A stretch of DNA of 38,371 nucleotides, taken from Polymorphobacter multimanifer. GTDB taxonomy: Bacteria; Pseudomonadota; Alphaproteobacteria; Sphingomonadales; Sphingomonadaceae. Shown piece after piece: positions 1 through 38,371 of the stretch. Every line of letters starts with the position of its first letter. Position 1 is the stretch's first letter. Location of the stretch: contig NZ_JACIIV010000030.1 in NCBI RefSeq assembly GCF_014205635.1, positions 1 through 38,371 of the forward strand, in the 5' to 3' direction. A program made the position numbers and the translations under genes. The notes beneath the pieces were generated by a model. The model had not been told where the DNA came from, searched no databases, and was given only the letters and a program-made list of their open reading frames with translations.

Positions 1-2
1 TC

Positions 3-68
3 GATACTGCGCGACTGTCCGGGGCCAATCCCTACAACACCATCCTCGGCGCTGTCTCCGCCGGATAG
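3..68 (+). CDS. Possible C-terminal fragment of a truncated or off-window gene
   Basis: An open frame enters from the left edge and ends at TAG 66-68, giving 21 residues that finish in ILGAVSAG. Codon choice is compatible with the neighbourhood (G/C at most third positions). The fragment is too short to identify, and it lies next to two decayed genes, so it may itself be a remnant. It may equally be a chance open frame. Confidence 0.25.
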   Translation, partial: DTARLSGANPYNTILGAVSAG

Positions 69-142
69 CTCAACGCAGGGGGTGGGTAATTACGGCATCG
101 ATTGCACTTTCATCCATGGCATCGAGTGTAGCGATCGGAATG

Positions 143-440
143 TTACTGAAATCGTGCATGGTTATTCCCTGTTTGACTTGCTGGATCGCTTGCTGTGGCG
201 ATATTCTGCCGTCGACCGGCTGATGCTGCCGCGGCGGATGCTTGATTGTTCGTATCCGCCAGATCTGCTGCGTCCGATGGCCACGTCACCGCCTTGCCAG
301 ACTGGAAATCGGGACTGGCAACCGGATATCCCTGCATGTCGCGCACCCCGGGGCGTCGAAGGGTGGACTGTTCCGCCATTGTTTCAATGCCTTCGCCAAC
401 GCCGAGCCTCGACATATGGCTGTAACGGCCACCATCCACG
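143..440 (-). pseudogene. Remnant of an EAL-domain (cyclic-di-GMP phosphodiesterase) C-terminus
   Basis: On the minus strand, reading down from about 432, one frame gives VAVTAI and then a second frame continues from about 418 with MSRLGVGEGIET-EQ, LRRPGV, MQGY and ASP. This is the order seen near the C-terminus of EAL domains, where an AEGIET/EQ segment is followed by an LR-LG- stretch and a QGY-F-RP end. The switch of frame near 417 and the absence of the upstream catalytic EAL part indicate a broken piece, not a working gene. It ends at a stop at 143-145. The family is recognised from motif order only; no alignment was run. The adjoining remnant starts at almost the same base on the other strand, so a recombination junction probably lies at about 430-440. 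Confidence 0.55.
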
Positions 441-770
441 TTCGGTAAGGTAGATTTGCCTCCGCTGCCGATCTGGGTTTTCGCTCTGCTCCCGTCGATC
501 CTGAGCTTCTCCCTGTATCGGTCTGCTGCATGCGCCACGCGCGACTTCGCGGTTTCCTCACCCCGTTTGCTGTGGCTGGCAGCGGGTCCTTCGGCAGCCG
601 CCGTGGTGCTGATCGGCGGCGGGCCGGCCTTTGCGCTTCGGGAAGGGAAGGGCGCTTCGCGCGAAGCGGCGCTGGTGCAGACCAGCTTCATCGCGCTCGC
701 CGCAGCTACCGTGCCGCATACGCTCATTGCCGCGCAGGTCGGCGACAAACGGCGGCGGGCAGGATTTCAT
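432..770 (+). pseudogene. Remnant resembling a Brp/Blh beta-carotene 15,15'-dioxygenase C-terminus
   Basis: One plus-strand frame gives PPLPIW--ALLPSILSFSLY and, about 180 bases on, FIALAAATVPHTLIA. Between them a second frame gives CCMRHARLRGFL (about 522-560). Brp/Blh proteins, membrane enzymes that split beta-carotene into two retinals, end with a membrane helix, an SF-YF--WH--RHL segment and a final FIGLAALTVPHMLL-like segment. The order and spacing here match if frameshifts near 520 and 560 are allowed. The first two-thirds of the enzyme are absent and no start codon with a ribosome site is visible, so I call a pseudogene. In a living bacterium Blh would supply retinal for a rhodopsin; no rhodopsin gene is in this window. 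Confidence 0.5.
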
Positions 771-824
771 CCTTCAAGGAGGCCGGGTGGACAGGCCTTG
801 TTGCTTCGCATTGCTTGGCCGGGT

Positions 825-1937
825 TCAGCGCCCGGCATGCGCAGAAACGGCACTGCCCCCAAAGATCACTGCCTTGCGTGCCGGCGCGCTGAACAGATTG
901 TACAGCAGCGAGGTGGGAGGCGCACTCGCAGCGTCGAGAGCAGCAAGGTGCTCGTCGGTCAGGCGAAGATCGGTGGCAATGATGTTGTCGCGGATCTGGG
1001 CGACCCGGCTGACGCCCATGAGCGCCGTATCGACGCTCGGCCGTGACAGCACCCAGGCCAGTGCCACGCGTGCAGGCGGCTCGCCGATCTCGCTGGCGAT
1101 GGTTCGCAACGCCTCTACGATGTCCCAGTTGCGCGCGGTGAACAATGTGTCGCCGAAGGGGTTTGCGCCGCCGAGACGTTTGTCGGCAACGGGTCTCCGG
1201 CCGCTGCTGCCGGCGTCGCTTGGCAGGCCGCCGGCGCGCGGGGCGCTGGCCTCGACAGCCGCACGGTCGTATTTTCCGGTCAGCAACCCATAAGCAAGCG
1301 GGCTCCACGGCATCATGCTCAAGCCGGAGTCGCGCGCCAGTGGCACATGCTCGGCCTCGACTTCGCGGCTGACCAGGGAATAGAAATATTGAAGGGCTAT
1401 CGGTCCCGGCATGCCACGCTCGGTCGCCAAAGTCGCGAGCCTTGCCGCATACCAGGCCGGCGCATTGGATATGCCCCAGTACCGGATCTTCCCCTGGCGA
1501 ACCAGACCGGCCATGGTTTCCACCAGCTCCTCGGCAGGCGTCACCGAATCCCAGACGTGGATCCAGTAGAGATCGATATAGTCGGTGCCGAGGCGGCGCA
1601 ACGAGCCTTCCAGCGCAGTGTGGATGTGCTTGGCGCCATTGCCGCCCGCGTGCGGGCCGGCACCGCTCGCAAAACCGGATTTCGTGGCGATCACGAGCTG
1701 GTCCCTGAGCCCGCGATCGGCGATGATCGCGCCGAGCATCTCCTCGCCGCGCCCGCCGGCATAGACATCGGCGGTGTCGACGACGTTGCCGCCGGCCTCG
1801 ACATAGGCGTTGAAGACGTCTTCGGCCTCCGGGCGATCCATGCCCCATCGTGCGACCCCGAACGTCATCGTGCCGAGCACCAGCGGACTGACGATCAGGC
1901 CGGAACGGCCGAGGGTGCGATAATCGTCGAGCGCCAT
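825..1937 (-). CDS. Aldo/keto reductase, NADPH-dependent oxidoreductase
   Basis: This 370-residue protein is a cytoplasmic TIM-barrel oxidoreductase that should reduce aldehydes or ketones with NADPH. The substrate is unknown. The catalytic tetrad is visible: Asp54 and Tyr59 in DTADVY, Lys86 in ATKSGF and His127 in YWIHVWD. The WGISN and SPLAYGLLTGKY segments are typical of the YajO/YakC-like branch. I chose the start at 1937 (MALDDYRTLG) because family members begin about there; a longer reading to 2039 would add 34 unusual residues and run through the TetR promoter. It is divergent from the TetR gene at 2020 with about 80 bases between them, so it is the probable target of that regulator. 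The 3' end abuts the decayed DNA on the left. Confidence 0.93.
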   Translation of the reverse strand: MALDDYRTLGRSGLIVSPLVLGTMTFGVARWGMDRPEAEDVFNAYVEAGGNVVDTADVYAGGRGEEMLGAIIADRGLRDQLVIATKSGFASGAGPHAGGNGAKHIHTALEGSLRRLGTDYIDLYWIHVWDSVTPAEELVETMAGLVRQGKIRYWGISNAPAWYAARLATLATERGMPGPIALQYFYSLVSREVEAEHVPLARDSGLSMMPWSPLAYGLLTGKYDRAAVEASAPRAGGLPSDAGSSGRRPVADKRLGGANPFGDTLFTARNWDIVEALRTIASEIGEPPARVALAWVLSRPSVDTALMGVSRVAQIRDNIIATDLRLTDEHLAALDAASAPPTSLLYNLFSAPARKAVIFGGSAVSAHAGR

Positions 1938-2007
1938 GGGAACACTTTCATAGTGGTCAATACAGAATAGCCTTGAAGACCAATTGCGGTCAGCCGTCAA
2001 GGCATAT

Positions 2008-2021
2008 ATAGCAATCGCTAT
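2008..2021. promoter_or_regulatory. Candidate TetR operator (inverted repeat)
   Basis: The sequence ATAGC-AATC-GCTAT is an inverted repeat with 5-bp arms, embedded in AT-rich DNA (TATATA just before it) in an otherwise GC-rich region. It overlaps the preferred ATG of the TetR gene at 2020 and lies in the divergent gap to the aldo/keto reductase. TetR-family repressors commonly bind such sites between themselves and a divergent target. Binding is inferred from position and symmetry only. Confidence 0.45.
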
Positions 2022-2646
2022 GGAATTGCCCGAGCACAAGCCTGCAGCCAGACGGCGTATCGGACGCCCACTATCCTTCGATCGCGAAACCGCGCTCGAC
2101 GCTGCTATGCGGCTTTTCTGGCGGCATGGTTATGAAGCGACATCGATCGCCGACCTTACGCGCACCATGGGGATCTCACCGCCGAGCCTCTATACGGCGT
2201 TCGGCGACAAGCGGAGCTTGTTCCGGGAGGCGGTCCATCGTTACCTCGGCGGTGTGGCGGCGGTCGTCCAGACGATCGACCGTGCTGAAACCGCCCGCGA
2301 TGCCGCGCGTGACCTTCTGACTGCTGCTGCCTTGGGCGACACCGGTGAGGACACCCCCCCGGGCTGCCTGCTGGCAAGCTCGATTGTCAGCAGTTCGGAG
2401 AGTGCCGAAGACGTTCGCGAGGAGCTTGCAGCGATCCGGCGCGCCATCGAAGCCGCATTGAAAGAGCGGATCGAGCGCGATGTGCGCGCCGGTGTGCTGC
2501 CCGCCGATTTTGACGCTGACATGATGGCGGGGTTGGTGTTCGCCGTTGTGCAGGGAATGTCGACGCAGGCAAAGGATGGCGCCTGCCGCGACAAGCTGCT
2601 GAAGATCGTTGATGGCGCCATGCTCGGTTGGCCGACACAACAATAG
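2020..2646 (+). CDS. TetR/AcrR family transcriptional regulator
   Basis: This 208-residue DNA-binding repressor has the TetR helix-turn-helix at about residues 22-68, with the features RETALDAAMRLFWRHGYEAT, SIADLTRTMGIS and SLYTAFGDKRSLF. The C-terminal ligand domain has a G-CLLASS segment and a final alpha-helical stretch, like the group annotated with TetR_C_33-like domains. I prefer the ATG at 2020 over the ATG at 1984, because the earlier one would put the candidate operator and AT-rich promoter inside the gene. It likely represses itself and the divergent aldo/keto reductase; the inducer is unknown. Confidence 0.93.
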   Translation: MELPEHKPAARRRIGRPLSFDRETALDAAMRLFWRHGYEATSIADLTRTMGISPPSLYTAFGDKRSLFREAVHRYLGGVAAVVQTIDRAETARDAARDLLTAAALGDTGEDTPPGCLLASSIVSSSESAEDVREELAAIRRAIEAALKERIERDVRAGVLPADFDADMMAGLVFAVVQGMSTQAKDGACRDKLLKIVDGAMLGWPTQQ

Positions 2647-2705
2647 CCAGTTTGAGGCATAGGGTCGCGCTCACTTTGCGGAAGACCGGTAATCGACGGC
2701 GGCAA

Positions 2706-4934
2706 TCATCGGAAGGGTGATCTGAACGCGGGCAGGATCGACGCGAAATCGTCAGTCCAGGGCGGCGAGCGCCCAGGGTCGCGGAGCGACTGCCAGTCGT
2801 CCGGCACATCGCCCGTGGCCGCAACCACCTGTTCCATCCGGGCCGGCGTACGCGTCAGCGCGATCCAGATCGACCGGGTATCGGCCTCACCAGGCCTCGC
2901 CACCCGCCCTGGCTGGTGCCGCCGGACCCGCGCCGTCCAGCCCCCGGCGCGCGCAATCGCGGCAACGACCGGCTCGAGGTCGAGGTAGCGGTTGGAAATG
3001 TGGAGCAGCAGCACGCCATCGGGCCCGAGCACGCGCGAATAGACACGAAACGCCTCGGTCGTCATCAGGTGGAGCGGGATCGCATCGGACGAGAAGGCAT
3101 CCACGGCGAGCATGTCGAGGCTGCCGAGCGCCTCCCGCGCGAGCATCAGCCGGGCATCGCCGATGACGATACGCAAGCCGGGAGCGCAGTCCTCGACATA
3201 GGTGAACAGGTGGCGGTCGCGCGCTATGCGGACCATCGCCGGGTCGATCTCGAACGCGGTCCACCGCTGCCCTGGCCGCGCATAACAGGCCAGGGTTCCC
3301 GAACCCAGGCCGACAAACGCCATCCGCGCCGGCGCCGCAAACAGACGCGGCGCGGCGGCAAAGACCCGCCCCACGCCGGAGCCGGGGGAATAATAGCTCG
3401 TCGGTCGCGTGGTCTTGCCGGCCACGAGTGACTGCACCCCATGCAGCGTCGTACCGTGCTGCAGCTGCCGGACCTGGCGAGTTTTTGAATCGCGCACAGT
3501 GTAGATGCCGAAAAAGCTGCGGATCCGCTCGACCGGCGCCGCGGCAGGATCGAGCTGCTTCCAGCCGCCCAGCATCATCATCAGCATCAGGAACGCCCAG
3601 GCAAACCATGGCGGGCGACCGATCGAGACGACAGCCAGGGCCATGATGAAGACCATCGCCACCAGCAAGGCATCTGGCTGCCCGGTCAGCCACATCGCGC
3701 CCGCAAGTGAAACGGCCAAGGCCAGTGGCGGCACCAGCCAGCGCATTGCGGCGCCGCCCCGGCCCGACCACAGCCGGTCCGTCCAGCCCGCCACCGGCGA
3801 AGCCGGCAGCAGCAGCGCGGCGGCGACAAGCAGCAGCGGATGTTCATAGCCCCAGTCGAACACAAGCGGCGCGACCAACGCACAGAACAGCCCACCGAGC
3901 GCGCCGCCGAAGGAGATCCAAAGATAATATTCCGTAAGATTGCCGGCGTCGGGTCGCTCGGCGGCCAGCGTGCCGTGCAGCGCGAGGGCGATGACGAAGA
4001 GCAGCACGACGCCCGAGACAGTGTAGAAGATGACCGCCGCGCTGGCGGTGACGAAGGCCAGGCTGCCGAGCAGCAGAAGCAGCGGCGGTGCGGCGCCGAC
4101 GGCAATCCGCGTCATGCGAACGCCGCCCGCACCGAAGGCGATGATGAAGCTGAGCAGATACACCGCCAGCGGGATCACCCATAGCAGCGGCATCGCCATG
4201 ATGTCGGTGGTGAGGTGCGATGTCGTCGACAGCAGGAGCCCCGACGGCACCAGCGCGAGCAGCGTCCAGCGCAGGCGCTGCTTCCCGGTAATCGCGCCGC
4301 CACGGGCCGCGACCACAGCCCCCGGTCGCCGCAGTGCCGCCCGGCCGGCCAACGCGACGAGCAGGAGCAGGATGGCGAAACCGGCGGACCATGCCCAGCT
4401 TTGGGCAGCCAGCCGCGTTCCGGGCTCGATGAGCAGCGGATAGGCGACAAGCGCCGCAAGGCTTCCGGTGTTCGAGGCGGCGTAAAGGAAGAAGGGCGCG
4501 TCCGCCGACGGGTCGTCGCTGCGGGCGAACCAGGCCTGCATCAGTGGCGCCTGCGCCGAGACAACGAGAAACACCGGCCCTATCGAGACCGCCAGCAGGG
4601 CAAGCAGCCACAGCGCCGGCGGCGTCGTCCCCGGGTCGGGCAACCAGGTTGCCGCGGCAACCGGCAGGGTCAGCCCCGCAAGCACGAACAGCGTGAGATG
4701 CACGGCGATCTGCTGCCGCAGTGGCAGACGCTGGAGGGCATGGGCATAGAGATAGCCGCCGAGCAGCACCGATTGGTAGAACAGCATCGCGACGTTCCAT
4801 ACCGACGACGACCCCCCGAGACGCGGCAACACCATGCGCGCGAACATCGGCTGGATGAGGAACAACAGGAAGCTGCCGACGAGCACGGTGGCGACGAACA
4901 GCGGACGGAGCATGGCGGCAGTCATCCGCTCCAT
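2706..4934 (-). CDS. Membrane protein fused to spermidine-synthase-like (SAM-fold) domain
   Basis: This 742-residue protein has two halves. About residues 8-470 form many hydrophobic helices of transporter-like character, beginning with the typical segment LFLIQPMFARMVLPRLGGSS. About 500-720 resemble the Rossmann fold of spermidine synthases, with GLGSGTLACYA (nucleotide-binding loop), FEIDPAMVRIAR (acidic residue after strand 2) and DMLAVDAFSSDAIP-HL-T-EAF. Such fused MFS/spermidine-synthase-like proteins are widespread, but their reaction is not established. I see no polyamine genes next to it, although an agmatine pathway lies 15 kb away. It is convergent with tetR and separated by a 208-base gap from the sigma-factor gene. 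Confidence 0.85.
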   Translation of the reverse strand: MERMTAAMLRPLFVATVLVGSFLLFLIQPMFARMVLPRLGGSSSVWNVAMLFYQSVLLGGYLYAHALQRLPLRQQIAVHLTLFVLAGLTLPVAAATWLPDPGTTPPALWLLALLAVSIGPVFLVVSAQAPLMQAWFARSDDPSADAPFFLYAASNTGSLAALVAYPLLIEPGTRLAAQSWAWSAGFAILLLLVALAGRAALRRPGAVVAARGGAITGKQRLRWTLLALVPSGLLLSTTSHLTTDIMAMPLLWVIPLAVYLLSFIIAFGAGGVRMTRIAVGAAPPLLLLLGSLAFVTASAAVIFYTVSGVVLLFVIALALHGTLAAERPDAGNLTEYYLWISFGGALGGLFCALVAPLVFDWGYEHPLLLVAAALLLPASPVAGWTDRLWSGRGGAAMRWLVPPLALAVSLAGAMWLTGQPDALLVAMVFIMALAVVSIGRPPWFAWAFLMLMMMLGGWKQLDPAAAPVERIRSFFGIYTVRDSKTRQVRQLQHGTTLHGVQSLVAGKTTRPTSYYSPGSGVGRVFAAAPRLFAAPARMAFVGLGSGTLACYARPGQRWTAFEIDPAMVRIARDRHLFTYVEDCAPGLRIVIGDARLMLAREALGSLDMLAVDAFSSDAIPLHLMTTEAFRVYSRVLGPDGVLLLHISNRYLDLEPVVAAIARAGGWTARVRRHQPGRVARPGEADTRSIWIALTRTPARMEQVVAATGDVPDDWQSLRDPGRSPPWTDDFASILPAFRSPFR

Positions 4935-5049
4935 CTTGCACCGCCGCGCCGGGGCCGCAATTGCCGATTGTACAACTCGTCAGGTCCGCCCGACTCGACG
5001 GCATCCGCGGCTCGGTCAGAAGTCCGGGTTCATCACAGTTGCGTCACAG

Positions 5050-5073
5050 GCCAGTGCCAGCGCCAGTGCCAGT
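5050..5073 (+). repeat. Four tandem GCCAGY hexamers
   Basis: The gap between the fused membrane gene and the sigma-factor gene contains four consecutive copies of GCCAGT or GCCAGC. The rest of the gap (4935-5142) holds no gene that I can support and presumably carries two divergent promoters. The repeat could be slippage-prone, but no function is visible. Confidence 0.6.
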
Positions 5074-5142
5074 GACAATAAGCGCAGCAGGCTGGCGCGC
5101 GACCGTGTTGCTTATCGATAGCCCCCGTGTCTACATCAGAGG

Positions 5143-5646
5143 ATGCAGGATGATATGGCGGCCAGTTTTCCGGACGTTGTCAGGCGGTTTTCTCCGATGA
5201 TTGCCCGGATCGCCTTTACCTTCGAAGCCAATGCTGCCGACCGGCAGGACCTGCAGCAGGACATGTTGCTCGCCGTATGGAGGGCGCTGCCGGCGTTCCG
5301 CGGCGAGGCCTCGCTGAAAACATTTGTGGCCAGCATCGCGCAACGTCGTGCGGTGTCGCATGTCCAGAAAGCGGCGCGGGCACCGCGGACGAGCGAGCTC
5401 GATGACATGATTGTTGCTGGCGGGGCAGATCAGGAGGAGACGGCAATTCGCCGCGACATGCAGCGAAGGCTGACCGAGGCGCTGCGGTCGCTGCCGGTAA
5501 CCCAGCGCGAAGCAGCAGTATTGTTGCTGGAGGGCTTCAATTATACTGAGATCGGGACCATACTCGGGGTCTCGGCCAACGCAGCGACCCTGCGCTGCCA
5601 GCGCGCCCGGCAGAGCCTGCAGACGGCGATGGAGGAGGCAGCGTGA
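5143..5646 (+). CDS. ECF-type RNA polymerase sigma factor
   Basis: This 167-residue protein has only regions 2 and 4 of sigma-70, as in extracytoplasmic-function sigma factors. Region 2 covers about residues 10-75 (DRQDLQQDMLLAVWRALPAF, then LKTFVASIAQRRAVSHV). Region 4 covers about 100-160 (LRSLPVTQREAAVLLLEGFN, YTEIGTILGVSANAATLRCQ). It would redirect RNA polymerase to a small regulon. An in-frame ATG at 5155 is an alternative start with a better-placed purine-rich site. The stop overlaps the GTG of the next gene, so the two are translated together and the partner is a candidate anti-sigma factor. Whether the peptide locus 230 bases further on belongs to its regulon cannot be seen from the sequence. 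Confidence 0.92.
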   Translation: MQDDMAASFPDVVRRFSPMIARIAFTFEANAADRQDLQQDMLLAVWRALPAFRGEASLKTFVASIAQRRAVSHVQKAARAPRTSELDDMIVAGGADQEETAIRRDMQRRLTEALRSLPVTQREAAVLLLEGFNYTEIGTILGVSANAATLRCQRARQSLQTAMEEAA

Positions 5647-6278
5647 ACGATGATTTCGATGCCTTGAAAGAAAGCTGGGTGGCGCTGGGCTCCGAAGACG
5701 CGGTGAGCGAGGGACAGCAGCTATCGCGCCGGGCAATCCGGAGAGTTCGTATCCGCGAAATCTTCGAGATGGTGCTGACTGTTGTCGTCAGTGTCTATGT
5801 CGCAGTGCGGGCGGCGGCCGACCCGCACCCGGAGTCGATCATGCTGGCGGCGGGAATTATCGGATTGCTGGGATGGACGTCGATCCACCGGTACCGGCAG
5901 AGTCGGGGGCGGTGGCGCGATACCGGCGCCGAGCGGATGGCATTCCTGGAGCGCGAAATGCTGTTCACACGTATCGACCTGCGCCGAGCCTTGCTGAGTA
6001 TTGCCGCGATCGTGCCGCTGTTCGGACTGGCGCTTTTGTTTGGGCAGCGACAAGCGATGATGCTGGGCGCCGCCAACGGGATCGTGGAGCCGGTAGCGAG
6101 GCTCCTCGACGAGCCTGGTGGCAAGGCAGCGGCTCTGGCGCTTTTGCTGCTCCTGCTCTTCCATCTCGTGCGGTCCGCGCTTGTCAGTCGGCGGGCGCTG
6201 ATCCACCTCCGGGCGATGTCCGACGAGTATCGTCGCGAGGCCGAGCGTGACCGGATCGGCGACGTCTCGCGCCGCTGA
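5643..6278 (+). CDS. Four-helix membrane protein coupled to the ECF sigma factor (possible anti-sigma)
   Basis: This 211-residue protein starts at GTG 5643, overlapping the sigma-factor stop (GTGA). The N-terminus (about 1-35) is soluble, with an FDALKESWVALG segment. It is followed by hydrophobic stretches at about 38-58, 62-80, 108-130 and 155-178, and a charged C-terminal tail. I recognise no catalytic motif. A soluble N-terminus plus membrane helices, encoded directly behind an ECF factor, fits a membrane-held anti-sigma protein, but the usual zinc-binding HxxxCxxC motif is absent. The role is therefore inferred from context alone. Confidence 0.75.
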   Translation: MNDDFDALKESWVALGSEDAVSEGQQLSRRAIRRVRIREIFEMVLTVVVSVYVAVRAAADPHPESIMLAAGIIGLLGWTSIHRYRQSRGRWRDTGAERMAFLEREMLFTRIDLRRALLSIAAIVPLFGLALLFGQRQAMMLGAANGIVEPVARLLDEPGGKAAALALLLLLLFHLVRSALVSRRALIHLRAMSDEYRREAERDRIGDVSRR

Positions 6279-6299
6279 GGCGCGATTGTCCTGGCAGAT

Positions 6300-6327
6300 A
6301 CCACGCCAGAATAATTATTTTCGTGGT
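6300..6327 (+). terminator. Possible terminator hairpin after the sigma-factor operon
   Basis: The arms ACCACG and CGTGGT (6300-6305, 6322-6327) flank a 16-base AT-rich loop. They lie about 20 bases after the stop of the membrane protein. The hairpin is short and no T-run follows it, so this is a weak call. The rest of 6328-6507 is relatively AT-rich leader and promoter DNA for the first small peptide gene; I see no clear -35/-10 pair there. Confidence 0.25.
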
Positions 6328-6507
6328 GCCGACAGAAACCGAAAAACTGCGTGACTAATCTATTCGACGGCGATGGTGCCGTTGAAGCAGATGGTCTCCA
6401 TCAAAGATTGCAAGTCTGTTCAAGGCATTGTCATCGAACAATCGTTCACGACGGATGACGATACGCGAAGTCTTGTGTCGAAAACTTGGGGATCGAAAGG
6501 ATTTACC

Positions 6508-6633
6508 ATGATCCGTATCGATGAGCTTGAAGAACTCGACACCGTTGTCGGCCTGTTCGGCACGACATTGTGCGATGACGTCGGTGGACCGCCCTGTGTT
6601 GCAGTGATTGTCGGCATCATCGTTTCCAACTGA
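6508..6633 (+). CDS. Short peptide P1, probable precursor of an exported peptide
   Basis: This 41-residue peptide has an acidic N-terminal half (IRIDELEELD) and a hydrophobic end. Gly26-Gly27 is followed by a 14-residue tail rich in Val and Ile; Cys22 and Cys30 bracket the Gly-Gly. A GAAAGG ribosome site lies 7 bases before the ATG at 6508. The frame stays open back to 6373, but the N-terminal pattern resembles peptides P2 and P3 only if translation starts at 6508, which is why I chose it. It precedes the first A-B gene pair and is separated from it by a GC-rich hairpin. An acidic leader plus a short hydrophobic core after Gly-Gly is the general plan of bacteriocin and RiPP precursors. That assignment is inference; I know no named family that it matches. 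Confidence 0.65.
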   Translation: MIRIDELEELDTVVGLFGTTLCDDVGGPPCVAVIVGIIVSN

Positions 6634-6704
6634 GGTAATTTTCTCGGCGCCGGAATCGCGCCACGTCCACCGATACCAACAGCAGGAGCAGGTCACCGGA
6701 TCGA

Positions 6705-6725
6705 CGGCCGGGCGCAAGCCGGCCG
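6705..6725 (+). promoter_or_regulatory. GC-rich hairpin between P1 and A1
   Basis: CGGCCGG and CCGGCCG form a perfect 7-bp stem around a 7-base loop in the 163-base gap between the peptide and the first A gene. There is no T-run, so it is not a classical terminator. It may stabilise the upstream peptide message or reduce read-through. A similar, stronger hairpin occupies the equivalent place before A2. Confidence 0.5.
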
Positions 6726-6796
6726 CCGACCGGCGGCGGCGTCGCGTTGCCGGTGCGGCGGCGGAATGACGGGGTCTGCCCCCAGGGGAGAGTGCA

Positions 6797-7771
6797 ATGA
6801 TCGCCAGTGCGGAACTTCGGCAATGGCTGGACAGCAGCAGCGCCCAGAAAATGACCGGTCGGCGTACCGTGCAACTGGCGCAGGCGTGGGAAGCGAGCTC
6901 CGCGGTGCTGGCGTTGCGCGCTGCGCTGGCGGAATGTCCGGAAACGATTGCGGCCGTTCGGGAAGCGTTGGCGGACACGCTCGCCGACACAGGCTGGGTG
7001 GCAGGGCTGCTGGCGATGTTGCGCCGCGAACTGGCCGTCGACGCCTTTGTACAACTGCCGTTTCGGCCCATGCCCAATGCCATCGGTGACGGCCTTCTGC
7101 TGCTGACGCACCCGCTTGCCAATGTGTCGCTGGTCGTTGTGGACGCGGCGCGTCTGGCCGAGAAGAAGCGGCTGGGTGGACACGGAAAGTCAATCCGGTT
7201 CTCGGGTCGCTGCATGGTCGGTTCGGTCGTCCGCGGATCGGCAACGATCCGCCGCTATGCAGGGGATGCGCCAGGCCTGGACTGGCGGGCCGCCGAGGCG
7301 CCGCCCTGCCGCATCGGCGGCACCGAGTGCTGGGAAGTCGGAACGGTGTTCACCATCGACGGCCGTAGCGAGGCCTACAGCTTCCTCGAAGCCAGTCCCG
7401 ACTTTGTTTTCGTGCAGTGCGAGATCGTCTGCGAAGCGGCGCCGCTGTCTATCGAATATGATGCCGAGACCTGCCGGCTGCTGGGGGCGAGCACCACCGA
7501 TGCGCAGGCATCGCGCGCGATGATGATGCTGTCGTGCCTCGCAACGCTGGGCTTGTCCGATCCCGAGACGGCTTTCGACCGGGGACTCGAAAGCCGGTAC
7601 TTTCATGTCCGCTGGCACGCCATGCGCGAGTATCTCGCGATACGGCCGGCACTGGCATGGGACGCGATGGCTCGCATGGCGGCGGACGACCCGCACCCCG
7701 ATATCCGCAGTGCGGCTGCGCGGGCGATGGCAGGTCGTACGAACGAAGGGCCTGCCCCATGCCACGCGTGA
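6797..7771 (+). CDS. Peptide-cluster protein A1 (HEAT-like C-terminus)
   Basis: This 324-residue protein has no signal peptide or membrane helix, so it should be cytoplasmic. It is a paralogue of A2 at 9173. Both share a central stretch KSIRFSG...RG (KRSVSFSG...RG in A2) and, at exactly residues 271-278, the motif VRWHAxRE. This motif begins a pair of helical repeats ending in ADDPHPDIRSAAARAMA. The repeats look like HEAT or PBS-lyase-type repeats, which usually mediate protein contacts. The first 90 residues are alpha-helical and Ala/Leu-rich. A GGGGAGA ribosome site precedes the ATG. The gene overlaps B1 by 13 bases, implying coupled synthesis and perhaps a complex. I recognise no catalytic site; it could be a scaffold, a peptide-recognition partner or an unknown enzyme. 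Confidence 0.8.
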   Translation: MIASAELRQWLDSSSAQKMTGRRTVQLAQAWEASSAVLALRAALAECPETIAAVREALADTLADTGWVAGLLAMLRRELAVDAFVQLPFRPMPNAIGDGLLLLTHPLANVSLVVVDAARLAEKKRLGGHGKSIRFSGRCMVGSVVRGSATIRRYAGDAPGLDWRAAEAPPCRIGGTECWEVGTVFTIDGRSEAYSFLEASPDFVFVQCEIVCEAAPLSIEYDAETCRLLGASTTDAQASRAMMMLSCLATLGLSDPETAFDRGLESRYFHVRWHAMREYLAIRPALAWDAMARMAADDPHPDIRSAAARAMAGRTNEGPAPCHA

Positions 7772-8706
7772 TCGCCAATGCCGAGCAGCGGAGCATCAAC
7801 CTGCCGGAAATGATCGATGCGCTGCGGACGGCACGGCCGGATCCGCGCGACGAGGACAGCTTTGCCCGATTTGCCCCGGAGCTGCAGGCGCTGGGCAACA
7901 ACCGCAGCTTCCTGAGCGAGATCATCTGCGCCGAGCTCGCCGAGGATTGCCGCAACCAGCAGGCGGTAAGTGCCTATGGTCCCCAGGTCATTGCGCTCTA
8001 TCAGGGCGATGGGGTGATGGTACGCGCCAATTGCTGGCCGCAGGCGCGGCACAGCCTCGTGCGCAACAATCGGCCGGAAAGCTTTTTCTACGACGTGCCG
8101 CACGATCATAATTTCTCGTTTCTGACGCTCGGCTATGCCGGTCCAGGCTATTTGAGCGATCATTTCGAATATGATCATGGCAGCGTTGCTGGCGCCGCCG
8201 GCGAGTCCGTGACGTTGACACCGGCAGCGCGGACCCGGCTCGAGCCCGGCTGCACGCACCTGTATCGTGCGCATATCGACGTTCACAGCCAACAGCCGCC
8301 CGAGGCGTTCTCGGTATCGCTCAATATCATCGAGGCATCGGCGACGACGCCGCTGCGCGACCAATATGTGTTCGACCTGGCCAACGGGCGCATTGCCGGG
8401 CTTGCGAACCCGGTGGCGACGGCATCGCTGCTGCCGCTGCTGGCAAGGCTCGACGGCGCAGAAGGGCGCGACCTGCTCAATCGCTTTGCCGAACGGCATC
8501 CGAGCGATCGCATCCGCTATGCCGCGGTGACGGCGCTGGCCGACGTCGCCGGCGATGCGGATACACGCGCCGGGGTGTTCGAGCGGGCGCTTGCCAACGG
8601 CAGCCTGCTGGTGCGGACACGCGCCGGCGAAGACCTGTCGAAGTTGGCGGCAATGGTTTCGATGAACAGCACAAGTGACAGAATAGTAGCTTCAAATCGA
8701 AGCTAA
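7759..8706 (+). CDS. Peptide-cluster protein B1, cupin-like putative metal enzyme with HEAT-like tail
   Basis: This 315-residue protein is a paralogue of B2. A conserved N-terminal helical part (LPEMIDAL, DPRDED, LGNNRSF at about 46-51) is followed by the core motif PHDHNFSFLTLGYAGPGY (His115, His117), then EYD, and later DVHSQ (His176) with SVSLNIIEAS. The HxH pair plus a distant third His matches the metal-binding pattern of cupin-fold proteins, many of which are iron oxygenases or isomerases. The cofactor and reaction are inferred. The last 100 residues form HEAT-like repeats. The start at 7759 overlaps the end of A1. The natural substrate may be the neighbouring short peptides. Confidence 0.78.
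   Translation: MPRVIANAEQRSINLPEMIDALRTARPDPRDEDSFARFAPELQALGNNRSFLSEIICAELAEDCRNQQAVSAYGPQVIALYQGDGVMVRANCWPQARHSLVRNNRPESFFYDVPHDHNFSFLTLGYAGPGYLSDHFEYDHGSVAGAAGESVTLTPAARTRLEPGCTHLYRAHIDVHSQQPPEAFSVSLNIIEASATTPLRDQYVFDLANGRIAGLANPVATASLLPLLARLDGAEGRDLLNRFAERHPSDRIRYAAVTALADVAGDADTRAGVFERALANGSLLVRTRAGEDLSKLAAMVSMNSTSDRIVASNRS
8687..8705 (+). promoter_or_regulatory. Hairpin over the B1 stop codon
   Basis: TAGCTTC and GAAGCTA form a perfect 7-bp stem with the loop AAATC, and the B1 stop (TAA 8704-8706) lies in its right arm. A second small hairpin (GGAGA/TCTCC, 8754-8767) follows before the P2 ribosome site. The gap 8707-8788 is AT-richer than the surroundings and may hold a separate promoter for the peptides. 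No T-run is seen. Confidence 0.4.
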
Positions 8707-8788
8707 GTATTGGTTGTAATAGCGAGCGGTAAAATACATGATGCTCAAGTCAAGGAGAATGATCTCCAAGACAAAAGGGAGAAAGCAC

Positions 8789-8932
8789 ATGAAGGATTTC
8801 GACGTCAATCAACTGCCCTGCCTGAACCTGGAAGCCGGCATGGCCGATGTGTCGAACGGTGAAGCCCTGAACGGCGGCGTGCGCGCCGTGGTTCACTCGG
8901 TCATCGCCTCCGCCATCGACGCACTCGTCTGA
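8789..8932 (+). CDS. Short peptide P2, probable precursor of an exported peptide
   Basis: This 47-residue peptide starts at the ATG at 8789 behind an AAAGGGAGAAAG ribosome site. Its N-terminus, FDVNQLPCLNLEAGMA, matches that of P3 (INVNELPALEFDAGLA) almost position for position. Both peptides have Gly-Gly at residues 29-30. The remaining 17 residues are mostly Val, Ala and Ile with single His, Ser, Arg and Asp, and could form an amphipathic helix. The conserved half looks like a leader and the variable half like a product core, as in RiPP and double-glycine bacteriocin precursors. It lies between the two A-B modules, 32 bases before P3. Confidence 0.8.
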   Translation: MKDFDVNQLPCLNLEAGMADVSNGEALNGGVRAVVHSVIASAIDALV

Positions 8933-8964
8933 TCCGCAACCACAGCTCAGCAAGGGGAAACAGC

Positions 8965-9117
8965 ATGATCAACGTCAACGAACTGCCCGCTCTCGAATTC
9001 GACGCCGGGCTTGCCAACAACACTGCCGACGACGCCGTCACCAGCATCGGTGGCATCATCGCCGGCATCGTCACCGGCATCATCGCCGGCATCTCGGCCA
9101 ACGCCGCAGTCGAGTAA
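8965..9117 (+). CDS. Short peptide P3, probable precursor with glycine-zipper core
   Basis: This 50-residue peptide follows an AAGGGGAAA ribosome site. The leader-like part (INVNELPALEFDAGLA) is shared with P2, and Gly29-Gly30 is in the same place. The tail repeats an IIAGIVTG-IIAGI pattern with Gly at every fourth position. This is a glycine-zipper arrangement typical of membrane-inserting helices; the tail ends in SANAAVE. A strong hairpin follows 9 bases after the stop. The conserved leader with a different hydrophobic core suggests two products handled by the same machinery. Membrane activity is inferred. Confidence 0.82.
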   Translation: MINVNELPALEFDAGLANNTADDAVTSIGGIIAGIVTGIIAGISANAAVE

Positions 9118-9126
9118 AACGCACCA

Positions 9127-9152
9127 CCGGCCGGGACCCGTGTCCCGGCCGG
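9127..9152 (+). promoter_or_regulatory. Strong 11-bp hairpin between P3 and A2
   Basis: CCGGCCGGGAC and GTCCCGGCCGG pair perfectly around a 4-base loop (CCGT). There is no following T-run, so it is better read as a partial terminator or an mRNA-protecting structure. Such elements let peptide transcripts outnumber those of the downstream enzyme genes. The A2 ribosome site (GAGGAGG) begins about 10 bases after it. Confidence 0.65.
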
Positions 9153-9172
9153 CCTGGCTGGAGGAGGATGAC

Positions 9173-10141
9173 ATGAGGAACGGTTCGGACTGGCAGACGA
9201 TGCTCCGCGATGCCGATTATGAAGCCGAGGTGGTCGCCAAGGCGAGGGCGCTGGGTGTCCATCACCGCGATGCATCGGGCATTGCAGCACTGGAAAAGCA
9301 GGTGGCGGCGTTGGGCGACGATGCCGCGGCAAGCTTTGAGGCCGTGGAGGATTTCTTCACCCTGTCGCGGGTGCGCGAAGTGCTGGCCGCCGAGCGCGCC
9401 GCTTTTGCCGACACCAGAACATTTGCCTCCAAATTCCAGGGGTTCTCGACATCTTCGCAGACCGCCATGGCGGTGGCGAGGGCGCGCAACTTCATCACTT
9501 TGCTCGTTGCCATCGACCCGCACATGCTCAAGATCGGCAAGCAGCGGCGCCCGGGCGACAAGCGTTCGGTATCGTTTTCGGGAACTCCGTTCTCGATGAA
9601 ACTGCTGCGCGGCACGCTTCCTGTGCGGCGCTGGGTGCTGACGCCGTGCGATGACACGACCGACCTCGGCGCGGTGGGGCGGATGGCCAGCCCGGCCATG
9701 CCCGAGGTGATGGTCGCCGGTGAAACCATCCGGCTCGGCAGTTTCGAGACGGTCGAGTATCTCGCCGGCGGAACAGCGGCGCTGCTGCTGATCACCCAGA
9801 TGTCGAACGGCGAGGCGCCGGTGGCGCTGACCTGCGATGCCGACAGCGGCGAGGTGCGATCGACCCAGGCGGTTGGTCAGGCGCCGAGCCGCTTGCAGAT
9901 GTTGGCGTCGGTGGCACGAATGTTCGATCGCGACGACGCCTGGGATGCTGTGCGCGGGCTGCTCGACCACCCGCTGCATTTCGTCCGCTGGCACGCGCTG
10001 CGCGAGCTGATCGGGATGGATGCCGGTCGCGCGCTTCCCGACATTCTCCGGCTGATGGAGAGCGACCCGCAGCCCGCGGTCCGGCGCGGTGCCGGCACCG
10101 CGCTGGCGATGGTCAACGCCCATCTCGCAAAGGCCGCCTGA
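9173..10141 (+). CDS. Peptide-cluster protein A2 (HEAT-like C-terminus)
   Basis: This 322-residue protein is a paralogue of A1 with the same architecture. It has an N-terminal helical region rich in Ala and charged residues (1-110), a middle part with KRSVSFSGTPFS and LLRGTLPVRRW, a segment VEYLAGGTAALLLITQMSNG, and C-terminal helical repeats starting with VRWHALRE at 271-278. I see no signal peptide, membrane helix or catalytic motif. The start at 9173 follows a GAGGAGG site; upstream frames lead into the hairpin. It is followed after 40 bases by B2, repeating the A-then-B order of the first module. Overall similarity to A1 is modest, so the duplication is not recent. Confidence 0.8.
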   Translation: MRNGSDWQTMLRDADYEAEVVAKARALGVHHRDASGIAALEKQVAALGDDAAASFEAVEDFFTLSRVREVLAAERAAFADTRTFASKFQGFSTSSQTAMAVARARNFITLLVAIDPHMLKIGKQRRPGDKRSVSFSGTPFSMKLLRGTLPVRRWVLTPCDDTTDLGAVGRMASPAMPEVMVAGETIRLGSFETVEYLAGGTAALLLITQMSNGEAPVALTCDADSGEVRSTQAVGQAPSRLQMLASVARMFDRDDAWDAVRGLLDHPLHFVRWHALRELIGMDAGRALPDILRLMESDPQPAVRRGAGTALAMVNAHLAKAA

Positions 10142-10181
10142 ACACTCTTCCTGCACAGTCCTCCTGCACAAGGAAATTACT

Positions 10182-11096
10182 ATGCCCATCGTCCGCCATT
10201 TCGACGACACTGCCAGCATCGAGCTCGACGAGATGATCGCCTTCATCGAGGACAACGCCGTCGACCCGCGCAATGAGGATGACATGCTCGCCGCGGCGCC
10301 GCTCTTGAAACGGCTTGGCAACAACCGCAGCTTCATCGCCGATATGGCCTTGAAGGAGCTGAAGGCGCGCAACAACCTCGACGCCATCGACCATAATTAC
10401 ACGCCGCAGACGATCATGCTGACGCCCGCCAACAAGCGCTGGTTCATGCGGTGCAATTTCTGGCCTTCGGCAAGCGACCACATCTTTCGCTCATCGGGCG
10501 CAAAGGCCTTCTTCTACTTTGAACCGCACGACCATAACTTCAACTTCCTGACCGTCGGCTACAAGGGCCCGGGGTACAAGAGCGACTATTACGAATATGA
10601 TTATGACGATGTCCTTGGCTATCCGGGCGAGGCGGTGCCGCTGCGCTTCGTCGAGAGCAGCGCGCTCGAGGAGGGCAAGGTCATGCTCTATCGCGCCTTT
10701 CGCGATGTCCACGACCAGCGGCCGGGGGATGCCATGTCGATGAGCATCAACATCATGGAAAACTCGCTGCGCGGCAATTTCATGGACCAGTATGGCTTCG
10801 ACACCAAGACGATGACCGTCAGCGGCATCCTCAACCGCATCGGCGCGACGGCGCTGCTGCCGATCCTCGCGGTCGCTGGCGAGGACGATGGAAACACGCT
10901 CGATTTCCTGACCGAGACGGCGCGCGGCCATGTGTCGGGCAGGGTGCGGACGGTGGCTCTGAACGCGTTGGCCGGGGTGCAGCCCGACGCCCTCGGCGCC
11001 ATCGCCGTCCACCAGGGCGGCTTGACCAATGACGATCCGCAAGTGCGCGGCTTCTGCCGTGAGCGGCTGGCCCGGCTCGAGGCGCTGGTCGCGTGA
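10182..11096 (+). CDS. Peptide-cluster protein B2, cupin-like putative metal enzyme with HEAT-like tail
   Basis: This 304-residue protein is a paralogue of B1. Conserved blocks are LDEMIAFI, DPRNED, LGNNRSF, EPHDHNFNFLTVGYKGPGY (His116, His118), YYEYD, DVHDQ (His177) and SMSINIMENS. The three His residues fall at the same relative places as in B1, which argues that they are functional ligands. The C-terminal third has HEAT-like helices. The ATG at 10182 follows an AAGGAAA site. The stop overlaps the GTG start of the membrane-fusion gene, tying this enzyme to the export genes. A peptide-modifying oxygenase or other metal enzyme is the simplest reading, but no substrate evidence exists in the sequence. 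Confidence 0.8.
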   Translation: MPIVRHFDDTASIELDEMIAFIEDNAVDPRNEDDMLAAAPLLKRLGNNRSFIADMALKELKARNNLDAIDHNYTPQTIMLTPANKRWFMRCNFWPSASDHIFRSSGAKAFFYFEPHDHNFNFLTVGYKGPGYKSDYYEYDYDDVLGYPGEAVPLRFVESSALEEGKVMLYRAFRDVHDQRPGDAMSMSINIMENSLRGNFMDQYGFDTKTMTVSGILNRIGATALLPILAVAGEDDGNTLDFLTETARGHVSGRVRTVALNALAGVQPDALGAIAVHQGGLTNDDPQVRGFCRERLARLEALVA

Positions 11097-12169
11097 GTGC
11101 CGGGGTGATCGCGCCGCCTGTGGCCGAAGCTGCAGGAATGCCGATGGCCGACGTCGCCGACAAGTTGCGGCGGTTGCGCATCGACAGTGCCGCGATGCGG
11201 CGGCCGGCTGCGGCGCCCGAGCCGGTGCCGGCCACCCGGCGGCGTGTGCCCGGTGCGGCAGTCGCCGCGGCCATGATGGTGCTGGCGGCAGCGGGGGCAG
11301 GCTTCGCCGCCGGGCGGGCAGGGGAGCGGTCGCAGGTTGCAGCAGCGCCACCGGTCGTGGTGGCGCCAACCCCTACAGCTCCGGTGGCATCGGTGGTTGC
11401 CGCCGGCCATGTCGTGGCACGGCGCCAGGCAACGATCGCGGCGCCCGTGACCGGGCGGATCGACCATGTCGAGGTCGAGGAAGGCCAGCGCATCGCCGCC
11501 GGCACGGTCATCGCCCGCATCGACGATGCGGCCGCAGCGGCGCAGGTCGACGATGCCGCCGCTTCACTCCGCGCAGCCCATGCCGAGATCGACCGGCTGG
11601 CGGCACGGCGGCGCGAGGCAGCGGCGACACAGTTGCGCTTCGACACGCTCGACGCGCGCGGCTTTGCCCGTGGCGCAGACGTCGCCAGGGCGGCGGCCGA
11701 TGTGGCGGCGATCGATGCCGAGCTGGTGCGGGCGAGGGCGCTCGTCGATGTCGGCGCGGCCGGGCTGGCGGGGGCCCGCGTGACGCTCTCGCGCATGGTC
11801 ATCCGGGCGCCCTTCAGCGGCGTGGTGACGCGCTTGAGCGCACAGCCGGGTGAGATCATCTCGCCGGTATCGGGCGGCGGCGGCTTTACCCGCACCGGCA
11901 TCTGCACGATCGTCGACATGGACAGCCTTGAAGTCGAGGTCGACGTTTCGGAGGCGCAGATCGCGGCGATCCGACCGGGCCAGGGAGCGGCAATCTCGCT
12001 CGATGCCTATCCAGATCGGCCCTACGCCGGCCGCGTGCTCGCCGTGGTGCCGATCGCCGACCGGGCGCGTGCCACCTTCCGCGTGCGCGTCGGCTTCGAC
12101 CGTATCGATGCGCGGCTGATGCCCGAGATGGCGGCACGCATCGCCTTTCAGGATGGAGCGCGAACATGA
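11093..12169 (+). CDS. Membrane-fusion (periplasmic adaptor) protein, HlyD/MacA type
   Basis: This 358-residue protein begins at GTG 11093 inside the B2 stop region (GTGA overlap). It has a cytoplasmic N-terminus, one membrane helix at about 55-75, a lipoyl-like half (IAAPVTGRIDHVEVEEGQRI), an Ala/Arg-rich coiled-coil hairpin at about 145-225, the second lipoyl half (IRAPFSGVVTRLSAQPGEII), and a beta-barrel domain. Such adaptors link inner-membrane ABC pumps to an outer-membrane duct. Its stop overlaps the ABC ATPase start (ATGA), so it is part of a MacA-MacB-like unit. The outer-membrane channel is not encoded here; a TolC-type protein elsewhere would be needed. Confidence 0.9.
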   Translation: MSAGVIAPPVAEAAGMPMADVADKLRRLRIDSAAMRRPAAAPEPVPATRRRVPGAAVAAAMMVLAAAGAGFAAGRAGERSQVAAAPPVVVAPTPTAPVASVVAAGHVVARRQATIAAPVTGRIDHVEVEEGQRIAAGTVIARIDDAAAAAQVDDAAASLRAAHAEIDRLAARRREAAATQLRFDTLDARGFARGADVARAAADVAAIDAELVRARALVDVGAAGLAGARVTLSRMVIRAPFSGVVTRLSAQPGEIISPVSGGGGFTRTGICTIVDMDSLEVEVDVSEAQIAAIRPGQGAAISLDAYPDRPYAGRVLAVVPIADRARATFRVRVGFDRIDARLMPEMAARIAFQDGART

Positions 12170-12891
12170 ATGCCTGTCTGCCGATCGCCGTGCCGACGTC
12201 GCCCCTCGTGACTCTGAACGGCGTGCACAAGAGCCATGGCCGCGGCGAGGGCAGCGTGCCGATCTTCCGCGGTCTCGACCTCGAATTCGCCCGCGGCGAG
12301 TTCGTCGCGATCATGGGGCCGTCGGGATCGGGCAAGACGACGTTGCTCAACCTGGTCGGCGGGATCGACCATGTCGATGGCGGCAGCATCCTTTTCGATG
12401 GCCGGCCGATGAGCGGCATGGGAGACGGCTGGCTGGCGCGGTGGCGCGCTGACAATGTCGGGTTCGTTTTCCAGTTCTACAATCTGATGCCGTACCTCAC
12501 CGCGGCGCAGAATGTCGAACTGCCGCTGCTGCTGACCAGGCTCGACCGGCGGCAACGGCGCGAGCGCGTGGCGCTGGTGCTCGATCTCGTCGGCCTGTCC
12601 GACCGGGCGCGCCACCGCCCGGCGCAGCTCTCGGGGGGGCAGCAGCAGCGTGTCGCCATTGCGCGCGCGCTGGTCGCCGACCCCCAGCTGCTGCTCGCCG
12701 ATGAACCGACCGGAGATCTCGATCGCGCGACCGCCGAGGACGTGCTGACCATGCTCGCGCTGGTCAGCGGGGAGCTCGGCAAGACAGTGATCATGGTGAC
12801 CCACGACCCGCTCGCGGCGGCGCGGGCGGACCGGACGCTGGTGCTCGACAAGGGAATGATGGTTTTTGCGCCTGCCGGGGCGGCCGCATGA
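12166..12891 (+). CDS. ABC transporter ATP-binding protein, MacB/LolD type
   Basis: This 241-residue ATPase has Walker A GPSGSGKTT (51-59), a Q-loop region with FVFQFYNLMPYLTAAQN, signature LSGGQQQR, Walker B LLLADEPTGDLD and switch His in VTHD. FYNLMPYLTA-ENV-like wording and the TGDLD ending are typical of the LolD/MacB/FtsE branch that works with FtsX-type permeases. It overlaps both the adaptor and the first permease by 4 bases. It should power export or extraction of a hydrophobic substrate from the inner membrane, here plausibly the short peptides. Confidence 0.93.
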   Translation: MNACLPIAVPTSPLVTLNGVHKSHGRGEGSVPIFRGLDLEFARGEFVAIMGPSGSGKTTLLNLVGGIDHVDGGSILFDGRPMSGMGDGWLARWRADNVGFVFQFYNLMPYLTAAQNVELPLLLTRLDRRQRRERVALVLDLVGLSDRARHRPAQLSGGQQQRVAIARALVADPQLLLADEPTGDLDRATAEDVLTMLALVSGELGKTVIMVTHDPLAAARADRTLVLDKGMMVFAPAGAAA

Positions 12892-14045
12892 GCCCGGCGA
12901 CGCTGGCATGGCGCAACCTCGGCCGCAATCGGCTGCGCGCCGGGTTGATGATCGTGTCGGTCGCGGTCGCGTTCAGCCTTTTCGGCGCGCTGTTCGGATT
13001 TTCGGCACTGCTCGATCCCGATGCGGAAATGGCGACCAGCCGCGATCTGGTCGTGCGCCACCGAGTCAACATCCTGCAGATGCTTCCGGTCCGCGATGGT
13101 GAGGCAATCGCCCGCATTCCGGGGGTGGAGAGCGTGTCGCACCAGGTTGTGATGGCCGGCCATGTCGGCAGCCGCGACCACAAGCTGCCGACCATGATGG
13201 TCTCGGCGCCGGCCTATCTCGCGCAAAACGCAGATGATGTGTTGCTCGACGCGGCGACGAAGGCGACGTTCCTGCGCACCCGGGACGGCCTGATCGCCGA
13301 TGCGGCGACCGCGACCGAACAGGGCTGGAAGCCGGGCCAGCTGGTGACCATCACCAGCCCGTCGCAGCCGCGCCGCGACGGTTCGGCGGACTGGGAATAT
13401 CGCTATGTCGGCAGCTTCACCGCCGCGGATGGCAGCGACAGCGGCATCAAGGGTGCTATCGGGCATTTCGAGTATCTCAACGAAGGGTCGGCGCTGGGCC
13501 GCGACCGGGTACACTGGTTCGGACTGCGGACGCGGTCGGCGGCGGACAACGACCGCGTCGCAGCGGCGATCGACGCCCGCTTTGCCAATTCGGACAGCCC
13601 CACAAAGACCGAACCGGCCAGCGCCATGGCGCGTGCCTTTCTTTCGCAGCTCGTCGACTTCGAAACCGTGATGCGCGTCGTCGTCGGCGCCGCGTTCGTC
13701 GCCATCCTGATGGTCGTCGGCAACACGCTGGCGATGGTGGTGCGCCAGCGCGTCCGCGAGATCGGCGTTCTGCGCGCGATCGGCTTTCCGGCCGCCACCG
13801 TGCTGCAGGTGGTGCTCGGCGAAGCGCTGCTCGTCGCCACCATCGGCGCGGTCACCGGTCTGGTGCTGGCGGCGGCGCTGGTGGCGGCGGTCGCGGCGGA
13901 CATGGGCGGCGGCGACGTGTCGATACCGGCCGGGGTCGTCGCCGGCGGGCTCGGGCTGGCGCTGGTGTTCGGGCTCGTCACCGGGCTGCCGCCGGCGCTG
14001 GCGGCGCTGCGTATCCGTCCCGCCCAGGCCTTTGCGAGGAGCTGA
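12888..14045 (+). CDS. FtsX-like ABC permease 1
   Basis: This 385-residue protein has an N-terminal membrane helix after LAWRNLGRNRLRAGLMI, then a large periplasmic domain (about 45-255). Three C-terminal helices (about 262-380) follow, with the FtsX motif VRQRVREIGVLRAIGFPA. This topology is that of MacB/LolC/FtsX permeases. It starts inside the end of the ATPase gene and is followed after 3 bases by permease 2. The two probably form a heterodimer around the ATPase dimer. Confidence 0.92.
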   Translation: MSPATLAWRNLGRNRLRAGLMIVSVAVAFSLFGALFGFSALLDPDAEMATSRDLVVRHRVNILQMLPVRDGEAIARIPGVESVSHQVVMAGHVGSRDHKLPTMMVSAPAYLAQNADDVLLDAATKATFLRTRDGLIADAATATEQGWKPGQLVTITSPSQPRRDGSADWEYRYVGSFTAADGSDSGIKGAIGHFEYLNEGSALGRDRVHWFGLRTRSAADNDRVAAAIDARFANSDSPTKTEPASAMARAFLSQLVDFETVMRVVVGAAFVAILMVVGNTLAMVVRQRVREIGVLRAIGFPAATVLQVVLGEALLVATIGAVTGLVLAAALVAAVAADMGGGDVSIPAGVVAGGLGLALVFGLVTGLPPALAALRIRPAQAFARS

Positions 14046-14048
14046 AAC

Positions 14049-15221
14049 ATGTCGATTGCCGCCTTCTTCGCACCCACTCGCATCGCCGTCCGCGGCCTCG
14101 GTCAGCGCTGGCCGATGGCGCTGGCGACCGTCCTCGGCATTGCGCTGGTGGTGTTGATCCTGCTCGGCTTCCTGGCAGCCGCCGATGGCTTTTCGCGGAG
14201 CCTGGAGGGTGCGGGGTCCGACAAGGTGGCGATCATCGTCAGCGGCGACGCACGGTCGGAAACGGCAAGCGTGCTGGCGGCGCCCGATCTCGCGATCCTG
14301 CGTGCGACGCTTGTCGGCGCCGGAGTCGGGGCCGAAACGATCTCGCCGGAGCGTGTGGCAACGCGGACCCTCGCCCGGCCGGCGGCCGAGCCAGCCGGCG
14401 TGGTGGTGCGCGGCGTGACGCCGTCGGCGGCGGCCCTGCGCCCGCAGTTGACCATCGTCGACGGGCGCATGATGCAGCCGGGGCGTGCCGAAGTGCTGCT
14501 CGGACAGGCGGCCGCGCGGCGCCTCGGCGGGCGCATGGTCGGCGACACGCTGCTCATCGAAGGGCGGCCGTGGCGTGTTGTCGGCCTGTTCAGCGCGGGC
14601 GGTTCGGCCCTTGAAAGCGAGGTCTGGGCCGACACCGGCCAGGTGGCCGCCGAGGGGGGCAATGTCGTGCAGTCGCTGCGCGTCGGTCTCGACGACGGCC
14701 TGACGCTGGAGGCGTTGCGGCAGCGGTTGGCGGCGGACAAGCGCATCGACGTCAGCGTCTCGCGCGAGGACAGGTTTTTCGCCGCCCAGTCGACCGGTGT
14801 GGCCGGCATGGTGCGGCGCTTCGGCTGGCCGATCGCCATCGTGATGGCGGTGGGTGCGCTCGCGGGCGCGCTCAACACCATGTATAGCAGCGTTGCGGTC
14901 CGCGGCCGCGAGATCGCGACGCTGCGTGCCATCGGCTTCGGACGGGCAGCCACATTCGCCGCGACCTTTGCCGAGGCGCTGGTCCTCGCAACAGCCGGCG
15001 CAGCAATCGGCATCGCCGCCGGTCTCCTGCTGATCGACGGCCACGCCGCCAGCACACTCGGCGCTGGGGCGGCGGAGACCAGCTTCACCTTTGTGCTGAC
15101 CACGTCGGCGATTGTCGCGGCGCTGGTGTTCGCGCTCGTCACCGGTGCCCTTGGCGGGGCGCTTCCCGCCTTGCGCGCCTCTCGCCAACCGATCCTGAAG
15201 GGACTTTCAGCCGATGTCTGA
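14049..15221 (+). CDS. FtsX-like ABC permease 2
   Basis: This 390-residue protein has the same plan as permease 1. An N-terminal helix at about 24-44 is followed by a long periplasmic domain with SGDARSETASVL and LLIEGRPWRVVGLFS segments. Three helices at the C-terminus include VAVRGREIATLRAIGFG. Most LolC/E-type exporters use two related permeases, which fits this pair. Its stop overlaps the start of the next gene by 8 bases. Confidence 0.92.
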   Translation: MSIAAFFAPTRIAVRGLGQRWPMALATVLGIALVVLILLGFLAAADGFSRSLEGAGSDKVAIIVSGDARSETASVLAAPDLAILRATLVGAGVGAETISPERVATRTLARPAAEPAGVVVRGVTPSAAALRPQLTIVDGRMMQPGRAEVLLGQAAARRLGGRMVGDTLLIEGRPWRVVGLFSAGGSALESEVWADTGQVAAEGGNVVQSLRVGLDDGLTLEALRQRLAADKRIDVSVSREDRFFAAQSTGVAGMVRRFGWPIAIVMAVGALAGALNTMYSSVAVRGREIATLRAIGFGRAATFAATFAEALVLATAGAAIGIAAGLLLIDGHAASTLGAGAAETSFTFVLTTSAIVAALVFALVTGALGGALPALRASRQPILKGLSADV

Positions 15222-16956
15222 GAAAACCCAATCCGCCCGCCCGGGCACGGGCGCCCTGCGCAAGGTGATTGCCGCCGGGCAGCCGCGGCGGCTGGCGATC
15301 GCCTGCGCCATCGGCATCGGGCTTGTCGAGGTGGCGAGCACCCTCGCCTTTCCGGTCATCACCCGCGACATCATCGATGCGGTGACGCGCAGCACGCCGG
15401 GAGTCGGCTCGCTGCTCGCCGACCCGCGTGTCGTGCTGCTCGTCGTCATCCTGCTGGCAGGCGCCGTGTGCGGCGCGGTCTCCAGCTACCTCCTCAGCCG
15501 CGCGGCGCTCCGGGTGACGCGCAACGTCCAGCAATCGCTGTTCGATTCGATGGTCGGCCGGTCGATGCGATTTTTCGATGCCAATGAAAGCGGCGCCCTT
15601 GTCAGCCGTATGGTCAGCGACACGAAATCGGTGTCGCAGCTGCTGACAACCGGCGCGGCGGGCCTCGTCAATGCCGTTGTGCTGCTCGCCGGGTCGGTGG
15701 TGGTGCTGTTGCTGCTCGACACGGCGTTGACGCTCGTCATCTTCGGCATCGTTCTCGGCACCTTTGCGCTGATGATCCCGATGGTGATGCGGCTGGCGGC
15801 AATCAGCAAGGCAATCAACGCCGCCTCGGCACGGGTCAGCTCGGCAGTGGCACGGGTATTCGGTGGTATTCGCCTGGTGAAAGCGGCCACGGCCGAGGCG
15901 ACAGAGCGCACGCGATTGGCGGGCGAGCTGGCTGCAGTCGAGACCGAGGCACGCAAGCTTGCGATGGTCCAGTCGCTGCTCAATCCGGTCAACGGACTGG
16001 CAGTGACGGCTGCGCTGGTGGTGCTTTTCACCTATGGCAGCGCGCGCATCCAGCTCGGCACCCTGTCGGCCGGCACACTGACTGCCTTCATTCTCTACAT
16101 CTTCAATATCGTCGCGCCGCTGATCGCGATCTCGACCTTCATCGCGCAATTCCGCATCGCCCAGGGGTCGGCCGGCGTGCTGGCGGACCTGCTCGTCGCT
16201 GAAATGCCGACGACGGTCCGGGCGGAACGAGCAACCGTGCCGATCGCCGAGGCCCGCGGCGACATCGTCTTCGACGGTATCGGTTTCGACTATGGCGATG
16301 GCGGCGAAGCGCAACCGACGCTGGCGATCGGGCGCATGGTCATTCCAGCCGGAAAGCGCACCGCCATCGTCGGCGCCAGCGGATCCGGCAAATCGACCCT
16401 ACTGGCGCTCATCGAGCGCTTCTACGCGCCGCAGCGAGGTCAGATCACTTGCGGCGGCCATGATATCGCCGATTTCGACCTTGCCGAATGGCGCGGCACC
16501 ATCGGCTATGTTGCCCAGTCGGCGGTGCTGCTGTCAGGGACCATCGCCGACAATATCGGCTATGGCGCCGGCGAGCCCGATCGCGCCCGCGTGCTGGCGG
16601 CGGCCGAGGCGGCCAACGCCCGCGAATTCATCGATCGCCTGCCGGGCGGCATCGACGCTCCGGTTGGCGAGCAGGGCGGGCTGCTGTCGGGTGGCCAGCG
16701 CCAGCGCATCGCCATTGCCCAGGTCTTCTACCGCGATCCGCGTATCCTGTTGCTCGACGAGGCAACCGCCAGTCTCGATCTCGACAATGGCCGGCTTGTG
16801 ATGGCGGCGTTCGAACGGCTGATGGAAGGGCGGACGACGATCATCGTCACCCACCAGCCCGAATTGCTTCGCAACATCGACCGCGTCTTCACCATCAGCC
16901 GCGGCGCGCTCGTTGACGATGACGGCACCCAGGCCATCACCGCAATGGCATCGTAG
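15214..16956 (+). CDS. ABC exporter with fused membrane and ATPase domains, no C39 peptidase
   Basis: This 580-residue half-transporter has six helices in about the first 320 residues and then an ATPase domain. The ATPase carries Walker A GASGSGKST (about 387-395), signature LSGGQRQR (about 491), Walker B ILLLDEATASLD and His in VTHQ. It resembles MsbA/LmrA-like lipid, drug and peptide exporters. Exporters of double-glycine peptides normally carry an N-terminal C39 cysteine peptidase of about 130 residues. Here the helices begin about 30 residues from the start, so that domain is absent. If the Gly-Gly in the peptides is a cleavage site, the protease lies elsewhere. The gene overlaps permease 2 by 8 bases, so it belongs to the same transcript. 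Confidence 0.92.
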   Translation: MSEKTQSARPGTGALRKVIAAGQPRRLAIACAIGIGLVEVASTLAFPVITRDIIDAVTRSTPGVGSLLADPRVVLLVVILLAGAVCGAVSSYLLSRAALRVTRNVQQSLFDSMVGRSMRFFDANESGALVSRMVSDTKSVSQLLTTGAAGLVNAVVLLAGSVVVLLLLDTALTLVIFGIVLGTFALMIPMVMRLAAISKAINAASARVSSAVARVFGGIRLVKAATAEATERTRLAGELAAVETEARKLAMVQSLLNPVNGLAVTAALVVLFTYGSARIQLGTLSAGTLTAFILYIFNIVAPLIAISTFIAQFRIAQGSAGVLADLLVAEMPTTVRAERATVPIAEARGDIVFDGIGFDYGDGGEAQPTLAIGRMVIPAGKRTAIVGASGSGKSTLLALIERFYAPQRGQITCGGHDIADFDLAEWRGTIGYVAQSAVLLSGTIADNIGYGAGEPDRARVLAAAEAANAREFIDRLPGGIDAPVGEQGGLLSGGQRQRIAIAQVFYRDPRILLLDEATASLDLDNGRLVMAAFERLMEGRTTIIVTHQPELLRNIDRVFTISRGALVDDDGTQAITAMAS

Positions 16957-16993
16957 ATCCCGTGAATTCCAACCCTTCGGCAGGAGCTTGACG

Positions 16994-17416
16994 ATGGCCA
17001 TATCACAGCCACCTCCCGGCGCCCCGGTGCTGGATGAAGTCCGTCGCTGGCACCCGGCGCTGGCGATCGCCTATGACGCAAGAGCAGTGCGCGGCCGCGT
17101 CTTCGGCCGGGTCGTCATGACCGATGCCGCCTGGGACATGCTGCTGTTCCTGGCACTCGCGGCGTGCGAACAGCGTGAGGTCACGCTCGGCGATGCGTGC
17201 CAAAGCGCCCACACCTCGCCCAGCACGGCGCTTCGTCAGCTCGACCATCTTTGCGACCGCAAATTGCTGGTGCGCGTGCCGAACCCTGCCGACCGGCGCA
17301 GCCATCTGGTGGCGATCACACCCGCGGGGCTCGGCAAGCTTGTGGAATATCTCGATCGGTTGTCGGCGGCGTCGGCATGGTCGTCGCCATTGGCTGCCTC
17401 TGTTGTCCTGGCTTGA
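16994..17416 (+). CDS. MarR-type winged-helix transcriptional regulator
   Basis: This 140-residue protein has a winged-helix region with TLGDACQSAHTSPSTALRQL (recognition helix), RKLLVR, and the MarR wing signature PADRRSHLVAITPAG. An AGGAG site precedes the ATG at 16994; an earlier in-frame start would run back into the exporter gene. It has an N-terminal extension with RGRVFGRVVMTDAAWDMLLF, the first dimer helix. MarR proteins usually repress neighbouring efflux or stress genes and respond to small molecules. Its place at the end of the transporter operon suggests control of the peptide/export cluster; the ligand is unknown. Confidence 0.85.
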   Translation: MAISQPPPGAPVLDEVRRWHPALAIAYDARAVRGRVFGRVVMTDAAWDMLLFLALAACEQREVTLGDACQSAHTSPSTALRQLDHLCDRKLLVRVPNPADRRSHLVAITPAGLGKLVEYLDRLSAASAWSSPLAASVVLA

Positions 17417-17423
17417 AGGGGAA

Positions 17424-17819
17424 ATGAAGATGATGGACACGATCTCGCGCAACATGAACTCGACGATGTTCTTGCGACTGCTTCTGATCGCCGGCGTGAT
17501 CGAGACAACCTATCTGATAGGGTTGTTCGAGCGTCGGATGGCAGTCGACGGATTGGCGATGGCGCTTGCCTTTACCATCGTCATACCGTGGGTGCCCTAT
17601 GCCCTGGGGTGGGCGGTGGTGACTTGGCGCAGCCGCATCGCCGCCGCTATCCTCGTCGCGCTGACGGCTCTCGCCTGGGTCGCTGGCGTTGCCATCGGCA
17701 CGGCGAACTGGTTCGACGACGCTGTTCTTCTCGTCGGCGCGCTGGCGACCATCTTTCAAACGCTGGCAACACTGATGCTGCTTTCACCGGCGGGGCGGAC
17801 CTGGATGGAGCGCCGCTGA
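17424..17819 (+). CDS. Small four-helix membrane protein
   Basis: This 131-residue protein has hydrophobic segments at about 15-33, 42-65, 72-92 and 98-120 and short charged ends. I do not recognise the family. An AAGGGGAAA site lies just before the ATG at 17424; in-frame ATGs at 17433 or 17436 are also possible. It sits 7 bases after the MarR gene and closes the peptide/export operon. A self-protection (immunity) role would fit a membrane-active peptide system, since many bacteriocin immunity proteins are small multi-helix membrane proteins. This is context-based inference only. Confidence 0.75.
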   Translation: MKMMDTISRNMNSTMFLRLLLIAGVIETTYLIGLFERRMAVDGLAMALAFTIVIPWVPYALGWAVVTWRSRIAAAILVALTALAWVAGVAIGTANWFDDAVLLVGALATIFQTLATLMLLSPAGRTWMERR

Positions 17820-17836
17820 AGGCCTCCGCAAGGCCT
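17820..17836 (+). terminator. Weak hairpin at the end of the peptide/export operon
   Basis: AGGCC and GGCCT form a 5-bp stem immediately after the last stop codon. A second hairpin (TCTGCC/GGCAGA, 17909-17926) follows. Neither has a T-run, so the operon end is not firmly marked. The remaining DNA to the tRNA (17837-18016) shows no gene that I can support. Confidence 0.3.
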
Positions 17837-18016
17837 GGCCATGGTGAGCATCCGCCGAGGGGCAATGGAAAGTATGGACTGCCGAGAATCGCCTGAATTG
17901 CCAATCAATCTGCCAGAAGCGGCAGATCACCCCGCACTGAGACCAAATGCGGGACGGTGGCAAACGGGCCGCTAAATAACCGAAGATAATCAAGATTCTG
18001 TCTTGAAACGCCTGGA

Positions 18017-18086
18017 TGCCCCGCGAGGATTCGAACCTCGATAAACGGAATCAGAATCCGGTGTCTTACCATTAGACGACGGGGCA
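18017..18086 (-). tRNA. tRNA-Gln (anticodon CTG)
   Basis: Read on the minus strand, the 70-base gene has acceptor arms TGCCCCG and CGGGGCA and a D-arm with TAATGGTAAGAC. The anticodon loop is TTCTGAT with anticodon CTG, and the T-arm is CGAGG-TTCGAAT-CCTCG. The anticodon, the CCGGATTCTGATTCCG core and the T-arm closely resemble other bacterial glutamine tRNAs. The 3' CCA is not encoded. The outermost anticodon-stem pair is C opposite T, a mismatch, leaving a 4-bp stem. The gene lies between the peptide/export operon and the ppx gene. Confidence 0.95.
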
Positions 18087-18239
18087 GCACGCACGTGCCA
18101 CCAGGGCAGGGCGTCCGCATAGGCAGCTGCGCCGCCCAAGTCAATTCCTGTCGATTTGCGCTTTCATGACGCTGCGGCTAATCTGGCTTCAGGTTCCGCC
18201 TCGGCCCAAGTCGTTGCGGTGAAAACAGGACGAACGACA

Positions 18240-19361
18240 ATGGCGGCCGAAGCCGACCCTTTTGCGCCCCCCGGCGCACCTCCCCCGCATTCGTCGACCC
18301 CACGCTGGGGCCGCGCCCCGCAATACCGCCGCGGTCGAACCTATGGCGCGCTCGACCTCGGCACCAACAATTGTCGGCTGCTGATCGCCCGCCCAGGCCC
18401 CGACGGCTTTGTGGTCGTCGATGCCTTTTCGCGCGTCGTGCGGCTGGGCGAGGGCCTGATGGAGGCCGGGCGCTTGTCCGACGCCGCGATGGACCGCACC
18501 GTGGAAGCGCTTGCCGCCTGTGCCGAAAAACTGGCGCGCCGCGATGTCCGCCTCACCCGCAATGTCGCCACCGAGGCATGCCGCCGCGCTGCCAATGGCC
18601 CGCGCTTTGTCGACCGGGTGTTCAACGAGACCGGCATCGCGCTCGACGTCATCTCGGCGGCCGAAGAGGCGCGGCTGGCGGTGCTGGGCTGCCACACGCT
18701 CATCGACCCCGATGGCCCGCCGGCGCTGGTGTTCGACATCGGCGGCGGCTCCAGCGAGCTGATGCTGGTGGCGCCGGTGCGCCCCGAAGACAGGGGCGAC
18801 GGCGAAGAGCCGCGGATCCTCGATTGGGTGAGCCTGCCCTGGGGAGTGGTGAGCCTGGCCGAAACCGAGCCTTCAGCGCTCGATGCCGCCGGCCGGGCGG
18901 AGGCCTATGCCCGCATGCTGAGCTGTGTGGCAGCCCCCCTCGATGCCTTTCGGGAGCGGATCGCGGCGCATGGCGTTTCGCAGGTGCAGCTGCTCGGCAC
19001 GTCGGGCACCATCACCACGCTGGCGAGCGTCGAACTCGGTCTGCGCGGCTATGACCGGCGGCAGGTCGATGGCTGCGCGATCGATACCGTTCCGCTGCTT
19101 TCGCTTTGCCGCACCATTGCCGGGCAGAGCGTTGCCGAGCGCGCTCGCATCGCGTGCATCGGGCCCGACCGGGCCGAGCTGATCGTTGCGGGCTGCGCCA
19201 TTCTCGATGCCATCCTGTCGCGCTGGGCATCTGCCGACGCCAGCTCGGGCGAAGTCGTCCGGGTGGCTGACCGCGGCATCCGCGAGGGAATCCTGCGGAC
19301 GCTGATGATGCGCGATGGCGCCTGGGGGATTTCCGGGAACCAGCCCGGAACACACGCATGA
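18240..19361 (+). CDS. ppx: Ppx/GppA family exopolyphosphatase
   Basis: This 373-residue cytoplasmic phosphatase of the actin-like ATPase fold hydrolyses polyphosphate ends or pppGpp. Motifs are ALDLGTNNCRLLIA (about 37-50), a strand-turn with NVATEACRRAANG, and the phosphate loop VFDIGGGSSELML (about 164-176). It lacks the C-terminal HD-type domain of the long E. coli enzymes, which is common in alphaproteobacteria. I chose the ATG at 18240; upstream in-frame codons back to 18156 lack a ribosome site and read like non-coding sequence. The gene overlaps rlmE by 4 bases, a common ppx-rlmE arrangement. Confidence 0.93.
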   Translation: MAAEADPFAPPGAPPPHSSTPRWGRAPQYRRGRTYGALDLGTNNCRLLIARPGPDGFVVVDAFSRVVRLGEGLMEAGRLSDAAMDRTVEALAACAEKLARRDVRLTRNVATEACRRAANGPRFVDRVFNETGIALDVISAAEEARLAVLGCHTLIDPDGPPALVFDIGGGSSELMLVAPVRPEDRGDGEEPRILDWVSLPWGVVSLAETEPSALDAAGRAEAYARMLSCVAAPLDAFRERIAAHGVSQVQLLGTSGTITTLASVELGLRGYDRRQVDGCAIDTVPLLSLCRTIAGQSVAERARIACIGPDRAELIVAGCAILDAILSRWASADASSGEVVRVADRGIREGILRTLMMRDGAWGISGNQPGTHA

Positions 19362-20077
19362 CAACCCCGACCGGGCCGACCGGCCGGTCCCGCGGCGGCA
19401 AGGTGCGGGTGAAGACCGCCAAGCGGCGCACGACATCGAGCAACCAGTGGCTCGAACGGCAATTGAACGACCCCTATGTCACCGCCGCCAAGGCGGCCGG
19501 GTATCGCAGCCGCGCGGCGTTCAAGCTCAAGGAACTCGACGAGCAGTTCAACCTCCTCGGCCAGGTCGAGCGCGTGCTCGACCTGGGGGCCGCACCCGGC
19601 GGCTGGTGCCAGATCGTCAGGGCGCGGCGGCCGCGGGCGGTGGTGGTGGGGATCGACCTGCTGCCGATCGAGCCGATGGCCGGCGTGACATTCTTCGAAA
19701 AGGACATCCTCGACGACGATGCCGAGGCCGTGCTCCGCGAGGCACTGGGGGGCGCCGCCGACCTGGTGATGAGCGACATGGCCGCCAACACCGTGGGCCA
19801 CAAGGCCACCGACCATCTGCGTACCATGGGTCTCATCGAGGCGGGGCTCGACATGGCGGGGCGCATTCTCCGGCCGGGCGGCGCGTTTGTGGCCAAGGTG
19901 CTCGCGGGCGGCGGCGATGGCGCGCTCACGGCGCTGCTCCGCAAGCAGTTTCTGAGCGTGAAGCATGTCAAGCCGCCGGCCAGCCGCAAAGGGTCGAGTG
20001 AATGGTATGTGGTGGCGCAGGGATTCAAGGGGGTTGCAGCACCTCCTGTGGCAGAATCGACGATCGAAGGGGCTTGA
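19358..20077 (+). CDS. rlmE: 23S rRNA 2'-O-ribose methyltransferase RlmE (FtsJ/RrmJ)
   Basis: This 239-residue enzyme methylates the ribose of U2552 (E. coli numbering) in 23S rRNA using SAM. The KDKE catalytic set is visible: Lys56 in AAFKLKEL, Asp140 in LVMSDMAAN, Lys180 in FVAKVL and Glu215 in SSEWYVV. The SAM loop is VLDLGAAPGGWCQ (73-85). The N-terminal 35 residues are a basic extension, as in other alphaproteobacterial copies. It starts within the end of ppx. Confidence 0.96.
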   Translation: MTTPTGPTGRSRGGKVRVKTAKRRTTSSNQWLERQLNDPYVTAAKAAGYRSRAAFKLKELDEQFNLLGQVERVLDLGAAPGGWCQIVRARRPRAVVVGIDLLPIEPMAGVTFFEKDILDDDAEAVLREALGGAADLVMSDMAANTVGHKATDHLRTMGLIEAGLDMAGRILRPGGAFVAKVLAGGGDGALTALLRKQFLSVKHVKPPASRKGSSEWYVVAQGFKGVAAPPVAESTIEGA

Positions 20078-20128
20078 GTGCGCTGCCGGTCGCTGGCAAG
20101 CAGCACATGCACAACAAGGGAAGATTGC

Positions 20129-21103
20129 ATGACAGCGCGGCAGCCGGCCGAATGGGCGCGGCACAAAGCGACATGGACGGCATTCCCCTCGCACCCCGAG
20201 CTTTGGGAAGACGACCTGGCGCCGGCGCAGGCCGAAGTCGCCGCCCTGGTGCGCGCCGTGGCAAAGCATGAGCGGGTGGAACTGCTCGTCGCCAATGCCG
20301 CCGCCGAGGCGCAGGCGCGGTCGATGCTGGCGGGCGCCGATGTCGGTTTCCATCATTATGGCTTCGGAGACATCTGGCTGCGCGATACGGGCCCGCTGTT
20401 CATGACCTCGCCGGCGGGGCAGGCGGCGGCGGGATTCCGCTTCAATGGCTGGGGCGGCAAGTACACCCTCGCCGGCGATGACGGCGTGGCGGCCTATGTG
20501 GCGGGGCAGGCGGGGGTGCCGCTGGCGCGCCATGGCTGGGTGCTGGAGGGTGGCGCCATTGATGTCGATGGCTCGGGACTGGCGGTCACCACCGAGCAGT
20601 GCCTGCTCAACCCCAACCGCAACCCGCGCATGGATCAGGCCGAGATCGAATCGCACCTGCGCCGCGATCTGGGCATCGATGAAATCCTCTGGCTCGGCGA
20701 AGGGCTCGAGGGCGACCATACCGATGGCCATGTCGACAATCTGGCGCGCTTCGTCGGCCCGCGGAAGCTGGCATTGCCGGCCCCCACGACCGATGATCCC
20801 AACCGGGCGGTGCTGGTCGATGCGCATGACCGCGCGCGCGATTTCGGGCTCGAGGTGGTGCTCATCCCGAGCGTCGGCCGCTATGAGCGGGACGGCGAGC
20901 TGGTGCCGGCGAGCCATATGAATTTCTACATCTGCAACGGGCTGGTGGTGGTGCCGACCTATGGGGTGGCGTCGGACGCGGCTGCAGTGGCGGCGATCCG
21001 CGCGTGCTTTCCGGGCCGGGAGACCATCGGGCTGCGTGCCGATTTCATCCTGACCGGCGGTGGCTCGTTCCACTGCATCACCCAGCAGCAGCCGGAGGCC
21101 TGA
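20129..21103 (+). CDS. aguA: Agmatine deiminase
   Basis: This 324-residue enzyme hydrolyses agmatine to N-carbamoylputrescine and ammonia. It has the guanidine-group-modifying fold: WLRDTGP near residue 88, EGGAIDVDG, the catalytic His motif EGDHTDGHVDN, and the nucleophile Cys316 in GGGSFHCITQQ at the C-terminus. I chose the ATG at 20129 because it follows an AAGGGA site and matches the family start, TARQPAEWA-H. It is followed after one base by aguB, giving a complete two-step route to putrescine. Confidence 0.95.
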   Translation: MTARQPAEWARHKATWTAFPSHPELWEDDLAPAQAEVAALVRAVAKHERVELLVANAAAEAQARSMLAGADVGFHHYGFGDIWLRDTGPLFMTSPAGQAAAGFRFNGWGGKYTLAGDDGVAAYVAGQAGVPLARHGWVLEGGAIDVDGSGLAVTTEQCLLNPNRNPRMDQAEIESHLRRDLGIDEILWLGEGLEGDHTDGHVDNLARFVGPRKLALPAPTTDDPNRAVLVDAHDRARDFGLEVVLIPSVGRYERDGELVPASHMNFYICNGLVVVPTYGVASDAAAVAAIRACFPGRETIGLRADFILTGGGSFHCITQQQPEA

Positions 21104-21104
21104 G

Positions 21105-21968
21105 ATGCGCGAAATCGTGGCGGCAGGGCTGCAGCTCGGTTTTTCGGGCGTGCGCGATGCCGATATCGCCCACACCGCTGTGGCCGTGCGCGCGGCGGCA
21201 GCGGCAGGGGCGCAGCTGATCCTGCCGCCCGAGCTTTTCGAAGGCCATTATTTCTGCCGGCACGAGGATGAGGGGCTTTTCGCAAACGCCCTGCCGCTGG
21301 GCGAGCATCCGGCAGTGGCGGCGATGCGCGAAGTGGCGCTGGAGACGAAGACCTTCATCCCGTGCAGCTTCTTCGAGCGCGACGGGCCGCATCATTACAA
21401 CAGCCTGGCGATGATCGACGATGGCGGCAATGTGCTGGGCGTCTATCGCAAGAGCCATATTCCCGACGGGCCGGGCTATGAGGAGAAATTCTATTTCCGC
21501 CCCGGTAATACCGGCTTCAAGGTGTGGCCCACACGCCTCGGCGTGATCGGCGTCGGCATCTGCTGGGACCAATGGTACCCCGAAACAACGCGGACGATGA
21601 TGCTGATGGGGGCGGAGATCCTGCTCTACCCCACCGCCATCGGCTCCGAGCCGCATGACCCGGGTCTCGACACAAGGCGGATGTGGCGCCGCGCGATGCA
21701 GGGCCATGCGGTGAGCAATGTCGTGCCGGTCGTGGCGTGCAACCGGGTCGGCGTCGAAGAGGCCGGCACCCCGCATGAACAGGCCTTCTACGGCACCAGC
21801 TTCATCGCCGACCAGCGCGGGGACATTGTGTCCGAACTCGACGACCGCGAGGAGGGGCATGTGATCGGCCGCTTCGACCTCGATCTGACGGCGCGTCACC
21901 GCGCGGCCTTCGGCTTCTTCCGCGATCGGCGGCCGGAGCTTTATGCGCGGCTGGCGCAGGATATCTGA
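21105..21968 (+). CDS. aguB: N-carbamoylputrescine amidase
   Basis: This 287-residue nitrilase-superfamily enzyme converts N-carbamoylputrescine to putrescine, CO2 and ammonia. The Glu-Lys-Cys triad is clear: Glu43 in LPPELFEGHYFC, Lys116 in YRKSHIPDGPGY and Cys153 in GICWDQWYPE. The PPELFEG and FYFRPGNTGF wording is characteristic of AguB rather than other amidases. It acts directly on the aguA product and is almost certainly co-transcribed with it. Confidence 0.96.
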   Translation: MREIVAAGLQLGFSGVRDADIAHTAVAVRAAAAAGAQLILPPELFEGHYFCRHEDEGLFANALPLGEHPAVAAMREVALETKTFIPCSFFERDGPHHYNSLAMIDDGGNVLGVYRKSHIPDGPGYEEKFYFRPGNTGFKVWPTRLGVIGVGICWDQWYPETTRTMMLMGAEILLYPTAIGSEPHDPGLDTRRMWRRAMQGHAVSNVVPVVACNRVGVEEAGTPHEQAFYGTSFIADQRGDIVSELDDREEGHVIGRFDLDLTARHRAAFGFFRDRRPELYARLAQDI

Positions 21969-21986
21969 CCGGAAGATGGGGGCGAC

Positions 21987-23303
21987 ATGACCGCAGCGGC
22001 TGCCGCCGAGCCGCCATACCCGAGCCGCCCGCGCGCCTGGGGGGTGGTGCTGATCCTGTTCGCGACCGCCGTGCTCGCCTATACCGACCGGCAGGTGCTG
22101 AGCCTGCTTGTCGATCCGATCCGCGCCGATCTCGGCATTTCGGACACGCAGATCAGCCTGCTCCTCGGCTTCGCCTTTGCGCTCATCTACGGCATCGCCG
22201 GCATTCCGCTGGGCTTCCTGGCCGACCGCAGTTCGCGGCGCAACCTCATCGTGGCGGGGGTGGCGATCTGGAGTGTCGGCACGCTGGCGTGCGCGGTCGC
22301 ACCCTCGTTCGAGATGCTGTTTGCCGCGCGTATCATCGTCGGGCTGGGGGAGGCGGTGCTGTCCCCGGCGGCGATCTCGATGATCAGCGATCATTTTCCG
22401 CCGCACCGGCGCGGCTTTGCGGTGGGGGTGTTCTTCACCGGCATCGCCGTGGGCGTGGGCGGCTCGATTCTAATCGGCGGCGCGGTGCTCGATCTGGTGC
22501 GCGCCGGGCTGTTTGCCGGCACCGCGGTGGCGGACTGGCCGCAATGGCGGCTGGTGCTGCTCGCGGTGGGGCTGCCGAGTTTGCTCTGGGCTCTGGTGCT
22601 GCTGTGGGTGAAGGAGCCGGTGCGCCGCTTCGACCAGCTCGAGCAGGCGGGTGCCATTGCGAGCAAGGGGACGGGCGAAAGCCGGCTGCTGCCGCTGCTG
22701 CTGTCGCTGGTGCCGGTGCTGCTGGTGGTGGCCACGGCCTCGATGGTCGACAATGCGGTGGGCGCCTGGGCGCCATCCTTGCTCATCCGCCAGTTCGGGA
22801 TGGATCCAGCGCGGGTGGGGGTCGATCTCGGGCTGCTGCTGATGCTCGGCTATGGCGGCGGCATGCTGGCGGGCGGGGCTCTGGCGGACCGGATGGCGCA
22901 ACTCCGCGGCCCGCGCGGCAAGATCGAGCTATGCGCGGTTGCCGTGCTCGCCACGCTGCCGGCGGCGCTGCTCATCAACAGCGGCAGTGCACAGGGCGTG
23001 ATGATCGCGGTGCCGGTGTATTTCGCGCTGTCGGCGGTGGTGACGGCATCGGGGCTTTCGGCGATCCTCGACGCGACGCCCAACCGGATGCGCGGGCAGG
23101 TGATGGCGGTGAGCTTTTTCCTCAACGTCGCCATCGGCGGTGGCTTCGGGCCCACGGCGGTGGCACTTTCAGGGACCCATGTGTTCGGCGAAGCGGCCGG
23201 TCTGGGGCCGGCGATCAGCTTCACTGTCGTCCTGAGCTATGTGGTGGCGGGGCTGGTGCTGCTGCCGGGGATCGTGCGACGCTGGAGACCCGCTCATGGA
23301 TGA
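21987..23303 (+). CDS. MFS transporter (spinster-like)
   Basis: This 438-residue protein has 12 predicted helices. It shows the MFS loop signature GFLADRSSRRNLIVAGVAIWS after helix 2, a YTDRQVLSLLVDPIRADLGI start typical of the spinster-like/hexuronate branch, and GLGEAVLSPAAISMISD in helices 4-5. An insertion of about 15 residues follows in the first-half loop. The ATG lies 18 bases after aguB, so a polyamine- or agmatine-related substrate is tempting, but sequence alone does not set the substrate. Confidence 0.9.
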   Translation: MTAAAAAEPPYPSRPRAWGVVLILFATAVLAYTDRQVLSLLVDPIRADLGISDTQISLLLGFAFALIYGIAGIPLGFLADRSSRRNLIVAGVAIWSVGTLACAVAPSFEMLFAARIIVGLGEAVLSPAAISMISDHFPPHRRGFAVGVFFTGIAVGVGGSILIGGAVLDLVRAGLFAGTAVADWPQWRLVLLAVGLPSLLWALVLLWVKEPVRRFDQLEQAGAIASKGTGESRLLPLLLSLVPVLLVVATASMVDNAVGAWAPSLLIRQFGMDPARVGVDLGLLLMLGYGGGMLAGGALADRMAQLRGPRGKIELCAVAVLATLPAALLINSGSAQGVMIAVPVYFALSAVVTASGLSAILDATPNRMRGQVMAVSFFLNVAIGGGFGPTAVALSGTHVFGEAAGLGPAISFTVVLSYVVAGLVLLPGIVRRWRPAHG

Positions 23304-23631
23304 CAGTTTCGAGCTCTACGACCTGCGCGTCGAGGTTGTCGCGCCCGAGGGGGCGAAGCTCTGGTGCTCGGCAAAGCCCGGGGACTGGTTCGAGCTGCGC
23401 GGCGAGAGCCTGTACCTGCCGGAAGGGCAGGGGTTCTCGATCTATTCGCTGGCGGCGGTGTTGCCGCTGCTCGCCGCCAGGCAGCGCGCCAATCACCCCA
23501 ATGACTGGATGAGCACCGATTCCGAAATCGCCTGCCCCGATCCGGCGTGCCCCTCGCGGCTGCGGATCACGCGGCTCGGGCTGCGGCGTTTTCGCCATTC
23601 CGACGTGACTGCAACCGAAAGGCCGAAATGA
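23296..23631 (+). CDS. TIGR04076-like small protein
   Basis: This 111-residue protein resembles the TIGR04076 family of unknown function, with YDLRVEVV at the start, GDWFELRGESLYLPEGQGFS, SLAAVLPLLAARQR and CPDPACPSRLRITR. The last segment places two Cys residues close together (CPDPAC), compatible with metal binding. It overlaps the MFS gene by 8 bases and the next aldo/keto reductase by 4. Partners of this family are often reductases, which matches the context, but no role is proven. Confidence 0.8.
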   Translation: MDDSFELYDLRVEVVAPEGAKLWCSAKPGDWFELRGESLYLPEGQGFSIYSLAAVLPLLAARQRANHPNDWMSTDSEIACPDPACPSRLRITRLGLRRFRHSDVTATERPK

Positions 23632-24698
23632 GCTTCGACGAGACTTTTGACCTGGCGCCGGGCCATGTGATTTCACGCGTCATTCGCGGTGGCTGGCAAT
23701 TGGCCGGCGGTCACGGCGATGTCGACAAGGCAGCGGTGACCGCCGATCTTGCGGCCTTTTACGATGCCGGCATCACCACCTTCGATTGTGCCGACATCTA
23801 CACCGGCGTCGAGGCGATGATCGGTGATTTCCGCGCCGCGATACTGCGCGAACGCGGGGCGGACGCGCTGGCGAAACTCAAGGTGCACACCAAGTTCGTC
23901 CCCGATCTCGACCTGCTGCCGACCATCACCCAGGCCGATGTGCGGCGGATCATCGACCGCTCGTGCAGCCGGCTGGGCATGGAGCGGCTCGACCTCGTGC
24001 AGTTCCACTGGTGGGATTATGACCAGCCGCGCTGGGCTGAGACGGCGCAGCATCTGGCGGCGCTGAAGGCCGAGGGGCGGATCGCGCATGTGGCGGGCAC
24101 CAATTTCGATGCCGCGCATGTCGAGGCGATTGCCGAGGCCGGTGTGGTGTTCACCAGCCTGCAGGTGCAATACTCACTGCTCGATGCACGCCCGGCGGGC
24201 GCGCTGACCGACGTCTGCGCGCGACTGGGCACGAAACTGCTCTGCTATGGCACGCTGGCGGGTGGATTCCTGACCGATCGGTGGCTCGGAGTGGCGGAGC
24301 CGCAGCCCCCCTTCGCCAACCGCAGCCTCGTCAAATACAAGCTGATCATCGACAGTTTCGGCGGCTGGGAGTTGTTTCAGGAGTTGCTGGCCGCGCTGCG
24401 CCTTGTGGCGGACCGGCATGGATCGAACATCGCGGCGGTGGCCTCGCGTTACGTCCTGGGGCTGCCGCAGGTGGCCGGCGTGATCGTCGGTGCCAGCCAT
24501 GCAGGGCATTTGGCCGAGACGGTGGCGATCGGGCGTGTTCATCTCACCGAGGCGGACCGCGCCGAGATCGCCACAGTGCTGGCGCAGGCGCCGAACACGG
24601 AATTGGGGCCGAATGGCGAAGTCTATGCGCTCGAGCGGGACCGCCACGGGCCGCATGGCAGCATCATGAAGTATAATCTGGGGGATGCCCCGGCCTGA
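23628..24698 (+). CDS. Aldo/keto reductase
   Basis: This 356-residue TIM-barrel oxidoreductase carries the tetrad Asp53 and Tyr58 (FDCADIYTG), Lys89 (KVHTKFVPD) and His127 (VQFHWWDY). It differs clearly from the aldo/keto reductase at 825-1937 and belongs to a branch with a GGWQLAGGHG start. The ATGA overlap with the preceding small protein shows coupling. The 3' end overlaps the 3' end of convergent trhO by 35 bases. The substrate is unknown; an aldehyde from polyamine breakdown is one possibility, by context only. Confidence 0.9.
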   Translation: MSFDETFDLAPGHVISRVIRGGWQLAGGHGDVDKAAVTADLAAFYDAGITTFDCADIYTGVEAMIGDFRAAILRERGADALAKLKVHTKFVPDLDLLPTITQADVRRIIDRSCSRLGMERLDLVQFHWWDYDQPRWAETAQHLAALKAEGRIAHVAGTNFDAAHVEAIAEAGVVFTSLQVQYSLLDARPAGALTDVCARLGTKLLCYGTLAGGFLTDRWLGVAEPQPPFANRSLVKYKLIIDSFGGWELFQELLAALRLVADRHGSNIAAVASRYVLGLPQVAGVIVGASHAGHLAETVAIGRVHLTEADRAEIATVLAQAPNTELGPNGEVYALERDRHGPHGSIMKYNLGDAPA

Positions 24699-25626
24699 CA
24701 TCGGGTGCGGCGCCGATGTGGGTGGTGCCGCGCGCTTCGGCGAGCAGCGCCTGGCGGTGGCGCTCGGCATAGCCGGCCTGGGCCTGGGCGTCGCGAGTGC
24801 CGGCGCAGTGGACGCATTGCACACCGGAAATGTAGAGCGGCGACGCCTGGTCGGCGGTGCTGACCGGCATCCGGCAGCCGCGGCACAGGACATGCGTGCC
24901 TTGTTCGAGGCCGTGGGTCAGCCCCACGCGCTCGTCGAAGACGAAGCATTCACCCTGCCACCGGCTGTTTTCGGGGGACACGGTTTCCAGATATTTGAGG
25001 ATGCCGCCGTGGAGGTGGTGGACTTGCGCCACGCCTTCGGCCCGCAGGAACGCGCTGGCCTTTTCGCAGCGGATGCCGCCGGTGCAGAACATCGCGACCG
25101 GCGCATCCGGCCGCCCGGCGAACAGCGCCTCGCGATTGGCGCGAAACCAGGCGGGAAAATCGCCAAAGGCTTCGGTGCCGGGGTCGATGGCGCCCTCGAA
25201 GCTGCCCATCGCCACTTCATAGGCGTTGCGGGTGTCGATGATGATCGTGTCCGGCCGGGCGATCAGGTCATTCCAATCGGCGGGCGGCACATGCTGGCCG
25301 CGCTTGCCGAGATCGAGATCCGCCACGCCCATCGTCACGATCTCGCGCTTGCATCGCACCTTCAGCCGGTGGAAGGGCATGGCGTCGGCGCCTGAAAGTT
25401 TGATCTCCAGCCCGGTCGCACCCGGCAGGGCGCGGATGGCATCGAGAACGCTCGCCAAACCATCCGCCTCGCCGGCGATCGTGCCATTGATGCCTTCGGG
25501 TGCGAGCAACAGCGTCCCGCGCACCGCAGCGCTTCGGCAGCAGTCCTGCAACACATCCCGCACTGCCGCCGGATCGGCAATCGGGAAAAAGCCGTAAACC
25601 GCGGCAACGGAGAAATGCGAGTTCAT
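24664..25626 (-). CDS. trhO: tRNA uridine(34) hydroxylase TrhO (UPF0176, rhodanese-like)
   Basis: This 320-residue enzyme installs the 5-hydroxy group on wobble uridine of certain tRNAs. It has an N-terminal ferredoxin-like domain (about 1-95), a rhodanese domain with the active Cys loop MFCTGGIRCEKASAFL, and a C-terminal Cys-rich region (CRGCRMPV, CVHCAGT) for metal binding. The start at 25626 (MNSHFSVAAVYGFF) matches family members; the longer open frame to 26028 is antisense to the response regulator. It is divergent from the two-component genes. Confidence 0.93.
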   Translation of the reverse strand: MNSHFSVAAVYGFFPIADPAAVRDVLQDCCRSAAVRGTLLLAPEGINGTIAGEADGLASVLDAIRALPGATGLEIKLSGADAMPFHRLKVRCKREIVTMGVADLDLGKRGQHVPPADWNDLIARPDTIIIDTRNAYEVAMGSFEGAIDPGTEAFGDFPAWFRANREALFAGRPDAPVAMFCTGGIRCEKASAFLRAEGVAQVHHLHGGILKYLETVSPENSRWQGECFVFDERVGLTHGLEQGTHVLCRGCRMPVSTADQASPLYISGVQCVHCAGTRDAQAQAGYAERHRQALLAEARGTTHIGAAPDVRPGHPPDYTS

Positions 25627-25729
25627 GTGCGGTGTCTTGCGTTGGGGAGCGTCCTCCTGTGCCTTAGGGAAGCATCCGCTGCCGGACAACCGCTTGACAC
25701 GGTACCCCCCGCACCCCGACGATTGCGCC

Positions 25730-26488
25730 ATGGTCGCCACGCTCGATTCCCGAACCGCCGTGCGAAGCGCCGCCGCGCCATCGGCGGTGCTGGCTGATCC
25801 GGCGCGGGTGATCGTGGTCGACGATGATCCCGAGCTTCGCACCCTCATCGCCGGCTTCCTGCGCGACAATGGCCTGAACGTCGAAACCGCCGCCGATGCG
25901 GTCGAACTCGGCGCGCTGCTCGACGCTGGCGGCGCGGCGCTGCTCATCCTCGATGTGATGATGCCCGGCGAGGACGGGCTGTCGGTGGTGCGGCGGCTGC
26001 AGGGCGCCAACCGCCCCGGTATCATCATCCTGTCGGCGATGGGGGACGATACCGACCGGATTGCCGGGCTCGAACTCGGCGCCGATGATTATCTGGCAAA
26101 GCCCTGCAATCCGCGCGAACTGCTGGCGCGCGTGCGGTCGGTGCTCCGACGCCGTGCATCGCCGACCACCACCGTCCAGGCGCGCCGCTTTGGCGAGTGG
26201 ACGCTAAACATCGTCACCAGGCGGCTCGGGCTCGGCAACGGCAGCGAGGTGCCGCTCACCGATGCCGAATTCCGCGTGCTGACCGCACTGCTCGACCGGC
26301 CGCAAAGCGTGCTCTCGCGTGACCAGCTTCTCGATGCCGCACGCGGCGAAGGTGTGGAAATCTTCGACCGTGCCATCGACGTGACCGTCAGCCGGTTGCG
26401 CCGCAAGCTCGGGCCTTCCGACCCTATCCGCACCATCCGCAACCTGGGCTATATGGTGACACTCATCCCTGAGCCGATCGTTCCATGA
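25730..26488 (+). CDS. OmpR-type response regulator
   Basis: This 252-residue DNA-binding regulator has a receiver domain at about 26-140. It shows acidic pocket Asp31/Asp32, phosphoacceptor Asp75 in LLILDVMMPG and Lys124 in DDYLAKP. A winged-helix output domain follows at about 150-245 (LTDAEFRVLTALLDRPQSVL, then DVTVSRLRRKLG). I chose the ATG at 25730, which has no ribosome site. A TTGACA box at 25694-25699 is at a distance that would place transcription start near the ATG, so a leaderless message is possible. It overlaps the kinase gene by 4 bases and should be its partner. Confidence 0.93.
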   Translation: MVATLDSRTAVRSAAAPSAVLADPARVIVVDDDPELRTLIAGFLRDNGLNVETAADAVELGALLDAGGAALLILDVMMPGEDGLSVVRRLQGANRPGIIILSAMGDDTDRIAGLELGADDYLAKPCNPRELLARVRSVLRRRASPTTTVQARRFGEWTLNIVTRRLGLGNGSEVPLTDAEFRVLTALLDRPQSVLSRDQLLDAARGEGVEIFDRAIDVTVSRLRRKLGPSDPIRTIRNLGYMVTLIPEPIVP

Positions 26489-27936
26489 TCGAGCGCCTCA
26501 CCATGCTTCGCAGGCTGCCGATCCTGTCGCAGACGCTGCTGCTGGTGGTGTTCACGCTGGTGGCGAGCCTTGTGGTCAACTTCCTGCTCATCACGGCGCT
26601 CCCGGCACCGCGACTCGATTTCTATTCGATGCGCGACATCGCCGAGGCGCTGTCCGAACACAACCCTGCGCAGCGCGTGAAGCGGATCGATTCGCTGCTG
26701 GACATGCATATCGACGATGCGCCGCCCGAGCCGGTCGATCACATGGTCACCAATGCAAGTCTTTCGCGCCGGCTGGCCGGGCTGCTCGATCTTCCGGAAA
26801 GCCGGGTGCGGCTCTTTTACGAGGCAGATCAGTCCAACTGGCCGTTCCGCTACAGCGAGACTGCTTCCGGGGTGCCGATGCGGCTCGGGGAAGCGCAATT
26901 CTACAATACCGTTGTTGCCGCAGTGCAGCGGGATGACGGTCGGTGGAAGGTCATGCGCTCGCCACCACGCCCGTTCATCACCAGGTTCCAGAAACGCTCG
27001 CTCACGGCGTTCCTGCTTTCGGTGCTGGCGGTATTGCCGTTCGCCTTTCTGTTCGCCCGGCAACTCACCCTGCCCATCCGGCGCTTTGCCGAAGCCGCCG
27101 AGGCAGTGGGCGCCGATCATGCCGCCCCCGCCGTGCCGATCGAAGGCTCGACCGAGCTTCGCCAGGCCGCCGAGGCGCTCAGCAAGATGCAGGCGCGGCT
27201 GCTCGATACGCTGGCCGAGCGGACCGCAATGGTCGGCGCCATCGCCCATGACCTCCGAACGCCGCTCACTCGCATCGCCTTCCGCATCGAAGCCGCACCC
27301 GACCCGGTGCGCATCGCCGTGCTTGCCGATATCGAGCAGATGCGCGCGATGGTCGAGGCGACCATCGGCTTCATCCGTCATGGCCATGAGCTGGGGGAGC
27401 GGCGGCTGCTCGATCTGCACCAGCTCGCGGCGCGCGTCGTTGCGGATGCGCAGGAGATGGGCCATCCGGTCAGCCTCGCTGTGCTCGATCCGGGCGCCCG
27501 CAACTGGGTGATGGGGGATGCCGTGGCGCTCGAGCGCGTGATGCAGAACATCATCAACAATGCCGTTTCCTACGCCGGGGCCGCAGAAGTGATCGTGACG
27601 TCGTCGGGCCTTGAGACCGTGCTGCAGGTGGCCGACCGCGGACCGGGCCTTGATGACGCGCAGCTCGATGAAGTTTTCAAGCCTTTCAATCGCGGAGAGC
27701 CTTCGCGCAGCCGCCAGACCGGCGGGGTCGGCCTTGGGCTGGCAATCGCCCGGCTGATCGTCACAGCGCATGGCGGCGCCCTGGCCGCGCGCAACCGGCG
27801 CGGAGGCGGCCTGTTGCTTGAAGCCCGGCTTCCAGCCGTGCCGCCTCCCCGCCAGTCACGACTGCGGATCGGCGCGACGGCGTCACCTGTCCCTGCTGCC
27901 CTCGCCCTGCCGAAAAAGGTTTCGCCGGCCGCTTGA
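26485..27936 (+). CDS. Membrane sensor histidine kinase
   Basis: This 483-residue kinase has membrane helices at about 14-37 and 173-191 enclosing a periplasmic sensor of about 135 residues, with no family I recognise. A HAMP linker comes next (about 190-245), then the phosphorylated His255 in IAHDLRTPLTR. The ATPase domain shows NIINNAVSYAG (N-box), ADRGPGL and GGVGLGLAIA. The layout is that of EnvZ/OmpR-like systems. It is co-translated with the response regulator. The signal is unknown; the catabolic unit downstream is a possible target. Confidence 0.93.
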   Translation: MIERLTMLRRLPILSQTLLLVVFTLVASLVVNFLLITALPAPRLDFYSMRDIAEALSEHNPAQRVKRIDSLLDMHIDDAPPEPVDHMVTNASLSRRLAGLLDLPESRVRLFYEADQSNWPFRYSETASGVPMRLGEAQFYNTVVAAVQRDDGRWKVMRSPPRPFITRFQKRSLTAFLLSVLAVLPFAFLFARQLTLPIRRFAEAAEAVGADHAAPAVPIEGSTELRQAAEALSKMQARLLDTLAERTAMVGAIAHDLRTPLTRIAFRIEAAPDPVRIAVLADIEQMRAMVEATIGFIRHGHELGERRLLDLHQLAARVVADAQEMGHPVSLAVLDPGARNWVMGDAVALERVMQNIINNAVSYAGAAEVIVTSSGLETVLQVADRGPGLDDAQLDEVFKPFNRGEPSRSRQTGGVGLGLAIARLIVTAHGGALAARNRRGGGLLLEARLPAVPPPRQSRLRIGATASPVPAALALPKKVSPAA

Positions 27937-27952
27937 GACGGAAGACGTTTTT

Positions 27953-27968
27953 ATTGCAGCGCTGCAAT
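27953..27968. promoter_or_regulatory. Perfect 16-bp palindrome, candidate operator of the catabolic unit
   Basis: ATTGCAGC and GCTGCAAT meet with no spacer, giving a fully symmetric site centred on CG, 17 bases after the kinase stop and 144 bases before the receptor start. Spacer-free palindromes with a central CG are typical of LacI-family operators. A hairpin is unlikely because there is no loop. No LacI-type gene lies in the window, so the regulator would be encoded elsewhere. A second inverted repeat (GTGAC/GTCAC, 28039-28054) lies between it and the gene. Confidence 0.55.
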
Positions 27969-28112
27969 CAATTCCGGCCGCTCTTTCAATACGGTTGCAT
28001 CGTCATACTTGATTCGGGACCGGGTGGTTTCCAGTCAAGTGACCTTTGTGTCACGCGGCGCGCATGAGACGCACCAGTGGTACAAGGTGGCCAAAAAAGG
28101 GGTGGGGACGCT

Positions 28113-31055
28113 ATGCACAAACTTGTTTCATCGAGCGCTGTTTCGCGAGGCGCGCTGGTCATTGCGCTGCTCTTTCCAGCCATCGGCCATGCGCAGATTG
28201 CCAGTCCGCCGGCGTCGCCGCCGGCGGATGAGGGCGCGGCCGAAGAGACCATCATCGTTACCGGATCGCGCATTACCGCTTCGGGCTATACTGCACCAAC
28301 ACCGGTCACGGTGGTCGGCGAAGAGCTTATCAACCGCGATTCCAAGCCGACGATCGGCGATACCATCCGCGAACTTCCGGCCGTCGGGGCTTCGGCATCG
28401 CCCAACAACACCAGCGGTGCGGGCAACATCGTGGCGGGTGTCACCGGGCTCGATACGATCAACCTGCGCAACCTTGGCGTCACCCGCACCCTGGTGCTGT
28501 TCGATGGCCAGCGGGTCGTGCAGTCCAACGTCACCGGCCAGGTCGATATCGGCACCATGCCGACCGCTCTTGTGCAACGCATCGACGTGGTGACCGCCGG
28601 TGCGTCTGCCGCCTGGGGCTCCGACGCCGTATCGGGCGTGGTCAACCTCGTGCTCAACAAGAAGTTCGATGGCATCAAGGCGAGCGTCGAGGCCGCCGAT
28701 ACCTATGCCTTCGACCGTTTCAGCTACCGCGCGCAGCTGGCCATGGGCACCGGCTTCGCCGATGATCGCGGCCGGGTGATCGTGGCGGGCAACCTGTTCG
28801 ACGCACCGAGCGAAGTGTTCGCCAACCAGCGCAGCTGGAACAAGTATCGCCAGCTGGTCAACAACCCGGCGTTCGCCGTGGGCAATGGCCAGCCGCGGCT
28901 GATCCATGCCGACAATGTCAACCTTTCGGGCGCCACCACCGGCGGCCTGATCGTCGGCGGCTGCCGGCTGGCGCTCACCGCCACCGGCGCGTGCCCGACC
29001 GGCGGTGCCACATCGCCTGGAAGCCTGCTCGGCCAGCAGTTCGTCGGCCAGAACGCCCAGCTGGCGCCTTTCGGTGCCACCAATGTGTCGGGCCAGGTCG
29101 CGGCCAATGCCGAAACACTGCAGGGCTCGCTCAACAACCTGGCGATCCGCTATCGCACCGCCTCGCTGTTCGGCCTGCTGAGCTATGATTTTGCCGATTG
29201 GTTCAAGGTCTCGCTGCAGCTCAACTATGGTACCACCTTCTCGCGCAACAATTCGGTGCCGTTCATCCGCATCGGCGCGCAGGCGCCGCAGATCCGTGTC
29301 GACAACCCGTTCCTGCCAACCGCGGTGGCGCAGCAGATGCAGGCACAGGGGCTGACGAGCATCCAGGTCGGCACCACCAACATCAACAACGTCAACGGGG
29401 GCACGCTCGACTATAATTATTTCGCATCGAATGCGGTCGGCGTGCCGGTGGCCACCACCGACCGCACATTGAAGCGCGGTGTGCTGGCAGTCGAGGGTGA
29501 TATCGGCGGCGGCTGGTCATACAACGCCTATTACCAGCGGGGCGAAGTGACGGTGTTCCAGACCACCGAATCCAACGTCATCATCGCAAACTACAACAAG
29601 GCCATCGACGCTGTACGCAACCCCGCAGGCCAGATCGTCTGCCGCGTCAACGCCGATTCCAGCACCACCAACGACGATGCGGCCTGCCGCCCGCTCAACA
29701 TCCTCGGCACCGGCGTGGCGCAGCAGGATGCCATCCGCTACGTCAATGTCGTGCCCGGCGCCAACTTCCAGCGCCAGGAGCTGGTGCAAAACGTGGCCGC
29801 CTTCTCGGCGCAGGGCGCGCTGCCTTTCGGCCTCGCGGCGGGTGACATCAACATGGCGCTCGGTGCCGAATATCGCACCGAGCAAGGCACGATCACCAAT
29901 GATCCGGGAGCAGCGGCGCGCATCTATTCGGTCGCCAACTTCCCGAGCTTTGCCGGCAAGTACAATGTGAAGGAAGGCTTTGTCGAAGTCGATGTGCCGA
30001 TCATCAAGGACGGCATCGTCGATGGCCTCAACCTCAATGCCGCCGCCCGCATCACCGACTATTCCACCAGCGGCTCGGTCACGACCTGGAAGTTCGGCCT
30101 CACTTCGGACGTGAATGACTGGCTGCGTGTTCGCGGCACGGTTTCGCGTGACATTCGCGCGCCAAACCTCAACGAGCTGTTCTCGACCGGCCTGTCGACG
30201 CTCAGCTCGGCCGTCTCGCCCGGCACCAACACCACCGTTTCGATCTTCACCTTCGCATCGGGGAATGCCGCGCTCACGCCGGAAGTGGCGCGCACCTATT
30301 CGGCCGGCATCGTGCTGCGGCCGGCGTTCCTGTCGCGCTTCAACTTCAGCCTCGACTATTATTCGATCAACCTGAAGGAGGCGATCGTCAGTGTCGGCTC
30401 CAACGACGTTCTCAACCGCTGCAACGCCGGCGAGACGGCGTTCTGCAGCCAGCTGGTGTTTGCCGGCCCCATCGGGTCCAATGGCCAACCGCTGCTCAGC
30501 CAGATCAACACGGCGCCGCTCAACATCGCCAGCCTGAAGACCTCGGGCCTCGACTATCAGGCGGATTGGACCTTCCCCGCTTTCAATGGCGATATCCAGC
30601 TGCGCATGCTCGGCAACTATATCTTCACGCTGCAGCAGGAGCAGCTCGGTACCACGGTCAACCTCGCCGGAAACATCGGTCCGGACAACCCCGGCGGCAC
30701 CGGCTTCCCGCGCGCCCGCTTCACCTTCAGCACCACCTACAACAATGAGGGCCTGTCGCTCACTGCGCAGACCCGCTTCATCGGGGCGGCCAAGTTGCAC
30801 GCGACCTGGACTTCGGTCGATGTCGATGACAACACCGTGCCGGCGATCGCCTATGTCGATCTGCGTGGCAGCTACCAGTTCAACGATGCCATCCAGCTTT
30901 TCGCCACGGTGGACAATCTGCTGAACAAGGCACCGCCCAATGTTGCCGCCGGCCCGACGCAAGGCCAGACCTCCTATTATTTCACCGCCACATCGGGGAT
31001 CATCTACGATGCGCTCGGCCGGCAGTATCGCGCCGGCGTGCGGTTCAAATTCTGA
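28113..31055 (+). CDS. TonB-dependent outer-membrane receptor
   Basis: This 980-residue protein has a cleavable signal (about 1-28, ending GHAQ), a TonB-box-like EETIIVTGSRI and a plug domain (about 50-190). The plug includes NLRNLGVTRTLVLFDGQRVV and IDVVTAGASAAWGSDAVSGV. A beta-barrel follows and ends in the aromatic AGVRFKF typical of outer-membrane proteins. It should take up a substrate too large or scarce for porins. The plug resembles the oligosaccharide/peptide receptors common in sphingomonads and Caulobacter. I chose the ATG at 28113 because it starts the signal peptide. It heads the catabolic unit; a strong hairpin follows its stop. Confidence 0.93.
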   Translation: MHKLVSSSAVSRGALVIALLFPAIGHAQIASPPASPPADEGAAEETIIVTGSRITASGYTAPTPVTVVGEELINRDSKPTIGDTIRELPAVGASASPNNTSGAGNIVAGVTGLDTINLRNLGVTRTLVLFDGQRVVQSNVTGQVDIGTMPTALVQRIDVVTAGASAAWGSDAVSGVVNLVLNKKFDGIKASVEAADTYAFDRFSYRAQLAMGTGFADDRGRVIVAGNLFDAPSEVFANQRSWNKYRQLVNNPAFAVGNGQPRLIHADNVNLSGATTGGLIVGGCRLALTATGACPTGGATSPGSLLGQQFVGQNAQLAPFGATNVSGQVAANAETLQGSLNNLAIRYRTASLFGLLSYDFADWFKVSLQLNYGTTFSRNNSVPFIRIGAQAPQIRVDNPFLPTAVAQQMQAQGLTSIQVGTTNINNVNGGTLDYNYFASNAVGVPVATTDRTLKRGVLAVEGDIGGGWSYNAYYQRGEVTVFQTTESNVIIANYNKAIDAVRNPAGQIVCRVNADSSTTNDDAACRPLNILGTGVAQQDAIRYVNVVPGANFQRQELVQNVAAFSAQGALPFGLAAGDINMALGAEYRTEQGTITNDPGAAARIYSVANFPSFAGKYNVKEGFVEVDVPIIKDGIVDGLNLNAAARITDYSTSGSVTTWKFGLTSDVNDWLRVRGTVSRDIRAPNLNELFSTGLSTLSSAVSPGTNTTVSIFTFASGNAALTPEVARTYSAGIVLRPAFLSRFNFSLDYYSINLKEAIVSVGSNDVLNRCNAGETAFCSQLVFAGPIGSNGQPLLSQINTAPLNIASLKTSGLDYQADWTFPAFNGDIQLRMLGNYIFTLQQEQLGTTVNLAGNIGPDNPGGTGFPRARFTFSTTYNNEGLSLTAQTRFIGAAKLHATWTSVDVDDNTVPAIAYVDLRGSYQFNDAIQLFATVDNLLNKAPPNVAAGPTQGQTSYYFTATSGIIYDALGRQYRAGVRFKF

Positions 31056-31064
31056 TGCGCGGCA

Positions 31065-31089
31065 CCCCGGCCCTTTCCACGGGCCGGGG
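31065..31089 (+). terminator. Strong 9-bp hairpin after the receptor gene
   Basis: CCCCGGCCC and GGGCCGGGG pair perfectly around a 7-base loop, 9 bases after the receptor stop. No T-run follows. It probably lowers, without fully stopping, transcription into the enzyme genes, or protects the receptor message from 3' decay. Confidence 0.5.
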
Positions 31090-31149
31090 CAATGTGCCAC
31101 AATCCGCGAACAAGGGTTCGCAAATAAGAACACCATGGGGAGAGCAAAG

Positions 31150-32136
31150 ATGGACACGACACGCAGGAGCGCAATGGGAATTGCTGCCGGAGTGGCTGCC
31201 ACTGCAATGATCGGCAGTGCCGCCAAGGCACAGTCGGTGAAGCTCGGCAGCCCGCGCAAGACGATGTACTGGGTCGCGACGGTGACGCCGTGCAATGCCA
31301 AGGGCATGTTCGATCCCGGCGCCATGGCTGCCATCATGCAGTGGCACAAGTCGCAGGGTGCGGACGGCGTGGTCGTTCTCGGCACTTCGGGCGAGTTCCC
31401 GTCGTTCAGCCAGGCCGAGCGCAAGACCGTCACCGAGACGGTGCTCAAGAACCGCAACGGTCTCAACGTCATCGTCGGCCCGGGCACCAGCAACATCATC
31501 GAGACGATCGATCTCGCGACACACGCCGAGAAGAACGGCGCCGATGGCCTGCTCGTCATTCCGCCCTTCTACTTCAACCAGCCGCCGGTCGAGGGCCTCA
31601 CCGACTATTACAAGCGGCTGATGGATGCTTGCGGGCTGCCGACCAACCTCTACCATATTCCCGGCACCTCCGAGGTCGGCATTCCGATCGAGCTCCTCAA
31701 CAACCTCAAGGGCTATTCGCACCTCGCTGGGATCAAGGACTCAAGCGGCTCGGTCGAGGGCTATCAGGCATTCCTGGCGGCCGCTCCGGCGCTCAACATG
31801 CGCTGCGGCACCAACAACAACCTCGAATCCGCCCTCGAAGCCGGCATGGGCACCATCCTTGCCGATGGCAACCAGTTCAGCGGCAAGTGCGCCGCCATCT
31901 TCAAGGCCTATCATGCCAAGGGGGACTGGAAGGGCGAACTCGCCAAGCTCCGCGCCGCCCAGAGGGTGATGCGTGATGCCAACATGGGCGCCAACACCTA
32001 TGCGACGATGAAATATGTTCTCAGCCTCGAGATGGGCGGGCCGGAAATCTATGCGCGTACGCCCTATCCGCAGCTGACCGATGCGCAGAAGGCATCGCTC
32101 AAGGCCGGGTTGGCGAAGGTGAAGGCGATGGCGTGA
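31150..32136 (+). CDS. DapA/NAL-family aldolase with Tat signal peptide
   Basis: This 328-residue protein combines a twin-arginine signal (TTRRSAMGIAAG, cut after AKA or AKAQ near residue 28) with a class I aldolase barrel. The GTSGE motif is at 78-82, the catalytic Tyr168 is in YHIPG, and the Schiff-base Lys196 is in GIKDSSG. True dihydrodipicolinate synthases have YNVPGRT with an Arg for the substrate carboxylate; here the segment is YHIPGTS, so lysine synthesis is unlikely. Family members cleave or form 2-keto acids, usually giving pyruvate, and normally work in the cytoplasm. Export of the folded enzyme through Tat is unusual and fits its secreted neighbours. The GGGGAGA site selects the ATG at 31150. 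Confidence 0.9.
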   Translation: MDTTRRSAMGIAAGVAATAMIGSAAKAQSVKLGSPRKTMYWVATVTPCNAKGMFDPGAMAAIMQWHKSQGADGVVVLGTSGEFPSFSQAERKTVTETVLKNRNGLNVIVGPGTSNIIETIDLATHAEKNGADGLLVIPPFYFNQPPVEGLTDYYKRLMDACGLPTNLYHIPGTSEVGIPIELLNNLKGYSHLAGIKDSSGSVEGYQAFLAAAPALNMRCGTNNNLESALEAGMGTILADGNQFSGKCAAIFKAYHAKGDWKGELAKLRAAQRVMRDANMGANTYATMKYVLSLEMGGPEIYARTPYPQLTDAQKASLKAGLAKVKAMA

Positions 32137-32185
32137 GGCAGCCTCGGCCCCTCGCATCCATCCCCTCAATCGAAGGTTTGAACGC

Positions 32186-34297
32186 ATGATCGCATCACGC
32201 ACGCTGTTTCTGCTTCCCGCCACCGCCCTGCTGCTCACATCCGCACCTGCAGCGCTGGCGCAGACATTCGCCCCCGCACTTCGCGCCCCCAACGCCTCGG
32301 TCCAGGGGGCCGCTGCCGCCCGGCAGGACGGCGAAAACGTCAACTGGACGAGCTACAATTCCGATGTGTCGGGCAGCCGCTTCGCCCCGCTCGACCAGAT
32401 CAATGCCGGCAATTTCAAGGATCTCGAAGTCGCCTGGCGGTTCAAGACCGACATGTTCGGCTCGCGCCCCGAGTACAAGCTCGAAGGCACGCCGCTTGCG
32501 GTCGATGGCGTGATCTTCACGACTGCCGGCACGCGCCGCGCGGTGGTGGCGATCAACGGCACCACCGGCGAGCTGCTCTGGTCCTATGCCCTGCACGAAG
32601 GCAAGCGTTCGGCGGTCAGCCCGCGCGCACTTTCGGGCCGCGGCCTCTCCTACTGGACCGATGGCAACAAGCGCCGCATCCTCTATACGACCATCGGTTA
32701 TCGGCTCGTCAGCCTCGATGCCGATACCGGCCAGGTCGATACCTCGTTCGGGGACAAGGGCTTCGTCGATCTGAAGCAGGATTGGGACCAGCCGATGACC
32801 GACCTCGAGGAGGGGGAGGCCGGGGCTCACTCGGCGCCTGCCATCTCGGGCAACACCGTCATCATCGGCGCTGCCTTCCGCGAAGGCTTCACGCCGCGTT
32901 CGATGAACAACACCAAGGGCTATGTCCGCGCGTTCGACGTCCGCACCGGCAAGCGACTCTGGACCTTCCACACCGTCCCGAAGAAGGGCGAGTTCGGCTA
33001 TGAGACCTGGCTAAAGGGCTCGGCCGAGACCACCGGCAATGCCGGCGTGTGGACACAGGTGTCGATCGACCCCGAGCTGAACCTCGCCTATCTCAACGTC
33101 GAATCGCCGACGTCGGATTTCTACGGCGGCCAGCGCCCGGGTGCCGGCCTGTTCGGCAACTCGCTGGTGGCGGTCGACCTGACGACCGGCGAGCGCAAGT
33201 GGCACTTCCAGCTCATTCACCATGAGATCTGGGATCTCGACAATTCGTCCGCGCCGCTGCTGATGAACGTCAATGTCGATGGCCAGGCGCGCAAGGTGGT
33301 GGGCGTGCCGTCGAAGCAGGGCTTCTTCTATGTGTTCGATCGCACCACCGGCAAGCCGGTCTGGCCGATCAACGAAGTGAAGGTGCCCAAGGGCAATGTG
33401 CCCGGTGAATGGTATTCGCCGACGCAACCGATCCCGACCAAGCCACCAATCTATGCCCGCAATGGCATCACCGAGGCCGATCTCATCGACTTCACGCCCG
33501 AGCTGAAGAAGAAGGCGCTGGAAGTGACGAGCCGTTTCGAGCTCGGCCCGGTCTACACCCCTCCGATCGTCAGCACCAAGGACAAGCTCGGCGTCATCAA
33601 CAACTGGGCGCAGGGCGGCACCAACTGGCCCGGAGGCTCCTTCGATCCCGAAACCGGCATTGCCTATGTCTATGCCTGCGGCGCGTGCATCTCCGCCACC
33701 GGCCTCCAGCCCGGACCGGACACGATGACCGATGTCGATTGGGTTGTCGGTGTCGATGGCCAGCCGGTCGTCATGATCAAGGGCCCGGGTGAAGGGGCAG
33801 GGGCGGATACGCCGGCTGCACCTCCGGCCGCCGGCGGGGGTGGTGCGGGCATTCCGCGCCTCAACGTCGATGGCCTGCCGCTTGTGAAGCCACCCTACGG
33901 CACCATCTCGGCGATCGACGTCAACAACGGCACGATCAAATGGCAGGTGGCGCATGGGGAGACTCCCGATTTCGTGCGCAACCACCCGGCGCTCAAGGGC
34001 CTCGACATCCCGCGCACCGGTCAATCGACCTATCAGATCGGCACGTTGGTGACGAAGTCGCTGATCATCGCTGGCGAAAATCAGGTCACCAGCCCCGGCG
34101 ATCGGCCACGCGGAGCTATGCTGCGTGCCTATGACAAGGGCAACGGCAAGGAAGTGGGCGCGGTCTACATGGCCGGTCCACAGTCGGGTTCGCCGATGAG
34201 CTACATGGTCAACGGCAAGCAGTATATCATCGTCGCAGTAAGCGGCGGGACATATTCGGGCGAGTATATTGCCTACACTTTGCCGTCGAAGAACTGA
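32186..34297 (+). CDS. Secreted PQQ-dependent dehydrogenase (quinoprotein)
   Basis: This 703-residue protein has a signal peptide (about 1-26, ending ALAQ) and an eight-bladed propeller of the quinoprotein glucose/alcohol dehydrogenase class. It shows NWTSYNSDVSGSRFAPLDQI at the start, and the blade motifs GTPLAVDGVIFTTAG, AVVAINGTTGELLW and GEFGYETWL. LIHHEIWDLDNSSAPLL and AIDVNNGTIKWQ come later. It has no N-terminal membrane helices, so unlike membrane glucose dehydrogenase it is soluble in the periplasm. It has no heme motif of its own, but a cytochrome c gene follows after 22 bases and could accept its electrons. No PQQ synthesis genes are in the window. The oxidised substrate (sugar, alcohol or other polyol) is not determined. 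Confidence 0.92.
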   Translation: MIASRTLFLLPATALLLTSAPAALAQTFAPALRAPNASVQGAAAARQDGENVNWTSYNSDVSGSRFAPLDQINAGNFKDLEVAWRFKTDMFGSRPEYKLEGTPLAVDGVIFTTAGTRRAVVAINGTTGELLWSYALHEGKRSAVSPRALSGRGLSYWTDGNKRRILYTTIGYRLVSLDADTGQVDTSFGDKGFVDLKQDWDQPMTDLEEGEAGAHSAPAISGNTVIIGAAFREGFTPRSMNNTKGYVRAFDVRTGKRLWTFHTVPKKGEFGYETWLKGSAETTGNAGVWTQVSIDPELNLAYLNVESPTSDFYGGQRPGAGLFGNSLVAVDLTTGERKWHFQLIHHEIWDLDNSSAPLLMNVNVDGQARKVVGVPSKQGFFYVFDRTTGKPVWPINEVKVPKGNVPGEWYSPTQPIPTKPPIYARNGITEADLIDFTPELKKKALEVTSRFELGPVYTPPIVSTKDKLGVINNWAQGGTNWPGGSFDPETGIAYVYACGACISATGLQPGPDTMTDVDWVVGVDGQPVVMIKGPGEGAGADTPAAPPAAGGGGAGIPRLNVDGLPLVKPPYGTISAIDVNNGTIKWQVAHGETPDFVRNHPALKGLDIPRTGQSTYQIGTLVTKSLIIAGENQVTSPGDRPRGAMLRAYDKGNGKEVGAVYMAGPQSGSPMSYMVNGKQYIIVAVSGGTYSGEYIAYTLPSKN

Positions 34298-34319
34298 TCG
34301 ACCCTTCAGGAGAACGTCC

Positions 34320-34796
34320 GTGCGTAACCCCATCCTCACCATCGGCCTTGCAGCTTCGGCACTCGTCGTCGCCGGCACGGCGTTTGCCCAGCAGGGCTTC
34401 ACCCAGACGGTGTGGGATGGGGTTTACACCGCCGAGCAGGCGGCGCGCGGCGAAGCGGCTTATGCGCAGCGCTGCGGCACCTGCCATGGCGGCCAGCTCA
34501 ACGGTACCGGTGAGGCGCCGGCGCTGGTGGGTGGCGAGTTCATCTCGCATTACAACGAGCTGTCGGTCGGCGACTTGTTCGATCGGGTGCGCACGACGAT
34601 GCCGATGGACAATCCGCAGTCGCTCGACCGTGAGGAATATGCCGATATCCTGGCATTCCTGCTCAAGGCCAACAGCTTTCCGGCGGGCGAGACGGCGCTC
34701 GACCGCCGATCCGAGATGCTGGCCATGATCGAATTCATCGCGCAAAAGCCGGATACGACCGCAAGCAACAAGGGTGCGGAACAACCGACACCTTGA
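34320..34796 (+). CDS. Periplasmic c-type cytochrome
   Basis: This 158-residue protein starts at GTG 34320 behind a CAGGAGAA site. It has a signal peptide (about 1-24, ending AFAQ), one heme site CGTCH (52-56) and a likely axial Met at 94 or 96 in TTMPMDNP. The layout matches single-heme class I cytochromes found next to quinoproteins. It would carry electrons from the PQQ dehydrogenase to the respiratory chain. It lies 22 bases after the dehydrogenase and 22 before the propeller gene. Confidence 0.93.
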   Translation: MRNPILTIGLAASALVVAGTAFAQQGFTQTVWDGVYTAEQAARGEAAYAQRCGTCHGGQLNGTGEAPALVGGEFISHYNELSVGDLFDRVRTTMPMDNPQSLDREEYADILAFLLKANSFPAGETALDRRSEMLAMIEFIAQKPDTTASNKGAEQPTP

Positions 34797-34818
34797 ATTC
34801 CATCCCGGGGGAGGGGTC

Positions 34819-35883
34819 ATGAAGATTTCGTTCGTTGCACTGCTGGCGCTCGGCGCGCTGGCGAGCCCGGCGCTTGCACAGCGCGTGACATACACGCTCG
34901 AGCAACTGCCACCACCCGGCCCCTTGGCGGGCAAGCCCAATGAACACCCCAATCCGTATCGAACCGATACCGGCTTCTTCAAGATGCCCGCGGGCCGGGT
35001 GATGGGCTCGACCAGCGCCGTCGCCGTCGACAGCAAGGGCCATGTCTGGGTCGCGGAACGCTGCGGCGCCAACAGCTGCGCCGGATCGCCGGTCAACCCG
35101 ATCATGGAGTTCGATGCGCAGGGCAACTTCATCAAGGATTTCGGCGCCGGGCTGACGCTGTTCCCGCACGGCTTCTACATCGACGCCGACGACAACCTCT
35201 GGCTCACCGATGCCCGCGTTGCCGGCGGCGGTGGTGGCCTGGTCCACAAGTTCTCGCCCGAGGGCAAGGTTCTGCTCACGCTCGGCACCAAGGGTGTGGC
35301 AGGCACTTCGCCGACCACCTTCACCGAGCCCAATGCCGTGATCACCGCCAAGGACGGCACAATCTTCGTGGCGGACGGGCATACGCCCTACAAGAACATC
35401 GCGCGGATCGTGAAGTTCAAGCCTGATGGCACTTACATCGGCGAGTTCGGCAAGCCCGGCAAGGCGCGCGGCGAGCTGGAAGTGCCGCACAGCATGGCCT
35501 TCGACAGCAAGGGCCGGCTGTTCGTGGCGGACCGCTGGAACAACCGCGTCTCGGTCTTTACCCAGGATGGCGAGTTCATCGATGCCTGGACGCAGTTCGG
35601 GCGGCCCTCGGGCATCTACATCGACAAGAACGACATTCTCTATTCGGCCGACAGCGAGAGCCGCAACCCGGTTGGCTATGGCTTCAACCCCGGCTGGAAG
35701 CGCGGCATCCGCGTCGGCTCGGCGCGCACCGGAAAGGTGACCGCGTTCATCCCCGATCCCGAGCCCGATCCCGATTCCGGCGCCACCAGCAGCGCCGAAG
35801 GCATCTGGGCCGATGACAATGGCGTCATCTACGGCGCACAGGTCAAGGAGCGGTCGGTGGCGCGCTACACGCGAAGCAAGTGA
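34819..35883 (+). CDS. Secreted NHL-type beta-propeller protein
   Basis: This 354-residue protein has a signal peptide (about 1-21, ending ALAQ) and repeated NHL-like blades, for example VAVDSKGHVWVAERCG, FYIDADDNLWLTDARV and MAFDSKGRLFVADRWNNRVS. Similar proteins are annotated as peptidyl-alpha-hydroxyglycine amidating-lyase-like or as gluconolactonase-like propellers. ERCGANSC supplies two Cys residues for a possible disulfide. In this setting a lactone hydrolase acting on the dehydrogenase product would make chemical sense, but the family assignment does not fix the reaction. Confidence 0.85.
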   Translation: MKISFVALLALGALASPALAQRVTYTLEQLPPPGPLAGKPNEHPNPYRTDTGFFKMPAGRVMGSTSAVAVDSKGHVWVAERCGANSCAGSPVNPIMEFDAQGNFIKDFGAGLTLFPHGFYIDADDNLWLTDARVAGGGGGLVHKFSPEGKVLLTLGTKGVAGTSPTTFTEPNAVITAKDGTIFVADGHTPYKNIARIVKFKPDGTYIGEFGKPGKARGELEVPHSMAFDSKGRLFVADRWNNRVSVFTQDGEFIDAWTQFGRPSGIYIDKNDILYSADSESRNPVGYGFNPGWKRGIRVGSARTGKVTAFIPDPEPDPDSGATSSAEGIWADDNGVIYGAQVKERSVARYTRSK

Positions 35884-37934
35884 TGGCAACTGCGCTCAAG
35901 GATCATGGGCCGTTCGCGCTGCTCGCCCTTGTCGGGGCGGCGGCGCTCGGCATCATCGCCACCGCCAATGGCGAGCAGGTGAGCGCACTTTGGATGGTGC
36001 TGGCGGCCGTTTCGGTCCACCTCATCGCCTATCGCTATTACAGCCGCTTCCTCGCCGGCCGGGTGTTCGGCCTCGATGGCGCCCGCCAGACGCCGGCGCA
36101 CACCAAGAACGACGGCCTCGATTATGTGCCGACCAACCGCTACGTGCTGTTCGGCCACCATTTCGCCGCCATCGCCGGTGCCGGACCGCTCGTCGGCCCG
36201 GTGCTTGCAGCCCAGATGGGCTATCTGCCCGGCATGCTCTGGATCCTTGCCGGCGTCGTGCTGGCTGGTGCCGTCCAGGATTTCATCATCCTGTTCATCT
36301 CGATGCGCCGTGATGGCCGCTCCTTGGGCGAGCTCATCCGCATGGAAATGGGCAATGCCGCGGGCACGGTGGCGCTGTTCGGCGCCTTCATGATCATGGT
36401 CATCATCCTCGCGGTTCTGGCGCTGATCGTGGTGCGTGCCCTTGCGGAAAGCCCCTGGGGGCTGTTCACCGTGGCGGCGACGGTGCCGCTGGCACTGTTC
36501 ATGGGCGTCTATGGCCGCTTCATCCGGCCGGGCAAGATCGCTGAAGTCTCGCTCATCGGCCTTGTCGGGCTGGTGCTGGCGATCATCTACGGCGAGGCGA
36601 TCGCCGCCAGCCCGGTCTGGGGCCCGGCCTTCACCCTCACCCCCATCCAGCTCTGCTGGGTGCTGATCGGCTATGGCGCGATCGCATCGGTCATGCCGGT
36701 GTGGCTGCTGCTGGCACCACGCGATTATCTCTCCACCTTCCTCAAGATCGGTGCGGTGGTGGCACTCGCCATCGGGCTGGTGATCCTGGCACCGCCGCTG
36801 CGGATGCCCGCACTCACCCAGTTCGTCGATGGCTCGGGGCCGGTCTGGTCGGGAACGCTGTTCCCGTTCCTGTTCATCACCATCGCCTGTGGTGCTGTCT
36901 CGGGCTTCCACGCGCTCATTTCCTCGGGCACCACGCCCAAGCTCATCAACACCGAGAAGGATGCGCGCTTCATCGGCTATGGTGCGATGCTGATGGAGAG
37001 CTTTGTCGCCATCATGGCGCTGGCCGGCGCCTCGATCCTCGATCCCGGCATCTACTTCACCATGAACGCACCGGCCGCGATCGTCGGCACCACGCCGGAA
37101 ACCGCGGCGGCTGCGGTCACGGCGATGGGCTTCCCGATCGAGGCCGCCACCATCGCCAACACCGCGGCCGAGATGGGCGAAAAGACCATCATCTCGCGCA
37201 CCGGCGGCGCGCCCACCCTCGCGGTGGCGATGGCGGAGATATTCTCCGGGCTGTTCGGCGGGCAGGCGATGAAGGCCTTCTGGTACCATTTCGCGATTCT
37301 GTTCGAAGCGCTGTTCATCCTGACCGCGGTCGATGCCGGCACCCGCGCCGGGCGCTTCATGCTGCAGGATCTGCTGAGCCTGGCGATACCGAGCTTCAAG
37401 GATTCGACCTCGATATGGCCGGGGCTGGTCGCCACCGGGCTGTGCGTGAGCGCCTGGGGCTTCTTCCTCTATTCGGGCGTCACCGATCCATTGGGCGGCA
37501 TCAACACGCTGTGGCCCTTGTTCGGCATCTCCAACCAGATGCTCGCCGCAGTCGCGCTGATGCTCGGCGTGGTGGTGCTCTTCAAAATGAAGAAGGAGCG
37601 CTTCGCCTGGGTGGCGATCCTTCCTGCGGGCTGGTTGGTGCTGTGCACGGTCAGCGCCGGAATGCTCAAGCTGTTCTCGCCCGATCCCAAGGTCGGTTTC
37701 CTCAGCCATGCCGAGAAGTTCGGCGCCGCCCTGGCGCGCGGCGAGGTACTGGCGCCGGCCAAGTCGATCGCCGACATGGAGAAGATCGTGTTCAACGATC
37801 AGATCGATGCCGGCCTGTGCGTGCTGTTCCTCGGCGTGGTGCTGTCGATGATCTTCTTCACCGTCCGCACCTGCCGCGCCGCCTTGCGCGATGCGCGGGT
37901 GACGACGGCCGAGACAGTGGCGGTGCCGGCATGA
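35883..37934 (+). CDS. cstA: CstA-type carbon starvation transporter
   Basis: This 683-residue inner-membrane protein has about 16-18 helices, close in length to E. coli CstA (701). Family segments include GYLPGMLWILAGVVLAGAVQ, TNRYVLFGHHFAAIAGAGPL, ACGAVSGFHALISSGTTPK and PLFGISNQMLAAVALML. CstA and BtsT proteins import pyruvate and have been linked to peptide uptake. The start overlaps the preceding stop (TGATG); a GTG three bases earlier is an alternative. The end overlaps the partner gene. In this unit it could import pyruvate released in the periplasm. Confidence 0.95.
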   Translation: MATALKDHGPFALLALVGAAALGIIATANGEQVSALWMVLAAVSVHLIAYRYYSRFLAGRVFGLDGARQTPAHTKNDGLDYVPTNRYVLFGHHFAAIAGAGPLVGPVLAAQMGYLPGMLWILAGVVLAGAVQDFIILFISMRRDGRSLGELIRMEMGNAAGTVALFGAFMIMVIILAVLALIVVRALAESPWGLFTVAATVPLALFMGVYGRFIRPGKIAEVSLIGLVGLVLAIIYGEAIAASPVWGPAFTLTPIQLCWVLIGYGAIASVMPVWLLLAPRDYLSTFLKIGAVVALAIGLVILAPPLRMPALTQFVDGSGPVWSGTLFPFLFITIACGAVSGFHALISSGTTPKLINTEKDARFIGYGAMLMESFVAIMALAGASILDPGIYFTMNAPAAIVGTTPETAAAAVTAMGFPIEAATIANTAAEMGEKTIISRTGGAPTLAVAMAEIFSGLFGGQAMKAFWYHFAILFEALFILTAVDAGTRAGRFMLQDLLSLAIPSFKDSTSIWPGLVATGLCVSAWGFFLYSGVTDPLGGINTLWPLFGISNQMLAAVALMLGVVVLFKMKKERFAWVAILPAGWLVLCTVSAGMLKLFSPDPKVGFLSHAEKFGAALARGEVLAPAKSIADMEKIVFNDQIDAGLCVLFLGVVLSMIFFTVRTCRAALRDARVTTAETVAVPA

Positions 37935-38137
37935 AGCCCCCGTCCATGCAGTTCTGGGCGATCTTGCGCGATTCCGCCCGGCTGATGGTCGGCGTTCCGC
38001 GCTACGATGTGTATCTCGCCCACATGGCCGAGAAGCACCCCGACGAAGCGGTGATGAGCTATGCCGACTTCTTCCGGAACCGCCAGGACGCGCGCTACGG
38101 GGGCGGAGCGTCGAAGGGGATTTCGCGCTGCTGCTAG
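37931..38137 (+). CDS. YbdD/YjiX family small protein (CstA partner)
   Basis: This 68-residue protein shows the family marks MVGVPRYDVYLAHMAEKHPD, DFFRNRQDARYGGG and a C-terminal RCC. YbdD/YjiX proteins are encoded beside CstA/BtsT in many bacteria and are needed for full transport activity. The ATGA overlap with cstA shows co-translation. It is the last gene of the catabolic unit. Confidence 0.93.
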   Translation: MKPPSMQFWAILRDSARLMVGVPRYDVYLAHMAEKHPDEAVMSYADFFRNRQDARYGGGASKGISRCC

Positions 38138-38274
38138 GCGCAACGCCTGGAGCCATATCGCAGCCACGGCGATAGAGGCGCCAGTCCGGCCACCCTAACG
38201 CGCGTGCTTTTTCCTCAGTGCTTCTTTCAAGACTTGGGTCGTGCATTTATAGAATGGGAACGACTGCTAACGCC

Positions 38275-38371
38275 CAGATTCTGTTGAAAAACCCTGCTTG
38301 ATCGATGGTTGATGGCGTGATTCACTCTGCTTGAGGCGAGCGGAGACGGTCTCATGATGGGTGAGCGAACG
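38275..38371 (+). mobile_element. Left end of an insertion sequence (cut by the window edge)
   Basis: About 80 bases upstream of the edge the sequence changes to GATTCTGTTGAAAAACC, a wording often seen at ends of IS5/IS1182-like elements. A leader follows, running into a start codon for a peptide beginning MMGERT. The 38138-38270 stretch before it shows no gene. The exact terminal repeat cannot be set because the other end is outside the window. Confidence 0.5.
38354..38371 (+). CDS. Start of a transposase gene (partial)
   Basis: Six codons reading MMGERT begin at ATG 38354 and run off the window. This beginning matches sphingomonad IS5/IS1182-type transposases as I remember them. Only the context of the IS-like end supports the call. 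Confidence 0.45.

Follow-up and report, generated by a model that had tools for sequence, protein, structure and literature searches.

In the crocagin system, the peptide-binding proteins CgnB and CgnE, which are without Pfam similarity, guide the predicted dioxygenase CgnC on the precursor, as described in PMC10070186. Cupin-fold proteins are described as acting on or beside a RiPP precursor in an account of the cupin/JmjC hydroxylases PbsQ and BpmG (PMC12257519) and, likewise, in that on the cupin-4 proteins of proteusin-like clusters (PMC9426513). The cluster described here lies in a 38,371-nucleotide window (the whole stretch of DNA that was analysed) from Polymorphobacter multimanifer and has the arrangement general to RiPP systems, a short leader-core precursor gene beside putative machinery, here the proteins A and B (Table 1). 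It resembles crocagin in combining putative peptide-binding proteins, a dioxygenase-type enzyme and a precursor; however, CgnB and CgnE are described in that paper (PMC10070186) as aminopeptidase-like, whereas A appears to be a cupin sharing its architecture with B. A crocagin-type binding protein was rejected for A because its model matches cupins, CgnB and CgnE being known here from their description. In those accounts, PbsQ, BpmG and the proteusin-like cupins accompany MNIO and radical-SAM enzymes or an NHLP leader, unlike the present cluster, in which the cupin is the sole enzyme-like gene and is paired with a degenerate partner.

Adaptor, ATPase and FtsX permease genes are shared by the window with darobactin-/MacAB-type export, although the NCBIfam darobactin adaptor model gave a weak match in the window (21 bits against a cut-off of 450), darobactin-type systems have another precursor and other enzymes, and the window adds a full ABC exporter. 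The Cys-type precursors (P1 and those of loci L002, L008, L011, L003, L004 and L042) end their leader in GG, as class II double-glycine peptides do, whereas the 40-60 residue precursors found beside single A-B pairs are without GG ahead of the core. A double-glycine bacteriocin with C39 processing was rejected, since Peptidase_C39 is absent from the Pfam matches of the ABC exporter (15214..16956). An MNIO (DUF692) RiPP was rejected because a DUF692 match is absent among the cluster proteins, and known RiPP enzymes in general because none appeared in Pfam and NCBIfam scans of the cluster; the Pfam scans thus bear out the initial annotation, which had seen no LanM, YcaO, radical-SAM, lasso or DUF692 enzyme.

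No description of such a peptide-A-B triad was found in the open-licence PMC literature under the terms used. We consider it rather probable that the locus represents an undescribed RiPP-like system, whose core triad unites a precursor with two cupin-HEAT proteins, A being degenerate and B active-looking, and the doubled set joined to exporter genes in the window probably yields a modified, secreted peptide of undescribed kind.

Organization of the two-pair clusters

Three small frames beside two A-B pairs had been proposed initially, and their coordinates and gene order were found again; the pairs are true duplicates, as judged from the 41% identity of B1 and B2 and the about 20% identity of A1 and A2. 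The cluster is larger than first stated and starts with an ECF sigma factor gene and an overlapping membrane protein gene (5143-6278). The stop/start overlaps claimed for the downstream genes hold for B2-adaptor, adaptor-ATPase, ATPase-FtsX and second FtsX-ABC exporter, but the two FtsX genes are separated by a 3-base gap. Counterparts of all 16 cluster genes are present in Sphingomonas sp. Leaf33 (L001) with their order kept, and this conservation, together with precursor-like frames at the same site in relatives, set against none of 2850 control frames at E 0.01, places the layout beyond chance.

Table 1. Features of the cluster in the window, with the basis of each assignment
Feature	Position	Strand	Basis or remark
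ECF-type RNA polymerase sigma factor	5143..5646	+	Pfam Sigma70_r2, Sigma70_r4_2
Membrane protein, possible anti-sigma factor	5643..6278	+	Overlaps sigma gene
Promoter-like element GACAG-N17-GACTA	6331..6357	+	177 bases ahead of P1 start
P1, Cys-type precursor peptide, 41 aa	6508..6633	+	GGPPC precedes hydrophobic end
A1, degenerate cupin and HEAT-repeat partner protein (predicted)	6797..7771	+	Alignment of A; weak HEAT_2
B1, thiol-dioxygenase-like cupin (predicted); N-terminal helices, C-terminal HEAT helices	7759..8706	+	Alignment, invariant HxH...H
P2, precursor peptide, 47 aa	8789..8932	+	L001 counterpart, 62% identity
P3, precursor peptide with GxxxG repeats, 50 aa	8965..9117	+	L001 counterpart, 54% identity
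A2, degenerate cupin and HEAT-repeat partner protein (predicted)	9173..10141	+	Model pLDDT 90.2, cupin matches
B2, thiol-dioxygenase-like cupin, predicted oxidative enzyme	10182..11096	+	Model pLDDT 92.1, thiol dioxygenase matches
Periplasmic adaptor, HlyD/MacA type	11093..12169	+	Pfam HlyD_D23, NCBIfam RND_mfp above cut-off
ABC ATPase	12166..12891	+	Pfam ABC_tran
FtsX-type permease	12888..14045	+	Pfam FtsX
FtsX/MacB-type permease	14049..15221	+	Pfam MacB_PCD and FtsX
ABC exporter, membrane and ATPase domains	15214..16956	+	Pfam ABC_membrane, ABC_tran
MarR-type regulator	16994..17416 (alternatively from 16913)	+	Pfam MarR_2
Small membrane protein, possible immunity protein	17424..17819	+	L001 cluster ends with homologue

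Clusters with two adjacent pairs are five in number (the window, L001, L002, L008 and L011), and all contain an ECF sigma gene, a membrane protein gene, a MarR-like gene and genes for an adaptor, an ATPase, two FtsX permeases and an ABC exporter, their gene content occurring in two arrangements. In L001, L002, L008 and L011, the sigma gene homologue occupies the same position and is followed by a homologue of the 5643..6278 membrane protein, for which a Pfam scan returned nothing above cut-off and which may possibly act as an anti-sigma factor. The product of 17424..17819, likewise without a match in a Pfam scan, could possibly confer immunity. No protease gene was recognised within the cluster.

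Comparison of 17 upstream regions of the five clusters yielded the sequence GACAG-N17-GACTA, which is located 177-190 bases ahead of P1 in all five. Among 125 loci the element is limited to L001, L002, L008, L011 and two copies of the window, and because it was derived from regions in which it was then counted, its control consists solely of its absence from the other 119 of the 125 loci. A single match in the window is not unusual (0.14 expected; at least one match in 14 of 100 shuffles), and the element was not found ahead of the sigma gene itself.

Recurrence of the peptide-A-B triad

The recurring unit is the peptide-A-B triad. A lies directly upstream of B in all 121 distinct B genes, a count that leaves out L018, L019, L040 and L062 (window copies), identical B sequences and B matches beginning beyond profile position 100. 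When frames within 700 bases ahead of A were searched with a profile built from nine precursors of other loci, a match at E<=0.01 was obtained in 93 of the 121 pairs, nine of which are the profile seeds (84/112 without them), and window P1 was recovered at E 5e-3, whereas at E 0.01 none of 2850 control frames matched (436 reverse-strand upstream frames, and 1122 and 1292 inside A-B). This profile found no precursor at E 0.01 in 28 of the 121 pairs; among these, the second pair of the window and several others have adjacent precursors of types beyond its reach, recognised by eye or through closer relatives, whereas none was recognised beside the rest.

In a whole-genome search of 396 genomes from the order, a 19-precursor profile had matches (E<=0.001) in 117, at one place each. 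Of the 117 matches, 114 precede a listed B by 690-1172 bases and share its strand, a tally from which both places in the window itself and a second fragment in G108 were left out. The remaining three are those of G215 and G097, in which B is on another contig, and G119, in which the B match is weak (2.9e-5). There was no genome among the 396 with a precursor match and no B match, and 27 of the 144 B-positive genomes were without a match to the 19-precursor profile. In the window's own genome, the mixed profile containing P1, P2 and P3 matches those three only. The co-occurrence of short frames sharing one leader with A and B, the check that the initial annotation had proposed, is therefore positive, with B present in 117/117 precursor-positive genomes; these genome counts overstate the number of events, since relatives are not independent.

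Of the 144 genomes with B matches, 143 belong to the window's family (the window included), the other match being weak and in another family. In a phylum sample B was found in 15 of 398 genomes, 13 of them from the window's family, and in the class of one distant match it was found in 2/274 genomes. B is absent from all five same-genus relatives of the window in the sample, which makes this cluster a sporadic one within the genus. One of 72,556 plasmid records contains B, that of Alteromonas stellipolaris, whose gene table, itself incomplete, gives A and B as hypothetical proteins and omits two small frames preceding A. On this plasmid (L125), the two frames ahead of A are precursor-like (4621-4961), and one has the EPV/S-type hydrophobic core common to Alteromonas L004 and Lysobacter L003. 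A second copy of B is present elsewhere in the same genome in G358, G375, G145 and G074.

Seventeen loci were fetched from named genomes, comprising 15 from Alphaproteobacteria and those of Lysobacter and Alteromonas. For 11 of these 17, the flanks (at most about 9 kb) contained nothing homologous to the exporter genes of the window, a result that covers homologues of those genes and not other transporter types, with L017 ending inside B; the exception among the 11 is L010, which has a 99-residue adaptor-like fragment at E 0.001. Lysobacter L003 contains adaptor and ATPase matches, and in Alteromonas L004 the matches are to adaptor, ATPase and FtsX, all on the opposite strand, with an ABC-2 transporter after B. 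Since the window's exporters are missing from 11/17 loci, export is regarded as accessory. Of the RiPP- or bacteriocin-like layout proposed initially, the association of peptides and A-B as one unit and the lack of a known RiPP enzyme thus stand, but the exporter cannot be kept as a general part of the system. Scanned neighbours of the exporter-less triads (ten genes per scan, a subset of the neighbours) are housekeeping genes, namely those for argininosuccinate lyase, pyridoxal decarboxylase, a CysG-like protein, penicillin-binding proteins, prephenate dehydratase, thioesterases, DUF3089 and RuvX.

Precursor peptides and the A and B proteins

Column by column, the alignment of single-pair precursors consists of a conserved leader, a variable linker and a conserved core. 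P7, P15, G22 and G25 are present in every row of the leader, which follows the pattern L.PxLD..GxFGS, and in the core D40 occurs in 65, Y50 in 62 and E/D51 in 66 of 68 strings, which include alternative starts and merge into 62 sequences at 67 places. Because this set was picked by the leader motif, the conservation of the core is not built in. Precursors are 41-55 residues long with an acidic leader and a hydrophobic core; in 61 of the 62 merged sequences an aromatic residue precedes E, D or N within the last 22 residues, and Cys occurs in two. The conserved core D-D-x-hydrophobic-Y-E/D in Sphingomonadaceae hints at a shared molecule, perhaps physiological rather than antibiotic.

A second type of precursor, which includes P1, has GG and Cys ahead of the hydrophobic end and was found in L001, L002, L008 and L011, where the P1 homologues are located, as well as in Lysobacter L003, Alteromonas L004 and L042. 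P2 and P3 make up a third group, with the leader L-P-x-L-D/E/N. Nineteen precursors gave nothing above cut-off against Pfam and NCBIfam. In 27 close single-pair comparisons the third codon position is dominant (165, 88 and 482 differences at positions 1, 2 and 3, respectively), and P2 of L002 and L008 differ at 18 silent codons versus one changing codon; the distant comparison of P3 between the window and L001, with 23 amino-acid changing versus three silent codons, counts against the explanation favoured here. Genome G358 has precursors with GG and Cys at both of its B loci (L042 and L073).

The window P, A and B sequences reached no Pfam or NCBIfam cut-off, and 21 B relatives matched no family above cut-off in either library. 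Models of B2 (pLDDT 92.1) and A2 (pLDDT 90.2) are alike in having helices, a beta barrel and paired C-terminal helices. In Foldseek searches of the PDB, the B model came closest to the dioxygenases of mercaptosuccinate, 3-mercaptopropionate and cysteine, with E between 6e-7 and a few e-6 and a target-based TM of about 0.5-0.6, the best of them (E 6.1e-7, probability 1.00, TM by target 0.61) being in agreement with a cupin fold, and JmjC-type hydroxylases ranked lower. B contains an HxH...H signature, with H116 and H118 in 121/121 rows and H177 in 120/120 readable rows, and in thiol dioxygenases the corresponding residues are metal ligands. R90, W94, T124, G129, G131 and Y132 are each found in 121/121 rows, and D175, Q179 and N190 are likewise invariant across very diverse B rows.

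The predicted core fold of B is thus like that of the thiol dioxygenases (CDO_I), and the P-HDH, L..G.V...D-V/I-H and S.SI elements of sphingomonad CDO-family proteins line up by eye with PHDH, L..GKV...DVH and S.SIN in B. B differs from CDO_I in the lack of a Pfam match, in its extra helices at both ends and in having S-x-S-x-N-x-M in place of the downstream SIHVY motif. At the positions of the CDO-family His and Tyr, which form a catalytic triad, B has N190 and mostly M/L192; thiol dioxygenases act on thiols, whereas most precursors here are without one. Comparison of B with the CDO-family proteins of three sphingomonads by hhalign was not significant (probability 1.4% and 0.2%), and phmmer and profile searches of B against PDB sequences gave nothing convincing. 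Since the kinship consists of predicted structure and a motif aligned by eye and the hhalign result was null, B is called thiol-dioxygenase-like rather than a family member, and it is predicted to be an active-looking iron enzyme of the cupin type.

A is predicted to be a degenerate cupin partner that shares the architecture of B without its HxH...H signature, M1, R272 and W273 alone being invariant in 23 rows. Its model is nearest to HppE, mercaptosuccinate dioxygenase, the sigma-1 receptor and other cupins, and alignment of the A and B profiles gave a probability of 80.7% (E 1.3e-5); the 170 aligned columns take in the helical repeats. HEAT repeats were detected by Pfam in 20 of 23 A relatives at E<=0.1; against PDB sequences, a single A sequence had no match and the A profile retrieved helical-repeat proteins only. 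In L048 (G134) an in-frame TAA at about 1920-1924 splits B, representing a broken gene or an assembly error, and in L031 (G325) A is in two overlapping-frame pieces (547-1483), as in a frameshift.

A proposed pathway and alternative readings

The following scheme is our inference with regard to iron, to the oxidation of the peptides, to the binding and cleavage of the leader, to export and to biological role. A, perhaps with the HEAT parts of A and B, would bind the leader; B, as a non-haem iron oxygenase of the thiol-dioxygenase fold, would oxidise one or more core residues; and the leader would then be trimmed by a host protease. In the window this system would operate in doubled form (P1-A1-B1 and P2-P3-A2-B2) and be activated by a dedicated ECF sigma factor. 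Its products would be exported by the MacAB-like transporter and by the ABC exporter, with regulation provided by the MarR protein and protection by the small membrane protein. We are least certain of the reaction catalysed by B and of what the product does. The conserved core of the single-pair precursors and their housekeeping setting argue for one conserved molecule and not an arms-race toxin, and a bacteriocin or a signal would fit the exported, duplicated form in the window. More tentatively, and with slightly less than even confidence, the triads may constitute a new class of ribosomal peptide in which a single three-His cupin acts on non-Cys residues and a dead cupin paralogue reads the leader, much of the Sphingomonadaceae keeping one fixed chromosomal triad and few lineages having built it into sigma-controlled, exported multi-peptide clusters.

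A and B might instead hold or chaperone the peptide, keeping a membrane-active product harmless or delivering it to the membrane or the exporter, which would suit the hydrophobic cores, the HEAT-like helices of both proteins and the missing histidine signature of A; the invariant HxH...H, D175, Q179, N190 and R90 of B, however, resemble a catalytic site, and such a function is considered unlikely. Similarly improbable, and somewhat more so, is that peptide and A-B form a toxin-antitoxin-like or self-regulating module serving its own maintenance, to which exporters became attached in some lineages. The single-pair triads do adjoin housekeeping genes without the window's exporter genes, and 143 of the listed matches fall within one family, with 0/5 in same-genus relatives of the window, but the occurrence of a single precursor in each genome, always at the same site, the leader/core pattern and the silent-site bias speak against a module of this kind, and two partner proteins of the same fold would be unusual for an antitoxin.

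That B is a small-molecule thiol dioxygenase, with the peptide as its regulator or a subunit, is very unlikely in our estimation: the best structural matches of B act on small thiols, and the lack of Cys in 60 of the 62 merged precursors means that the peptide is not a thiol substrate there, yet B is tightly paired with a leader-bearing peptide, and P, A and B have been duplicated together in the window. Least of all do we credit an ordinary efflux operon with chance or cis-regulatory small frames, even though MacAB-like genes are common and the peptides are unannotated in a gene table acknowledged as incomplete, as matches in 93/121 pairs versus 0/2850 control frames led to the rejection of chance frames and 114/117 genome-wide matches adjoin B.

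If the modification pathway is correct, roughly one in three genomes sampled from the order (144/396) make a peptide that curated family libraries miss, using an iron-enzyme fold in a role not found described in the open-licence PMC literature under the terms used. The triad would offer a simple system for asking what an oxygenase does to a Cys-free peptide and how a dead paralogue can stand in for a leader-recognition domain, and it raises the question of why a peptide module persists beside housekeeping genes.

Elsewhere in the window, adjacent genes at 20078-21968 were taken by eye to encode agmatine deiminase-like and carbon-nitrogen hydrolase-like proteins, presumably as in putrescine synthesis, and a row at 28077-35883 comprises what we take, also by eye, to be TonB-dependent receptor, DHDPS-like, PQQ-dehydrogenase-like and cytochrome c-like genes, perhaps forming one catabolic operon.
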